A DNA stretch of 64,000 bases, taken from NCBI RefSeq assembly GCF_011382985.1, contig NZ_CP049933.1, forward strand, positions 744,001-808,000. The letters are read 5' to 3'. Shown one piece after another: positions 1-64,000 of the stretch (the stretch's first letter is position 1; each line of letters opens with the position of its first letter). This DNA comes from Leucobacter coleopterorum (GTDB taxonomy: Bacteria > Actinomycetota > Actinomycetes > Actinomycetales > Microbacteriaceae). A program made the translations under genes and the position numbers. The notes under the pieces are model-generated. The model saw only the letters and a list, made by a program, of their open reading frames with translations, ran no database searches and was not told the origin of the DNA.

Positions 1-1046
1 TGATCCCCGTTGCGATGCTCACTTTCCGCGAGCAGGTGAGATCCGACGCCGCGCAAACACTGAGCTATTTTGCTGAGCAGGGCGTTGGCGTCAGAGTGAT
101 TTCCGGGGACGATCCGCGAACCGTCTCAGCGGTGGCGCGGGAGGTCGGGCTGAGCAGCGAGGCCGGTTTTGATGCCCGGAAGCTGCCTCAAGACCTGGAT
201 CAGCTCGCTGAGGTACTTGAGCGAGAACATGTGTTTGGGCGAGTGACGCCGGCGCAGAAACTCGCGATTGTGCATGCTCTGCAGAGTCGTGGACACGTAG
301 TTGCGATGACTGGGGACGGTGTCAACGACGCGCTCGCGATCAAAGAATCTGATCTTGGCATCGCAATGGACACCGCTGCGCAGGCCACGAAGGCCGTCGC
401 GCGCATCATTCTGCTTGATGGGCGGTTTGACCGTATGCCCGGTGTGGTTGCAGAAGGGCGGAGGGTTATTGCGAACATCGAGCGCGTTTCAATGCTCTTT
501 CTCACTAAAACCACCTACGCCTTCGCGGTTGCTGTTGTGTTTGGTGTGCTCTCCTGGAGCTTCCCCTTTTTGCCGCGACAGCTTTCGATTACCGACGGCC
601 TGACGATCGGCATTCCAGCATTCTTTCTCGCGCTCATGCCTAACGCGACGCGATACCGCTCCGGATTCTTGAAGCGCTCTCTTGCCTTTGCGATTCCCGC
701 GGGGCTCATTGTTACAGCCGGACTCATTGCGCTCAAAATACTTGGGGATCAACTTGGTCCGTTCAGTGTTGAAGAAATGCAGTCCGCTTCGACGTTGACA
801 CTCGCGGGGATCGCCCTTTGGGTGCTCGCTGTGATGGCACGGCCTGTGAGTCCATTTCGGATTCTGATTGTGCTCTCGATGTATGCGGGGCTGGCGCTCA
901 TCTGGTTGATCCCGCTCAGTCAAGGGTTTTTCCAGGTGACATGGCTGCCGAACCCACTGGGGGCGATAGTGCTTGGCGTCGTAGTGGTCGGCGTGGTGCT
1001 TGTTGAGGTTCTGCGAGCTTGGCATCTGCGGTTTACGCGCAAGTGA
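1..1046 (+). CDS. P-type cation-transporting ATPase, C-terminal part (CtpE-like)
   Basis: The frame is open to the left window edge, so the gene begins upstream and only about 347 residues are visible. What is present is the end of the P domain and the C-terminal membrane part. The hinge motif GDGVND is seen, followed by DLGIAM, typical of the HAD fold of P-type ATPases. At least five or six hydrophobic segments follow. The block ITDGLTIGIPAFF resembles the CtpE subgroup, known in mycobacteria as a calcium importer, but the ion-binding and phosphorylation (DKTGT) regions are outside the window, so the substrate is inferred only. It ends just before the L10 leader and is not obviously coupled to it. 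Confidence 0.85.
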   Translation, partial: IPVAMLTFREQVRSDAAQTLSYFAEQGVGVRVISGDDPRTVSAVAREVGLSSEAGFDARKLPQDLDQLAEVLEREHVFGRVTPAQKLAIVHALQSRGHVVAMTGDGVNDALAIKESDLGIAMDTAAQATKAVARIILLDGRFDRMPGVVAEGRRVIANIERVSMLFLTKTTYAFAVAVVFGVLSWSFPFLPRQLSITDGLTIGIPAFFLALMPNATRYRSGFLKRSLAFAIPAGLIVTAGLIALKILGDQLGPFSVEEMQSASTLTLAGIALWVLAVMARPVSPFRILIVLSMYAGLALIWLIPLSQGFFQVTWLPNPLGAIVLGVVVVGVVLVEVLRAWHLRFTRK

Positions 1047-1062
1047 TCCGCCAGCAAAACTG

Positions 1063-1071
1063 TGCTAAAGT
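1063..1071 (+). promoter_or_regulatory. Putative extended -10 promoter of the rplJ-rplL operon
   Basis: The string TGCTAAAGT matches an extended -10 element (TGn followed by TAnnnT) about 220 bases before rplJ, just after the ATPase stop. No convincing -35 is seen. Transcription would start at the beginning of the L10 leader. Confidence 0.4.
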
Positions 1072-1073
1072 AT

Positions 1074-1290
1074 CCAACGGCCCAAGACCGCCGGTAGGAT
1101 TCGCAAGAACCCCAGAACGTTCGTGAAAGCGAAGACCAGCGCAGGTACGATTTTCCTTGAGTAGGGATCTGATCCCGAACTTTTTGAAGCTCCGTGCGTG
1201 CGCGCCGGAGCTTTTGTTGTTTCATGAGCTCTGAGTGGCACGGCCCTCGAGTAGCATCCGCTACCCGGGTACAACAAGCTAGGGAGCGCC
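1074..1290 (+). promoter_or_regulatory. Ribosomal protein L10 leader
   Basis: A long untranslated region precedes rplJ. It contains the purine-rich pieces around 1080-1100 and the AGCGCAGG segment near 1137-1144 that recall the L10 leader family, in which L10 (with L12) binds its own mRNA and represses the operon. A terminator-like hairpin lies in its 3' half. No ORF explains this stretch. The assignment rests on position and recognisable segments; a covariance-model search would settle it. Confidence 0.65.
1187..1220 (+). terminator. Attenuator-like hairpin inside the L10 leader
   Basis: An 8-bp perfect stem (AAGCTCCG at 1187-1194 with CGGAGCTT at 1206-1213) with an 11-base loop is followed by a T-rich tract (TTGTTGTTT). 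It sits about 70 bases before rplJ, so it could act as an attenuator responding to L10 binding upstream. Confidence 0.55.
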
Positions 1291-1800
1291 ATGGCTACGA
1301 AGGATGCTACGGTTGCCGATCTTCAGAAGAAGTTTGAAGAGTCGTCCGCCGTTCTGCTGACTGAGTACCGCGGTCTCACGGTTGCACAGTTGCGGGATCT
1401 CCGTAACTCCATCCGCGAGCACGCGACGTACGCTGTGGCGAAGAACACGCTGACCAAGATTGCGGCGAACAAAGCCGGGATCACTGTTTTCGATGACGAG
1501 CTTGCCGGTCCTTCGGCTCTCGCTTTCGTTCACGGTGACACCGTTGCTGTCGCAAAGGCACTGCGTGACTTCGCCAAGGCAAACCCTCTTTTGGTGGTGA
1601 AGGCGGGCTACTTCGATGGCAAGCCTCTGACCGCCGTTGAGGTAGGCAAGCTTGCCGATCTCGAGAGCCGCGAGGTGCTGTTGGCTAAGGCCGCTGGCGC
1701 CATGAAGGCTTCGCTGATCGGTGCTGCACAGCTGTTCAACGCTCTGCCCGCTAAGGCCGCTCGCGGCTTCGGCGCGCTGCAGGAGAAGCAGGACGCATAG
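1291..1800 (+). CDS. rplJ: 50S ribosomal protein L10
   Basis: This encodes the stalk-base protein that anchors L7/L12 dimers to 23S rRNA. The 169-residue length is normal for actinobacteria. The N-terminus has the typical TVADLQKKFEESSAVLLTEY pattern, followed by YRGLTVAQLRDLR and AVAKNTL; the C-terminal helix that binds L12 is present. The ATG at 1291 has AGGGAG about 6 bases upstream. It is the first gene of a two-gene operon with rplL 80 bases downstream, preceded by the L10 leader that presumably controls both. Confidence 0.97.
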   Translation: MATKDATVADLQKKFEESSAVLLTEYRGLTVAQLRDLRNSIREHATYAVAKNTLTKIAANKAGITVFDDELAGPSALAFVHGDTVAVAKALRDFAKANPLLVVKAGYFDGKPLTAVEVGKLADLESREVLLAKAAGAMKASLIGAAQLFNALPAKAARGFGALQEKQDA

Positions 1801-1880
1801 ATTCGGCTCTTGCCGGTTCGGAACCAATAAGATCCGCTCTTTGCGCAGCTGCGTAAGAGCAAATATCAAGGAGAAACACA

Positions 1881-2261
1881 ATGGCTAAGCTTTCAACAGA
1901 AGAGCTGCTTGAGCAGTTCAAGGGCCTCACCCTCATCGAGCTCTCCGAGTTCGTGAAGGCATTCGAGGAGGAGTTCGACGTTTCCGCTGCTGCTCCGGTT
2001 GCGGTTGCTGCTGCTGGCCCCGCTGCTGCTGCAGAGGCAGTCGAAGAGAAGGACGAGTTTGACGTCGTTCTCGAGTCGGCTGGCGACAAGAAGATCCAGG
2101 TCATCAAGGTTGTGCGCGAGCTGACCGGCCTTGGCCTGGGCGAGGCAAAGGCTCTCGTTGAGGAAGCTCCTAAGAACGTGCTCGAGGGCGCGAAGAAGGA
2201 AGCTGCTGAAGAAGCAAAGGCTAAGCTCGAAGAGGCAGGCGCTGGCGTCAAGCTCGCGTAA
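1881..2261 (+). CDS. rplL: 50S ribosomal protein L7/L12
   Basis: This is the acidic stalk protein that recruits translation factors. It has 126 residues: an N-terminal dimerisation helix pair ([20 protein letters not shown]), an Ala-rich hinge at about residues 37-53, and the conserved C-terminal domain with [21 protein letters not shown] strong AAGGAG lies 8 bases before the ATG. The gene is followed closely by a strong intrinsic terminator, closing the rplJ-rplL operon. Confidence 0.98.
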
Positions 2262-2283
2262 TTCTTTTCGCTTACGCGAATCT

Positions 2284-2317
2284 GGGCGACTCTCCTGCGG
2301 GAGAGTCGCCCTTTTTT
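2284..2317 (+). terminator. Intrinsic terminator of rplJ-rplL
   Basis: A perfect 12-bp stem (2284-2295 with 2300-2311), with loop TGCG, is followed directly by six T residues. Confidence 0.93.
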
Positions 2318-2498
2318 GCGCGGGAGAGCTGGTGGTTATAGGGATTGAACTGTCAATGTCTGGGGTCCCTCGTACAGTTTCCTTAGCCGAATAACTGGCG
2401 TAATTTCGGGTCATCTGCTACGGTGATCCGGCTGCTGTTCCGCTTAGCCGTGTGGATTGCGACTAAGTGTTCAGCACAGGACCAAAGAAAGGACCCTC

Positions 2499-4234
2499 GT
2501 GGCCCTCATATCTCTTGCACTACGACACGCAAAGAAGTACTGGCTCTTCATAAGTCTCGTACTTGTGCTTCAATTGCTTTCGACCATTGCCGCACTTGCT
2601 CTGCCGAGCTTGAACGCGAAGATCATTGATCAGGGTATTGCCAATGGTGATACCGACTTCATCTGGAATACCGGCGGCCAGATGCTCCTCATCTCACTTG
2701 GCCAGGTTGCTTCCGCCGTTCTCGCTGTCTATTTCGGGGCGCGAAGCTCGATGGGCATTGGGCGAGATCTGCGCCGTGAGGTCTACCGTAAGGTTGACTC
2801 ACTCTCCACCCTCGAAGCAACCAACTTTGGTGCTGGCACTCTCATTACCCGCGGCACAAACGACGTGCAGCAGATTCAGATGCTTGTGCTCATGACGCTG
2901 AACTTCATGGTGTCTGCCCCATTATGGCAATCGGTGGCATCATCATGGCGCTGCAAGAAGACGCGGGCATGGCCTGGCTTGTCTGGGTGTCGGTTGCTGT
3001 TCTCGCGGTGATCGTTGGTTTTCTCGTATGGCTTTTGTTGCCGCTGTTTCGCACTATGCAGGAACGAGTGGACTCGATCAACAGCGTACTGCGTGAGCAG
3101 ATCATGGGCATCCGCGTGGTTCGCGCATTTGTTCGTGAGAACTTTGAAACTGATCGATACGGTGATGCGAACCGAGCTATCACTGATGTTTCGGTAAAAG
3201 TCGGCAACATTTTTGTGCTGATGTTCCCCGTAATCATGATGGTCTTGCACTTTGCAACCGCCGCAGTGCTGTGGTTCGGAGGACATCGTGTTGACGAGCA
3301 ACTTGTTGAGGTCGGGTCTCTGACAGCCTTCCTTCAGTATCTGCTGCAGATTCTGATGGCGGTCATGATGGGTGTCTTTATGACCATGATGATTCCGCGT
3401 GCGGTGGTTTGTGCGGAACGTATTCGGGAATTGCTAGACACGAAGTCGAGCCTCCAATTTCCGAAGCAGCAGACTGAACCGACTCCGACCGAAGGTCGCA
3501 TCGAATTCTCCGACGTGACCTTCGGTTTCCCAGGTGCAGAGAAACCCGTCATTAATGGTGTTTCGTTTGTCGCTGAGCCGGGTCGAACGACCGCTATCAT
3601 CGGTTCGACGGGAGCCGGCAAAACCGTTCTGCTCAATTTGATGCTGCGTCTGTATGATCCGCAGTCCGGCAGCATCACCATTGATAAGGTCCCTGTTTCT
3701 GCGCTCACCAGGGCACAGCTTGCGGAGACCGCAAGTCTTGTTCCTCAGCGTCCCTATCTCTTTTCAGGTACGGTCGCCTCGAACCTTCGGTTTGGGCGAA
3801 GTGATGCCACCGATGAAGAACTGTGGGAGGCGCTTCGAGTCGCGCAGGGTGAAGAGTTCGTGCGTGAGAAAGAAAAACAACTTGATGAGCCAATTTCGCA
3901 GGGCGGAACGAGCGTCTCAGGCGGACAACGCCAGCGCCTTTCAATAGCTCGTGCTCTGGTAGCAAAGCCGAAAGTCTATCTTTTTGACGATTCCTTCTCG
4001 GCGTTGGATGTTGCCACCGATGCTCGACTTCGAGCAGCCTTGCCGGATGCCACCGCTGGCGCAACGACGATTATCGTGGCACAGCGGGTGTCGACGATTA
4101 CTGAGGCTGATCAGATTTTGGTCATGGAAGACGGTGAGATCGTGGGACGTGGCACGCATGACGAACTTCTTCACACCAATACGGTGTACCAAGAAATTGT
4201 GAAATCCCAGCTTGAGGAAGCGGAGACGGTCTGA
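2499..4234 (+). CDS. ABC exporter half-transporter with degenerate ATP site (apparent frameshift)
   Basis: The N-terminal half is a six-helix type IV exporter membrane domain and the C-terminal half is an ATPase domain. The frame breaks at the C4 run 2917-2920; adding one C restores a 578-residue protein. The GTG at 2499 is chosen because GAAAGGA precedes it. Walker A is GSTGAGKT and the signature is VSGGQ, but Walker B ends in FDD rather than DE and the H-loop histidine is Gln (VAQRVST). These changes mark the degenerate-site partner of heterodimeric exporters such as TM287/288 and BmrCD. The stop overlaps the ATG of the next gene (ATGA), so the two are translationally coupled. The substrate is unknown; drugs or lipids are likely. 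Confidence 0.88.
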
Positions 4235-6297
4235 TGGCGCGCAAGAAGAAAGAATCCGCGGCCGAGACAGGTGCAGTCGCAATCGATGAGTTCGAACTGC
4301 CCGACGACTACCAGCCTGACGGTGACGACTGGTTCGGTGGGCAGGCAGCTAAGAAGGCCAAGCATTTTTGGCCAGCCGCGAAGCGACTTATTGGGTTGCT
4401 CGCGCCTGAGAAATGGCTGTTCCTGTTCGTTGTGGTCCTGGTGGTGGGTTCCGTGGTTCTCACGGTTATTGCGCCCAAAATTCTCGGCCAAGCCTTCGAT
4501 GTGATTTATAACGGTGTGCTGGGCAATCAGTTACCTGCGGGGGTCCCGCTTGACCAGATCATCGAGCAAGCGCGAGCGACAGGTCACGGTGACTTTGCCG
4601 ACATGCTGTCAGGTTCTCAGGTGGTGCCGGGGCAAGGAATCGATTTTGCGGCACTTGGACAGTTGATACTGATTGTTCTTAGTTTGTACCTTGTCGCTTC
4701 CTTCTTGATGTGGCTGCAGGGATATGTTCTGAACCGCCTGGTTATGCGCGTTGTCTACACACTGCGACAGGACATTGAAACGAAGCTGAATCGCCTACCC
4801 CTGAGCTACTTTGACGGACGCCAGCGGGGCGATGTGCTTTCACGGGTAACAAACGATGTCGACAACATTCAGCAAGCGTTGCAACAAGCGTTCTCGCAGT
4901 TGGTGCAGTCGGTACTGACTGTTATTGGTATCACCGCAATGATGTTTGTTGTTTCTTGGCAACTCGCGCTCATCGCGCTCATCGCGCTGCCCTTGTCTGG
5001 CGCTATCGCGGGGGTTGTCGGTGTTCGTGCACAGAAACTATTCGTGGCGCAGTGGAAAAATACCGGCGACCTGAACGGTCACATTGAGGAGTCGTTTACC
5101 GGGCATGAACTGGTGCGCATCTTCAACCGCGACCAAGAAATGGTTGAAGAGTTTGACCGACGCAACGAGGGACTGTTCGAGGCATCATCTAAAGCGCAGG
5201 CTCTTTCAGGCACGATCATGCCCGCCATGCAGTTTGTGCAGTACCTCACGTATGTGTTGATCGCAGTTGTGGGAGCCCTACGTGTTACTTCAGGGCAGAT
5301 GAGCCTTGGCGATGTGACAGCGTTTATTCAGTACTCTCGTGAGTTTGCGCAACCGATCGGCCAAATGGCGGGGATGGCGAACATGCTCCAGTCGGGTGTG
5401 GCATCCGCTGAGCGCACCTTCGAGCTGCTTGACGCTGATGAGCAGGATCCTGATACCGCAAACGAGAAGCTGCCCGAGCGGTGCGACGGTCACGTGCAGT
5501 TCGACGACGTGAGCTTCAGCTACGATCCCGAACAGCCACTCATCTCAAACCTGTCGCTCGAAGCGAGTCCCGGCCACACGGTCGCGATTGTCGGCCCGAC
5601 CGGTGCCGGTAAGACGACGCTCGTGAACCTCGTCATGCGGTTCTATGAACTCGACGGCGGCAAGATCCTGCTTGATGGCGTTGATATCACGCAGCTCTCT
5701 CGGGCCGATCTGCGTAGCCAAGTTGGTATGGTCCTGCAGGACGCGTGGCTGTTCAACGGTACGATCCGCGAGAACATTCGTTACGGTCGTCTCGACGCTA
5801 CCGACGAAGAAGTTGTCGAAGCCGCGCAAGCAACCATGGTGGACCGCTTCGTGCGGCAGTTACCTGAGGGCTACGACACGGTTATCGAAGAGAACGCTTC
5901 GTCGTTGTCTGCGGGCGAACGTCAGCTGCTGACGATCGCGCGTGCGTTCATTGCGAACCCGTCGCTGCTGATCCTCGACGAGGCGACATCATCCGTCGAT
6001 ACCCGCACTGAGGTGCTAGTGCAGACGGCGATGCAGGCGCTGCGCGCCGACCGCACCTCGTTTGTGATTGCGCACCGACTGTCAACGATTCGTGACGCCG
6101 ACTCAATCCTCATGATGGAGCGCGGTCGCATTGTTGAGCAGGGCACACACCTTGAGTTGCTTGAGCGTCGTGGCGCCTACTACAAGCTGCACCAGGCTCA
6201 GTTCGCCGGAGAAATCGACGAGGAGCAAACTGAGGAAATCCTCACCGGGCCGGCTCCGATAATGACGGAGTCGATTGCGACCGAGGTAAAGGAATAG
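4234..6297 (+). CDS. ABC exporter half-transporter, catalytic partner
   Basis: This 687-residue protein has an extended hydrophilic N-terminus of about 65 residues, a six-helix membrane domain with a large insertion between helices 1 and 2 (about residues 90-140), and an ATPase domain from about residue 400. Walker A is GPTGAGKTT, Walker B is LLILDEATSSVD with the catalytic Glu, and the H-loop is IAHRLST, all canonical. The signature is altered to LSAGE. Paired with the upstream protein, this gives one canonical and one degenerate ATP site. It starts inside the stop of its partner. The acidic C-terminal tail is not conserved in the family. Confidence 0.92.
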   Translation: MARKKKESAAETGAVAIDEFELPDDYQPDGDDWFGGQAAKKAKHFWPAAKRLIGLLAPEKWLFLFVVVLVVGSVVLTVIAPKILGQAFDVIYNGVLGNQLPAGVPLDQIIEQARATGHGDFADMLSGSQVVPGQGIDFAALGQLILIVLSLYLVASFLMWLQGYVLNRLVMRVVYTLRQDIETKLNRLPLSYFDGRQRGDVLSRVTNDVDNIQQALQQAFSQLVQSVLTVIGITAMMFVVSWQLALIALIALPLSGAIAGVVGVRAQKLFVAQWKNTGDLNGHIEESFTGHELVRIFNRDQEMVEEFDRRNEGLFEASSKAQALSGTIMPAMQFVQYLTYVLIAVVGALRVTSGQMSLGDVTAFIQYSREFAQPIGQMAGMANMLQSGVASAERTFELLDADEQDPDTANEKLPERCDGHVQFDDVSFSYDPEQPLISNLSLEASPGHTVAIVGPTGAGKTTLVNLVMRFYELDGGKILLDGVDITQLSRADLRSQVGMVLQDAWLFNGTIRENIRYGRLDATDEEVVEAAQATMVDRFVRQLPEGYDTVIEENASSLSAGERQLLTIARAFIANPSLLILDEATSSVDTRTEVLVQTAMQALRADRTSFVIAHRLSTIRDADSILMMERGRIVEQGTHLELLERRGAYYKLHQAQFAGEIDEEQTEEILTGPAPIMTESIATEVKE

Positions 6298-6306
6298 CCG
6301 TACCCC

Positions 6307-6471
6307 ATGACAGTGAAATCCTTGAGCGAACTGGAGCGGTTTCCGCGACGGGATGACGCCTCGCGAGACTCACCAATGGCGAATCTCGCGAGGCAGGCCT
6401 TGTCTGTCGGTGAAGCGATGCTGGGAGCCGAAGCCGACGGCTTGGTGCGTACCCCAGAAAATCACCAATGA
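6307..6471 (+). CDS. Small hypothetical protein, 54 residues
   Basis: An ATG at 6307, ten bases after the exporter stop, opens a 54-residue frame that ends in TGA overlapping the ATG of the next gene (ATGA). It encodes a short soluble, charged peptide with a helical middle (residues about 25-45). I do not recognise it. The support for it being real is its tight placement in the operon, the translational coupling and the lack of other content here. The ribosome site is weak. Confidence 0.5.
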   Translation: MTVKSLSELERFPRRDDASRDSPMANLARQALSVGEAMLGAEADGLVRTPENHQ

Positions 6472-7301
6472 CCAAAGCGCGAGCCATAATCTTGGGCTCT
6501 GTTCTTGCGGTAGTCGGGCTCTACGGAGGACTGACTTCGCTTGGAGTAGACAGCAAAACACCCGGCATTGTGACGATTGTGGTTTTTGGGTTCTTCGCGC
6601 TGATCGCTTTTGGGATGGTACCTCAGGGCGATCCCCGGGGGTCGTTTCGCCTCATCAATGCGACTGTGATGACTCGTGCTGAGCGACCAACGGCCGATTC
6701 GTGGGTGCATCTCGCACCCACGCAGGCCGCGCGCATAGCGCTTGTTTTCGGTGTCATTCTAGGATCACTCGGGCTACTGGTAATGGCACTGAGTGGAGTT
6801 CTGCAAGTGGTTGGGGTCATGCCAAAACTGAACTCCGCAACAAACTCCGTGTTTCTGCTGTTGATATCTGTGGTGGTTGCCGCACTGGGGTGCTTGGGTC
6901 TTTGGATCTCAGTGCTTCTCTTGGGGCGTCGCCAACGCAATGGAAGCTTTGGTACTCGGCCAAGCGGCATTGCTCTTGGTGAATCTTCCGTTGCGGTGCG
7001 AGTACCGGGCAAAGACATTGAAATTCCTTGGGCTCAAATCAAGAGTGTGGAACCCGTGATTGTGCCTGTGCGAGATGCCGAGGACCTCTGCATGATCCGG
7101 TTGGTGCTGTCGCCGGGCGGATCGATTACTGACCGGGTGCAAATGCTCTCCGCAGACGGCTACCAAGTGCCAACAGATGCTCTTTACACCTCGCTGCGCT
7201 GGTATCACGCGCATCCCGAGGCTCGTCGAGAGCTGGGGCGGGTGGAAGGTCAACAGAGATTGCAAAGCTGGTGTGATCAAGCGGTCGCCAAGATCCGCTA
7301 G
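6468..7301 (+). CDS. Hypothetical membrane protein, four predicted helices
   Basis: This 277-residue protein has two hydrophobic segments near the N-terminus (about residues 5-27 and 32-52) and two more at about 90-118 and 125-150. A cytosolic-looking C-terminal half of about 120 residues follows. It contains VAVRVPGKDIEIPWAQIKSV, resembling the PH-like domains found after paired helices in bacterial membrane proteins; that resemblance is a guess. It follows the small gene by a 4-base overlap and may be cotranscribed with the ABC exporter. The function is unknown. Confidence 0.75.
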   Translation: MTKARAIILGSVLAVVGLYGGLTSLGVDSKTPGIVTIVVFGFFALIAFGMVPQGDPRGSFRLINATVMTRAERPTADSWVHLAPTQAARIALVFGVILGSLGLLVMALSGVLQVVGVMPKLNSATNSVFLLLISVVVAALGCLGLWISVLLLGRRQRNGSFGTRPSGIALGESSVAVRVPGKDIEIPWAQIKSVEPVIVPVRDAEDLCMIRLVLSPGGSITDRVQMLSADGYQVPTDALYTSLRWYHAHPEARRELGRVEGQQRLQSWCDQAVAKIR

Positions 7302-7307
7302 ACTGTG

Positions 7308-7402
7308 TAAGCCCCCATGTGGCGGTACCTCGGCGAACTCCCCCAGGACGGAAACGGAGCAAGGGTAGTCGGGCTCTACCGGGTGCATGGGGGGTCTTGC
7401 AT
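7308..7402 (+). ncRNA. ffs: Signal recognition particle RNA, small bacterial type
   Basis: The Ffh-binding domain is clear: GGCGAAC and CCCCAGG on one arm, an ACGG tetraloop region, then GGAGCAAGGGTAG. The outer stem pairs GCCCCCATG (7311) with CATGGGGGG (7386-7394). This is the 4.5S-type RNA that, with Ffh, targets membrane proteins. A TAGACT -10-like box overlaps the stop of the preceding gene (7299-7304). The ends are approximate. Confidence 0.93.
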
Positions 7403-7442
7403 GCCCGGAAGTGTTTGTCTGTCGGCGCGGTAGGCTCAACGC

Positions 7443-8889
7443 ATGAGTTCTTCACGTGGTGCCGCTGTCGTTGGTGCCGGCCCCAACGGGCTTGCGGCGG
7501 CGGTGACGCTGGCCCGAGCGGGCATTCCAGTCACCGTATATGAGGCCGCCGAAACTGTCGGTGGCGGAACCCGCACAGCGGAACTCGTGCAACCGGGAGT
7601 GCTCCACGACGTGTGCTCGGCGATCCACCCCATGGCATTAGCCACCGATTTTTTTAGGCAGTTCGAGCTGACCCGCAGAGTGGAGTTCGTTGTGCCGGAG
7701 GCGTCCTACGCGAACCCCCTCGAAGGCTCGCGGGCTGCAATGGCTTATCGCAACCTCGATCGGACTGCTCAAGAAATCGGTAGAGACGGGGCTGCCTATG
7801 CCCGCTTCTACCGTCCGCTTCTCAGGCGCCTTGAAGGAGTCATCGATTTTTCGCTCGGTGGTAACATGCTGCGCTGGCCCTCAGACCTTCCTGCCGCGAT
7901 CGCGACTGCGCTCCGAACTGCTGAGCAGGGCACCCCTCTGTGGAATCTGCGGTTCCGCGAAGAGTTTGCTCCCGCGCTCATCTCTGGTGTTGCCGCGCAC
8001 AGTATCGGGCGGATGCCCAACCTTGCTACCGCGGCGGTTGGCACCGTGCTCGGTGCCCTCGGCCACGCGAGTGGGTGGCCGGTGCCGGTTGGTGGTTCCC
8101 GAGCGATCACCGATGCGCTCGCGGCTGATTTGCTCGCGCACGGTGGCCGAATTGAAACCTCGCGCGATATTGAATACATCGATGAGCTCGGCGACGCGCT
8201 CGTGCTCTTCGACACCTCCGCGCGTGGCCTCGAACGAATCGCTGGGTCGCGCCTTCCGAAGCGCTACCGGCGTGCGCTTTCCAAGTTTCGCTACGGCAAT
8301 GCCGCCACCAAGGTTGACTTTGTGCTCGACGGTCCAATTCCTTGGACCGATCCCCGCGTCAACGCCGCGCCCACGGTGCACCTGGGTGGTTCCCGAGCCG
8401 AGGGGCCGCTGCCGAGCAGATCGTCGTACGCGGCGGGCACCCCGGACGCCCCTATGTGCTGCTCGCGCAGCCGACCGAGTTTGACCCCGAGCGTAATCCT
8501 GCGGGAGTCAACGCGGTCTGGAGCTACACGCACGTGCCTGCCGGATCGACGATAGATATGTCGGGGCCAGTAATCTCACAGATCGAACGGTTTGCCCCGG
8601 GTTTCGAGACCGGATTCAAGCCGTTAAGGTGACTACGGCGGCCGATTTCGCGGGGTACAACCGCAATTACATCGGTGGAGATTTTAGTGCGGGTGCCGTT
8701 TCGCTATTGCAACTGGTCAAACGTCCTGTTATTGCGCAGGATCCTTGGCGCACCCCGGCGAAGGGTGTGTATCTATGCTCATCGTCGACTTCTCCGGGAC
8801 CCGGCGTACACGGGTTATCTGGCTGGTACGCAGCCCTCTCAGCCCTGAAAAACGAGTATGGCCTGCCTGCGCCCGATCTGTCTATGTAA
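7443..8889 (+). CDS. FAD-dependent oxidoreductase, phytoene-desaturase-like (two apparent frameshifts)
   Basis: This is an NAD(P)/FAD-dependent amine-oxidase / phytoene dehydrogenase family protein. The N-terminal dinucleotide fold is AVVGAGPNGLAAAVTLARAG, followed by an acid at the end of beta 2 (VYEA) and GGGTRT. The frame breaks at the G4 run 8402-8405 and again at the C4 run 8595-8598. One added base at each gives a continuous 482-residue protein ending in GYNRNYIGGDFSAG and the C-terminal FAD-binding segment LSGWYAA. The substrate is unknown; no carotenoid genes are near, so a role in carotenoid synthesis is not supported. Confidence 0.82.
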
Positions 8890-8964
8890 TCCGTGACAAA
8901 AGCTCCGCCGCAGGAACTGCGAATCGGGAGCTAAGCCTAAGGCAAGCTCACTAAGCTTAAATAC

Positions 8965-11091
8965 GTGGCAGCAAGCATTTACTTGACATCGGCCGAAGGT
9001 AGAACTGGTAAGAGTGCGGTTGCACTGGGGGTGCTCGACGCGCTGCTTCCAGATGCACCGAGAGTTGGTGTGTTCAGGCCGCTGATCCGCGCTGGCGCAC
9101 GTCGTGATCGGGTGCTCGAGTTGCTACGTGGGCGAGCTACCGCCGACGTGCCGTACGAGGCATGTATTGGCGTCACGTATGAGGAAGCGAATGCTGATCC
9201 TGACGGGGCTATGGCAAGGATCGTCGCCGCGTACCAATCGCTCAAGGCACACTGCGATGCCGTTGTTGTCGTTGGTTCGGACTTCACCGATGTGGCGGTG
9301 CCCACTGAACTGTCTTTTAACGCGCGCATCGCCGCGAACCTTGACGTGCCGGTTATGTTGGTGCTCAGCGGCCGTGCAAGCGACAGCCTCGAGCAGCTCG
9401 GCCAGATCCCGGCTCGCGCTCCAGAGGAGATTGCGCAGATCGCTGAGATTAGTCTGAATGAGCTCAAGAAGGGGCACGCGACGGTACTTGCGGCGCTGGT
9501 GAATCGCTCTGATCCCGAGCACCTTAGCGACATTAGTGTCGCGGTGTCCGCTTGCCTACCCAAAGATGTGCCCGTGTGGGCGGTGCCCGAAGAAGTGCTG
9601 CTGGTGGCGCCGCAGGTTTCTGCCGTTGTCGCCGCGGTTGAGGGCAAGCTGGTGCGAGGGAGCGCCGAGCTGCTTGCCAGGGAGGTACGCGAGATAGTTG
9701 TTGCGGGTATGGCGATGGAGCACGTGCTACCGCGGTTGCTCGAGGGATCCGTTGTGGTGATCGCGGCCGATCGCGCTGAGACGCTGCTAGCCGTGTCGAT
9801 GGCGCACGAGGCCCCAACGTTTCCGACTATCGCGGCGGTTGTGCTGAACGGCGACTTCGCGTTGCCGCCTGATGTTGAGCGACTGCTCGACGGCATCGAC
9901 TCTAGGCTGCCGATTATTCGTACGAGCTTCGGTACCTTCGAGACTGGGCGTCGCATCATGCAATCGCGCGGCTTGCTCACTGAGGAGTCACCTGCGAAGT
10001 TTGACACAGCACTCGCGCTGTTTGAGCAGCACGTTGACACGGCTCTGCTGCGCGAGCGGCTCCGGCTGCACCGCGGCGGGATCCGCACACCAGTCATGTT
10101 TGCGTACGAACTCTTCGAGCGGGCCACCGCGGCGAACGCTCACATTGTGCTGCCGGAGGGTGGGGATGACCGGATCCTGCGCGCCGCGAGCACACTGCTT
10201 GCGCGCGGAGTGGTGAGACTCACGATCCTCGGCGACGAATCCGCCGTGCGCAAGCGTGCAGGTGAACTGGGCCTATCGATTGATGCGGCAGAGGTTATCG
10301 ATCCGGCGACCTCCGTTCTGCGAAACCGCTTTGCTGCCGAGTATGCACGGCTGCGGGCTCACAAGGGTATGACCCTGGAACGAGCCCGAGAGGTGATGCT
10401 GGACGGCAGCTATTTCGGCACGATGATGGTGCAGCTTGGCATCGCCGATGGCATGGTCTCTGGGGCAGCGAACACGACCGCCCACACAATTCGGCCGAGC
10501 CTGGAGTTCATTAAGACCAAGCCAGGTGTGTCCGTTGTGTCGAGTGTGTTTTTTATGGCTCTTGCAGATCGGGTGTTGGTCTACGGAGACTGCGCGGTAA
10601 ATCCCGACCCGACCGCGCCGCAGCTCGCTGACATCGCAATATCGTCGGCAGAGACCGCCGCTCAGTTCGGAGTAGAGCCCCGCATCGCAATGCTGTCCTA
10701 CTCGACGGGGGAGTCTGGAACCGGCGCCGATGTCGACGAAGTGCGAGAGGCGACCGCCCTCGCCCAGGCGGCACGCCCCGATCTGCTCATCGAGGGTCCC
10801 CTGCAGTATGACGCAGCGAGTGACCCTTCGACCGGTGCTTCGAAGTTGCCTGGATCCGAGGTTGCAGGACGGGCGACCGTGTTTATCTTCCCCGATCTGA
10901 ACACAGGGAATAACACCTACAAAGCTGTGCAGCGTTCCTCGGGGGCAGTAGCTGTTGGGCCTGTACTTCAAGGACTGAATAAGCCCGTTAACGACCTCTC
11001 GCGAGGGGCGACGGTCGAAGATATTTTGAACACCGTGGCGATCACCGCGGTGCAGGCGGGAGCTCAGAAAGCGGCGGAGGCTGTGGCATGA
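8965..11091 (+). CDS. pta: Phosphate acetyltransferase, long form with DRTGG domain
   Basis: The enzyme interconverts acetyl-CoA plus phosphate and acetyl phosphate plus CoA. At 708 residues it is the long type: an N-terminal BioD-like P-loop domain (SAEGRTGKSAVALG), a central DRTGG-type regulatory domain at about 200-320, and a C-terminal catalytic PTA_PTB domain from about 380 (FAYELFERA, ILPEGGDDRIL-type start, GMVSGAANTTAHT). It uses a GTG start without a clear ribosome site. Its last codon overlaps the start of ackA (ATGA), forming the acetate overflow/assimilation operon. Confidence 0.96.
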   Translation: MAASIYLTSAEGRTGKSAVALGVLDALLPDAPRVGVFRPLIRAGARRDRVLELLRGRATADVPYEACIGVTYEEANADPDGAMARIVAAYQSLKAHCDAVVVVGSDFTDVAVPTELSFNARIAANLDVPVMLVLSGRASDSLEQLGQIPARAPEEIAQIAEISLNELKKGHATVLAALVNRSDPEHLSDISVAVSACLPKDVPVWAVPEEVLLVAPQVSAVVAAVEGKLVRGSAELLAREVREIVVAGMAMEHVLPRLLEGSVVVIAADRAETLLAVSMAHEAPTFPTIAAVVLNGDFALPPDVERLLDGIDSRLPIIRTSFGTFETGRRIMQSRGLLTEESPAKFDTALALFEQHVDTALLRERLRLHRGGIRTPVMFAYELFERATAANAHIVLPEGGDDRILRAASTLLARGVVRLTILGDESAVRKRAGELGLSIDAAEVIDPATSVLRNRFAAEYARLRAHKGMTLERAREVMLDGSYFGTMMVQLGIADGMVSGAANTTAHTIRPSLEFIKTKPGVSVVSSVFFMALADRVLVYGDCAVNPDPTAPQLADIAISSAETAAQFGVEPRIAMLSYSTGESGTGADVDEVREATALAQAARPDLLIEGPLQYDAASDPSTGASKLPGSEVAGRATVFIFPDLNTGNNTYKAVQRSSGAVAVGPVLQGLNKPVNDLSRGATVEDILNTVAITAVQAGAQKAAEAVA

Positions 11092-12275
11092 CGACAATTT
11101 TAGTGGTGAACAGCGGTTCGTCCTCGGCCAAGTATCAGCTGGTAAACGCAACAAATGGTGAGCGCTTCGCCTCGGGGCTCGTCGAACGGATCGGCGAATC
11201 CGTGGGTCGAATCAGGCATGAGACCGACGAAGTGCTGAGTGAGCTTGAACTCGCGGTTCCGGATCACGCGGCCGGATTCGCTGCGATGCTTGACGCGTTT
11301 GCGCGCGCCGGTACTCCTGTCTCTGGACTGGGCATTGCGGCTGTAGGGCACAGGGTTGTGCAGGGCGGCAGCGAGTTCGTCGAGCCAACACTGATTACTG
11401 ATGCGGTGGCCGAGCGGATCCTCACGCTCGGTGAGCTTGCCCCTCTGCATAATCCGGCTCACTACCAGGCGATCGTTGCGGCCCGTGTTGCGTTTCCCGA
11501 TGTTCCGCACGTGGCAGTGTTCGACACCGCTTTTCACCAAACGATGCCTCCCGAGGCCTACACCTACGCAATTGATACGGCAGTAGCCGGTGAGCACGGG
11601 ATCCGACGTTACGGATTTCACGGGATCTCGCACCTGGTTGTGTCGCGGCGCGCCGCCGCATTCCTTGGCAAGCCGGTCTCTTCTCTGAAACAGGTTGTGT
11701 TGCACCTGGGAAACGGTGCCTCTGCGTGCGCAATTGACGGCGGCATTTCAGTTGACACGTCGATGGGGCTGACACCGCTTGAAGGTCTTGTCATGGGGAC
11801 CCGTAGCGGTGATCTTGATCCCGGCCTCATGCTGCACCTGCTGCGTGCCGGCTACGACACAGATCAGCTCGATCAGCTGCTCAATAAGCGTTCGGGGCTG
11901 ATGGGGCTTGCTGGATCCAATGATTTCCGAGACTTGCAGCGCGCGGCAGGGAGCGGCGACGCTGCTTCCCAGCTCGCCTTTGGGGTCTACGTGCATGCGA
12001 TCCGCCGGTACCTGGGTGCGTACCTCGTTGAGCTCGGTGGTGCAGACGTGATTGTGTTCACGGCTGGTGTGGGGGAGAACTCACCTGCTTTGCGCGCCGC
12101 GGTCTGTGCAGAGCTGGACTGGTTCGGGGTGAGGATCGACGCCTCCCGAAATGCTGCGGTCGGAGGCGGCCCGCGCCGCATCAGCACGGACAATTCGCGT
12201 GTTGACGTGTTGGTTGTTCCGACTGACGAGGAAGCTGAAATCGCACGTCAAACCTGGCAATTGGTGTCAGCATAG
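11088..12275 (+). CDS. ackA: Acetate kinase
   Basis: This makes acetate and ATP from acetyl phosphate and ADP, or the reverse. At 395 residues it has the ASKHA fold signatures: VNSGSSSAKYQL at the N-terminus, the second family signature FHGISH, and GNGASACAI. It is translationally coupled to pta by a 4-base overlap. Together with acs at 32.7-34.7 kb, the organism has both low- and high-affinity acetate activation. Confidence 0.97.
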   Translation: MTTILVVNSGSSSAKYQLVNATNGERFASGLVERIGESVGRIRHETDEVLSELELAVPDHAAGFAAMLDAFARAGTPVSGLGIAAVGHRVVQGGSEFVEPTLITDAVAERILTLGELAPLHNPAHYQAIVAARVAFPDVPHVAVFDTAFHQTMPPEAYTYAIDTAVAGEHGIRRYGFHGISHLVVSRRAAAFLGKPVSSLKQVVLHLGNGASACAIDGGISVDTSMGLTPLEGLVMGTRSGDLDPGLMLHLLRAGYDTDQLDQLLNKRSGLMGLAGSNDFRDLQRAAGSGDAASQLAFGVYVHAIRRYLGAYLVELGGADVIVFTAGVGENSPALRAAVCAELDWFGVRIDASRNAAVGGGPRRISTDNSRVDVLVVPTDEEAEIARQTWQLVSA

Positions 12276-12331
12276 CTTTCGCTCCGCTGCAGACCCCGTG
12301 AACGTCGGAGGGTGCCGGTAGCATTGGTTTT

Positions 12332-15089
12332 GTGGTTGCAGCTCTCTATCGCCGTTATCGGCCAGACTCCTTTGCTGAGATGATCGGCCAGTCCCAAGTG
12401 ACTGAGCCGTTGATGACTGCGCTGCGCACGGGCAGGGTTGGCCACGCCTACCTATTTAGCGGGCCACGAGGTTGCGGCAAGACAACCTCGGCCAGAATTC
12501 TGGCGCGCTGCCTCAACTGTGCTGAGGGGCCGACCGATGTTCCGTGTGGCACTTGCCCCAGCTGTGTTGAACTGAGCCGTGACGGTGGCGGGTCACTTGA
12601 CGTCGTTGAGATTGACGCTGCGAGCCACGGTGGTGTAGACGACGCGCGAGACCTTCGCGAGCGTGCGGTGTTCGCTCCGGCCCGCGACCGCTTCAAAATC
12701 TTCATCATTGACGAAGCGCACATGGTGACGCCGGGCGGCTTCAATGCGCTACTCAAGATCGTTGAAGAGCCGCCGCCGCACGTCAAGTTCATCTTTGCAA
12801 CGACCGAACCCGACAAAGTGATCGGCACAATCCGTTCGCGCACCCACCACTACCCGTTCCGGCTGATCGCACCCGCTACTCTCATCGACTACGTGCAGAC
12901 ACTCTGCGACAGCGAGGGCGTGCAGGTTGAGCCCGGCGTGTTGCCGCTTGTCGTGCGGGCTGGCGGCGGATCAGCGCGCGATACGCTTTCAATTCTCGAT
13001 CAGCTGATCGCGGGATCCGAGGGTAATCTCGTCACCTCGATTCGAGCGGCGGGACTGCTCGGGTTTACGCACACGGAACTGCTTGACGATGTTGTGGTTG
13101 CTTTTGGAACACACGACGCTGCCGCGGCCTTCCAAGCGACCGATCGAGTGGTGCAGACGGGTCAGGATCCGCGGCGCTTTGTCGAAGACCTGCTTGAACG
13201 CCTGCGCGACCTGATCGTTGTGACGGCCACGACCGTCGAGGGCGCTGCCGCGGTGTTTCGCGGGGTGCCGCAGGATCAGCTCACCCGCATGTTCGAGCAG
13301 GCGCAAGCCTTTGGCCCGGGTGAGCTATCTCGCATCGCCGACACTGTGAGCGCGACGCTCGACAAGATGGTGGGTGCGACCGCTCCGCGCCTCCAGCTTG
13401 AGCTCATGATTGCTCGTGCGCTTGTGGTGCACGGAGAGAGTGCTCAGCGGAGTGCTGGTGCTGGTGTTTCGGCGGGTCTTGCCCCTCGACAGAGCGGCGG
13501 TCAGCCTGCGCCCGCAGTGGCCGCTCAGCCAACCTCGCCGCAGCCACCGGCTCGACCTGCCCACGATCCCGTCGCAGCTCTTGCGGCCGCTCGGGGCGCG
13601 GTGAATGCACCGGAACCAGCACCCGTGCCGGAGACGGCACCCGCGACTGGCCAGGCACCTGCCCCCGCTGCACCCAACGCCGCGCAGACAGCAGCCTCCA
13701 TCCGCGACTTCTTACGCGAAGACGACTCAGTGGCGACCCCGCCGGCTGCCCAGCAACCCACGCCACAGGGAGCCCCGCAGCAGGCGGCTCGGGCCCCGCA
13801 GTTGGCCGAGCCGAGCTCTGCGCCCCACCCGAACGAGGCAGCGGCATCCTTTGGCCGCCCGATCTCCGACGTACTCAGCACGAGCCAGATTGAGAGTATC
13901 GGTTCTGAACCCGCACCCGCACCCGCACCCGCGGAGGCTGCTCCAACACTAGCCTCTGTGCCAGCGCCGGGGCCCGAGAGCGGTGCAGAACGCGCAGCGG
14001 TCACCGCACCCGGCCCGGTAGCCGAGGCTTCCGCCGCTGAAAATGCTGACGGCCCGCACCGAAGCCCCTCAACCCGGGCGAAGGGTCGGAGCTTGAGGAT
14101 CTGCTTGAGGTGTGGCCCGATCTTCTCGAAGAGATTCTCGAGCGTGATCGCGAGGCCTGGAACGCCGTTCGCTCGGTCGTGCCACTCTCGCTTGAGAGCG
14201 ACGTGCTGGCGGTTGGACTCGCTTCGCAGTCAGACCTAGCGGCATTTAAGTCCGTGGGAGCCGGACCGCTTCGCGAGGCGATCCTGTCCGCAGTTGGCGT
14301 GAGAGTGAAGTATGTTCCGAAGCGCCTTCCCGAGGGCCATGCTGCCGGACCTCAGAACGCTCCCCGTGAGACGCAGACCGGCTCAGCGGCTGACGCAGAG
14401 GAGCCCCATCGAGCGGGGCAATCCAGCGGCCCGGTGAACCAAACGAGCCAGAGCACACGAGCGAATTCCGACGATCCTGAACAACGCGCTGCAGCGCGAC
14501 TTAGTGCTCTCGGTCCCGCGCTCGCCGCACCAGCGTGGGCAGATCCGCAGCCTGACTCAGTGTCCTCGATTGCCGAGGTGCTTGAAACTTCTTCGACTCC
14601 CGATCCAGAAATTACCGCGGCACACAAAAACCCACAGCCCACAGTTGACTCTTCGGAGGAACCCTCCGCTGAGCAGGCTACGTCAGAGCAGACCTCCGCT
14701 GAGGCGCCGGATGCATATGTTGAACCCAGTGACGACCTGTATGGAGACGGTGATCCGTACGCCGAGGGGGATCCCTGCGCAGAAAGTTCTGCTGGAATCG
14801 CTCAAGACACTTCTGCGCAGTCGCAGTCGCAGATGCAGGAGCAGACGTATTCAGCGCCCGAAGGGGCCACCTCGAGCCAAGAATCCGCCGATCCCGAGCC
14901 CCCGAAGCGGTCGAAGTAGCGGCCGACACTTCGCCAACAGCTGACCCCAATTCAAGTGCCGCCGCCCCGCCGCAAGAAACGGTGCGTGCTGCGCCGACCT
15001 TCACTCGCTACGGTGAGGCCGTTGTGCGCGAAGTGTTGGGGGCCCGATTCATTGAAGAGCGTCCGCTCCCACCTCGCCAGGAGGCATAG
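12332..15089 (+). CDS. dnaX: DNA polymerase III subunit gamma/tau (two apparent frameshifts)
   Basis: This is the clamp-loader ATPase. Walker A GPRGCGKTT, the four-cysteine zinc module from CLNC to CPSC, Walker B FIIDEAH and the SRC motif IRSRTH are intact. Domain III is followed by a long Pro/Ala-rich linker and a C-terminal tau domain containing LLEVWPDLLEEIL and ending in RPLPPRQEA. The frame breaks at the C4 run 14065-14068 and the C5 run 14899-14903; one added C at each gives a 919-residue protein. The GTG at 12332 lies 7 bases after a TAGCAT box, so the mRNA may be leaderless. recR follows after 3 bases, a common dnaX-recR arrangement. Confidence 0.93.
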
Positions 15090-15092
15090 CCC

Positions 15093-15689
15093 GTGTACGA
15101 CGGAATTATTCAGGACCTAATCGACGAGTTTGGCAGGCTCCCCGGCATCGGCCCGAAGTCGGCACAGCGCATTGCGTTCCACATTCTGCAAACGCAAAAC
15201 TTTGACGTGACCAGGCTCGCGGAACTACTCAACGACGTGCGAGAGAAAGTGCGTTTTTGTGAGGTGTGCGGCAACATCACCGAGCAAGAGCAGTGTGCGA
15301 TCTGTCGAGATCCGCGGCGTGACGAGACCCTCATCTGCGTGGTCGAGGAACCGAAGGACGTGGTCGCAATTGAGCGCACCCGCCAGTTCCGCGGTCTTTA
15401 CCATGTGCTCGGTGGTGCGATCAGCCCGATCGATGGCATCGGCCCCGACGACCTCAGCATCCCGAAACTCATGCAGCGCCTTAGCTCAGGCGAGGTGAAA
15501 GAGGTGATCCTCGCCACCGATCCAAACCTTGAGGGTGAGGCAACGGCCGCCTACCTCTCGCGCCTACTCACCGCCATCGAGGTGCCCGTATCGCGCCTCG
15601 CGTCGGGGCTGCCCGTTGGCGGCGACCTTGAATTCGCTGACGAGGTCACTCTGGGTCGTGCCTTCGAGGGGCGTCGCAAGGTCGAATAA
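15093..15689 (+). CDS. recR: Recombination mediator RecR
   Basis: RecR works with RecF/RecO in loading RecA at gaps. It has 198 residues: the N-terminal helix-hairpin-helix [15 protein letters not shown], a four-cysteine zinc finger (CEVC ... CAIC) at about 55-71, and a Toprim domain with [12 protein letters not shown]. The GTG start has AGGAGG within the end of dnaX, 5-6 bases upstream, showing coupled translation. Confidence 0.97.
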
Positions 15690-15745
15690 CCTCTCTGTGA
15701 ACTACGGTGCCCAGCCACCCGCCATAACACGCATACATCGTCCGG

Positions 15746-15751
15746 TAGACT
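15746..15751 (+). promoter_or_regulatory. Putative -10 box of lysC-asd
   Basis: TAGACT lies 34 bases before the lysC GTG, followed by a strong AAGGAGG ribosome site at 15770-15776. No clear -35 is seen, as is common in actinobacterial promoters. Confidence 0.4.
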
Positions 15752-15784
15752 GGCCCTGGCCCAGAATCCAAGGAGGAACCCCGC

Positions 15785-18141
<2,357 letters not shown>

Positions 18142-18212
18142 TTTGTCGCGCAAAGCACTGACTGGATTGCCCTGAAACGTCTGTTGGGCGGATGAAACAG
18201 GGGAAGCCGTTG

Positions 18213-18237
18213 GACCTTTACCCCGGATAGTGGACAC
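18213..18237. repeat. IS left terminal inverted repeat
   Basis: Twenty-five bases starting GACCTTTACCCC and ending GTGGACAC. They pair with 19503-19527 with four mismatches. This is the orfB-proximal end. Confidence 0.9.
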
Positions 18238-18247
18238 GGGGTTATGG

Positions 18248-19146
18248 CTACGCTGCAGCAGCAAGCATAGCTGATTCAAACGCGTCAGGCGCGACTTGCC
18301 CGAGGTAGGAGTGGCGGCGCTTCGTGTTGTACCGGTTCACCCACCTGAACACCTCACGGCGACATTCATGCTCGTCCCGAAACGCTGCCCGTCCGTGCAG
18401 GACTTCACGCTTGAGCGCCGCGTTGAACGACTCAGCGAGCGCGTTATCCGCTGAGGAACCGACAGCCCCATTGACTGCGTCACCCCCAGCTCTGTACACA
18501 ACTGCGCGTACGCTTTCGAGGTATAGACGCTGCCGTGATCTGAGTGAAAAATGGTTCCGTCAAGTGAGCCACGCGCGGCTCTGGCTGCGGTCAGTGCATC
18601 ACTGACGAGTTCGGTACGCATGTGGTCGGCAAGCGCCCACCCGGCCAGCTTTCTCGAACACAGATCGATCACCGTCGCGAGGTACCAGTTCTTCCCACCC
18701 ACGATGGGCAGGTACGTGATATCGCCGACATAGCGGGTGCCTGGCGTGTCAGCGGTGAAGTCACGCTGCACCAGATCAGCGACCTTCTGATCATTGGGGT
18801 CAGGGACCGTGGTCTTCACCCGACGCAAGAGCCTGATCCCTGAAAGCCCGTGCTCGCGCATCACTCGCGCGACGCGCTTGTGATTCACCCGTTCGTTCTC
18901 GGGTGCCCCGTCGTTTAAGTCCGCGGTCACCCGGGGTACCCCGTAGGCGGGATCCCCGCCAGCCTCACGGTCTTGCGCACGTCTCACTCGCGCAGCAAGC
19001 GCTTCGTCGGCTTGCGTGCGGGCGGCCCGTTTCGGGGCAGCTTCCACCCACGCATAATACGAGGAGCGAGCAACGTCGAGGACTCGGCATAGCCACTTCA
19101 CCGGGATGGTGTCACGGTGGTCGTCAATGAACTGGAAGCGGCTCAC
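18248..19146 (-). CDS. IS3-family transposase OrfB (apparent frameshift)
   Basis: This is the DDE integrase-core half of the transposase. It shows the HTH-like start SRFQFIDDHRDTIPVKWLCR, then the catalytic acids in YVGDITYLP, HSDHGSVYTS and, after the frame break, NALAESFNAALKRE. The break is at the C4 run 18466-18469; adding one base gives 299 residues and a complete DDE triad. Its ATG overlaps the end of orfA. In this family a programmed -1 shift near the overlap can produce OrfAB. Confidence 0.9.
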
Positions 19147-19460
19147 CAGTTCATCTCTCCCGCGAAATATTTGGCTGCCTGGCGGAGAATATCGCGCTCG
19201 GTCTCAAGCTTGGCTTTCTCGTTTTTCAGGGCGCGGTTCTCGGCAAGGAGCGCAGCCACCTCACCCGTCTCTACTAAGTCGGTAGCAGCGCGGCTGTCAC
19301 GGTTTGGGGGCGGCGTGGTGCGGTACTTCTGCAGCCACAGCGACAGTGTTGACTTGCCGATGCCGAGATCACTCGCGATCGAGTCGAGGGTCGCTCCTTC
19401 GGTGGTTTCGTAGAGGTCAACGGCTTGCCGTTTGAAGTCCTCGGAGAATTGTTTGGGCAT
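19143..19460 (-). CDS. IS3-family transposase OrfA
   Basis: This 105-residue protein begins PKQFSEDFKRQAVDLYE, the usual HTH of IS3 OrfA proteins. A C-terminal leucine-zipper-like coiled coil (LLAENRALKNEKAKLETERD) mediates OrfA/OrfAB association. It binds the terminal repeats. The stop overlaps the orfB start by 4 bases. Confidence 0.93.
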   Translation of the reverse strand: MPKQFSEDFKRQAVDLYETTEGATLDSIASDLGIGKSTLSLWLQKYRTTPPPNRDSRAATDLVETGEVAALLAENRALKNEKAKLETERDILRQAAKYFAGEMNW

Positions 19461-19502
19461 GGTTCTATGGTCTCGCTTTCTGCCGGAAAACCCGGCATCA
19501 GC

Positions 19503-19527
19503 GTGTCCACACTTCGGGGTAAAGGCC
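19503..19527. repeat. IS right terminal inverted repeat
   Basis: GTGTCCAC at the inner side and GGGGTAAAGGCC at the outer side. It is the partner of 18213-18237 and lies upstream of orfA, so it probably also holds the weak transposase promoter. Confidence 0.9.
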
Positions 19528-19758
19528 CGTTGGCTCCCGTGGAGTATGAGCGAATGTTGCTTGCATGAACTGAGTACCGCCGTAGCAATACAGATTGATG
19601 AAAAGTTTGGCCGTTCGCGAGAAGACTCGCCGTGACTGCTGAGAACCTAAAAAGCGTCCGCGATACGGTAGTAAAAGCCGCACCGAACAGAAGTCACGCG
19701 CTACCCGTTAGCCAAACCAGGAGGCTCACAAACCTCAACGGGACGATCAGTGCGTGAA

Positions 19759-20246
19759 CTAATGTGGTGCTGAATTTAGTAGTGCAAATGAGACTGTGGC
19801 TGTGGGTGCTACAAGAGCTATCAGCGCGAACGGCCCGGTAAGGGGTCTTGGGAGTTTTGAGTACCGGTAGATCAGCGCAAGTGGGCCCGTTAAGAAAGCT
19901 GTTAGACATATTGCGAACTCGACGGCGAAGGCAGTGTCGTAGTCGTTTTGGGGAGTGTTCCAGAACGTGGGAGTGACAACGTGTCGCAATGCGATACACC
20001 CCAAAGTCCGACTGCAGCGACGACTAGGAGAGCCCAGTTCTGCACATAAATCGTTTCAGTTCTATTGAAGAATGGGACTGCGGCAGCGCTCGTTATGCAA
20101 AATAGGGTCATCCACGCAAGCGTCGGCGTGACGTGCAAGATATCGCCAGTCTGTGGCCCCAGGAAGCTATTGATGGCGCTCGTATAAGCAACGATTAAAT
20201 ACGCGATCGTAACTGCGACTCGAGGGAGCCAGACCATCATCTTCAT
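19759..20246 (-). CDS. Hypothetical membrane protein (apparent frameshift)
   Basis: Two overlapping frames join at the C4 run 19999-20002 with one added base, giving 162 residues. Hydrophobic segments lie at about residues 9-28, 43-58, 68-85, 112-130 and 140-157. It resembles no family I recognise. It begins inside the 3' end of the glycoside-hydrolase-like gene and may be its membrane partner, similar in layout to holin-lysin pairs; this is speculation. The stretch between it and the IS (19533-19758) shows no gene. Confidence 0.6.
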
Positions 20247-22544
20247 CCGAGTCGGTTGAGTCTTTGGGTAACAGCAGCCTTGAATTCAGAGAGCTCCGAG
20301 GCTGTTGGGTCAGGTGCCCCATCCAAAAACTTACTTCGTGGAATGGTGTTCCAAGGCCAAAAACTGAAGATACCCCTATTGCGCTACTCAACGTCGTATT
20401 GTTTGTGAAGCGTTTGGAAATGAAAGCTGCAATTCGTGAAGTAGGGTTAGAGTAAGTTACCATGTGCTCTCGCACTGCTTCATCAAGCGGGATGCCAGGA
20501 TAAACTTCCATTTGCCTGCCGATCAGCCATCCATCGGCATCAGCAACAAGGTCTGCATAGGAAAAGGATGATGAAGGGTCACTCTGGTTGCCAAGGTGTT
20601 GGTTTACCCATTGTGTAATGGATAGGGAGCTTCTTGTATTTTTGTAGTCTGCCCAAAGAGTCACGAGGTCAAGCGCCCATCCCCCAAGGTCGCCCATACC
20701 GCAGCCTGAACTCCCCGCTTCTGCCCCCAATCTAGGACGCCCTGAAGTGTCGCGAACATATGGAAAACATCCCCGCCGTCATATCCTTCTTCGAACTCGG
20801 AATCTTGCGGACTGGTGCCGACAGCACGGACAGCAGAGTAGATATTCGAATACAGGGGATTGTTCTTGATTTGGCCGACAAAGGATGCATACAGTTGCCA
20901 CGACTTGTCGTCGTAGTGACCTATCAGTAGGCAGGCTACAGAAATTCGATTGATGTATTGAAACTCCACACTAAATTTTGTGTAGACGATGTGCTCAGTT
21001 AGTGTCTGGTGCTTAGCAACTGCCCGAAAAAGAGAGTTCCAATTGTCATCAATTCGGGGTACCGAGCGAATCTGAGTGCTATTTACAGGTTGAGCACGTG
21101 AAGATACTTGGTTTTTGTCGATGTTGATGGAATGGAGCTCTTGAATTTGGCTGTACATCCAGTTTTGAGGCATCGGGAAACCGAGATTTCCGCTGTATCC
21201 CGTAGACATTGCGCTGACCCAGATACCTTCAGCACGACCTGCTTCTTGAACGATCCGACACACATTTCGCGTGCCATAGACCCCAACTCGGTAGTTGTAG
21301 TAGAGAGAGATTGCGAGGCCTGCCTTGACACCGTCAAAGTAGTCGAGCACAATACTGGAAGCTTCGTCGCCTGTCGCGTCATAGTCAACGGCGAAGAAAA
21401 TCATGATTCCTTCACTGAACCCGAGTTGTCTTGCGCGGATAGCGGCTTGTTGTCCGTGGTCGTATCCAATGGCGTATGTGAAATAATCTGGACCGTTGTT
21501 GTAGTTCTGGAAGATTGGGAGCAACTTTAGCCCATGGTCGAAAAGCGTTTCTAACTCGCCCGGAGCGATCGCTTGACCGGCTACAGTGAGGTAGCGCCCC
21601 GCCAAGCGGTAGCCTTCGTTCCAGCGTGCTGTTGCGAACGCCGGTGTGATTGGTGTGCTCGTATCAAAACCAGTAACGGCGCGGTTGGGGTCGCCGGTGG
21701 ATACAAGCAATGCAGCCCAAGTCCCAAAGTCCACTGTGCCAGTGGCGGAGATTTCCATGAACTCCTGAAAGGCGGTGATTTGGTTGATCATCTGTTGGCT
21801 GCATACCCCGTTGATTGTTACGGAGTAGCCATTCCCTGCCAAGGCAATCTGGCATAACCGGACAAAATTCTTGGCTCCGTCTGTTGCTCCTGGCCCGAAC
21901 GAAGCTTGTGCTTTAAGGCCGGTCTGTGTACCTGGGCCGAAGTTTCCATTTGCAGTACCGTCAGCCATGCCGAGCTCGTACTGTATCGCATACATGACAG
22001 CCTGCTGGAGAGAGCGAGTGAACAAACCATCGCAAGGCACCACGGTGAAGTCTTGTCGGTTCATATATTTGCCATTCAGCCAGCGCTGTCCTTCCCGGAT
22101 GCTCGCAGTGCCACCGCTCAACAACACGTAAGCATCCATCGTGAGAAGCGACCGCATTAGCTTTACATCCACCGTCTGCGCTATGGATAGTCCGAGATCG
22201 GAACGTACTGAAGCAACAGATGCACCAACAGTTGAGCCCCAGGTGTCGCCCACTACGCCGCCGTTGTAACCTTTGCACCATAGGGCGCACTGCAGAATCC
22301 AGCTAATCCTTGGTTTGTTTGAAGACGAGGAGAGTGTGCCAACTTGGCTTGTGAATGCGGCAGTAGTGGCAGGTCCAAAGCCATCCGACCGGGGGGATAC
22401 CCCCAATTCAATTTGGAGTGCCCTCGTGAGAGCAAACATCGTAGGCCAGCCGGTTTTCCCGTTTTCAGGTGCAGCAACATAACCAGCTACACCTGCGTAA
22501 GCTTTATTCAAGAATTGCTGGGAGGCAAGTACTTGCGTATCCAC
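20167..22544 (-). CDS. Peptidoglycan-binding / DUF1906 glycoside-hydrolase-like protein (apparent frameshift)
   Basis: The first about 280 residues hold three repeats of a peptidoglycan-binding-like motif (FGPATTAAF, DGLFTRSLQQAV, FGPGTQTGLK). They are followed by a domain from about 285 to 500 (GFDTSTPI, GYDHGQQAA, FFAVDYDAT, YYNYRVGVYG) resembling the Rv2525c / DUF1906 glycoside-hydrolase-like fold. No signal peptide is seen. The GTG at 22544 is preferred because GAAGGAG lies 8 bases upstream and it overlaps the previous stop (TAGTG). The frame breaks at the C5 run 20681-20685; one added base gives 792 residues. It is likely a cell-wall-active enzyme; no substrate can be named. Confidence 0.75.
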
Positions 22545-23605
22545 TATTGTGTCTCCTTCGTCCACCCATGAGATGTGTTCCCTGTCTGTCGGATGAGACT
22601 CAACTCTGCGTTCTCTGGCCCGAACATGCTCACAACGCAGCTTAGAAGTTGTTCGCCCAACGTTTCCTTGAGTGCATCATCGATGGGGGCAAAGTCCAAT
22701 CGGATGCTTTGCCCGGCCGGAATCGGGGCTTGAATAACAAACTTCGCCGTAGTCTTGTCGGGATTCGTGTCCTCAAAGTACTCAAACGGCACCTCACTCG
22801 TTTCATCATTATCCCAGTACGCGGAACTTACAGATAGCTGCATCTCCCCACCCGGAGCAGACTCTACGGTCAGCGAAGCACCTGCAGGAACAGCGCCTGG
22901 GCCTATAGATGACAAGCGAACGCTTTGTGGCAATGTCCGTATCTCCTGGTCTTCCGGCTTCCCAGAGACAGACGCCCAAATGATCGAAAGCTCACTCCCC
23001 CAAACTTCACCAGGTCTCGCAGATAGTGAGGACGTCGCGACTATCTCAATTGGTGGCTGCTCGGGAATCGAGATGCGAGCAACCGGTGTGTATTCCCCTG
23101 CGATCTGATCGTTCGGGTAGGCGATTCTCGAGCGTAGTGGTAAAGCGCAGACGAGCTCCTCGGCAGATGATCCCTTGTCAATACCGGAGAGGGGGAATGA
23201 CATGGTTGAGATTCCGGCATGCTCGGTAATCACGTGTTTCGTCAAGGTGAGGGAGTCGCCAGCTACTATCACGACTGAATCCGAATGAACTGCCGCAACT
23301 GAGCTAGCCCAAGAGATGTCCACGGTACCTTCAGAAAGCTCTTCAAAGCCAGCTGTGGGGCGAAGCAATAGGGTTAACGGAATGAGTGCAGGCAACGCCC
23401 CTGACCAATCCTGTGCAAAGCCGTAGCTCTCGCCAATGCTAAGTTCTGCTGAAACTGCGTTTTCCTCAGCTCGTGCGTGCGCCGAACTCGGGGCATGGAA
23501 GAGTGAGAATGCAGCGACGCCGAAAGTTACTCCGAGCAAAGTGCGACGGTTAACACCTGAATCTCCCACCGGGTCTTTGTGTTGAGAAAACGACTCAATT
23601 CTCAT
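22544..23605 (-). CDS. Secreted protein with Tat-like signal peptide
   Basis: This 353-residue protein has a twin-arginine-like signal, NRRTLLGVTFGVAAFSLFHA, cut probably near AHA-RA at about residue 45. The rest is rich in beta-type segments with Ser, Glu and Pro and no recognised domain; it looks like a surface or exported beta-sandwich protein. The stop overlaps the start of the glycoside-hydrolase-like gene, so the two are coupled and probably work together at the envelope. Confidence 0.7.
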   Translation of the reverse strand: MRIESFSQHKDPVGDSGVNRRTLLGVTFGVAAFSLFHAPSSAHARAEENAVSAELSIGESYGFAQDWSGALPALIPLTLLLRPTAGFEELSEGTVDISWASSVAAVHSDSVVIVAGDSLTLTKHVITEHAGISTMSFPLSGIDKGSSAEELVCALPLRSRIAYPNDQIAGEYTPVARISIPEQPPIEIVATSSLSARPGEVWGSELSIIWASVSGKPEDQEIRTLPQSVRLSSIGPGAVPAGASLTVESAPGGEMQLSVSSAYWDNDETSEVPFEYFEDTNPDKTTAKFVIQAPIPAGQSIRLDFAPIDDALKETLGEQLLSCVVSMFGPENAELSLIRQTGNTSHGWTKETQ

Positions 23606-24211
23606 TTCGAAATCTACTCATCTCAATTCGGGTGGAAGTGTCCTGGCAATGACATTCTTAACGCCGCTCCTGATGGAAGCAATCTCCCCACGGAACGGGT
23701 CAGTATCAAGAGGAAGACGCTATTCTGCTTAGGAAAAGCTGCCGAGGTTCACATACTATGGGCGTTCTAGATGGAGCTTGGCGTGAGTCATGGAGCGGTG
23801 CAGCGTGTCTGGGATCAATTCGGTGAAAGTGTTGAGCCGGCGCGCTTCTAAGTGCAGTGAGTCGGCTCAACTCGTTGCATTCATATCCCCACTTGTGCAT
23901 GAAGATGTTTGGGTGGCAAGTGTCCCCCCCTAAAGAACCGCCGCCGTAACTGCAGCAGCAGGTCAACCCAAACGAAGTTCACGCTCCGTCGAACCCTGGA
24001 AGTGTCATGAGGGCTTCATAAGGGCCTGTAGGTCAGGGGAATTCGTTCCAGAGACGGCTGCATCTTGGAAGGGGGAGCCGGGTAGCGGAGATGACATGAT
24101 CAGCGAACTCTTGCTGACCAATCGGATTGGAATTGCATGGTTAGCAGGAGTTCCCTGTGTTCAGTTTTTTGGGGCACACGCCCATTGTTTATCAAAGTGC
24201 TGGTGTGGACC
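23606..24211. other. Gene-poor stretch, 606 bp
   Basis: No convincing gene is seen on either strand. A short frame at 23771-23851 (MELGVSHGAVQRVWDQF and onwards) recalls the helix-turn-helix of IS630-type transposases, so this may be a decayed transposon scar, but it is too short to claim. A C7 run lies near 23925-23931. Confidence 0.4.
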
Positions 24212-24760
24212 TTATCCCCAGGGGCTGGTTGCAATATTGTAGTAGGATGACCCCTGTCCGTTATAACCCAAATACATCTGGGAAGTTACCTGCAAGGCAT
24301 TCCAAGTGATGATCGATGGATTATAGCAGACTGTTCGATCGCCTCCATATAGATTGGCTGTTGGGCAGCTTCCTTGGCCTGCGTACGACACCTTTCCGTT
24401 GTTATTCAAATTGTAGGATTGGCCGGGGCTAATCTGAATCTTCTTTGACCCCGTATTTCGAATAATTACTGCCGATTGCGCGACGTTTTGCCAGCGTATG
24501 ACGCAGGAACGCATAGCGGTCGAGGTGTTGGTGGTCTGCATGGTGGCTGCCTTAGAGCAGGTCCAGTTGCTTGGAACGGCCCAATCGCTTGCAATCATTT
24601 GATACCACCCTTTTTGTGCGACTAACCCTCGGCTGGGTGTGGCGGTTGTTGCGTTGGGCGCATGGCCTGAGTTGGCAAGCGCCACCGACGAAGGTTGTGC
24701 GCTCATCAGAGACAAAACGAGAAGGCCTCCGGTAGCTATGGCTGTGTATACTCTCTTCAA
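24212..24760 (-). CDS. Small secreted cysteine-containing protein
   Basis: This 182-residue protein has a clear Sec signal peptide (MKRVYTAIATGGLLVLSLMS, cleaved near residue 29). The mature part contains four cysteines, likely two disulfides, and is rich in Asn, Ser, Thr and Tyr, typical of an extracellular protein. The TTG start at 24760 is supported by AGAAAGGA 6 bases upstream and a good promoter further up. No family is recognised. Its codon use is more AT-rich than in the flanking core genes, hinting at acquisition. Confidence 0.75.
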   Translation of the reverse strand: MKRVYTAIATGGLLVLSLMSAQPSSVALANSGHAPNATTATPSRGLVAQKGWYQMIASDWAVPSNWTCSKAATMQTTNTSTAMRSCVIRWQNVAQSAVIIRNTGSKKIQISPGQSYNLNNNGKVSYAGQGSCPTANLYGGDRTVCYNPSIITWNALQVTSQMYLGYNGQGSSYYNIATSPWG

Positions 24761-24791
24761 AATACATCCTTTCTAAGAAATATTTCTTTTT

Positions 24792-24821
24792 ACATTACCC
24801 ATAGGCGTAGTTTTGCGTCAA
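24792..24821 (-). promoter_or_regulatory. Sigma-70-type promoter of the small secreted protein
   Basis: TTGACG (24821-24816) is separated by 18 bases from TAATGT (24797-24792) on the minus strand, about 30 bases before the TTG start. It is one of the best promoter matches in the window. Confidence 0.7.
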
Positions 24822-24869
24822 ATTGACGGCTTGACTCATCTAAGAGGCCTGGGAACAACTGCGCCTACC

Positions 24870-25220
24870 TTACGGAAGAATGTCCGCGTAGTTTCTGGGC
24901 TGGACGATTAGGTAGCTATCGATGAGATTGGTGAGTTCCTGCCGACCGATTTCCCTGCTACTTGGATCATTGCTTCCACATACGTAATCCGGCGCGTTGT
25001 ACCTGCAAGAGTTGGCACATGAGCGTGACACGGTGGTGGCCTTCTTTACAAGGACCGGCTCATACTTGCGCGCTACCGCTGTTCCCTTGTTCAGTGACCA
25101 ATCGAACGGCATTTGCTTTGAACTCGGTCGTGAACTATTTCCTGGGCCCGGGTCAGGAGAAAAGCATGTAGAACGGTTTCCTTTCATCGAGGGCACCGTT
25201 GTTTGCGCAAAGCATGACAC
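24870..25220 (-). CDS. Hypothetical protein, uncertain
   Basis: A 116-residue frame with GTG start and no clear ribosome site. The second half (FDWSLNKGTAVARKYEP to PRNYADILP) is protein-like with four Cys, while the first 30 residues look less so. An 80-residue frame overlaps it on the plus strand at 24997-25239. I cannot decide with confidence that either is expressed. It may be a fragment of a larger lost gene. The remaining bases to 25421 show nothing. Confidence 0.3.
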   Translation of the reverse strand: MSCFAQTTVPSMKGNRSTCFSPDPGPGNSSRPSSKQMPFDWSLNKGTAVARKYEPVLVKKATTVSRSCANSCRYNAPDYVCGSNDPSSREIGRQELTNLIDSYLIVQPRNYADILP

Positions 25221-25421
25221 CCCAAGTCGTTTTCTCTAGCGTTTGTATGTGGCATTCATTAGGTGGTGCTATTAGGCGGGTAGGCCTGCAATCATTGAAA
25301 AGGGTGTGAGTGTAATTCAGCTTGGATAGGTCCGAAACAATTGTGTGCTTCCCTGACCACAGAAACTCACTATGACCAGATTCTTGTACCGATCAGGCGC
25401 TTCTTCAGTTACCTGGGCATT

Positions 25422-26360
25422 TTAGCGAGGCGTTTCCAGGGTAATGAGGCTCGCCTCCGGCCTGCAGGCAAAGCGCACGGGGGCGTAGATTGAGTTGCCG
25501 AGGCCCGCGCTCACGTTAAGGAATGCCGCTCGGTGAGCGTCGTACCAAACGCTCAGGCCACGTGCCTGAGCCACCGGCAGGTCGCAGTTGGAGGTGAGTG
25601 CGCCGACACCGGGTACGCGCACCTGTCCGCCATGGGTGTGACCCGCGAGGATTAGGTCAGCGCCGTCTGTAAGCAGCTCGCCAAGCGGTTCCTGGTACGG
25701 CGCGTGTACGACGCCGATGCGCAGGGGATGGGTCGAGGCCGATGCCGAGTCTGTCGGTGCGGCGATTGACGCGAGCGACTCGCGCATTAGCTCGACATCG
25801 TCGTAGCGGATGTGTGGATCATTGAGTCCGAGTAGCTCAAGCCCGGTATCACGAAGCTGAAGCGATGCTGCCGCATTATTGAGGTTGATGCAACCGAGAT
25901 CCTCGAGCCCGCGAGTGAGTCTCGCGTTGTCGATGTCGGGCTTCCTCGTACTGAGGCGGCTCGGCTCCATGAGGTATTTCAGCGGGTTCTTGAGGTGCGG
26001 TGTGTAGTAATCGTTTGAGCCGTGCACGAATACGACCGGGGCCACCTCGGTGAGAGGCTGTAGCGAGTGCAACAGCGCCGTCCGCGCTTCCAGGTGCCCC
26101 ATCAGATCACCGGTCAGCACAACCAGGTCTGGGCGAAGCTCGGCCAGCGAGCGTACCCAGTTGATCTTGTTGGTCTGCCAAGGTGCGAGATGCAGGTCTG
26201 AGAGCTGTAGCACGCGAAGCGGTGCGGCACCCTCAGCAAGCAGCGGCAACGTGTGCCTGCGAATCGTGAAGAGGCGGCGCTCAATGAGCGTTGACCACAG
26301 CACAGCGCCGGCAGCGACCGTCCCAAGGACGGCCGCTGCGCGGCGCGATGAAGCTGTCAC
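25422..26360 (-). CDS. Metallophosphoesterase (calcineurin-like)
   Basis: This 312-residue protein has an N-terminal hydrophobic anchor (about residues 7-25), placing the catalytic domain probably outside the membrane. The metal-binding motifs are in order: SDLHLAP, TGDLMGH, HGSND (the usual GNHE/D variant), VVHAP and AGHTHGGQ. Homologues sit next to ponA2-type PBPs in many actinobacteria. The GTG start lies 4 bases after the stop of the PBP gene, so it is cotranscribed. A role in cell-envelope phosphoester hydrolysis is inferred. Confidence 0.92.
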   Translation of the reverse strand: MTASSRRAAAVLGTVAAGAVLWSTLIERRLFTIRRHTLPLLAEGAAPLRVLQLSDLHLAPWQTNKINWVRSLAELRPDLVVLTGDLMGHLEARTALLHSLQPLTEVAPVVFVHGSNDYYTPHLKNPLKYLMEPSRLSTRKPDIDNARLTRGLEDLGCINLNNAAASLQLRDTGLELLGLNDPHIRYDDVELMRESLASIAAPTDSASASTHPLRIGVVHAPYQEPLGELLTDGADLILAGHTHGGQVRVPGVGALTSNCDLPVAQARGLSVWYDAHRAAFLNVSAGLGNSIYAPVRFACRPEASLITLETPR

Positions 26361-26364
26361 CGAG

Positions 26365-29079
26365 TTATCGCTTCGAGCAGGCCAGGGAGAGTGTGATCTG
26401 GCTGTCAGATCTCACCTCGGTTCCGCTGCTGGGATTGACGGCAACGACCTTGTTCTTAGACGGGTTTTGCTTGCCGCCAGCCTCACATGTGAAGTCGACA
26501 TTGGAGAATCCGGCACTGCTCAGTGTGGCCTTGGCGCTGTTTCCGGTCGCACCCACAAGGCCGTCAGGAATGGGGAAGGCTTCGCCATTACTGCGATTGA
26601 CCGTGATTCTCGAACCCAAACCAATTGAATCTCCAGCCGCAGGATCGGTTCCTGCGACCAGCCCTCGAGCGACCGAGGAATCAACCTCGCCGCCGTCGAT
26701 TACGTCGAATCCGTTTGAGGTAAGCAGTTGTCTGGCTTCCTCGAACGACTTGCCCTTCACATCGGGGACAGTCACCATCGTTTGCTGAACCGAGGTTGCT
26801 GAGGGTTCGGGAAAGGCGTCTCCGCCGTATTTTGCGTCTGCCACATTCATGGTCGCTGGCCAGATAGTTTGGTCAGCTTCCATCAAACGGTTGCCGGAAG
26901 GTCCGACAAACCCCTGAGTCGTAACCCTGCCGCAGGTGCTGGGATCTTCAGGATTGGCGCAGACCGGACCAGCATTGCCGACCCAGGTCGCGGTCGCAAC
27001 CTTGGTGCTTGCGCCCACGGTCCAGTTGTCTACAACGTCATCGGTTGTTCCGGTCTTTGCGAGGTGCGGAGTGCCGATGTTTGACTGTGCGTGCCGTGCG
27101 AGTCCATTGTTGACTGTGTACTGCAGGGCGTACGCAACACCGGCGGCGACCTCGGGACTGAGCGCCTCGCTGCACTTGCTCTTTGTGAACGCCACATCCT
27201 TGTCGTCTGCGTCAGTAATTCGATCGATCGGCATGGGGGTGCACACCTCACCGTTGCCGGCAAAAGCTGCAAACGCGGAGGCCATTGTGATCGGCGCGAT
27301 CTCGTCGACGCCACCGTATACGTTTGAAGGCACCATTGACAGGTCACGCGGCTCACCGTGGAGGGTTGGGATCTTGTTCTTGCCGACCTGGTCTTGGCCA
27401 ACGAGGCCGGCGTCTGCCTCCCCCTGGGTCCAGGTAGCCTGATCTGAGGCGCGGTGGATGCCGAGCTTCTGGGCCGTGGTGAAGGTCTCGCACAGGTCCA
27501 TCTTCTGCTGCATCGAGACGAGACCACCGTTGACCGAGTTTGCAATCGCGGTCAGTACGGGTTGGTTGCCCTTGGTGCCCTCATTATCGTTGGTGAACGC
27601 AAACGAGCCATAGCCGTAGACGCCGTCGGGCAGACAGGATGCCTGGAATGAGTTCTCTTGCACAGTGCGACCGTTGAGGTTTACGATGTCGCGCACTGAG
27701 TGACCCGTGCGGATCCACTCTGCCAGGGTGACGGGTTTGAACGTTGAACCAACCTGGAAGCCGCTTGAGCCACCATCCTCGTAATCGGTGCTGTAATTGA
27801 TCGTGGTGTAGCCGGGGTTCTCTTTCAAGAAGTCTTCGGCATTATTGAAGGGTCTGTTCTGAGTCATGGCGAGGACGCGCCCGGTACCGACCTGGACGCT
27901 AGTGGTTGCGGAGCCCACGTCAATGCCGTCCATCAGCTCCGGCACGTTTTCTCGTGTGGCCTGACGCGCTGCCCACTGCATATCGAGATCAATCGTGGTG
28001 TAGATCTTGTAGCCACCTCGACTGAAATTGAAGGCGCGCTCCTCAGGGCTCCCGCCAAACTTCGGGTCCTTCTTAATGGTGCGAACGACATAGTCGCAGA
28101 ACGCGCCGAGGCCGTAGTTCGTAGTTTCGCTCTGCTCTGCAATATTACAACCAGCAATATTCCGCTTGATGTTGGGTTTGACCTCGGTGGCAACCGCTTC
28201 GTCGTGCTGGGCCTGAGTGATCTTGCCCGTGCGCAGCATGCTGCCCAGAATCTTGTCGCGACGCATCTTGTTGTCGGGAATGTTTTCAGGGACGTCGATC
28301 TGCAGCTTGCTGGGGTTGTTGACCGTAGCGATGAGGCTCGCGGCCTCAGCAAGGGTCAAATCCTTAGCCGACTTATTGAAGTAGAAGTTGGCGGCTGATT
28401 CGATGCCGTAGACCTTGCGACCGAAGAGCGCGATGTTGAGGTACCCGAGCAGGATCTCGTCCTTCGAGTACTTCTTCTCGATGCTGATCGCGTACTTCAT
28501 CTCCTTCAGCTTGCGATCGATGCTGTCCTTCATCGCGGCCTTGTACTTTGCCTTGCTCTCTTTCTCATCCGGGATCGCGAGCGCTTCCTGGATGAGTACA
28601 TTTCTCACGTACTGCATCGTGACCGTTGAGGCACCCGAGTACCCGGTGCCCGCTGCGTTCTGAAGCACTGCACGACTCGAAGCCAAGACGTCAACACCGC
28701 CGTGAGTGTAGAAGCGCGGATCCTCCTCCGCGACAGTCGCGTCTTTTGCGTACTGCGAGATGTCTTCCCACTTCACCGTCTTGCGATCCTGGTCGTAGAA
28801 CGTCGCAAGCTCCACGTCACCCTCAGGAGATGACGCGTAAAGCGTCGAAGGCTCAGCGAGCTGACCGGGGTTCAGATGGTTTGGCAGCTTCTCGAAGATA
28901 TCTACCGCGGTCGTTGCCGCCATGCCGCTTAAGGCTACGACGGGCGTGACTGCTGCGGTCACGAGAACGCCCGCAATGAGACACATTGCGATGGCTCCAA
29001 TGATGCCGCCGAGGGCATTTCCGGCTGAGCGAGGCTTCACCGTCCGGGCGCGCGAAGACTGAGATGTCCGTTGGGTCAT
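26365..29079 (-). CDS. Class A penicillin-binding protein with PASTA domains (copy A)
   Basis: A bifunctional peptidoglycan synthase of 904 residues, PonA2 type. It has a cytosolic tail, one membrane helix at about 25-55, a glycosyltransferase domain with the catalytic Glu in EEDPRFYTHGG, and a transpeptidase domain with active-site Ser in GSTFKP, then SVN and KTGTTDD. Two PASTA domains follow at about 755-825 and 830-900. It lies upstream of the phosphoesterase gene in one operon. A paralogue of the same design sits 0.8 kb away (29899-32597). Confidence 0.95.
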   Translation of the reverse strand: MTQRTSQSSRARTVKPRSAGNALGGIIGAIAMCLIAGVLVTAAVTPVVALSGMAATTAVDIFEKLPNHLNPGQLAEPSTLYASSPEGDVELATFYDQDRKTVKWEDISQYAKDATVAEEDPRFYTHGGVDVLASSRAVLQNAAGTGYSGASTVTMQYVRNVLIQEALAIPDEKESKAKYKAAMKDSIDRKLKEMKYAISIEKKYSKDEILLGYLNIALFGRKVYGIESAANFYFNKSAKDLTLAEAASLIATVNNPSKLQIDVPENIPDNKMRRDKILGSMLRTGKITQAQHDEAVATEVKPNIKRNIAGCNIAEQSETTNYGLGAFCDYVVRTIKKDPKFGGSPEERAFNFSRGGYKIYTTIDLDMQWAARQATRENVPELMDGIDVGSATTSVQVGTGRVLAMTQNRPFNNAEDFLKENPGYTTINYSTDYEDGGSSGFQVGSTFKPVTLAEWIRTGHSVRDIVNLNGRTVQENSFQASCLPDGVYGYGSFAFTNDNEGTKGNQPVLTAIANSVNGGLVSMQQKMDLCETFTTAQKLGIHRASDQATWTQGEADAGLVGQDQVGKNKIPTLHGEPRDLSMVPSNVYGGVDEIAPITMASAFAAFAGNGEVCTPMPIDRITDADDKDVAFTKSKCSEALSPEVAAGVAYALQYTVNNGLARHAQSNIGTPHLAKTGTTDDVVDNWTVGASTKVATATWVGNAGPVCANPEDPSTCGRVTTQGFVGPSGNRLMEADQTIWPATMNVADAKYGGDAFPEPSATSVQQTMVTVPDVKGKSFEEARQLLTSNGFDVIDGGEVDSSVARGLVAGTDPAAGDSIGLGSRITVNRSNGEAFPIPDGLVGATGNSAKATLSSAGFSNVDFTCEAGGKQNPSKNKVVAVNPSSGTEVRSDSQITLSLACSKR

Positions 29080-29190
29080 AGAATCTAGGGTAAGCGAAGC
29101 TTGCTGACAATTCAGCTAGGTGGAGAAATCAACTGGTTCTATCCAGGTTTCTCCGCGCTTATTTGTTCGTCTATCGGAGAGGATCCGCAC

Positions 29191-29358
29191 GTGAGTGAAT
29201 CCGCAGAAGTACAGCGCTGGGAGTACTTCGTAACACCGTTGCTCCTGCACAATGAAGCGCAGATTCTCAATAACTGGGGTGCGCAGGGCTGGGAGCTCGT
29301 GCAGATTATCGAAGGACCAGCTGGTGGAAACGTCGCGTATCTAAAGAGGAAGGCCTGA
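29191..29358 (+). CDS. DUF4177-type small protein, 55 residues
   Basis: The GTG at 29191 is chosen because GGAGAGG lies 8 bases before it and the protein then starts SESAEVQRWEYFVTPLL. The pattern WEYFVTPLL ... NNWGAQGWELVQI is characteristic of DUF4177, whose function is unknown. It is followed after one base by ridA, and the pair is conserved next to ponA2 in mycobacteria and relatives. An upstream ATG in the same frame has no ribosome site. Confidence 0.85.
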   Translation: MSESAEVQRWEYFVTPLLLHNEAQILNNWGAQGWELVQIIEGPAGGNVAYLKRKA

Positions 29359-29359
29359 A

Positions 29360-29833
29360 ATGTCAGTGATTGAAGAGCGTTTGAGCGAACTTGGATTTGA
29401 GATTCCCGAGGTGGCCGCGGCCGTTGCCGCCTATGTGCCTGCGATCCGTGACGGCGACTACGTGCTGACTGCGGGGCAGCTGCCCTTCGTGGACGGCAAG
29501 CTGCCAGTCACCGGCAAGGTAGGCGAGGGCGAAGGCCTCGTGTCTCCCGAAAAAGCTGAGGAGCTCGCTCGCCTGTGTGCACTGAACGGTCTGGCAGCCG
29601 CGCGCGGTGTGCTCGGATCACTCGACAAGATTACGCAGGTTGTGAAGGTGACTGCGTTTGTCGCCTCCGATCCCTCCTTCGCGGGGCAGCCCGCGGTTGC
29701 CAACGGGGCCTCGGTGTTCCTAGGCCGTGTGTTCGGAGACACTGGGATCCACGTACGCTCCGCGGTTGGAGTCTCGGTTCTGCCGCTCGATGCGCCCGTT
29801 GAGATCGAGTTTGTGTTTAAGGTCGCTGACTAG
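29360..29833 (+). CDS. RidA/YjgF-family protein
   Basis: This 157-residue protein belongs to the YjgF/YER057c/UK114 family. The key arginine is present in HVRSAVGVSVLP, so an imine/enamine deaminase activity like that of RidA is possible. AAGAGGAAGG precedes the ATG. Cotranscribed with the DUF4177 gene and ended by a strong terminator. It is longer than the E. coli protein, with about 20 extra N-terminal residues. Compare with the second RidA-family gene at 58.3 kb, which lacks this arginine. Confidence 0.92.
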   Translation: MSVIEERLSELGFEIPEVAAAVAAYVPAIRDGDYVLTAGQLPFVDGKLPVTGKVGEGEGLVSPEKAEELARLCALNGLAAARGVLGSLDKITQVVKVTAFVASDPSFAGQPAVANGASVFLGRVFGDTGIHVRSAVGVSVLPLDAPVEIEFVFKVAD

Positions 29834-29849
29834 TCTTTAGGTCGAACCA

Positions 29850-29893
29850 GTGCGGGGTCAGGATCCCAAAGGATCCTGACCCCGCACTTTTTG
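29850..29893. terminator. Bidirectional terminator between ridA and PBP copy B
   Basis: A perfect 17-bp stem (29850-29866 with 29871-29887) with a CAAA loop is followed by five T residues on the plus strand. It separates convergent genes and ends 12 bases before the PBP stop. Confidence 0.93.
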
Positions 29894-29898
29894 TGATG

Positions 29899-32597
29899 TT
29901 ATGGCTTCGAACACGCGAGCGTCAGCCTGATCTCTTGGCTGAACGGGACCTCCGAGCCACTCGCTGGATCGACCGAGACCACCTTGTGCTTGCGCTTATC
30001 GGCCTTCCCGCCAGCCTCGCAGGAGAAGGTCACTGAAGAGAACCCTGCCCCGCTGAGTGCGGCCTCCGCACTGCTTCCGGTCTCGCCAACGAGGCCATCA
30101 GGTATCACTGAAGCCTGGCCATTGCTTATAAAGAGGGTGATGCTTGATCCGATAGCGACGGTGGCGCCAGCCGCGGGTTCGGAGTTTGCTACTTGACCCT
30201 GCGGCACCGAGGAATTGACCTCTCCGCCGTTCACGGGAGTAAAACCAACGTGCGTGAGCATGGCGGCGGCCTCGTCGTAGCTCTTGCCCCGCAGATCCGG
30301 GATCTGGGCAGTGTTCTGGCGCACGGATGCGCTTGACGGTTCAGGGAACGGGTCTCCGCCGTACTTGGCATCAGCGACGTTCATGGTGGCTGGCCAGATG
30401 CGCTGGTCGGCCTCCATCAGCAGGCCCCCTGAAGGACTTAAGAACCCCTTCGTGGAGACACGATTCCAAGTACCATCGGCGCCCTGAGTTGGGCCCACGT
30501 TACCAACCCAGGTTGCCGTAGCAGCTCTTGTGCTCGCACCAACGGTCCAGTTATCGACCACATCGTCGGTGGTGCCAGTCTTAGCAAGATGCGGGATACC
30601 GAGCGAGGACCTTGCATGATCGGCGAGACCATTGGTCACTGTGTATTGGAGCGCATAGGCCACACCCGCAGCAACCTCGGGGCTAATCGCCTCCTTGCAC
30701 TTTCCCTTGGTGAACTCAACCGGTTTGTCGTGAGCGTCAAGAACCTCATCGATGGGGGAAGGCTCACAGACGACACCATCGGCAGCAAACGCGCCGAAGG
30801 CCGAGGCCATCGTGAGTGGCGCGATCTCGTCGACGCCACCGTACACGTTCGAGGCCGCAAGCGTAAGTTCGCGGGCGCCTCCGTTGAGTGTGCGGTTGAT
30901 ATTCTTGCCGACCTGGTCTTGAGTGGTTCGTCCTTGATCGACGTCTTCCTGCGTCCAAGTTGGCTGATCGGACGCGCGATGGACACCAAGCTTTTGAGCC
31001 AGACCGATGGTGTCACAGATGTCCAACTTCTGCTGCATGGAAACGAGCCCGCCGTTGATGGAATTGGCGATCGCCGTAAGAACGGTTTGGTTGCCTCTGA
31101 TGCCTTCATTGTCGTTGGTGAAGGCGAAGGACGCACCCCCGTAGACCTCACCAGGGAAACAGGAGGCCCTCAACGAGTTTTCTTGCACCGTGCGACTGTT
31201 GACGTTTACGATGTCACGCACGGAGTATCCGTTGCGGAACCACTCCGCGAGAGTAAACGGCTTGAAGGTCGAGCCGACCTGGAAGCCGCTTGAGCCGCCA
31301 TCTTCGTAGTCGGTGTTGTAGTTAACCATCGTGAACCCAGGATGGGCCTTCAAGAACTCGTCGGCGTTGTTGTAGGGCCGATTCTGCGTCATGACGAGTA
31401 CACGACCCGTGCTTGGCTCGATACTTGAGGTCGCAGAACCCACGTTGATGCCCTCCATGAGCTCGGGAACATTCTCTCGGGTCGCCGTACGCGCGGCATC
31501 CTGCATCTCAAGGTCGATTGTGGTGTAGATCTTGTAGCCACCGCGGCTGAAGTTGAAGGCCCGCTCTGCCGCGGACTTTCCAAATTTCTCATCATTCTTG
31601 ATGGTGTTGAGTACGTACTCGCAAAACGCGCCAACACCGCGACGCTGCTCAGCCACGAAGCATCCCGGCTCACGCGGGGTAATATTCGGCTCGATCGGGG
31701 TTGCGACGGCATTGTCAAACTGCGCCTGCGTAATCTTGCCGTGCTTCAGCATGCTCGCCAGAATCTTGTTGTCGCGGCGTTCTTTGTTCGCAGCCCTATA
31801 CTTGGGAATATCGATCTGCAGGCGGCTCGGGTTGTTGACCGTTGCGACTAGGCTGGCTGCCTCTGCCAGCGTCAGATCTTTGGCTGATTTACCGAAGAAG
31901 TAATTTGCCGCCGACTCGATGCCGTACACCTTGCGCCCGAATAGGGCGATGTTGAGATAGCCGAGCAGAATTTCGTCTTTGGAATACTTCTTCTCAATGC
32001 TAATCGCGAGGCGCATCTCCTTGAGCTTGCGCTCGGGAGTATCGGCAGTAGCCTCTTCGTAGGCGGCGTCGCTTTCGTTCTCGTCGGGAATGGCGAGGGC
32101 ATTTTGAATGAGCACGTTTCGCACGTACTGCATCGTGATCGTTGAGGCACCCGAGCGTCCGGTTTTCGACACGTTCTGCAGAGCGGCGCGGGCAGAGGCG
32201 AGCAGATCAACGCCACCGTGAGAGTAGAAGCGGGGATCTTCTTCAGAGACCACCGCGTCTTTGACGATCTGGGGAATCTCTTCCCATGTCAGGGTCTTGC
32301 GATCCTGGTCGTACACAACCGCGATCTCCTCATAAACATCATCAGCATTCTTTGCAAGGAACGTCGACGCTTCAGCGAGCTGCGAGGGTTGAGGTGATTC
32401 GGGAGTTTTTCGAAGATATCGACCGCCGTTGTCGCCGCCATTCCGCTCAGCGCCACAACCGGTGTGATGGCTGCTGCCACGAGCACACCCGCGACCACAC
32501 TCATGGCTATGGCACCGAAAGCCCCACCAAGGCCGCCCCCGGCTGAGGGAGGTTTCACTGATTTTGTCTGCGATGACTGAGGAGTCCTTTGGGTCAT
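29899..32597 (-). CDS. Class A penicillin-binding protein with PASTA domains (copy B, apparent frameshift)
   Basis: It has the same architecture as copy A: cytosolic tail, one membrane helix (VAGVLVAAAITPVVALSGMA), glycosyltransferase (EEDPRFYSHGG), transpeptidase (GSTFKP, SIN, KTGTTDD) and two PASTA domains. The frame breaks at the G3 run 32386-32388, just after LPNHLNP; one added base gives 899 residues from the ATG at 32597. That start matches copy A (MTQRT). The two copies are closely similar throughout and share upstream sequence, so they are a duplication. acs lies about 100 bases upstream on the same strand. Confidence 0.92.
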
Positions 32598-32694
32598 GGG
32601 ACATCAGGCTAAGTTAGCTTGCTGACAAAAATGGTGAGTCTGAGTAAACGTTGCGCATCTACTCAGGTTTCTCAACTCAGCCGGAGACCGCGGG

Positions 32695-34683
32695 TTACAG
32701 GCCCTTTTCTGAGCGCACGCGATCCGAAATGATCTGCATAACGGAGGTGTCGGCGAGGGTAGTGACATCGCCGATCTCCCGTCCTTCAGCAGCGTCTTTG
32801 AGTAGACGGCGCATGATCTTGCCAGAACGAGTCTTGGGCAGCTCATTCACCACAAACACCTGTCGCGGTCTCGCGATCGCGCCGATCTGTGTGGCTACGT
32901 GCTTTTTGAGTTCGGCTTCGGCCTCATCCGCAGTAATGATCTGCTGCTGTGATTTGAGGATCACGAACGCAACCACTGCCTGGCCCGTCGTTTCGTCATC
33001 AGCGCCCACAACGGCCGACTCTGCAACCGCTACGTGGTCCACGAGGGCTGACTCGATCTCGGTGGTTGACAGGCGGTGCCCCGAAACATTCATGACGTCA
33101 TCGACGCGGCCCATGAGCCAGATGTCGCCGTCCTCATCGACGCGTGCGCCGTCGCCCGCAAAGTACTGTCCCTCTACCTGTGACCAGTAGGTGTCGACAA
33201 ATCGAGCGGGATCCCCCCAGATGCTGCGCACCATGGACGGCCACGGGCGGCGGATAGTGAGTAGTCCGCCCTGGCCACGATCCACCCGACGGCCCTGGTC
33301 GTCGACGATGCTGACGTCGATGCCGGGCTGGGGTGATTGCGCGCTGCCCGGTTTCAAAGCCGTGAGACCGGGTAGCGGCGAGATCATGATCGCACCGGTT
33401 TCGGTCTGCCACCAGGTGTCAACAATCGGTGCTTTCTCGGCGCCGATGACCTCGTGGTACCAGCGCCAAGCCTCTGGGTTGATCGGCTCACCAACGCTGC
33501 CGAGCACACGAATCGACGAGAGATCGTATTGTTCGGGCACCTGACGCCCGACTTTCATGCAGGCGCGGATCGCCGTGGGAGCTGTGTAGAAGATGGTGAC
33601 GCCGTACTTCTGAACGATGCTCCACCAGCGGCCCCAGTTGGGCGTCTCAGGCGTGCCCTCGTAGATGACCTGGGTGGCCCCATTAGCGAGAGGGCCGTAA
33701 ACGACGTAGCTGTGACCTGTGATCCAGCCGATGTCCGCCGTGCACCAGTACACGTCGGTTTCTGGTTTGAGATCGAAGATGTCACGGTGGGTGGCTGTCA
33801 CCTGGGTGAGGTAACCACCTGAGGTGTGCAGGATCCCCTTTGGCTTCCCGGTGGTGCCGGAGGTGTACAGGATGAACAGCGGGTTTTCTGCCGGGAATCC
33901 TTTGGCCTCGTGTTGGTCGTCGTAAGCCGTGACTTCTTCATGCCACCAGAGATCGCGGCCTTCCTGCATCGAAACATCGTTGCCTGTGCGTTGCACGACG
34001 AGCACGTTTTTGACCGTGCTGCCACCCCCGCGCAGAGCGAGCGCATCGTCGACGGTGGGCTTGAGCGCTGACACCCGGCCCTTGCGGTAGCCGCCGTCGG
34101 CGGTAATGACGAGTTCGGCCTCGGCGTCGTCAATGCGGGCACGCAAGCTGTCTGCGCTGAAACCGCCGAATACCACAGAGTGTGCAGCGCCGAGGCGCGC
34201 GACCGCGAGCATTGAGATGACCGCCTCGGGAATCATCGGCATATAGATAGCGACGCGGTCGCCCGCTTCGACCCCCAGACTCGTGAGCATGTTTGCTGCG
34301 CGCTTTACCTCGTGGGTGAGCTCTGCGTAGGTGATGGTGCGGGTGTCGCCAGGCTCACCCTCGAAGTGGATCGCCACGCGATCCCCGATGCCCTCCGCGA
34401 TGTGACGGTCGAGGCAGTTCGCAGCAACGTTCAACTCTCCGTCGGCAAACCACTTCGCAAACGGAGGGTTTGACCAGTCAAGGATCTCAGTAAAGGGCTT
34501 CGTCCAGCGCAACTCGTTCGCGCGTTTGGCCCAGTAGGCTTCAGGATCCTCCGCCGCCCGCCAGTATACCGAGGGGTCACTTACGTTGGCCTGCGCACGA
34601 AATTCCGCTGACGGCGGGAAGGTGTTCTGCGCTTCATCCTGGCCTAGAGGATGGCTTTCAATGGTGCCGTGATGCTCAGTCAT
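32695..34683 (-). CDS. acs: Acetyl-CoA synthetase, AMP-forming
   Basis: This activates acetate through acetyl-AMP. It has 662 residues, the normal length. Core motifs seen are the P-loop YTSGTTGKPKG, the DVYWCTADIGWITGH segment, DTWWQTETG, and the C-terminal acetylatable lysine in TRSGKIMRR, implying control by lysine acetylation as in other Acs proteins. It complements the low-affinity pta-ackA route. The adjacent upstream region to 34873 is a divergent intergenic spacer before the tad genes. Confidence 0.97.
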   Translation of the reverse strand: MTEHHGTIESHPLGQDEAQNTFPPSAEFRAQANVSDPSVYWRAAEDPEAYWAKRANELRWTKPFTEILDWSNPPFAKWFADGELNVAANCLDRHIAEGIGDRVAIHFEGEPGDTRTITYAELTHEVKRAANMLTSLGVEAGDRVAIYMPMIPEAVISMLAVARLGAAHSVVFGGFSADSLRARIDDAEAELVITADGGYRKGRVSALKPTVDDALALRGGGSTVKNVLVVQRTGNDVSMQEGRDLWWHEEVTAYDDQHEAKGFPAENPLFILYTSGTTGKPKGILHTSGGYLTQVTATHRDIFDLKPETDVYWCTADIGWITGHSYVVYGPLANGATQVIYEGTPETPNWGRWWSIVQKYGVTIFYTAPTAIRACMKVGRQVPEQYDLSSIRVLGSVGEPINPEAWRWYHEVIGAEKAPIVDTWWQTETGAIMISPLPGLTALKPGSAQSPQPGIDVSIVDDQGRRVDRGQGGLLTIRRPWPSMVRSIWGDPARFVDTYWSQVEGQYFAGDGARVDEDGDIWLMGRVDDVMNVSGHRLSTTEIESALVDHVAVAESAVVGADDETTGQAVVAFVILKSQQQIITADEAEAELKKHVATQIGAIARPRQVFVVNELPKTRSGKIMRRLLKDAAEGREIGDVTTLADTSVMQIISDRVRSEKGL

Positions 34684-34885
34684 GGACGTCGTTATCCGTT
34701 CAGTCGACCTTGTAAGGAATTGGGCCGCGATACTGCGGGACCAGCGCGGCTGGGCCGCAATTCCCAGCGTATATCTTTGCTTTGAACTTCGCTCACAACC
34801 CCCTACTTTCGGAGGGGGCTGCCCATAATATCCACAGTTTCGTCAGGGGGCACCGCAGCCGCGAGCACTCTGTTTGTCTTGTGGT
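34684..34885. other. Divergent intergenic region acs / tadA
   Basis: Contains a dyad around GGAATTG (34715) and CAATTCC (34759) with GC-rich arms, and a small CCCCCT/AGGGGG hairpin at 34799-34818. No clear promoter can be named for either direction. Confidence 0.3.
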
Positions 34886-35944
34886 GTGAGCGCACAATTT
34901 GATCTGAGATCGTCACCTGTGGGTCCTGCAAAAGAACTTGTTGCTGTCAAATCTCTGGACCATCAACCTCAACGTGTCCCCGCCCGAAGTGACCGCTTGA
35001 ACTCTGCTGCTCGACGAGCGTTGGGAGGGTTGCTGTCGTTGCTAGATGACCCAGAACTGCGCGACCTGTTGGTGCAGGTGCGTGAGGGGATCGGAGAGCT
35101 CTGGGTGGATCGTGGTGGGCAACTGCAGGAAGTGACGAAATGGAAAGCGACGCCCGAAGCCGTGTACGGCTTTGCGAGGGACCTGATCGCGGCGGGTGGT
35201 AGGCATCTTGATGAACTGCACCCCTGTGCAAACGTGCAACTCGGTGATGGGATTCGAGTGCACGCGGTACTCCCACCAATCGCGGTGTCGGGGGCAGCTG
35301 TATCTATTCGCGTACCCCGGATGACGGTGCCCGACTTCGGCGAACTTGTTGACGGTGGACTGTGCGGAGCCGCAACGGCCGACCGCCTTCGGCGCGAGGT
35401 GAAATTGCGGCAGAACTTGCTCATAACGGGTGGTACGGGAAGTGGAAAGACGACCCTGCTCGCGGCTCTCATGGATCTTGTTGGCAAAGAGGAGCGCGTC
35501 GTGACGATTGAAGATGTTGCAGAGTTGCGACTGAAGCACCCACATATCGTTGCTCTCGAAGCCAGGCAAGCGAATATTGAGGGTTCTGGTGAGATTACGG
35601 TTGATCGCCTCTTGCGAGAAGCTCTGAGAATGCGGCCTGATCGAATCGTTTTGGGGGAGTGTCGCGGTGCAGAAATTGCGACGCTGCTCGCCGCGTTGAA
35701 CACCGGACACGACGGTGGCGCGGGCACCCTTCATGCGAGTCGACTCTCTGACGTGCCAGCCAGACTGGAAGCCCTTGGGGCCCTGGCCGGGATGGAAGAG
35801 CGAGCACTTGGACGCCAGGTGGTTTCTGCACTGCACACAATCGTGCATGTCGAGAGAAGCGCCGCTGGGCACCGGATCGCTGCCCTCGGGAAACTCCTCA
35901 TGTCTCCGCAAGGCACACTCACAATAGAGAGAACTGCGCTGTGA
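34886..35944 (+). CDS. tadA: Tad/CpaF-type secretion ATPase
   Basis: This hexameric ATPase powers assembly of Flp pili or pilus-like fibres. It has about 352 residues, with an N-terminal domain to about residue 160 and the RecA-like domain with Walker A GGTGSGKTTLL, an Asp box (TIEDVAEL), Walker B MRPDRIVLGECRG and the His box GHDGGAGTLHA. The start is uncertain: GTG 34886 is given, TTG 34874 is also in frame, and neither has a clear ribosome site. It overlaps the next gene (GTGA). In actinobacteria this block commonly sits close to topA, as here. Confidence 0.92.
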   Translation: MSAQFDLRSSPVGPAKELVAVKSLDHQPQRVPARSDRLNSAARRALGGLLSLLDDPELRDLLVQVREGIGELWVDRGGQLQEVTKWKATPEAVYGFARDLIAAGGRHLDELHPCANVQLGDGIRVHAVLPPIAVSGAAVSIRVPRMTVPDFGELVDGGLCGAATADRLRREVKLRQNLLITGGTGSGKTTLLAALMDLVGKEERVVTIEDVAELRLKHPHIVALEARQANIEGSGEITVDRLLREALRMRPDRIVLGECRGAEIATLLAALNTGHDGGAGTLHASRLSDVPARLEALGALAGMEERALGRQVVSALHTIVHVERSAAGHRIAALGKLLMSPQGTLTIERTAL

Positions 35945-36899
35945 AGTGGTGGCGTTCAGTATCCGGCAGAAATGTGTCTGACCCGGGAACGATTGCGGCG
36001 CGCTGTGCTTCAATGCTGCGGGGTGGGGTAATGCCCCAGCGTGTCTTTGGTCTTATTGCGAAGGACGCCCCCATGTCGGCGATCGAACACCAGATTCACC
36101 GACTTATTGAAGCGGGCGAGTTGCCGGGCGTCGCAATCATGGCCTGCGCAATGGAGTGGCAGACTGCCTATCGCGGACGTACAAACGACACGATTGAGTG
36201 GAGACTTCTTGCTGCAGCCTGGCAGCTCGCCGAAGAGACCGGAGCACCGCTTGCGGATGCGCTTGAGCGTATCTCGATGGCGTTACTTTCCCTGCGCCGA
36301 TTGCAGGAGCGCAGAGACATACTGATAGCCGGACCGAAGGCAACCACCCGAATGGTGGTGACCCTTCCTCCTTTGGTTCTCGCAATGGGGTGGTTATTGG
36401 GGTTCGATCCATCGCCGGTGCTCCTCAGCTGGGCGGGAGCCACTATGGTCTCTGTGGGGCTTTTGCTGCTTGGCGCGGGGGTGTTCTGGGCTCAGCGGCT
36501 CACACAGCGTGTCCAAACGCAAGACCGTGTTGCTGGAGTTGAACTCGAACTTGTATGGATCGCGTTGAGAGGCGGAGGATCCCCGAGGACGCCGTGCGTC
36601 GGGTAGTTGATTGCATCGATCAAACTGGAAATGACTGGGTCGCCTTTGAGCGTTTTTGTGGGGATGGGAGTCTTTCCGAGGTCATGCGGCGCGCTACTTC
36701 TGTAGGCATCCCACTTGGGCCGTTGCTGCTGTCTGAATCGGCTGCTCTGCGAGCGAGCAGCCACACTGAGCTTGAAGCCGCGGCCGAACGTCTCGGTGTA
36801 GGCATACTCGTTCCCCTGGGCATCTGCATACTGCCCTCTTTCATCGTGATGGGGGTGCTTCCCGTCGTGATCAGCATGGTGGGAAATCGGCCGTTTTAA
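35941..36899 (+). CDS. Tad type II/IV secretion F-domain membrane protein, TadB/TadC-like (apparent frameshift)
   Basis: The inner-membrane platform of the Tad machine. Two T2SF-type regions are visible: residues about 40-125 (EWRLLAAAWQLAEETGAPLA) and about 205-285, with membrane helix pairs after each (VVTLPPLVLAMGW, LLSWAGATMVSVGLLLLG, and LVPLGICILPSFIVMGVLP). The frame breaks at the C4 run 36581-36584; one added C gives 319 residues. Separate TadB and TadC genes are usual, so this single gene may do both jobs. The GTG start overlaps the tadA stop. Confidence 0.85.
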
Positions 36900-37046
36900 G
36901 TCGACCACTTTCGCTAACACCCCGGTTGTGTCTGTTGTTTCTCAGATCCTTTCCACAAACAGCACCAATTCCACATCTGCCATGTGCATCCAAGGCAGCA
37001 TTGAGTCACCGGTGGATGCCGGGTCGTGTTAACGAAAGGAGTTCCC

Positions 37047-37361
37047 ATGGGTAGCAAACTCGAGCTTGTCCGAAACGAACATCAGTTGCAGGCTGCTGAG
37101 AAGCCAATACATAACCCTGTCGAGCGCAGTGGTCCATCACAAAAAGATGAAGCGACTTGGCTGGACACAAAGGCACGCAGGGCTGTCGGTGTCGTCAGGC
37201 GTGTGCTGCGAGACGAAGAAGGTGCTGTTACTGCAGAGTATGCGATTGTGATCGTTGCGGCCGTTGCATTTGCTGGAATTTTGGTTGCCATCATGCGCTC
37301 AGACACAATTCGCACGATGCTCGTTGGGCTTATTGAAAATGCGCTGGGCACAGGTGGCTGA
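37047..37361 (+). CDS. Flp-pilin-like DUF4244 protein
   Basis: This 104-residue protein has a hydrophilic N-terminal half and a pilin-like segment EGAVTAEYAIVIVAAVAFAG with the Glu typical of Flp pilins and a single helix. AAAGGAG lies 7 bases before the ATG at 37047, which is preferred over a GTG at 37026. The leader before the helix is unusually long (about 60 residues) for a class III pilin, as is common for DUF4244. It is the probable fibre subunit of the Tad system. Confidence 0.85.
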   Translation: MGSKLELVRNEHQLQAAEKPIHNPVERSGPSQKDEATWLDTKARRAVGVVRRVLRDEEGAVTAEYAIVIVAAVAFAGILVAIMRSDTIRTMLVGLIENALGTGG

Positions 37362-37713
37362 GCACAATCGACGAGGGCAGTCGACGCTGTGTGCAGACGA
37401 ACAAGGAACTGTGACTGCTGAGTTCGCGCTTGTTCTTCCCGCTGTGGTGATCGTGCTGGGTTTGGTGATCGGAGGGATACTGCTCGCGACTCACAGAATC
37501 ACTCTGGTGTCTCTCGCGGGAGAGATATCCAGGGCCGAGGCGCGCGGAGACAGCAACGCGGCCGCGGCGGTTCTCGCGCGCGTTGGCAACGAAACCACTA
37601 TTCGGAGATCGACGGAGGGAGCGTTGTACTGTGTCGCACTCCGCTCACGCCCGGCATCTGGGCTTCTCTCTCAGGTCTTCATTACAGCAAAATCCTGTGC
37701 TGCCGTAAGTTAG
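37354..37713 (+). CDS. TadE-like pseudopilin
   Basis: This 119-residue protein contains GTVTAEFALVLPAVVIVLG, the signature helix of TadE-type minor pilins with Thr-Ala-Glu-Phe, followed by a small periplasmic or extracellular domain. GTG 37354 overlaps the end of the pilin gene; an ATG at 37339 is an alternative. Two conserved Cys occur in the C-terminal half (YCVAL, KSCAA). Confidence 0.85.
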   Translation: MAEHNRRGQSTLCADEQGTVTAEFALVLPAVVIVLGLVIGGILLATHRITLVSLAGEISRAEARGDSNAAAAVLARVGNETTIRRSTEGALYCVALRSRPASGLLSQVFITAKSCAAVS

Positions 37714-37754
37714 CTCGATTGAGTTAGGAAATCGCAAATGATTGAAACAAACAG

Positions 37755-38549
37755 ATGAGCGTCCCCATCATGGTGGCGTGTTCTGCTGCAGCGCTTTGCC
37801 TGGGGCTGCCGGTGCTCGTTGCTTCCGGCAGCCTCGAAGCTAAACATCGCGCTGCCAACGCTGCTGATGCAGCCGCGCTCGCCGCAGCCGATGCCATGAC
37901 CGGATGGATCGAGGTGGGCTCCACGCCCTGCGACCTGGCCGAGCAAGTGGCTGCTGCTTCAAATGCAAAAGTGTTGGAGTGCTCTGCCGACCCTGCCGAA
38001 GTAGGCATGAAAGTTACTGTGCGAACTGAGCCTCCAATTGTTGCTGAGGCGAAAGCCTATGCCGCGGCTGAGCGAAGTGCCTGGACTGACATGAGTCCAG
38101 TGGGCGAAAACGGGTGGGCCTGGCCATCGAACGTGCGCGGTATTTCACAAGGGTTTCATGACGGGCTGGCTATTGATCTCGCGGTGAGCGGAAGTGGGAC
38201 GCTTTATGCCCCGTTTGGCGGCGTAGTCGTTCGCGCGGGACCCGATGGTGGCGGAATACCAGAGGCGTGTGAAACGCATCCGAACTGGTGGCGGGGGCAA
38301 AACTACACCGTGTTGATTCGGCACGAGTACCAAGGTGAGGTCGTCTATAGCTCACACAATCATCTCGTACCGAGTTCTCTTGAGCAGTGGGGCATTTCTC
38401 CGGGGACGAGAGTGAGCGCTGGGCAGCCAGTTGCCGAAGCAGGCATGAGCGGCTGTACGTCTGGGCTGCACACCCACTTCACCCTGAGTAGCAAACCGAT
38501 AAATGCTTTCCCCGATCTGAACCCCTACAAATATCTAGGTCCGCCCTAA
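37755..38549 (+). CDS. TadE/TadG-like pilus protein fused to an M23 (LytM-type) peptidase domain
   Basis: This 264-residue protein starts with a helix (IMVACSAAALCLGLPVLVASG) and the pattern AKHRAANAADAAALAAADA, typical of the last TadE-like gene of actinobacterial tad clusters. From about residue 115 it becomes an M23 peptidase domain: FHDGLAIDLAV supplies the His and Asp zinc ligands, LYAPFGGVVVRAG is the core beta turn, and GLHTHF the HxH motif. The expected function is cutting peptidoglycan cross-links where the pilus passes the wall. The ATG at 37755 lacks a strong ribosome site. The fusion is unusual. Confidence 0.82.
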   Translation: MSVPIMVACSAAALCLGLPVLVASGSLEAKHRAANAADAAALAAADAMTGWIEVGSTPCDLAEQVAAASNAKVLECSADPAEVGMKVTVRTEPPIVAEAKAYAAAERSAWTDMSPVGENGWAWPSNVRGISQGFHDGLAIDLAVSGSGTLYAPFGGVVVRAGPDGGGIPEACETHPNWWRGQNYTVLIRHEYQGEVVYSSHNHLVPSSLEQWGISPGTRVSAGQPVAEAGMSGCTSGLHTHFTLSSKPINAFPDLNPYKYLGPP

Positions 38550-38725
38550 AAACGTCGTCGGCGCGCGGTACCTGAGAACGGAAGGATACCTTTTACATGT
38601 CAGACTGTGTATCGTGACGGTGCGGCCTCAGTTAATGAGCCCACGCCGGGGCTTCGGCCGCGATTATCGCATCGAACGTCCAAAGCGTCGTAGACATTGA
38701 ACCTGTTGAACCCAGAAGGAGTCCC

Positions 38726-41543
38726 GTGGAGGGCACGAAGAAGCTTGTCATCGTGGAGTCGCCGACAAAGGCGAAAACCATTGGTGCGTACCTCGGCAAT
38801 GATTATCAGGTCATTGCCTCGGTGGGACACGTGCGTGACCTCGCGGAACCGTCTGAGCTGCCGACGGACCTGAAAAAGGGCCCCTTTGGCAAGTTCGCTG
38901 TAGATGTTGAGAATAACTTCGCCCCCTACTACGTCGTAAACGACAACAAAAAGAAGACCGTCTCTGAACTGAAGCGCGCGCTCAAGGATGCGGATGAACT
39001 CTGGCTCGCAACTGATGAGGACCGTGAGGGAGAAGCCATCGCGTGGCACCTGCTTGAGGTACTGAAGCCGAAGGTGCCTGTTCGTCGAATGGTGTTCCAC
39101 GAGATCACTAAAGAAGCTATTGAGCAAGCGAAGCAGAACACTCGTGATCTCGACACCGCTCTCGTTGACGCGCAAGAAACCCGCAGGATTCTTGACCGTC
39201 TCTACGGCTATGACATCTCCCCCGTGCTGTGGCGCAAGGTCGCTCCGAAGTTGTCCGCCGGGCGTGTACAGTCTGCCGCCACGCGACTCGTTGTTGATCG
39301 TGAGCGTGAGCGTCTTGCGTTCCGCTCTGCGGAATACTGGGATCTGCTCGCAACGTTCCAACCAAATGGTGGGACTGGCTTCGAAGCGAAGCTTGTTCGG
39401 CTCAATGAGCAGCGGCTCGCGACTGGCGGGGATTTTAACGATGACGGTGCCCTCAAAGATAAGGCAGCAAAGGCAGGCGTGATCCTGCTGGGTAAGGATC
39501 GTGCGCAGAGCCTCGCTGCCCTGCTTTCCACGAATGTGCCAGCCAAGGTGCTGTCGGTAGAAACAAAACCACACACTCGACGCCCAGCAGCTCCGTTTAC
39601 AACTTCGACGCTTCAGCAAGAGGCCTCTCGTAAGCTTCGCTACAGCTCGCGGCAAACGATGTCTTATGCGCAGTCGCTGTATGAAAACGGCTACATCACT
39701 TATATGCGTACCGATTCCCCGACGCTGTCTCAGCAAGCAATAACCGCAGCACGGGCGCAGGCCGCCGCGCTTTACGGTGCTGAAACCCTGCCTGAGAAAC
39801 CGCGTGTGTACACCGGCAAATCCAAGGGGCTCAGGAAGCGCACGAGGCTATCCGGCCGGCAGGAGACACCTTCCATAAACCAAGCTCGCTCAAGGGCAAG
39901 CTGAACGGCGGGGAATTCTTACTGTACGAACTCATTTGGAAGCGCACAGTGGCCAGTCAAATGGCAGATGCGAAAGGTTCGACCGACACGGTCACCCTCG
40001 GTGCGCAAGTGCAAGAAGCAGGCGTATCAGGACAAACCGACGCTGAATTTACCGCAAGTGGTACCGTCATCACCTTCCCAGGATTCCTGCTCGCCTATGA
40101 AGAGGGCAAAGACGAAAAGCGCGGCGCTTCAGAGGAAAACGTCACGCTGCCCCAGCTCAGCAACGGTCAGAAGCTTGCCATTAACGACCCTGAGGCAAAG
40201 GGCCACGAGACGAGCCCACCACCGCGTTACACCGAGGCAAGCCTTACGAAGCGCCTGGAAGAGCTCGGCATCGGTCGTCCGTCGACGTACGCGGCGATCA
40301 TCAGCACCATCATGGACCGCGGTTACGTGACCAAAAAGGGTCAAGCCCTCGTACCGAGCTGGATCGCATTCTCGGTTGTTCGTTTACTTGAGGAACACTT
40401 CAGCGAACTTGTTAATTATGACTTCACCGCTGAGATGGAGAGCGACCTCGACCAAATCGCTGCGGGCGAAACTGACCGCAGTTCGTGGCTGAGCGCCTTC
40501 TATTTCGGCAGTGATGATCACCCTGGACTGCGAGGCGTCGTTGATAACCTGGGCGAGATTGACGCTCGCGCCATCAATACGATCAAGATCGACGACGAGA
40601 TATCTCTACGAAACGGTAAGTACGGTCCGTTCCTTGAAGTGTTTGACGAGAAGTGTGAGGTCGGTGAAGATGGCGCGCTCAAGCCGCGCAGCGTCAATAT
40701 TCCAGATGGGCTTGCCCCCGACGAGCTGACCCCGAGAAGGCCCACGAGCTAGCTGATGCCGAGCCGGCAGAAGATCGCGTAGTGGGTATCCACCCCACAA
40801 CGGGCAAAACCATCATTGCCAAAAATGGTCGTTTTGGGCCCTACGTCACTGAACTTCTCGCCGAAGGGGAAGAACTGCCAAAGGGACAGAAGCCTCGAAC
40901 CGCCTCACTTTTCAAGAGCATGGATCCTGCAACGGTCGATCTAGATACGGCTGTCGCGCTGCTTGATCTGCCACGCGTGGTGGGCAAAGATCCTGAGTCT
41001 GATGCCGAAATTACGGCTCAGAACGGCCGGTACGGCCCTTACTTGAAGAAGGGGACCGATACTCGTACATTGCCCACAGAAGACGCAATCTTCTCGATTG
41101 ACCTTGCCGGTGCCCTCGAACTACTTGCTCAGCCAAAATACGGTGCCCGCAAGGCTGCATCCGCGCTTAAGGAGTTCGATGCTGATCCGGTGAGCGGTAA
41201 GCCGGTGAAGGTTAAGGACGGCCGCTTCGGCCCGTACGTGACCGATGGTGAGACAAACGCGACGATCCCGCGCGGTGACAGTGTCGAAGACATTACCTTC
41301 GAACGAGCAACCGAGTTGCTCGCGATCAAGCGGGCTAAAGGTCCTGCGAAGAAGAAAACTCCCGCCCGTAAAGCAGCAGCAAAGAAAAAGCCCGCGACCA
41401 AGAAGCCAGCTGCGAAGAAGCCGATCGCCGCGAAACCTCGTGCGGAGCGTACACCCGAGCAGAAGGCGGCCACAGCCGCTAAACGTGCAGCTACAATCGC
41501 GGCAAAGAAGGCCGCTGCCGCGGCCACAGCCGCGGGTGAGTGA
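38726..41543 (+). CDS. topA: DNA topoisomerase I (two apparent frameshifts)
   Basis: This type IA topoisomerase relaxes negative supercoils. It has a Toprim domain ([33 protein letters not shown]), the active Tyr in [16 protein letters not shown], core domains and C-terminal GRFGPYV repeats in place of zinc fingers. A Lys/Ala-rich tail of about 70 residues is typical of actinobacteria. The frame breaks at the G4 run 39826-39829 and the C4 run 40730-40733; one added base at each yields 939 residues. The GTG has AGAAGGAG upstream. tmk follows after 3 bases. No zinc-ribbon cysteines are seen. Confidence 0.94.
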
Positions 41544-42166
<623 letters not shown>

Positions 42167-42179
42167 TACAGCCCCTGTA

Positions 42180-42223
42180 AACGCGTCCCAGCACTATGGT
42201 TACTCAAAATGCTGGGACGCGTT
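42180..42223. terminator. Inverted repeat between convergent tmk and mtnA
   Basis: A perfect 14-bp dyad (AACGCGTCCCAGCA at 42180-42193 and its complement at 42210-42223) with a 16-base loop. There is no T run, so it may be a Rho-assisted or bidirectional terminator. Confidence 0.6.
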
Positions 42224-42247
42224 CACCGGCAGGGAGACTAGCCCTGC

Positions 42248-43282
42248 TTAGGAAATCGCGGGAAAGAGCGGTTGATTCTCTGTAGCTGGCTCGACCACAC
42301 TGCGCTCCGTCACAATTGCTGAGATCAGGTCATGCGGTGTTACGTCGAATGCCGGGTTGAAGGCGCGCACGCCCTCTGCGGCAGCGCGAACCCCAGCGAA
42401 CTCGAGAACTTCAGCATCTGACCGCTCTTCGATCTCGATCTCGTCTCCCGTGGGAGTTGCCTCATCGACGGTGGAGTACGGTGCAGCAACGACAAACGGG
42501 ATGCCTTTGCGTTCGCAGGCAAGTGCCAGCGCCACGGATCCAACCTTGTTGGCGGTGTCGCCGTTCGCGGTGATTCGATCGGCACCGATTACTGCAAAGT
42601 CAACGAGGCCGCGCAGGATGGTGCTTGCAGCGGCACCATCGACCTCAACCAGGTGCGGGATTCCGTCGTTTTTGAGCTCCCAACTGGTGAGGCGGGTTCC
42701 CTGCAGCAGCGGGCGTGTCTCGTCCACGTACACAAGCTCCAGGCGTCCGCGCAGGTGCAGTTCGTGCAGAATGCCGTATGCCGTACCCCAAGCGGTTGTC
42801 GCGAGTGCTCCGGTATTGCAATGGGTTACCGCGCGCAGGGGCCGGTCGCCAATCTTAGCGAGAAGCCAGTCTGCGCCGAGTCGTGAAAGTTCGCGGTTTG
42901 CCTGTTCGTCTTCTCGGCCGACGGCGTGAGCTTCGGCGAGAACTCGTTCGAACCCCTCGGCCACAAACTGCTCGGCACGACGTGCGCCCCAGGCGAGATT
43001 GACCGCGGTGGGGCGAGCATTCGCGACCGCGTCGATGTTCTGTTTCACCTCATCAACCGACCACCCTTTGCGCGCACCCTCGTGCAGCGCGAGTGCAACC
43101 CCGTAGCCTCCGGAGGTGCCAAGAGCGGGAGCGCCGCGCACCGCGAGGCGCTGAATTGCGTCGATCAGCGCTTCAACGGTCGACACCTCAAGATAGGTTT
43201 CTGACCCCGGAAGCAGCGTCTGATCGAGCAACCGAATATGCGACTCGGTTCCTGCATCGATCCATTCGATTGCGCGCACCAT
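42248..43282 (-). CDS. mtnA: S-methyl-5-thioribose-1-phosphate isomerase
   Basis: This converts methylthioribose-1-phosphate to methylthioribulose-1-phosphate in methionine salvage. It is 344 residues and aligns with the family through AVRGAPALGTSGGYGVALA, the catalytic Cys in HCNTGALATTAWGTAYG and the Asp in GADRITANGD. A GGGGAG ribosome site precedes the ATG. It lies 38 bases downstream of purL on the same strand. No other salvage genes are in the window, so the pathway partners lie elsewhere or the enzyme serves a shunt. Confidence 0.94.
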   Translation of the reverse strand: MVRAIEWIDAGTESHIRLLDQTLLPGSETYLEVSTVEALIDAIQRLAVRGAPALGTSGGYGVALALHEGARKGWSVDEVKQNIDAVANARPTAVNLAWGARRAEQFVAEGFERVLAEAHAVGREDEQANRELSRLGADWLLAKIGDRPLRAVTHCNTGALATTAWGTAYGILHELHLRGRLELVYVDETRPLLQGTRLTSWELKNDGIPHLVEVDGAAASTILRGLVDFAVIGADRITANGDTANKVGSVALALACERKGIPFVVAAPYSTVDEATPTGDEIEIEERSDAEVLEFAGVRAAAEGVRAFNPAFDVTPHDLISAIVTERSVVEPATENQPLFPAIS

Positions 43283-43320
43283 AATTATTTGCTCCCCTTG
43301 AAATGTGTGGTGATAGAAAA

Positions 43321-45654
43321 CTACTCGGCGACGACCGGGCCAAAACGGGCCGGGAGTGTCTCACTCGAGGCGGCCCCGAGTTCCGCGAGTGGTAGTGTAA
43401 AGCGATCCTGCACCTCGATCGCAGCCTCAGCCCCAGCGCCATCGGTCACGCCGATGCGCAGCACGGGGAAGTCACGACCCGAGCACAGCCCGCGGAACTT
43501 CACCTCTTCTTCGTGGGGCACAGCAACGAGCACACGCGCCTGCGACTCCGAGAACAAGGCAGCGGTCTCATCAACCCCGTCGCGCGACATGATCTCGTCG
43601 ATCCACACGCGCGCTCCCACACCGAAGCGCAGCGCACCATCGGTCAAAGCCTGTGCTAGGCCTCCCTCGGAGAGGTCAACGGCCCCTGACAGCAACCCAC
43701 CCTGTGCGGCAGCGTGCAACAGTTCGGCGAGCGCGCGCTCGGCAGCAAGATCTGCGATGGGCGGGCGGCCACCGAGGTGGTCGTGCACAGTTTCGGCCCA
43801 GGCAGAGCCGTCGAGTTCGTCGCGGGTCACACCGAGCAGGTAGAGGTGCTCGCCCTGATCCTGCCAGCCACTCGGCACACGGCGTGCAACGTCGTCGATG
43901 ATGCCAAGCACACCAACAACAGGGGTCGGGTGGATCGGAGTGTCGCCGGTCTGGTTGTACAGCGAAACGTTGCCGCCGGTGACCGGCACCTCAAGCGCGA
44001 GGCAGGCGTCCGAGAGCCCCTCGACCGCGCGCGAGAACTGCCACATGACCTCGGGGTTTTCGGGGCTGCCGAAATTGAGGCAGTCGGTGACGGCAGTAGG
44101 CACCGCACCCGAGGTGGCGACGTTGCGGTACGCCTCTGCGAGGGCGAGCTGTGATCCGACAAAGGGATCAAGCTGGCAGTAACGGCCGTTGGCGTCGGTT
44201 GCGATTGCGACGCCGAGCCCACTCTCCTCATCGACGCGGATCATGCCAGCGCCGTCAGGGAAGGAGAGTGCGGTGTTTCCGAGCACGTACTTGTCGTACT
44301 GGTTTGTGATCCAGTCGACCGAAGCTTGGTTCGGTGACGCCGCGACCGCAATCATCTGCGCACGCAGTTCTTCGCCGGCCGTTGCACGGGCGAGCCCGGC
44401 CGCATTGACCGAGTCAGCCTGCAGTGCGTCGATCCAAGTTGGGTAAGCAACAGGGCGCTCGTAGACGGGACCGTCGACCGCGACGGTGGAGGGATCGACG
44501 TTCACGATCTCCTCGCCACGCCAGTTGATGATCAAGCGGTTCGTGTCGGTCACCTCACCGAGCACACTCGTCTCAACATCCCACTTCGCCGTGACGGCCA
44601 AAAAGGCCTCAAGCTTCTCGGGGGCCACAACTGCCATCATGCGCTCCTGGCTCTCCGACATGAGGATCTCCTCAGCGGTGAGCGAGGGGTCGCGCAGCAG
44701 CACACTGTCGAGCTCGATGAACATGCCACCGTCGCCGTTCGCGGCGAGCTCCGAGGTTGCGCATGAGATGCCGGCCGCGCCGAGGTCTTGAATGCCCTCA
44801 ACCAATTCTGCGTGGAACAGCTCAAGGCAGCACTCAATGAGCACCTTTTCGGCGAAGGGATCGCCAACCTGCACGGCTGGACGTTTGGTCGGCCCGCCCT
44901 CGCTGAAGCTATCTGAAGCGAGGATCGACGCACCGCCGATGCCGTCGCCGCCCGTGCGGGCACCAAACAGAACGACCTTGTTGCCGAGACCCGAGGCGTT
45001 GGCGGTGTGCAGATCTTCGTGACGCAGCACACCAACACCTAGCGCGTTGACGAGCGGGTTTGCCTGGTACACCCTGTCAAACACCGTCTCGCCGCCGAGA
45101 TTCGGAAGACCGAGGCAGTTTGCGTACGACGAGATGCCGGAGACAACGCCGTGCACCACGCGGGCTGTGTCGGGATCATCGATCGCACCAAAACGTAGCT
45201 GATCCATGACGGCTACCGGGCGCGCACCCATCGAGATGATGTCGCGAATAATGCCGCCGACACCCGTTGCCGCCCCCTGGAACGGCTCGATGTACGAGGG
45301 GTGGTTGTGGCTCTCGACCTTGAATGTCACCGCCCAACCCTCGCCAATATCGACCACACCGGCGTTTTCGCCCATGCCGACGAGCAGGCGCTCTTTCATC
45401 TTCTCGTTGACCTTCTTGCCGAACTGGCGCAGGTACATCTTTGACGACTTGTATGAGCAGTGCTCCGACCACATCACTGAGTACATGGCGAGCTCTCCCG
45501 AGGTGGGACGACGGCCCAGGATCTCGCGGATGCTCAAGTACTCGTCCTCCTTGAGCCCGAGCGCACCGTACGGCTGCTCCTTCTCGGGAGTTGCTGCCGC
45601 GTCGGCAACAGTGTCAGGGCGGGGACCGGTAATGGTTGCGCTGGATTCAGTCAC
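43321..45654 (-). CDS. purL: Phosphoribosylformylglycinamidine synthase II (small PurL)
   Basis: This is the fourth step of purine synthesis, ATP-dependent amidation of FGAR. At 777 residues it is the small type that needs PurS and PurQ, both found at 47.3-48.3 kb. Motifs include [34 protein letters not shown] and the second half repeat [15 protein letters not shown]. The purSQ genes are separated from it by two unrelated plus-strand genes. Confidence 0.96.
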
Positions 45655-45816
45655 GCTCGATGTGCTCCGTTGATCTAGGCGGGGATCGGGCGGCTCGCGC
45701 CCGTGCGATTGCCATGGGCTGCGAGCCGAAAGTACTGCTCCAGTCTACGCGGGAATTGCTGTTGCTTTTTGCTTCTGAAAGTAGCGATTCCCAGCAGAAC
45801 ACGAAAGACTGAACGC

Positions 45817-46764
45817 ATGAGTGACTTGAACACACCGACACCACACTCGGAGACGCCAGCGCCGACGCAAGCTGCTCCGGCCTCTGCCGCCCCGGCAGCT
45901 CCTACGGCCCCAGCTTTGCAGCCGCCTCTCACAGGCGCACCGTTGCCGTCTCAGACGGATTCTGCAAAGAGCCCACGCAAGCTGCCGATGTTTTTGAAGA
46001 TCAGCATTGTGCTGCTTGCGGCGCTGACGCTCGCTTCGATCTCGCTGCTGTTTATTGGTGATTTTGAGGGTAAATTTGAGCGGGTTTTCTCGACCTTCGC
46101 GCTCTTTGCTGTCTTTGTGCTGCTCACGGCATTCGACACGCGTCGCCAGCAGAAATCAGAGTGGTACGCTCCCGTTGCGCTGGTCGCTAATGCCTACATT
46201 CTGGGTGTGCTGCTCACCGTTATCTGGATGACAAAGTTTGACTACTTCTCGCTCCTTTTTGAGATCTTCTGGAAATCTGTCTTTGTCATCTTGGTGACTC
46301 GGCTCGTGATTCTGTGCTGTCAGTTGCTGCTGAATATGGGTGCGAAGGTAAGCGCTGTCGTGACCCGGTTCGCTTTTGTGACGAGTGCGTTTGCAGTGCT
46401 GTCTGGCATTCTCTTCACAGCACCGGTTGCTATCGACGCCTTCGATCTGTACATTCCCGATGTCTACTGGAAGATTGCTACGGCAATGCTGATATTGACC
46501 GCTCTGGGACTCTCCATCACGCTTCTGTTGCGCTGGTCCGCTGGATCAGAAGAGCGTGAAGCTACGCGAGCTCAGCAGCGTCAGTTCGCGAACCAGATGC
46601 CTTACTCTGCGGTTCCCGCGCAGTCGTTCCCGCAGGTCCAGCCGCTGCAGGCCGCCCCTGCGCCTCAGCAGACACCAAATCTGCTGCCGTGGCCTACATT
46701 CGCTGATGGGCGTCCGCTGCCCATGGGACCAGACGGTCAGCCGGACTTTTCGGTTCTGGGCTAA
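45817..46764 (+). CDS. Hypothetical multi-pass membrane protein
   Basis: From the ATG at 45817 it is 315 residues. A Pro/Ala/Thr-rich cytosolic head of about 45 residues precedes six hydrophobic segments (starting at MFLKISIVLLAALTLASISLLF), and a Pro/Gln-rich tail follows (about residue 255 on). No family is recognised. It is divergent from purL and ends before a hairpin. An ATG at 45703 in the same frame is unlikely because the added residues are cysteine- and arginine-rich. Confidence 0.75.
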   Translation: MSDLNTPTPHSETPAPTQAAPASAAPAAPTAPALQPPLTGAPLPSQTDSAKSPRKLPMFLKISIVLLAALTLASISLLFIGDFEGKFERVFSTFALFAVFVLLTAFDTRRQQKSEWYAPVALVANAYILGVLLTVIWMTKFDYFSLLFEIFWKSVFVILVTRLVILCCQLLLNMGAKVSAVVTRFAFVTSAFAVLSGILFTAPVAIDAFDLYIPDVYWKIATAMLILTALGLSITLLLRWSAGSEEREATRAQQRQFANQMPYSAVPAQSFPQVQPLQAAPAPQQTPNLLPWPTFADGRPLPMGPDGQPDFSVLG

Positions 46765-46769
46765 GTGTT

Positions 46770-46805
46770 CATATGGCCCCGCGGCTATCGGCCGCGGGCC
46801 ATATG
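46770..46805 (+). terminator. Hairpin after the membrane protein gene
   Basis: CATATGGCCC-(C)-GCGGC pairs with GCCGCGGGCCATATG, a 15-bp stem with one bulge and a 5-base loop, five bases after the stop. A short T-rich stretch follows. It may end the transcript before the GNAT gene. Confidence 0.6.
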
Positions 46806-46813
46806 CTTCTACG

Positions 46814-47317
46814 GTGAGCAATCCCTTGAATATCCGACGCGTTCGGCCAGAAGAGTACCCGTCCGTAGGTGAGCTTGTGCGAGCAGCCTACGAGAGTGAA
46901 TATTTGCTTGAATCCGACTACCTCGACGAAATTGAGGATGTGGCTGGTCGAGACTCCGTCTCTCAGGTGCTCGTGGCAGAAGAGGGCGGCAAGATTCTTG
47001 GCTCCGTCACAATCCCTCACGAGGGCGAGCGATTGCTGTCTAGCAGCGCATCTGATGAGATGGACGTGCGGTTGTTAGGGGTCTCTGGAGGCGCCCGCGG
47101 AAAAGGTGTTGGTGAAGCGCTAATGAGGTACGTTGCCAGCGTTGCTCAGGATCGCGGCTTGTGTCGATTGGTTCTCCATACCGGCGATCAAATGGTCAAG
47201 GCGCACCGACTCTACGAACGCCTCGGTTTCCAGCAGATCCCTGAGCGGGAATTCACGATCGAGACGATCAGCGGTACGCGCCGAATCATTTCGTATGGGC
47301 TCGAAATCGCGAGCTAG
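46814..47317 (+). CDS. GNAT-family N-acetyltransferase
   Basis: From the GTG at 46814 it has 167 residues. The acetyl-CoA pyrophosphate loop appears as [20 protein letters not shown] (R-G-x-G-x-G pattern), with the family end [13 protein letters not shown]. The substrate is unknown. Its stop overlaps the purQ stop on the other strand (CTAG), so transcripts converge. Confidence 0.88.
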
Positions 47318-48018
47318 ACCTTCTGTGCGAGCGCCTGCATGGCGCTCGTGAAGAATCGCAGGCCGTCGAGCCCGGAGCGCATCGCAGCGGGAGTGTCAGG
47401 CCCGAAACCTGGCTCGACCGCGTGTTCTGGGTGGGGCATGAGACCTACGACGTTGCCGCGCTCGTTCGTAAGCCCCGCAATGTCGTTGAGTGACCCGTTC
47501 GGATTGACACCCGCGTAGCGGAAAGCAATCAGGCCTTCACCCTCGAGGCGCTTCAGGGTTTCGTCGTTGGCAATGTAGCCGCCATCGCCGTTCTTCAGCG
47601 GAATGACGATTTCTTCACCCTGCTCAAACTCGCTCGTCCATACCGTGCGGTTGTTCTCGACGATCAGTCGCTGATCACGGCGCACAAACTGCTGGTTTGA
47701 ATTGCGGATCAGTCCGCCGGGAAGCAAGTGTGACTCAACGAGCACCTGAAAGCCGTTGCAGATGCCGAGTACGGGCATGCCAGCGTTAGCAGCGGCAATC
47801 ACCTCCGTCATGATCGGTGAAACAGCAGCGATGGCGCCGGGACGCAGGTAGTCGCCGTAGCTAAACCCTCCGGGGAGCACAATCGCGTCGACACCCTGGA
47901 GATCATGATTAGCGTGCCACAGTGCTACGGCCTCGGCATCAGCTAGACGGATCGCGCGTTGCGCATCGCGGTCATCAAGTGAACCGGGAAACGTGACAAC
48001 TCCGATGCGGGGTGCCAT
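47314..48018 (-). CDS. purQ: Phosphoribosylformylglycinamidine synthase I (glutaminase)
   Basis: This glutaminase subunit supplies ammonia to PurL. It has 234 residues with the nucleophile Cys in [10 protein letters not shown], the oxyanion region [14 protein letters not shown], and His/Glu in MPHPEHAVE. Its ATG overlaps the purS stop (TAATG), so PurS and PurQ are made in step. Confidence 0.97.
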
Positions 48019-48287
48019 TACGCGTCCACCCCAACGGGTGCACCATCAACGGTGATCGATACGACGTCTTCGATGACTGCGTTTGAGAGCGTCTCGTCTG
48101 CTACCTTGCGGACCTCCGCGAGCACTGCATCCGTCACGTCGCCGTCAACGGTGAACTCGAAGCGCTTTCCGATGCGCACATTCTGAAACTTACCGTGACC
48201 GAGGCGATCCAGCGCTCCGGTGGTTGCCTTGCCCTGTGGGTCAAGCAGTTCGGCCTTGGGCATGACATCTACAACAATCGTGGGCAC
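48018..48287 (-). CDS. purS: Phosphoribosylformylglycinamidine synthase subunit PurS
   Basis: This small adaptor joins PurL and PurQ. Starting at the GTG 48287 it has 89 residues: [20 protein letters not shown], then [21 protein letters not shown] lies 5 bases upstream of this GTG. An ATG at 48323 would add 12 residues not usual for PurS. Confidence 0.93.
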
Positions 48288-48339
48288 CGGTTCTCCAAAT
48301 CCGTAGAAAGTGAGCAGGCTCATTCTAGCCTGTGTGAGA

Positions 48340-49257
48340 TCAAGCCCATGTTTCACCGGTGAGTCGGGTATACAACTCGCGGTAGCGTTCCTGGGTCTGG
48401 GCCACAATTTCTTCCGGGAGCACGGGAGGAACGCCCTGCTGATCCCAGTTGCTGCGCAGCCAGTTGCGCACAATCTGCTTGTCGAACGACGCGAGTCGTT
48501 CCTCCCCGCTCAGAGCCGCATCGAAGTACACACTCGCGTCCCAGTAGCGCGAGGAATCGCTCGTGAGCACCTCGTCTGCGAGCAGCAGATCACCCGTTTC
48601 AGGATCTCGCCCAAACTCAAATTTTGTATCGGCGAGGATCACGCCGCGCTCTGCAGCGAGGTCACGTGCCGCAGCGAAAATTCGCGTGGAAGCATCGCGC
48701 AGTGCGGCGGCTACCTCGCGGCCAACGAGTTCAACGCTGCGTTCAAAAGAGATGTTTTCGTCATGTTGCCCGAATGGTGCCTTGTATGCGGGGGTATAGA
48801 TGGGGGTTTCGAGCAGGTCTCCGTCTTCGATTCCGGGCGGCAACTCAATTCCGCACACGGCTCCCGTTTGCTGATACTCCAAGAACCCCGAACCGGTAAG
48901 TGCGCCTCGCACGACACACTCGATGGGATACATCTTGAGGCGGCGGGACAACATTGAACGATCCGCAACCTCGCTGGGAACCGTGGGTGCACTCTTGGAG
49001 TCGGCCAAGTGATTCGGCATATCTATGCGCGAAAACCACCAGTTAGATAGTTTCGTCAGTAGGGCTCCCTTGCCCGGGATCGGGGGTTCGAGCACGAAGT
49101 CAAATGCGCTGACGCGGTTGCTCGCAACCACCAGAAGGGTGTCGTCGGGGCCTTCAACGGGCACATAGAGATCTCGCACTTTGCCGGAGTAGCTGTGCGT
49201 CCAGCCACGGAGCTCGGGTGCAGTGGGCAGGGGCATGGCTGAGGAAGTTTGCGGCAC
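48340..49257 (-). CDS. purC: SAICAR synthase (phosphoribosylaminoimidazole-succinocarboxamide synthase)
   Basis: This joins aspartate to CAIR. At 305 residues it is of the longer type, with YSGKVRDLYVP at the start, then VVRGALTGSGFLEYQ and DTKFEFGRD containing the catalytic region. It is first in the purC-purS-purQ run, 52 bases before purS. Divergent from the SRPBCC gene. Confidence 0.96.
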   Translation of the reverse strand: MPQTSSAMPLPTAPELRGWTHSYSGKVRDLYVPVEGPDDTLLVVASNRVSAFDFVLEPPIPGKGALLTKLSNWWFSRIDMPNHLADSKSAPTVPSEVADRSMLSRRLKMYPIECVVRGALTGSGFLEYQQTGAVCGIELPPGIEDGDLLETPIYTPAYKAPFGQHDENISFERSVELVGREVAAALRDASTRIFAAARDLAAERGVILADTKFEFGRDPETGDLLLADEVLTSDSSRYWDASVYFDAALSGEERLASFDKQIVRNWLRSNWDQQGVPPVLPEEIVAQTQERYRELYTRLTGETWA

Positions 49258-49440
49258 CCATTCATTCTTGCACTTCGGTGGCGGACAATTGGATCATTTC
49301 CGTCTCGACATTCCCACTCGGATAGGGCTAGTTGTCAGAGGAGAGGATTAAGGTCTTAACGTAAGACAGGGGGCTGAGTTGCAAGGGTCCTCAACTTACG
49401 AAACTTGCACAGTTCTGAAGTGTCATCCGAAAGGGGAGCA

Positions 49441-50127
49441 ATGATCCCGTTGGGACCAGTGGTAGCCCGCAGTAAAGCGCGTGCTGCCCGAGCTGCGGTA
49501 TGGCAATATCTGGTTGACCCTGAGCGCCGAAAAGTGTGGTGGCCCGAGTTGCGACTCGACCCGCGAGTGGGCGGAGCCGTCTCGGAGCGCTGGGCCGAAA
49601 CTAGCGGAGACTCCCAGGTGAGCCGCGATGCCTCGGGCGAGGTGGATGTTCTCGTTGAGGGGCACGCTATTGGTTTTCGCTGGAGCGAGGCTGGGGATGA
49701 ACACTCGACAGCGGTACTCGTGACACTGCGTTCGAGTGGGCCGAACACCGGAATAACTGTCACCGAGACTGGGTTTGACGCGCTCTCTTCACCCGCCGAG
49801 AGCGCCGCCGCCTCGCAGGAAGGGTGGCACGTGCTGCTTGGTGACTTGGTTGAGGCTGTTGAAGCTGCGGTCGCTTCGGGTGCGTACTCTGAAGACGCGG
49901 TCGAACCGGTTGAGGTCGTTCGGCCCGTCGAAGTCCTTGAGCCTGAGCTCGAACCCGCTCCTGAACTCGAACCCGCTCTTGAGCCCGAAATCCTTGAAGA
50001 CGAGCCGGAACAACCCGCCGACGAGCTCAAGTCTGAACCCGCCGACGAGGCGAATGAGGGTGAAAACGATACTGATCCTGAAGAACCCAACTTCGATGAT
50101 CTGATCCGAGGGTCGCAGACTAACTAG
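49441..50127 (+). CDS. SRPBCC/START-like domain protein with acidic tail
   Basis: From the ATG at 49441 (AAAGGGGAG upstream) it has 228 residues. The first 145 resemble the AHSA1/START-like fold (ARAAVWQYLVDPERRKVWWPEL, WAE, GFRWSEAGDEH). The last 80 residues are a low-complexity Glu/Pro repeat (ELEPAPELEPALEPE and onwards), likely disordered. Homologues in this family often lie near purC in Microbacteriaceae; this is recollection rather than something seen here. Function unknown. Confidence 0.8.
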   Translation: MIPLGPVVARSKARAARAAVWQYLVDPERRKVWWPELRLDPRVGGAVSERWAETSGDSQVSRDASGEVDVLVEGHAIGFRWSEAGDEHSTAVLVTLRSSGPNTGITVTETGFDALSSPAESAAASQEGWHVLLGDLVEAVEAAVASGAYSEDAVEPVEVVRPVEVLEPELEPAPELEPALEPEILEDEPEQPADELKSEPADEANEGENDTDPEEPNFDDLIRGSQTN

Positions 50128-50135
50128 TCGAGCGC

Positions 50136-51518
50136 CTACTGTGTCGCTCGAGGATCCTCGAACGGTGTCTTACGCGGAATCAATGCCACGGCAAAGGCTG
50201 CGACGAGCGCCACGATACCGAAAGTGATGAAGTTCCATTCGGTACTCACCTGCATTGAAGACAGCCAGCCGCCCACGACCGGACCGAGGATCGCGCCGAC
50301 GCGCGCGAAGCTGAGTGCCCAGCCTGTGGCGGTTGCTCGCATGAAACCCGGGTAATAGTCGGCGATGTATCCAGTTAGCACGAGCGATGTTGAGATGGAT
50401 CCCACCCCGGCGAGACCCACAAGGGTCATCGTCAGGAACAGCGAGTGCGGGAACATCATCAATACACACGCGGCTCCGCCAACGAGGTAAAACACAATCA
50501 ACACTGAACGCTGTCCGAAGCGGTCGGCGAGTGCGCCAAGGATAAGTCCGCCGACCGCTGCCGACAGGCTGAACACCAGTAAGAACGTGAGCGCCTGTCC
50601 CATTTCATAGCCAGCCTCGCGCATCACGTTTGGCAGCCAATTGTTGAGACCGTAGACGAGTAGCATGCCGCAGAAAAGTGCAATCCAAAGTGGGATCGTT
50701 GAACTTAGATACCGCAGTGAGAACAGTAGGGACAATACCCTCTGCCAAGGAGCCTGCGTCGAAGCGCTCTCCTTTGGTGCTGGCGCAACTGGGTCGTAGG
50801 GCGTAATTTTGAGTTTTTCCGCGAGTTTCTTTGCCCGATCCTGCAGACCGCGAGCTTCCAGGGACTCCAAGGATTCCGGTAAGAATATGGCGATGACGGG
50901 GATCAATAACACAGGAACTGCACCGAGGCCCACGATCCAGCGCCAGGCGTCTTGGTTTTCGACGAGCACGGTATCGCCGATCGTTGCTGGGAACTGCGCA
51001 AAGACCGCGGTACCCACGAGCGCTGCGGCAACGATGCCGAGTGAGTATGCAGAGAACATGATCCCGTAGTTCAGAGAGCGACGTTTCGGTTCGGAGAATT
51101 CAATGGTCATTGCGGCCGCTACGGGGATCACGCCGCCCATGCCGAGCCCGCCGATCAATCTGTAGAGCCCAAACATGTCGGGGGTTGTTGCGAACGCGGC
51201 CCCAAGCTGGGTGAGTGTGTACAGCGCCATCGAAACGAGAAGCATGTTCTTGCGGCCGAATCGATCGCTGAGTGTGCCGATAACGAGGGCACCGATCAAC
51301 ATGCCGACGAGCGCGTATGCGGCGAGGCCACCGAGTTGCAGCGGATCTGGCGGACCCCACGGCGCATAGGTTTTGAGCGCCGGGATGATCACTCCCAGTA
51401 CGCCAATGTCGTAGCCCTCAGAGAGCGTCGCGAGCCAGCAGCAGATGAGAACGCCGAGAGTGACTCTGCGCGGAACGGGCCAGTGGGTTGCGGGGGCGGT
51501 TTTTTCAGTGGTAGACAT
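50136..51518 (-). CDS. MFS aromatic-acid:H+ symporter (AAHS type)
   Basis: From the ATG at 51518 (CAAGGAG 6 bases upstream) it is 460 residues with 12 predicted helices. Diagnostic motifs are an acid in helix 1 (EGYDIGVLGVI), the loop 2-3 motif LSDRFGRKNMLL and its repeat LADRFGQRSVL in the second half. It is the last gene of the cupin-ligase-hydroxylase-permease run, so uptake of an aromatic acid such as 2-aminobenzoate or salicylate is inferred. Confidence 0.9.
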   Translation of the reverse strand: MSTTEKTAPATHWPVPRRVTLGVLICCWLATLSEGYDIGVLGVIIPALKTYAPWGPPDPLQLGGLAAYALVGMLIGALVIGTLSDRFGRKNMLLVSMALYTLTQLGAAFATTPDMFGLYRLIGGLGMGGVIPVAAAMTIEFSEPKRRSLNYGIMFSAYSLGIVAAALVGTAVFAQFPATIGDTVLVENQDAWRWIVGLGAVPVLLIPVIAIFLPESLESLEARGLQDRAKKLAEKLKITPYDPVAPAPKESASTQAPWQRVLSLLFSLRYLSSTIPLWIALFCGMLLVYGLNNWLPNVMREAGYEMGQALTFLLVFSLSAAVGGLILGALADRFGQRSVLIVFYLVGGAACVLMMFPHSLFLTMTLVGLAGVGSISTSLVLTGYIADYYPGFMRATATGWALSFARVGAILGPVVGGWLSSMQVSTEWNFITFGIVALVAAFAVALIPRKTPFEDPRATQ

Positions 51519-51561
51519 CGTTGTCTCCTTGTGTCGGAACCGTTGTGGTGACAGGCAGGTT

Positions 51562-51607
51562 CGCCAGTGTCCGTCGACTAGTTTGGGGCCGTCGACAGAC
51601 ACTGGCG
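51562..51607. terminator. Intercistronic hairpin between permease and hydroxylase
   Basis: A 17-bp stem with one mismatch (51562-51578 with 51591-51607) and a 12-base loop. There is no T run on the minus strand, so it may protect the mRNA or attenuate permease expression rather than end transcription. Confidence 0.55.
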
Positions 51608-51617
51608 GTCGTAAGTT

Positions 51618-53998
51618 TTAGACGTTGACGGTGCTGCCGTACACCGCGGGTGTCCAGCGACGGTGCGGGTACTCGTGGCTCGCTTGCGGATCACGAATCA
51701 GCGACAGCCTGGGGCGGATCGCGTCGGTGCGTGAGCTCGGCGGCTTACGTGATCCTGCCCGGTACTGGGGAATCCACTCGGCACCTTCGCCGCGGTATCC
51801 AAGGTCCGCCGCCGCATGCAGGGTCCAGTGCGGATCAAACAGATGCGTTCGACCAAGTGCCACGAAATCCGCGCGACCCGCGACCAGGATCGAGTTCACA
51901 TCGTCGTAGGACGAGATCGCCCCGACCGCAATCACGGCGACGCCAGCGGCTTCGGCAACTCGGTTGCGGATCGCGTCTGCAAACGGTGTCTGGTAGCTGC
52001 GGCCGAAGACGGGTTTCTCCTCTGACGTGATCTGACCCGAGGAGACATCGATTGCATCTGCGCCGTGCTCAATAAATGCCCCTGCAATTGCGACCGCGTC
52101 ATCGATGGTGTTGCCGCCCTCGATCCAGTCAGTTGCCGAAAGGCGCACGGTGAGAGGGCGCTCAGCTGGCCAGGCGGCGCGCACCACGTCGAACACCTCC
52201 AGCGGGTAGCGGAGGCGGTTTGCGAGGCCGCCACCGTATTCGTCGCTGCGTTTGTTAGAGATGGGCGACAGGAAAGATGAGAGCAAGTAGCCATGTGCAG
52301 CATGCACCTCAAGCAGGTCAAAGCCAGCAGCCGCTGCTCGTTTGGTTGCCGCTACAAACTCATCGCGCACCTGATCCATGTCGTCCCGATCCATTTCGCG
52401 CGGTGTCTGGTTTGCCGAGCTGTACGGGATTGCTGAAGCAGAAACGAGAGGCCAGTTGCCATTTTCGAGGGGTTGATCGATGCCCTCCCACATGACGCGC
52501 GTGGATCCCTTTCTGCCAGAGTGGCCGAGCTGAACTCCAATCTTCGCGGTGGAGGTGTCGTGCACATAGTTGACGACGCGTGACCATGCAGTGCCCTGCT
52601 CATCTGTATAGAGCCCGCTGCAGCCCGGTGTGATGCGTCCTTCCGATGAGACACAGACCATTTCGGTCATGACAAGTCCGGCACCCCCTGTGGCGCGGGA
52701 ACCTAGGTGTGCGAGGTGGAAGTCGCCGGGCAGTCCGTCGATCGCTGAATACATATCCATCGGTGACACGATGATGCGGTTCTTTAGCTGGAGCTGCCCA
52801 ATGCTGTGCGGCCGGAACAGTGGGGGTTCATCTTCGGTGCGGCCTGGGCCAGCAGACTCAAGCACGCGCTTCGCAAACTCAGGATCGCGCAAGCTAAGGT
52901 TCTCGAGGGTGATGCGACGACTGCGCGTCAGGAGGTTGAACGCAAACTGCAGAGGATCCTGACCTGCGTACTGGCCAATGTTCTCGAACCACTCCATCGC
53001 TGCCTGCGCGGCGCGCTGCAGTGAGGCGGCAACCGGGCGCCGCTCGGTCTCGTAAGCAGTGAGGGCCGATTCGAGTGTCGAGTTCTCGTGAATGCAGGCT
53101 GCGAGCGCGAGAGCATCCTCCATTGCGAGCTTGGTGCCCGAACCGATCGAGAAGTGTGCGGTGTGTGCTGCATCGCCTAGGATGACGAGGTTTTGGTAGT
53201 GCCATGCCTCCGCGCGCACCACCTGGAAGTTGATCCATTTCGAGTTGTTCGCGAGGGTGTCCGCTCCATCGAGAATGTCGGCGAAGTAGTGCTTTATCTT
53301 GGCGATTGCCTTTTCGTCGCTGACCCCGGGAGGAAAGATCTCGTTTTCGGTCTCGTCAAAACCCGCGGCGCGCCATACATCCTCGTGCATCTCGATGAGG
53401 AAGGTGCTGCCCTTGTCAGAGTAAGGGTAGCCGTGCAACTGCATGACACCGTGGGGAGTGTTTTGCACGTCGAAGGTGAATGCCTCAAACACGCGGTCGG
53501 TGCCGAGCCAGATGTACTTGTTGACGCGGCGATCAAGAGTGGGCTTGAAGTGCTCTGCGAACTGGGTGCGCACGAACGAGTTGAGGCCGTCGGCGGCTAA
53601 TACGAGGTCGTAGTCGCGCATGAGGTCGGCGGCATCAGGGGCGAGTGTGCTGAAGTGGATCTTCACTCCGAGTTCTTGGCAGCGATCCTGCAATAACATG
53701 AGTAATTCTTTGCGGCCCATGGCAGCAAATCCCTGGCCGCCGATTGTAAAGGTTTCGCCGCCAAAGCGAATGTCGATGTCGGTCCAGCGAGCAAACTGCT
53801 CGCTCATTCGCTGAGCGATGACGGGATCGGCGTTTTCGATCCCCCGAGGGTCTCGTCGCTAAACACGACGCCGAAGCCGAACGTGTCGTCTGCAGCGTTG
53901 CGTTCCCAAATGGTGATGTCGTGGCTGGGGTCCAGCTGCTTCATGAGTGCGGCGAAGTACAGCCCACCGGGGCCGCCGCCAACAATTGCTACTCGCAT
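51618..53998 (-). CDS. Bifunctional flavin hydroxylase / old-yellow-enzyme reductase, 2-aminobenzoyl-CoA or salicylyl-CoA 5-hydroxylase type (apparent frameshift)
   Basis: The N-terminal half is a class A flavin monooxygenase: [19 protein letters not shown], a DG motif in [13 protein letters not shown] and [16 protein letters not shown]. From about residue 390 an old-yellow-enzyme domain follows ([54 protein letters not shown]). This fusion matches Azoarcus 2-aminobenzoyl-CoA monooxygenase/reductase and salicylyl-CoA 5-hydroxylases. The frame breaks at the C5 run 53841-53845; one added base gives 793 residues, the size expected for an 85-kDa enzyme. It follows the CoA ligase by 30 bases, which would supply its thioester substrate. 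Confidence 0.9.
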
Positions 53999-54028
53999 GA
54001 TGTTCTCCTTAGATTGTTGGGAAAGAGT

Positions 54029-55666
54029 TCAGTGAGTTGAAACGGTCGCCAGTTCGGCGGCAACCCGGTCACGCAACACAAAGTGCTGAACTTTTCCACT
54101 GGGGTTTCGGGGCAGCTCGTCGACAAAGTCGATGCGCCGGGGGCACTTGTAGATCGCCAAGTTCTCTTTCACGTGTGCCTTAATCGACTCTGTGATCTCT
54201 TCAGATTCGGCGACACCGTCGCGCAGCACCACAAAGGCGTTAACGATGACGCCCCTGGCTGGATCCGGTCGCCCAATCACGGCGCACTCAAGCACCTCGG
54301 GATGTGTTTCCACAACCTCTTCGACCTCGGGAGCACCGATGTTGTACCCGGCCGCGATGATCATGCTGTCGGTGCGTGACTGATAGAAAAAGTAGCCGTC
54401 CTCGTCCATCAAGTAGGCGTCACCGGTCACGTTCCAGCCGTTCACCACGTAGTTCTTCTGGCGTTCATCATTGAGATAGCGGCACCCGGTTGGGCCAACC
54501 ACGGCGAGCCGTCCAACCTGGCCGGGTGGCAACTCATTACCGTCATCGTCGAGCACCGTGGCTCTGTACCCAGGGACCGCTTTGCCGGTGGCGCCTGGAC
54601 GAATGTCATCGCCCGCAGCCGAGATAAACACGTGCAGCATTTCCGTTGATCCGATGCCATTCACGAGTTTGAGGCCAGTTGCCTGCCGCACGGCTTCGAA
54701 CGTTTCCTTGTTCAGGTGTTCGCCGGCTGATACGGCGACACGCAGCTTCGCAAGCTCACTCGCTTTGCCTTCTTTAAGGGCGGTGCGGTAGCCCGTCGGG
54801 GCCGTGTAGAACACGGTAACCCCAAAATCTGTGATGAGGTCAGCGAGTTCCATCGGGCTCGCTTTTTCAAGAATGACCGAGCTGCCTCCTGTGCGAAGCG
54901 GAAACACGACGAGCCCGCCAAGACCAAAAGTGAAGGCGAGCGGTGCGGTGCCAGCCGTCACGTCCTCTGGTGTGAGTTTCAGGATGTGTTTAGCGAAAGT
55001 GTCTGCGTTCGCGAGAATATCGCGGTGAAAGTGCATGGTGACTTTGGGCTCACCCGTTGTACCCGATGTGGCACCGAGCAGTGCCACGTCGTCGGCTGCC
55101 GTTTCAACGGCCGCGAATTCGCCACTCTTGGTCGCGCACGCAGCCATGAGTGTGTCATCGTCACCACCCAGGACTGCGATAGGGGTGCTGCCAAAGACCT
55201 CCGACATCTTCGACATTGCTCGATGGTCGATGATGGCTACATTGGGGAGCAGCTTTTTGGCAACGTTACGCACCTCGCGCTTGCGCCAGGCGACCATGGT
55301 CGTTGCGACAATGCCGCCCGCCTTTATGATGCCGAGCCAGCAGGCGACGGTCCAGGCGTTGTTGGGGGAGCGAAGCAACACTCGATTGCCGGGTATTAGG
55401 CCGTAGTCTTCAGTGAGTACCTGGGCGACCTGGTTGGCGCGCTTTTGTAGATCGCCGTAGGTCCAGGTCTCGGCACCCGGCACGCGAATGGCAAGATTGT
55501 CGCCACCAAACTTGCGCACGCCCTCATCGATGAGTTCTTCGGCGGCGTTGAGCTTGGTGGGGTACTGAAGCTCAGGAAGTGAAAATTCGAAGTTTGGCCA
55601 GCTGGCCTGCGGTGGGAGTGATTCTCGAGCGAAGTGGTCAGTGTAACCGGATGGGGAAAGCTCCAT
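54029..55666 (-). CDS. Benzoate / 2-aminobenzoate-CoA ligase family
   Basis: This AMP-forming ligase has 545 residues, close to benzoate- and 2-aminobenzoate-CoA ligases. ATP site: LGATSGTTGEPKVTMH; then GIGSTEMLHVFISA, NGWNVTGDAYLMDEDGYF and the C-terminal lysine in PRNPSGKVQHF. FYTAPTGYR lies in the aromatic-acid pocket region. It is encoded between the cupin and the hydroxylase in the same direction. Which acid it activates cannot be read from the sequence; 2-aminobenzoate is favoured by the RidA-family gene in the cluster. Confidence 0.88.
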   Translation of the reverse strand: MELSPSGYTDHFARESLPPQASWPNFEFSLPELQYPTKLNAAEELIDEGVRKFGGDNLAIRVPGAETWTYGDLQKRANQVAQVLTEDYGLIPGNRVLLRSPNNAWTVACWLGIIKAGGIVATTMVAWRKREVRNVAKKLLPNVAIIDHRAMSKMSEVFGSTPIAVLGGDDDTLMAACATKSGEFAAVETAADDVALLGATSGTTGEPKVTMHFHRDILANADTFAKHILKLTPEDVTAGTAPLAFTFGLGGLVVFPLRTGGSSVILEKASPMELADLITDFGVTVFYTAPTGYRTALKEGKASELAKLRVAVSAGEHLNKETFEAVRQATGLKLVNGIGSTEMLHVFISAAGDDIRPGATGKAVPGYRATVLDDDGNELPPGQVGRLAVVGPTGCRYLNDERQKNYVVNGWNVTGDAYLMDEDGYFFYQSRTDSMIIAAGYNIGAPEVEEVVETHPEVLECAVIGRPDPARGVIVNAFVVLRDGVAESEEITESIKAHVKENLAIYKCPRRIDFVDELPRNPSGKVQHFVLRDRVAAELATVSTH

Positions 55667-55712
55667 TGCTTATCCGTGCTTCCTAATAGATGTGCAGGTC
55701 TCTAATGGGGTG

Positions 55713-55742
55713 GTTGGTCGGCCTCAGGAAAGGCCGACCAAC
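55713..55742. terminator. Hairpin between cupin and CoA ligase genes
   Basis: A perfect 12-bp stem (GTTGGTCGGCCT at 55713-55724 with its complement at 55731-55742), loop CAGGAA, directly after the cupin stop. Without a T run it could reduce read-through into the ligase gene or stabilise the 3' end. Confidence 0.5.
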
Positions 55743-55745
55743 GCG

Positions 55746-56207
55746 CTATGCGCGGCGGTATCCCTCAAGCTCCGAGTCGGCGACATCAGGCAGGTCGAAC
55801 ACGATGTTGTCGGGGGTGCGGGCGGTCAGCCAGATGAGTTCGTCGGTTACCGACATATTGACTTCAACGTGGGGCATGAACGGGGGAACCCACACCCAGT
55901 CGCCAGCCTTCATGTCGACATAGGTTCTGAAGCCCTCGCCAAAGTAAATGCGACCATGGCCGCGCAGCACGTAGCCGCCTGTTTCTGCTTCACCGTGGTG
56001 ATGGGGTAGGGAGCGGTATCCTGGCTTGTTTGAAACCTGACCGAACCAGATCTTGGTGGCTTCGGTGTGCTGCGGGCCTACGCCAGTGACCCGAATGCAG
56101 TCTCCCGAAGACAGCGTCCGGGTGTCTTCTTCGCCCGAACGGGTGACCTGGGGAACCTTGTCCCAGCGCAGATCTTGCTCGGCAACAACCGCTGAAGGTG
56201 ATGACAT
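55746..56207 (-). CDS. Single-domain cupin, candidate dioxygenase
   Basis: This 153-residue protein has both cupin motifs intact: PHHHGEAETGGYVLRG supplies HxH and Glu ligands, and GDWVWVPPFMPHVEVN supplies the second His. It is first in the run that continues with the CoA ligase, the hydroxylase and the permease. Gentisate dioxygenases are about twice as long, so it is not a standard one; its size is nearer to 3-hydroxyanthranilate dioxygenase. A ring-cleavage role on a 5-hydroxylated product is inferred. Its promoter region carries the cluster operator-like motif. Confidence 0.8.
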   Translation of the reverse strand: MSSPSAVVAEQDLRWDKVPQVTRSGEEDTRTLSSGDCIRVTGVGPQHTEATKIWFGQVSNKPGYRSLPHHHGEAETGGYVLRGHGRIYFGEGFRTYVDMKAGDWVWVPPFMPHVEVNMSVTDELIWLTARTPDNIVFDLPDVADSELEGYRRA

Positions 56208-56290
56208 ATTTACTCTCCTTTGAATTGATTACTGGTGGTGAACGCTCAAAACGAGACAGGTCTCTTCGGTGAGGTGAAAATTATCCCGCT

Positions 56291-56326
56291 TATGTCATTA
56301 TGGTGACGTTCGTTACGTTGAACGTA
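56291..56326. promoter_or_regulatory. Operator-like motif upstream of the cupin gene
   Basis: TATGTCA at 56291-56297, then a dyad TGACGTTCGTTA at 56304-56315 (pattern TnACGnnCGTnA). It is overlapped by a perfect 13-base palindrome TACGTT-G-AACGTA at 56314-56326. The first two elements recur with the same spacing at 58201. Candidate PaaX site; promoter boxes here are ambiguous. Confidence 0.5.
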
Positions 56327-56376
56327 TATTGAAGATTACCTCTGCGACGTTCGGGTGTCAAAGGAAAACCTAAAAT

Positions 56377-57269
56377 TTATGCATGCCGGATCATGCCCTC
56401 CTGTAGAACTGTTGCGACAAGGTCGCCCTGTTCTGAGTAGAAGCGACCAAGGTTGAGGGCTCGACCCCCCTGTGCCCCGGCGCTTTCCTGTGCATATAGG
56501 AGCCACTCGTCGGCTCGCGCGGGCTGGTGGAACCACATGCTGTGGTCGAGGCTTGCCGTGACGAGCCCGGGGGAGGACCAGTTCAGGCCGAGTGCTCGCA
56601 GTGAGGGCTCGAGGATTGTGTAGTCGCAGACGTAACTGAGGGCGATCTGCTGTGTGCGTGCATCGTCGGGTAGCTTGTCGAAGGCACGGATCCAGACCCC
56701 CTGCTCGGGCGCATTTTCTGACGAATTTGTGTACACGGGATTGGGTGCATGGCGTATGTCGAAGCTGCGGCCGCGCGACCAGTAGTCACCCTCGGGTGAG
56801 GATCCCGCATTGCGTGCGTCGAGATAATCGGCGGAGCTTGGGAGGGTGCCCGGTGTTGCGTAGTTAGGTGCTGTGGGGCGTAGCTGTTCCCTGTCTCGGG
56901 GGCCTGAAACGAGGCCGTGGTAATAAATACCACCTTGCCGCCCTGGTAACCCCGTACGTGGCGCGTTGAGTAGCCGCGACCGTCGCGCAGCAACTCAACC
57001 TCGTAGCGCACGGGCTCGCCGATTTCGACGGGGCGCAAAAAGGAGCTGTGTAGTGAATGCAACCCGCGATCATCGCCGATTGTCGCGATCGCGGCGGCGG
57101 CGGCCTGAGCTACGGAATCGCCCCCGTAAGCCTTTGGCCACGGTACGTACTGCGGCATGGCGGTGAATGCTCGATCAAACACCTCTGGCTGTGTTTCTTT
57201 GAGTTGGATCGCCGCGAGGAAGCGTTGTGAATCGGCGCGATTCTCGCGGGTGATTGGGGGGTGGCTCAT
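56377..57269 (-). CDS. Acyl-CoA thioesterase, TesB type (apparent frameshift)
   Basis: A double hot-dog thioesterase. N-terminal half: YVPWPKAYGGDSVAQAAAAA, LHSLHSSFLRPVEIGEPVRYEVE. C-terminal half: LNWSSPGLVTASLDHSMWFH with the catalytic Asp region. The frame breaks at the C3 run 56889-56891; one added base gives 297 residues, the usual TesB length. GGAGAACAAG precedes the ATG at 57269, 13 bases after the FAH-family gene. In this setting it would release the hydroxylated aromatic acid from CoA. Confidence 0.87.
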
Positions 57270-57282
57270 CTTGTTCTCCTTT

Positions 57283-58128
57283 TTACACTGACTCGCTGCT
57301 GGGTAACCGCATCCGGTTGCGCAGTGTGCCAATGCCTTCGATGTGTGTGGTGAGAACCTCACCGTCATGCAGCCAGCGCTGCGGATTCCTTCCCAATCCC
57401 ACCCCACCCGGAGTCCCAGTCAGCACGATATCGCCGGGCCTGAGTATGGTGAACTGGGACACATAGGAGATAAGGGTGGCTGAGTCAAACACGAGTTCTC
57501 GTGTGTTGCTCAGTTGCACGACCTCACCGTTAATATCTGCGCGGATCTCGAGCCCGTCTTTCGGGGAGATCTCGTCGGCCGTCACAATGAACGGACCGAG
57601 AGGTGTGGTGTTATCCCAGGCTTTGCCCTGGAACCACTGCAGTGTGCGGGATTGCCAATCCCGAGCTGACACGTCATTGGAGGTTGCATAACCCAGGATC
57701 GCGTTTGCCGCCTCGGCGGGAGTGGCGCGCTGAACCGGGGAGCCAACGATAACCGCGAGTTCGGCCTCCCAGTCAACCTTGTGCGACCCGGTGATCGTGA
57801 TGTCGGCATCAGGGTCGGTCAGTGTGTCGGCGAACTTTGCGAACAGTGTTGGGAATATCGGGATCTCGCGCTTCGCCTCGATGATGTGGTCGTGGTAGTT
57901 CAGGCCGCAGCACACGATCTTGGCTGGGTGCTGAACCGGGGTGAGCATTGTGGCCTTATCTTCTGCGATGCGTTGGCCTGTGGTGCGCGCGACATCAATC
58001 CCGTTTCGCCAATCGGGGTTGGCTACGAGCGCGCCGACATCCGCAGCATCAAGCAGAATCCAACTGTCGCCTTCGCGCAGGGCGGCCCTGGTTTGTTTGT
58101 TGGGCAGGCTAAGTGTTCCTAAGTGCAT
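57283..58128 (-). CDS. Fumarylacetoacetate-hydrolase-family protein
   Basis: From the ATG at 58128 it has 281 residues. FAH-fold metal ligands appear in VDWEAELAVIVG and in the NDVSARDWQ segment; GKAWDNTTPLGPFIV and LTGTPGGVGLG are family hallmarks. Family members cleave C-C bonds in 3,5- or 2,4-diketo acids such as fumarylpyruvate or maleylpyruvate, which fits the last step after ring cleavage of a gentisate-like compound. Forms a two-gene unit with the thioesterase gene, divergent from the RidA-family gene. Confidence 0.9.
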   Translation of the reverse strand: MHLGTLSLPNKQTRAALREGDSWILLDAADVGALVANPDWRNGIDVARTTGQRIAEDKATMLTPVQHPAKIVCCGLNYHDHIIEAKREIPIFPTLFAKFADTLTDPDADITITGSHKVDWEAELAVIVGSPVQRATPAEAANAILGYATSNDVSARDWQSRTLQWFQGKAWDNTTPLGPFIVTADEISPKDGLEIRADINGEVVQLSNTRELVFDSATLISYVSQFTILRPGDIVLTGTPGGVGLGRNPQRWLHDGEVLTTHIEGIGTLRNRMRLPSSESV

Positions 58129-58200
58129 CATTGCTCCGAAAGGTAGGTGGGGTGGGGTTTTGAGGGTGCCGCAAATCAAACCGCGCGAAAACACCCCAAG

Positions 58201-58226
58201 TATGTCAGAATGTTCACGAACGTCAC
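58201..58226. promoter_or_regulatory. Operator-like motif between divergent FAH-family and RidA-family genes
   Basis: TATGTCA at 58201-58207 and the dyad TCACGAACGTCA at 58214-58225, the same two elements and 6-base gap as at 56291. It lies centrally in the 165-base divergent promoter region, a good place for a regulator controlling both transcripts. Candidate PaaX site. Confidence 0.5.
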
Positions 58227-58293
58227 AAGTGCGAGATGTGTATCTCAATTGATTCGGGTTCAGAGAATCCGTCACCATGAAAAGGAGACAGTG

Positions 58294-58694
58294 TTGTCCA
58301 CACAGGTCATTAACCCCCGCAGCTCTGCAAGCCTGTTGGGTTTGCTCACGGAGTGAAAGCCGGTCCCTTCGTGTACCTTGGCGGGCAAACCGCGCTTGAT
58401 GCTGACTACAAGATTGTTCCAGGCGGGATCATCGAGCAGTTCGTGCAGGCTTTCGGTAATGTGCTTGCCACTCTCGAGCACGCTGGAGGTAAGCCGAGCG
58501 ATCTCGTTGACGTGACCATCTACCTCACTGACGTGGAGGACTACCAGCGAAACGGCCGCGAGATCGGTAAGCTGTGGCGTGAGATGGCGGGCACGGAGTA
58601 CCCGGCAATGGCGGGTATCGGCGTGACGAAGCTGTGGCAGCCCGAGGCGCTGATTGAGATCCAGGGTGTTGCCTACATCGCCGGTGAATCATAG
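58294..58694 (+). CDS. RidA-family protein lacking the catalytic arginine, putative deaminase (apparent frameshift)
   Basis: The TTG at 58294 has AAAGGAG 6 bases upstream and gives STQVINPPQL after restoring one base at the C5 run 58314-58318; the corrected protein has 133 residues. It follows the YjgF/Rid pattern (PFVYLGGQTALDADYKIV, NVLATLEHAG, VTIYLTDVEDY), but where canonical RidA has RSxVxV it has PAMAGIGV, so the key arginine is missing. 2-Aminomuconate deaminases of aminoaromatic pathways belong to this superfamily. A role in imine/enamine hydrolysis during aminoaromatic breakdown is inferred. Confidence 0.85.
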
Positions 58695-58847
58695 AAGGTT
58701 GGTCTGCGCCGACATTCTGACCACACGCCGCGGGGCACGATCTCAAGGCTAGCTGTTTCTGAAATGATCACATCTGGACGACTGGGTTCAAACGTAGCGA
58801 GCCCAGTGGGTTGAACTCCCGGTGAAATCAAGCAGAACAGGACGCCA

Positions 58848-59669
58848 ATGAGTCCCAGTACTTCAAGGACACTCCTTGTGACTCTGATTGGCGCGTTCGC
58901 GAGGCGGACCGGAGACTGGTTGTCAATCAAGGGCGTTGTCGGACTACTTGAAGAACTAGGTATTGACGACTCAAGTACACGCACCGCAGTTTCCCGTTTG
59001 AAGAAGAAGGGGTGGCTCGCTCCCGAAAAACGCGATGGCAGAAGCGGTTATCGACTCACTGAATTGGCAAAACAGTCATTCGCCTCTGGAGACGCGGTGA
59101 TCTGGCACGCTCGGCAGCCCGCGCGCCTTGAAGATGGCTGGTGTATCGCGACATTCTCGGTGCCTGAGCAGCAACGGGCCAAACGACATCTGCTGCGCTC
59201 TCGCCTCGCGGCTCTAGGATTTGGCAACGTCGGTCAAGGATCTTGGATCGCCCCAGCCCGCATGGCGGCAGATGCACTTGAAATCATCGACGGGCTTGGG
59301 CTGACGGACTACACCAACATTCTGGTTGGACGTCATGCGGGTGGGCAGGATCTCGCCCGTATGGTTCGCGAGAGCTGGGATCTTGAAACGATTGAAGCGG
59401 GATACCGTAACTACATTTCTCGACATCAGCTTGGCTTCCAGGCGCTGTTGAGGCAGTTTGACGGTGATGTGCCTCCGCGTGAGAGCTACATTCACTACCT
59501 TCGTGCCCTAGACGACTGGCGCGTGCTGCCGATGCGCGATCCAGGTTTGCCGCGAGAGTTGCTCCGAAGCGATTGGCCGGGAGATCCTGCAACGAAGCTT
59601 ATCGAGGAGATTGTGATGCAGCTCGAAGATTCCGCTCTCGTGTTCGTGCGTGAGGCACTTGGGAGCTAG
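58848..59669 (+). CDS. PaaX-family transcriptional regulator
   Basis: This 273-residue protein has a winged-helix N-terminus (TLLVTLIGAFARR, SSTRTAVSRLKKKGWL) followed by the PaaX central and C-terminal domains (WCIATFSVPEQQRAKRHLLRSRLAALGFG). PaaX represses phenylacetate genes and is released by phenylacetyl-CoA, so an aryl-CoA produced by the nearby ligase is a natural inducer candidate. It lies downstream of the RidA-family gene in the same direction and probably controls the whole island through the motifs at 56.3 and 58.2 kb. Confidence 0.92.
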   Translation: MSPSTSRTLLVTLIGAFARRTGDWLSIKGVVGLLEELGIDDSSTRTAVSRLKKKGWLAPEKRDGRSGYRLTELAKQSFASGDAVIWHARQPARLEDGWCIATFSVPEQQRAKRHLLRSRLAALGFGNVGQGSWIAPARMAADALEIIDGLGLTDYTNILVGRHAGGQDLARMVRESWDLETIEAGYRNYISRHQLGFQALLRQFDGDVPPRESYIHYLRALDDWRVLPMRDPGLPRELLRSDWPGDPATKLIEEIVMQLEDSALVFVREALGS

Positions 59670-59697
59670 TCGTCGTTCTCTTAGTGGAGCTGGCTGG

Positions 59698-60950
59698 CTA
59701 GGCTACACGAGCCGCGATATCGGTTCGGTTCTGCGAGCCCTCAAGTTTGATCTTGTCAACCGCCTCATAAGCGCGAGAGCGAGCCTCGGCGAAGTCCGTA
59801 CCGCGCGCCACAACTCCGAGCACACGGCCACCGGTTGCGATCCACTCGCCGTCACTCCCGCGGGCGGTCGCGGCATGCACAGTGTGAACACCGGGCACCT
59901 GAGCAGCCTGGCTCAGTCCGCTGATCACCCGGCCAGCCGTAACCTTGCCGGGATAGCCTTCGCTGGCGACTACCACGATAACCGCGGGATCCGTGGCGAA
60001 CTCCGGCTCAGGCTGCTCGGCGAGCGCTCCGGTTGCTGCCGCCAGCAGATACTGGCTGAGAGGAGACTTGAGCCTCGCGAGAACAACCTGGGTTTCGGGG
60101 TCGCCGAAGCGTGCGTTGAACTCGATAACCCTGACGCCGTTCTCCGTGACAATGAGACCGCAATAGAGCAGTCCGATAAAAGGAGTCCCCTCGGCCTCAA
60201 GCTGACGGATAGTTGGAATTGCGACGGTGCGTGTGATCTCTTCGACGAAGTCTGCGGCCACCCAGGGGAGCGGTGAGTATGCTCCCATACCCCGGTGTTT
60301 GGGCCTTCGTCGCCGTCGAAGATTCGCTTGTAGTCCTGTGCCGGACTGAGGGCGACAACATCGTGTCCGTCAGCGAAGAAAAAAAGTGACACCTCTTGGC
60401 CGTCGAGAAACTCTTCTACAAGCACGTCACCGTAAGGTGACCATGTCGCAACGTGGTCTAGCGCAGCCTCCCGATCCGTTGTGACCAGCACTCCCTTGCC
60501 CGCGGCGAGCCCATCAGCCTTCACGACGTAGGGAGCACCAAAGTCGTCAAGTACAGAGCCCGCTGTTTCGGCGGAGTCCACACGCGCGGCGCGGCCTGTT
60601 GGCACACCGGCAGCATCCATGATGCGCTTTGCGAACGCCTTTGATCCTTCAAGAGCCGCCGCATCCTGATTTGGACCGAACACCGGAATGCCGGCGGCCC
60701 GCAGCGGGTCCGCAACCCCGGCTACGAGTGGCGCCTCGGGGCCGATGACCACAAGATCGAAGCCGCGATCCTGAACGAACGCCGCCACTGCCTCGGGATC
60801 TGTATACGCAAGCTCGGGTGTCTCCACCCCGCTCGCGGCGATGCCTGCATTACCGGGGGCGCACACAACTTCGTGGGCCGCCTCCTCGGAGAGCAGGGAA
60901 AGAACAATGGCGTGTTCGCGGGCACCGGGGCCCAGCACGAGTATCTTCAC
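59698..60950 (-). CDS. purD: Phosphoribosylamine-glycine ligase (apparent frameshift)
   Basis: This is the second step of purine synthesis, an ATP-grasp enzyme. GTG 60950 gives KILVLGPGAREHAIVLSL; VVIGPEAPLVAGVAD, KADGLAAGKGVLV and, after the break, GLLYCGLIVTENGVRVIEFNARFGDPET follow. The frame breaks at the C4 run 60290-60293 in PNTGGMGAYSPLP; one added base gives 417 residues, the usual size. It is convergent with the PaaX-family gene, 28 bases apart. Confidence 0.94.
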
Positions 60951-61038
60951 CGCTCCAGAATACTGGTTTGTGTCGGTGAGTGTGGATAGCGCGTTGGTCA
61001 CCTCCATAAGTGGCGGTCTGCCGCATTATGATGGGGAT

Positions 61039-61500
61039 ATGGCGCTCTACTGGAAGCTTGTCATTGATTGCGGTGATCCGAACGTGCTCGCCGATTTCTG
61101 GGCGGCTGCGTTGGAGTACCTGGTTGAAGATCCGAGCGCCCTTATCGCGCAGCTGCGTGCCGCAGGTCAATTGCCCGACGCGGCCGTCGTTGACTATGGC
61201 GGTGGGCAGCGATTTGCTGGGCTTGCTGCGATCCGCCATCCCGAAGATCCTTTTGACGAGCTCAGTGACGTCGGGCATGGGCGAAGACTTCTGTTCCAGG
61301 AGGTTCCCGAGAAGAAAATCGTAAAAAACCGTCTGCACATTGATGTGCACGGCGGCGACGGTTCGCCTGAGTCGCTTGAAACCCTCGTAGAGCGGCTCGA
61401 GAGGCTTGGTGCTGAGCGAGTGAAACTGGTCGATCAGGGTCCTGCGGGGCGCTGGTGGGTTATGCACGATCCTGAAGGAAACGAGTTCTGCGCTGCCTAA
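61039..61500 (+). CDS. VOC (glyoxalase-like) family protein
   Basis: This 153-residue protein starts MALYWKLVIDCGDPNVLADFWAAAL, the typical first half of glyoxalase-like domains in actinobacteria, and ends WWVMHDPEGNEFC. NRLHIDVHG lies in the middle. Probably a small-molecule-binding or metal-dependent enzyme; no substrate can be named. Divergent from purD with a short spacer. Confidence 0.85.
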   Translation: MALYWKLVIDCGDPNVLADFWAAALEYLVEDPSALIAQLRAAGQLPDAAVVDYGGGQRFAGLAAIRHPEDPFDELSDVGHGRRLLFQEVPEKKIVKNRLHIDVHGGDGSPESLETLVERLERLGAERVKLVDQGPAGRWWVMHDPEGNEFCAA

Positions 61501-61529
61501 CAGCGCCACGATTGGTAGGGGCTGTACAG

Positions 61530-61895
61530 TTGGCAAAACGCAAGATTTCGATCGAAGACGGGCAGGCTGCGTTAGCAGCGGTTGTCGCAGGGGGCAGTGG
61601 CCGCAGTAGCTTGGCTACCGCAGTGCGTTTTCTGCTTGAGGATCTCGCTGAGCTTGCACCCGGAAATTCCGTTGAGGTGAGGGTGCCACCCTTTGGTGCA
61701 ACACAGTGTGTTCCCGGGCCGCGGCACACTCGTGGCACGCCTCCCAATGTGATCGAGATGGATCCTGAAACCTGGATCGCGCTTGCTACTGGGACGTTGG
61801 ATTGGAATGAAGCGCTGACCTCGGCACTGGTGGTGGCTTCGGGATCGCGAGCCAATCTTGATGGGTTGTTGCCATTCGCACGCCCTCGTGTGTGA
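61530..61895 (+). CDS. Sterol-carrier-family-like protein
   Basis: The TTG at 61530 with AGGGG 8 bases upstream gives about 121 residues. RGTPPNVIEMDPETWIALATG is typical of a small SCP2-like family that lies near purF/purM in many actinobacteria. Single-domain and soluble; the ligand is unknown. Confidence 0.75.
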   Translation: MAKRKISIEDGQAALAAVVAGGSGRSSLATAVRFLLEDLAELAPGNSVEVRVPPFGATQCVPGPRHTRGTPPNVIEMDPETWIALATGTLDWNEALTSALVVASGSRANLDGLLPFARPRV

Positions 61896-61937
61896 TGGCT
61901 GTTCGTTTGCCCAGCTGTAAGCTGCGAGAATAGGGGT

Positions 61938-62297
61938 ATGAGTATGTCTGATCCCGCGGCTGAACCGGTCGAATCTGCTGATTTCGACGGCGAAGAAGTT
62001 GCGCAGGAGCCCATCGTTGTGGAGTCTGAGATCGAGGTGACCCTGCAGCGTTCCGTGCGAGTTGGTCGGGTCATTATTGGCGCCGCCATCGTCGGGGGTG
62101 TGGTTGCCGCGCTGGCGGCACTGTTCTTCCCGATCGACGAGAAGGCCGACTACACGATGGGTCAGGTCATGGGATTTTCGGCCTTGATTGGGATCGCAGC
62201 TGGGCTGGGCATTGGCGCTCTGCTCGTGCTGATTCTGAATGCCGCAGCAAAACGGCGACGCGGTACCGGGGTCGCTATCCAGTCTGACGTGCGATAA
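61938..62297 (+). CDS. Hypothetical membrane protein, two helices
   Basis: This 119-residue protein has an acidic N-terminus of about 40 residues and two hydrophobic segments (about residues 44-64 and 77-102). The last residues, SDVR, together with the stop lie in a repeated block that is copied again at the end of the first tatA (see the 297-bp duplication). No family is recognised; its location upstream of tatA and convergent with purF appears conserved in relatives, by recollection only. Confidence 0.7.
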   Translation: MSMSDPAAEPVESADFDGEEVAQEPIVVESEIEVTLQRSVRVGRVIIGAAIVGGVVAALAALFFPIDEKADYTMGQVMGFSALIGIAAGLGIGALLVLILNAAAKRRRGTGVAIQSDVR

Positions 62298-62298
62298 T
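62290..62298 (+). promoter_or_regulatory. Extended -10 promoter of first tatA
   Basis: TGCGATAAT matches an extended -10 element and overlaps the stop of the preceding gene. The same element recurs before the second tatA at 62587-62595. Confidence 0.5.
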
Positions 62299-62330
62299 CG
62301 CACTATATCCGATCGAACGGAGTCTAGATC

Positions 62331-62594
62331 ATGCTGCAAAATCTCGGGGGTTGGCACCTTCTTGTCATCGTCTTTATTGTGCTGCTGTTGTTTGGTGCAC
62401 CCAAGTTGCCGGGTCTTGCGAAGAGCCTGGGACAGTCGATGCGAATCCTGAAGAAGGAAGTTTCGTCGGAGAACACCGAAAAAACAGACGGTACGGCCCC
62501 TGCTGCTGCGCCTACGGTTGCCTCTGAAACTGCTGCTCCCGCTCCGGTCGTCGAGCAGCCTGTTGCCAAAGAGCCAAACACTGACGTGCGATAA
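62331..62594 (+). CDS. tatA: Sec-independent translocase protein TatA, first copy
   Basis: This 87-residue protein forms the pore-type component of the twin-arginine translocon. A membrane helix (WHLLVIVFIVLLLFGAPKLP) with the FG hinge is followed by an amphipathic helix (GLAKSLGQSMRILKKEV). A Pro/Ala/Glu-rich tail then ends in TDVR, an end apparently inherited from the duplicated tip of the upstream gene. The Tat-like signal on the protein at 22.5-23.6 kb is a potential substrate. Confidence 0.93.
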   Translation: MLQNLGGWHLLVIVFIVLLLFGAPKLPGLAKSLGQSMRILKKEVSSENTEKTDGTAPAAAPTVASETAAPAPVVEQPVAKEPNTDVR

Positions 62595-62595
62595 T
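62587..62595 (+). promoter_or_regulatory. Extended -10 promoter of second tatA
   Basis: A second TGCGATAAT, identical to the element at 62290, overlapping the first tatA stop. It would let the second copy be transcribed on its own. Confidence 0.45.
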
Positions 62596-62627
62596 GGGCA
62601 GACCTCTATGATCGGAGCAATCCCGTA

Positions 62628-62837
62628 ATGTTTGGAAACCTGTCAGGACCGACCATGATTGTCATCCTGTTCATCGTGCTGTTGTTGTTTGGTGCACCCA
62701 AGCTGCCGGGTCTTGCGAAGAGCCTGGGACAGTCGATGCGAATCCTGAAGAAGGAAGTTCGACCTGACGAGGATGCAAAGGCCGATGTTTCGGCCGAGGC
62801 TCCCGACACAGAAAAGCCTGACAGCGAAAAGAAGTAG
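62628..62837 (+). CDS. tatA: Sec-independent translocase protein TatA, second copy
   Basis: A 69-residue paralogue of the preceding gene. The helix and amphipathic segment are nearly identical over about 34 residues (from the FG hinge through KKEV), while the first ten residues and the acidic tail differ. Both keep the TatA-type short tail, so this is not TatB. CGGAG lies upstream of the ATG. The gene is followed by a hairpin before convergent purF. Confidence 0.92.
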   Translation: MFGNLSGPTMIVILFIVLLLFGAPKLPGLAKSLGQSMRILKKEVRPDEDAKADVSAEAPDTEKPDSEKK

Positions 62838-62847
62838 GGGCTTCTTC

Positions 62848-62876
62848 GGCGTTCTGTGATTTCTGAGCAGAACGCC
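62848..62876. terminator. Hairpin between convergent tatA and purF
   Basis: A 9-bp stem, GGCGTTCTG (62848-62856) with CAGAACGCC (62868-62876), loop of 11. No long T run; likely a shared terminator. Confidence 0.55.
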
Positions 62877-62881
62877 CCAGC

Positions 62882-64000
62882 CTAGCTCTCTTGCGTCGCC
62901 TCGACCCACGAGAGGTACTCGGAGTCGATGTTGCCAGCCGCATAGACCCCGGTGAAGCAGCTTTCCTCAAGCTGGGTCACCACGGACTGGCCATCGAGAA
63001 TCGCGCGGTTCATTCCCTCAACAGTCTGATAAATAAGGTGATCCGCGCCGAGCTCTGCAGCAATCTCTGCCGGAGTGCGATTGTGGGCGATGAGTTCGTT
63101 GCGTGAGGGCATATTGATGCCATAGACGTGCGGGTGCGTGACCGGCGGTGCTGCAGAAGCAAAAACGACAGACTTTGCACCTGCGGCGCGGGCCATCTCG
63201 ACGATCTCGCGTGAGGTCGTGCCGCGCACAATTGAGTCGTCAACGATCAGCACGTTTTTGCCCCTGAACTCGACGCTCATCGCGTTGAGCTTCTGGCGCA
63301 CGCTCTTCTTGCGAACGGCCTGGCCCGGCATGATGAAGGTGCGGCCGACGTAGCGGTTTTTGAAAAAGCCCTCCCTGTAGGGGATCCCGAGCTTCTGCGC
63401 GACCTGCATAGCACTGGGTCTCGCGGAGTCGGGGATCGGCATGACCACATCGATATCGAGGTCAGGTAGTTCGGTCTGGATCTGCTCGGCGAGCACGTCA
63501 CCAAGACGGAGACGCGCGTCGTACACCGAGATTCCGCTGAGCACCGAGTCTGGGCGTGCGAGGTAGATGTACTCAAAAGCGCAGGGCAGCAGACGCGGAT
63601 TCTTCGCGCACTGTCGCGACTGCATGGTGCCGTCGGGGGAGATGAGAATGGCTTCCCCTGGCTCAACATCGCGCACGATCTCGTAGCCACCAGATTCAAG
63701 CACCAGGGACTCGGAAGCCACAACCCAGTCTTCGTTGCCACTTGCATCGACACGACGACCAAGAACGAGCGGGCGGATCCCGAACGGATCACGGAAGGCG
63801 AGGAGCCCATATCCGGAGATCATCGAGATTGCTGCGTAGGATCCTTCGACCCGATCATGAAGGCGCGACACCGCACCAAACACCTGATCGGCGTCGAGCG
63901 AGAGGCCAGCGATCCCTGCCTGCAACTCGTTTGCGAGAACATTCAGCAGCAGTTCCGTGTCGGAGTGGGTGTTGAGGTGGCGGCGATCCACGTTGTAGAG
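62882..64000 (-). CDS. purF: Amidophosphoribosyltransferase, C-terminal part
   Basis: This is the first committed step of purine synthesis. The frame is open to the right window edge, so the N-terminal glutaminase nucleophile is outside. About 372 residues are visible, starting in the glutaminase domain (NVDRRHLNTHSDTELL) and including GYGLLAFRDPFGIRPLVLG and the PRPP site VLIVDDSIVRGTTSREIV. The stop lies 6 bases after a hairpin shared with tatA. It stands with purD and purC/S/Q/L as a loosely scattered minus-strand purine set. Confidence 0.96.
   Translation of the reverse strand, partial: LYNVDRRHLNTHSDTELLLNVLANELQAGIAGLSLDADQVFGAVSRLHDRVEGSYAAISMISGYGLLAFRDPFGIRPLVLGRRVDASGNEDWVVASESLVLESGGYEIVRDVEPGEAILISPDGTMQSRQCAKNPRLLPCAFEYIYLARPDSVLSGISVYDARLRLGDVLAEQIQTELPDLDIDVVMPIPDSARPSAMQVAQKLGIPYREGFFKNRYVGRTFIMPGQAVRKKSVRQKLNAMSVEFRGKNVLIVDDSIVRGTTSREIVEMARAAGAKSVVFASAAPPVTHPHVYGINMPSRNELIAHNRTPAEIAAELGADHLIYQTVEGMNRAILDGQSVVTQLEESCFTGVYAAGNIDSEYLSWVEATQES

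Follow-up and report, generated by a model that had tools for sequence, protein, structure and literature searches.

The eight-gene island at positions 50136–59669 of the window (the whole 64,000-nucleotide stretch of Leucobacter coleopterorum DNA analysed here) is a mobile gene cluster for the catabolism of anthranilate (2-aminobenzoate). We lean, by a small degree, towards reading it as a 2-aminobenzoyl-CoA-type cluster whose usual β-oxidation module is replaced by a cupin, an FAH-family hydrolase and a TesB thioesterase, with succinate and pyruvate as end products. As judged from the gene content, it would differ from the known 2-aminobenzoyl-CoA pathway in the lower half, the upper half being known. 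A wider model is put forward tentatively, as something a little short of probable: a third finish of the pathway, in which a Rid protein that has lost its arginine deaminates a dearomatised CoA thioester, a small cupin of a novel type acts as a β-keto-thioester dioxygenase to open the non-aromatic ring, anthranilate is converted to succinate and pyruvate without β-oxidation, and the cupin/FAH module has been swapped several times into different fused-enzyme lineages.

Gene content and genomic context

The eight genes named in the initial annotation were recovered in Pfam and NCBIfam scans and are arranged as follows.

50136..51602, minus strand: MFS permease, aromatic acid:H+ symporter type (NCBIfam TIGR00895, Pfam MFS_1)
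51618..53998, minus strand: ACMR, fused FAD monooxygenase/OYE reductase of the 2-aminobenzoyl-CoA monooxygenase/reductase type (Pfam FAD_binding_3, Oxidored_FMN)
54029..55666, minus strand: CoA ligase, AMP-binding, anthranilate type (identity to the pAL1 ligase; solved relative 4WV3)
55746..56207, minus strand: one-domain cupin, 153 aa, 3-His/1-Glu motif H69, H71, E75, H113 (alignments)
56377..57269, minus strand: TesB-type acyl-CoA thioesterase (Pfam 4HBT_3, Acyl_CoA_thio)
57283..58131, minus strand: FAH-family C–C hydrolase, putative acylpyruvate (succinylpyruvate) hydrolase (Pfam FAA_hydrolase, 8.2e-68)
58314..58694, plus strand: Rid-family protein (Pfam Ribonuc_L-PSP, 4.9e-20)
58848..59669, plus strand: PaaX-type repressor (Pfam PaaX, PaaX_M, PaaX_C)

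The top NCBIfam match of the permease, TIGR00895, scored 261.6 bits, below the cut-off of 418.55, and PaaX scored 147.1 bits on TIGR02277, under the cut-off of 264.55. The designation as an island is borne out by a same-genus genome with collinear pur genes, in which no such cluster lies between purD and the AHSA1 gene and purD occupies one reading frame. The distribution of the cluster is patchy, the ligase being found in 4 of 60 genomes of the family, the present one included.

Three frame breaks, absent from the initial annotation, were located in ACMR (near 53840–53858), in TesB (within 56751–56940) and at the 5' end of the Rid gene (near 58310). The breaks in ACMR and RidA coincide with five-nucleotide G or C homopolymers. 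With three of eight genes broken and such a patchy distribution, the cluster could be a decaying, non-functional copy in this strain, but the genome's sole tmk (window 41550–42127) and sole purD are also split and rpoB is a single open frame, so sequencing indels are the likelier source. Both frames flanking each break are well conserved and the assembly is estimated to be 89.6% complete despite being one contig, which likewise argue against decay; we regard it as distinctly improbable.

Relationship to plasmid pAL1 and the substrate

Plasmid pAL1 from Arthrobacter sp. Rue61a carries the same gene set; its lower anthranilate cluster includes a ligase (ARUE_113p00220) and an ACMR (ARUE_113p00230). 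Both clusters encode the same enzymes and PaaX, with RidA divergent from the run that extends from FAH to the ligase and ACMR. The window differs from pAL1 in placing TesB between FAH and the cupin, in having the MFS permease after ACMR and in carrying one PaaX gene rather than two. Identities to the pAL1 proteins are 62% for the ligase, 69 and 89% for the two frames of ACMR, 51 and 54% for the two frames of TesB and 74% for Rid. The window ACMR retains both the FAD monooxygenase and the OYE reductase parts, its N-terminal piece being detached by the frame break. The top solved relative of the ligase is 4WV3, an anthranilate-CoA ligase, and by sequence the window protein would belong to the anthranilate-type CoA ligases.

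The pAL1 ligase has been proven to act on anthranilate, anthraniloyl-CoA being formed in E. coli extracts (PMC3534580, cited here and below from the part of the text available); in that part, the assay covers the ligase, and the cupin, FAH, TesB and Rid proteins are given no role. Rue61a grows on anthranilate and not on 5-hydroxyanthranilate, gentisate or salicylate, and anthranilate-grown cells contain CoA esters of C7H7NO3 and C7H8O4 (PMC3534580). C7H8O4 matches cyclohexanedione-carboxylate in formula. The C7H8O4-CoA signal is possibly an artefact of formic acid quenching, the enamine being unstable below pH 5 (PMC3534580). As a further ligase/ACMR locus lies on the Rue61a chromosome and the strain also grows on anthranilate without the plasmid (PMC3534580), the growth and CoA-ester data are not attributable to the pAL1 cluster alone.

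Upstream contexts that yield anthranilate accompany related clusters: quinaldine genes on pAL1, the aqd genes for alkylquinolones of R. erythropolis BG43, and a tryptophan dioxygenase with a kynureninase-like enzyme in R. qingshengii. A kynureninase is encoded in the window's own genome. These contexts, together with the kinship of the ligase to the proven pAL1 enzyme and to 4WV3, support the initial assignment of 2-aminobenzoate as the substrate, and the identity to the pAL1 ligase supports its activation as a CoA thioester. A Rieske anthranilate dioxygenase was rejected as the main route, the match being weak and partial (99.6 bits, the cut-off being 671.9).

Properties of the downstream enzymes

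The cupin residues H69, H71 and H113 are invariant in the alignment, a pattern that is common to many non-oxygenase cupins. No NCBIfam family was matched by the cupin at E values up to 0.001, and PDB sequence and profile searches gave no close or informative solved relative, the top profile match among solved chains being oxalate decarboxylase (E 1.3e-4); in these comparisons it bore no meaningful likeness to known dioxygenases of the ring-cleaving or diketone type. Assignment as a TIGR02272 gentisate 1,2-dioxygenase was discarded, the protein having 153 aa in one domain as opposed to the two-domain cupin of ~340 aa. We propose that it acts as a ring-opening dioxygenase. In the text available, Dke1 is described as a 153-aa 3-His cupin that takes cis-β-keto-enolates (PMC4019311); the window cupin is likewise small and one-domain with the same histidine pattern, although Dke1 chains were not among its PDB sequence matches and a likeness in activity is our proposal.

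For FAH, the top NCBIfam match was a model for 2,4-diketo acid hydrolases (192.6 bits, the cut-off being 500), and the second-best solved match, 8GSR, also has 2,4-diketo acid hydrolase activity; its kin include L-2,4-diketo-3-deoxyrhamnonate hydrolase. Residues H81, E84, E121, E123 and D152 are invariant across 17 alignment rows and correspond to what we take to be the marks of the superfamily, an H-x-x-E pair and the metal residues E-x-E...D; the protein would thus be placed in the FAH superfamily, among acylpyruvate hydrolases. The FAH of the bicupin-type clusters described below scores about equally on the same model (193.7 bits), and FAH kinship is unable to separate a succinylpyruvate from a maleylpyruvate substrate.

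The window Rid shares its Pfam family with RidA and 2-aminomuconate deaminase, and enamine deamination in an aromatic pathway is the function proposed for it here. It has Met at the position of Arg105 of canonical RidA. None of the 122 Rid proteins from such clusters has Arg105, and the position is hydrophobic in 121 of 121 across both module types. Arg105 is given as the determinant of deaminase activity in Rid in the available part of PMC5619798. We take its loss to suit a thioester as substrate, where no free carboxylate is present, but it could point to another function.

Co-occurrence and exchange of downstream modules

The cupin-type cluster was found in 17 of 297 genomes of the order sample, not counting the window's own. 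Around these 17 strong cupin matches, ACMR, TesB, FAH, RidA and PaaX lie within the same 20 kb in every case and the ligase in 14. Among 79 named loci, picked by their cupin, the hydroxylase occurs in 78, TesB, FAH and the ligase in 77 each, RidA in 74, PaaX in 69 and the permease in 33. The survey of the eight families thus places their grouping far above chance. The cluster also occurs in Alphaproteobacteria (loci L049 and L050), where the two loci additionally hold SDR genes, superfluous to our best model. In one genome (G686) the cluster has no adjacent cupin and FAH, and the cupin is located elsewhere; in Tsukamurella a nitrilase-related gene adjoins the cupin-type cluster. No gene fusions that might indicate the order of steps were seen among loci L026–L148.

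Three downstream modules accompany the fused enzyme: an enoyl-CoA hydratase with an acyl-CoA dehydrogenase, the cupin with FAH, and a gentisate-dioxygenase-like bicupin with FAH. Cupin and β-oxidation modules were found together near the fused enzyme in 0 of 32 phylum, 0 of 23 plasmid and 0 of 77 named loci. The phylum sample comprises 32 of 48 matched genomes; of the 23 plasmid loci, five were picked by the cupin, and 18 were selected manually among 94 records. Fisher tests on the fused-enzyme loci gave p 0.004 and 0.00015, which are descriptive only, the loci being related. The Paracoccus enoyl-CoA hydratase and acyl-CoA dehydrogenase gave no match within 8 kb of the fused enzyme in cupin-type loci (sets of 3, 7 and 77), and with a looser limit an acyl-CoA dehydrogenase match was obtained in 1 of 80 cupin-type stretches. 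The window likewise has no match to this pair, the sole queries used, in agreement with the earlier statement that it holds no β-oxidation genes.

In the fused-enzyme tree (one of 67 loci was left out, its piece being shorter than 600 residues) the cupin label requires at least four changes. The two alphaproteobacterial cupin cases are nested among β-oxidation types, and the window enzyme groups with Microbacterium and Herbiconiux inside a clade that holds pAL1.

Rid is present in 3 of 3, 7 of 7 and 74 of 77 cupin-type loci and, with the cupin absent, in 24 of 26 and 13 of 14 β-oxidation-type loci. Since it is equally frequent in both, Rid would act before the two module types part, probably on what the fused enzyme itself produces. 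All 91 readable cupin-type enzymes (92 with a match) retain the HxxH motif of the OYE half, which is intact in the window (HAAHGY); the motif is missing in 6 of 40 β-oxidation-type and 2 of 3 unclassified enzymes. In all six bicupin-type enzymes, which stem from only about two lineages, QxxH stands in its place. These six loci (Cupriavidus taiwanensis L133, Caballeronia SBC1 L226 and Novosphingobium L144 and L227–L229) resemble the window in having a fused enzyme, a thioesterase and an FAH protein. Unlike the window, they carry the QxxH reductase and a two-domain cupin, with a nitrilase-family hydrolase match in 5 of 6; none of the six gave a Rid match of more than 70 bits (a weak match appeared in one of two scanned at a looser limit). 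The bicupin has 375 aa and is akin to gentisate and 5-aminosalicylate dioxygenases, under the cut-offs of those models, and one of the stretches also holds an Asp/Glu racemase family protein.

Proposed route and alternatives

The product established for the Azoarcus fused enzyme is 2-amino-5-oxocyclohex-1-ene-carbonyl-CoA. The Azoarcus evansii abm genes resemble the window in their CoA ligase and fused monooxygenase/reductase, and presumably include a Rid-family 'translation inhibitor'. In A. evansii the route continues via β-oxidation enzymes, those steps after the fused enzyme being a proposal in the available part of PMC4539516, whereas the window has cupin, FAH and TesB in their place; the two would therefore share the upper and not the lower half of the abm/ACMR pathway. 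In the route that we favour, anthranilate would be imported by the permease under the control of PaaX and converted by the ligase to anthraniloyl-CoA, a step shown for the pAL1 homologue only. The fused enzyme, with O2 and NADH, would yield 2-amino-5-oxocyclohex-1-ene-carbonyl-CoA, and Rid would hydrolyse this enamine to NH3 and 2,5-dioxocyclohexane-carbonyl-CoA. The cupin, with O2, would then cut the cyclic β-keto thioester between C1 and C2 in the manner of Dke1 to give 2,4-dioxoheptanedioyl (succinylpyruvoyl)-CoA. TesB would release succinylpyruvate and CoA, although cupin and TesB could act in either order, and FAH, from its kinship to 2,4-diketo acid hydrolases, would split succinylpyruvate into succinate and pyruvate. 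This route has a task for every gene, requires no isomerase and ends in central metabolites.

The initial annotation had instead proposed that anthraniloyl-CoA is converted to 5-hydroxyanthraniloyl-CoA, from which TesB frees 5-hydroxyanthranilate, to be cleaved by the cupin, deaminated by Rid and split by FAH into pyruvate and a C4 acid. Chemically, 1,2-cleavage of 5-hydroxyanthranilate should yield a carboxamide, which calls for an amidase rather than Rid, and both amidase and maleate isomerase are missing from the window's cluster. An aromatic 5-hydroxy intermediate would not require the HxxH motif that cupin-type enzymes keep and bicupin-type enzymes have lost, and the frequency of Rid in clusters without such a cupin speaks against its acting after the cupin. 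The cluster does contain a thioesterase, a single cupin domain can act as a ring-cleaving dioxygenase (PMC10306065, text available), and use of 5-hydroxyanthranilate is reported for Nocardia opaca (PMC4539516); Rue61a shows a hydroxyanthraniloyl-CoA-like mass and converts 5-hydroxyanthranilate cometabolically, but fails to grow on it or on gentisate (PMC3534580). We consider it improbable for the window that free 5-hydroxyanthranilate is released before the ring is opened; 5-hydroxyanthranilate fits the bicupin relatives better than the cupin-type clusters.

Alternatively, Rid might act first and FAH open the ring hydrolytically as a β-diketone hydrolase, the cupin being a non-oxygenase (isomerase, hydratase or decarboxylase) and the product 4-oxopimelate or its CoA ester. 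FAH enzymes hydrolyse C–C bonds beside carbonyls, and the cupin has no dioxygenase kinship, its nearest matches being oxalate decarboxylase and cupin phosphoglucose isomerase. Yet 4-oxopimelate would have to be processed by additional CoA-dependent enzymes that the cluster does not encode, and the nearest named relatives of the FAH protein include 2,4-diketo acid hydrolases, whose type of substrate could arise from this ring only by oxygenation at C1. Hydrolytic opening is thus unlikely, if worth keeping in mind. In Streptomyces (sdg) and Rhizobium (ceh), the CoA-dependent salicylate pathway comprises a CoA ligase, a 5-hydroxylase, a thioesterase, ring cleavage by a gentisate dioxygenase and an FAH-type hydrolase, and is not known to include a Rid. 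Its ligase, 5-hydroxylase type, thioesterase and FAH are like those of the window, and the window ACMR is named 'salicylyl-CoA 5-hydroxylase' by NCBIfam (1079 bits against a cut-off of 1078), so that salicylyl-CoA could lead via gentisyl-CoA and the thioesterase to gentisate, cleaved by a dioxygenase encoded elsewhere; CoA-dependent salicylate routes, with mention of SdgC, are known from the available parts of PMC6460240 and PMC13215587. The pAL1 enzyme passes the same model, however, in a host that does not grow on salicylate (PMC3534580), the window ligase groups with proven anthranilate ligases, and Rid would have no task. A search of the whole genome for gentisate 1,2-dioxygenase gave no TIGR02272 match at E values up to 10, although the cut-off of this model was passed by none of 14 control genomes. 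Since the divergent bicupin L133 is found by TIGR02272 at 5e-93, such a bicupin should have shown. These results agree with the earlier statements that no classical gentisate dioxygenase is present and that the route is not that of salicylate and gentisate, a reading that was ruled out and to which we give hardly any credence. A homogentisate-type reading was also ruled out, with no match to PF04209. The facts on FAH, Tsukamurella and the second Rue61a locus slightly lower our confidence in the favoured route.

The initial description of the route as undescribed holds for the lower steps within the literature searched, most subscription journals lying outside its coverage, and not for the upper part, a CoA-thioester route of anthranilate in Arthrobacter being already in print (PMC3534580). 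That literature, including the available parts of PMC9613470, PMC6449761 and PMC3416771, assigned no part in the breakdown of anthranilate to the cupin, FAH, TesB or Rid proteins discussed here, and the texts available gave no assay of a step after the fused enzyme in any organism. A catabolic-pathway tool of 2022 omitted the tryptophan route via anthraniloyl-CoA monooxygenase/reductase 'due to a lack of knowledge' (PMC9007349, text available). If the favoured route is true, it would provide a complete, testable path for carbon from tryptophan and quinolones, a cupin activity that is new in its dioxygenation of a cyclic β-keto thioester, and a defined task for a Rid group that has lost the canonical arginine. 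The key enzyme of the cupin-type cluster carries the name 'salicylyl-CoA 5-hydroxylase' in databases.

Downstream modules

Three module types stand behind the fused FAD monooxygenase/OYE reductase of the 2-aminobenzoyl-CoA monooxygenase/reductase type (ACMR): a cupin with an FAH-family hydrolase, β-oxidation enzymes, or a gentisate-dioxygenase-like bicupin with FAH. ACMR was present in 48 of 396 Actinomycetota genomes, including that of the window. For 32 of these 48 (30 fetched, the window and the stretch L040) the locus was examined; three loci carried the cupin module, 26 an enoyl-CoA hydratase and/or acyl-CoA dehydrogenase, three neither and none both. The 23 plasmid loci comprised five picked through the cupin and 18 hand-picked from 94 ACMR records; the cupin module was found in seven, the β-oxidation module in 14, the bicupin in two and more than one module in none. 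Four further bicupin loci were fetched afterwards. On an ACMR tree of 66 rows, built by a quick method with SH-aLRT support, the cupin type needs at least four label changes, two of which are isolated cases among proteobacterial β-oxidation types. Taken together, the lack of co-occurrence and the label changes make the modules look as if they had been exchanged behind one shared upper pathway.

Across the order, 26 of 297 genomes, the window's own included, encode a cupin relative (E values up to 1e-10), and 20 kb was fetched around 20 matches from 19 of them. All 17 strong matches had ACMR, TesB, FAH, Rid and PaaX within the 20 kb stretch, and 14 of the 17 also had the ligase; three weak matches (L043–L045) were without the cluster. 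In the named-genome collection a cupin relative was encoded in 485 of 562 candidate stretches, from which 79 loci were kept; in two of these (L062 and L085) most of the cluster is missing within the stretch. Plasmid records with a cupin relative numbered 126, of which 18 were at 60% identity or more. One genome, G686, has a cluster without adjacent cupin and FAH, and a cupin elsewhere.

Three loci among L052–L130 have a run of genes in which cupin and ligase each occur twice (RidA, cupin, ligase, ACMR, FAH, cupin, TesB, ligase), suggesting tandem or merged cluster copies. In Ruegeria pomeroyi (L132, 13538–13990) a different cupin, of 150 residues, lies between the acyl-CoA dehydrogenase and the ligase of a β-oxidation-type cluster; its alignment with the window cupin is weak in the portion listed.

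Probable position of the Rid step

A Rid gene was found in 3 of 3, 7 of 7 and 74 of 77 cupin-type loci. The initial annotation had placed Rid deamination after the cupin, which was not borne out: the gene is equally present in β-oxidation-type loci (24 of 26 and 13 of 14), so that its step is expected before the two types part, i.e. on the ACMR product. The compound 2-amino-5-oxocyclohex-1-ene-carbonyl-CoA is an enamine, and Rid proteins hydrolyse such compounds. This compound is the ACMR product in Azoarcus according to PMC4539516 and PMC3534580. The Rid protein would hydrolyse the product, with NH3 being lost at this point.

The residue corresponding to Arg105 of RidA is hydrophobic in both types: 29 Met, 4 Ile, 2 Val and 2 Leu in the β-oxidation types (n = 37), and 77 Met and 7 Leu in the cupin types (n = 84). 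According to PMC5619798, Arg105 determines deaminase activity; its replacement is therefore evidence against the canonical reaction, and would fit a thioester substrate that has no carboxylate to bind. A weak Rid-like match beside the ACMR of L144, a bicupin-type stretch, has Pro at this position.

Probable ring reduction

The OYE half of ACMR contains an HxxHGY motif, whose two histidines bind the substrate in YqjM-type enzymes. Of 92 cupin-type ACMRs, 91 could be read and all 91 retain HxxHG; it is also retained in 34 of 40 β-oxidation-type ACMRs and in one of three unclassified ACMRs. QxxHG replaces it in 6 of 6 bicupin-type ACMRs, which come from four Novosphingobium records, Cupriavidus and Caballeronia and represent about two lineages.

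Cleavage of free 5-hydroxyanthranilate would require an amidase and a maleate isomerase. A nitrilase-family match was present in five of the six bicupin stretches, and Caballeronia SBC1 also carries a protein of the Asp/Glu racemase family (Pfam Amdase), a cyclase (PF04199) and genes resembling indolepyruvate oxidoreductase. No nitrilase match above 70 bits was found in 80 + 24 cupin-type stretches; in Tsukamurella an annotated nitrilase-related gene adjoins the cupin-type cluster. With the histidine motif retained and no such nitrilase match, the earlier proposal for the window's cluster, that TesB frees 5-hydroxyanthranilate for cleavage by the cupin, was not supported. It is probably the bicupin clusters that use this chemistry, and they may be the true 5-hydroxyanthranilate route; the window's cluster type probably acts on a dearomatised ring. 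The bicupin clusters sharing ACMR, each with bicupin and FAH, are L226 (Caballeronia sp. SBC1 plasmid, 2700–15086), L133, L144 and L227–L229.

Proposed lower steps

The cupin would oxygenate 2,5-dioxocyclohexane-carbonyl-CoA at C1 and cleave C1–C2 to an acylpyruvate; given a cyclohexanedione-CoA, the FAH kinship and the full cupin motif, this would be the only simple acylpyruvate route. The window cupin, a putative oxygenase, shows the full 3-His/1-Glu motif in alignments; its sequence relatives are uninformative as to function. Dke1, a 3-His cupin of 153 residues, cleaves cis-β-keto-enolates with O2 (PMC4019311); the window cupin, also of 153 residues, has three motif histidines, a pattern found in many non-oxygenase cupins too. 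The window FAH retains the H-x-x-E and E-x-E...D residues, and its named relatives include 2,4-diketo acid splitters. The FAH of the bicupin clusters scores just as well against the 2,4-diketo acid hydrolase model, so FAH kinship alone cannot separate succinylpyruvate from maleylpyruvate. Balanced by hand, C7H8O4 + O2 would give C7H8O6, and with water succinate and pyruvate.

TesB was found in 77 of 77 cupin-type named loci and in none of the β-oxidation types (0 of 26 and 0 of 14); on these counts the thioesterase thus belongs to the cupin module in Actinomycetota. In two alphaproteobacterial cupin-type loci a 4HBT-type enzyme replaces TesB, and SDR genes, for which the proposed route has no use, are also present.

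Anthranilate breakdown through CoA thioesters is already known, as are its ligase and the fused enzyme. In the literature searched, no paper accounted for the genes for cupin, FAH, TesB or Rid, and PMC9007349 counts the anthraniloyl-CoA monooxygenase/reductase route among those left out because too little was known about them.

Substrate

Plasmid pAL1 (NC_009453.1) of Arthrobacter sp. Rue61a carries the same gene set as the window island. According to PMC3534580, E. coli carrying its ligase gene yielded extracts with anthranilate-CoA ligase activity, and Rue61a cells grown on anthranilate contained anthraniloyl-CoA as well as CoA esters with the formulae C7H7NO3 and C7H8O4. For this strain the same text reports growth on anthranilate and not on 5-hydroxyanthranilate (cometabolic conversion only), gentisate or salicylate. 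It also describes a second, chromosomal ligase/ACMR pair, ARUE_c41720/c41730, and plasmid-free growth on anthranilate, so the strain-level data are not attributable to pAL1 alone; quenching may have produced the C7H8O4-CoA signal. Anthranilate-forming genes adjoin the cluster on pAL1 (quinaldine genes) and related clusters in Rhodococcus erythropolis BG43 (aqd alkylquinolone genes) and R. qingshengii (tryptophan dioxygenase and a kynureninase-like enzyme). The window's genome has a kynureninase above the family cut-off and no match to gentisate dioxygenase.

NCBIfam NF006101, 'salicylyl-CoA 5-hydroxylase', labels the ACMRs at L046 17026–19419 and window 51618–53998 (minus strand). The pAL1 ACMR scores above the NF006101 cut-off, yet salicylate does not support growth of its host and the neighbouring ligase acts on anthranilate; the name is probably a mass misannotation of these enzymes.

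Neighbouring genes

Of 79 loci, 29 have a thiamine-diphosphate enzyme beside the cupin-type cluster, 21 have a PF04199 cyclase there and 20 have both (L065, L066, L126 and others among L052–L130; also L137). Together these are perhaps an isatin hydrolase and an isatinate decarboxylase that supply anthranilate. Indolepyruvate:ferredoxin oxidoreductase-like genes adjoin clusters at L049 2030–5735, L141 1–2516, L226 2700–6376 and L048 17859–18408, and might convert isatinate directly to anthraniloyl-CoA; the stretches of L049 and L226 list no CoA ligase.

Setting of the island and frame breaks

In the window the permease, ACMR, CoA ligase, cupin, TesB thioesterase, FAH hydrolase, Rid protein and PaaX genes lie between an AHSA1-domain gene and purD. 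In a same-genus genome the order purF, purD, AHSA1 gene, purC, purS, purQ is collinear with the window, and the purD–AHSA1 gap of about 600 bases has no cluster match. The cluster ligase was found in four of 60 family genomes, own included, and the description as an island is therefore upheld.

Three cluster genes are each split across two reading frames in the window assembly. The sole tmk (41550–42127) and sole purD (59698–61007) of this one-contig genome are likewise split, which points to assembly errors, so the cluster splits are probably sequencing indels; rpoB is unbroken. Elsewhere in the window, two adjacent minus-strand ORFs of about 900 codons each (26368–29115 and 29902–32613) have similar C-terminal residues and may be paralogues.
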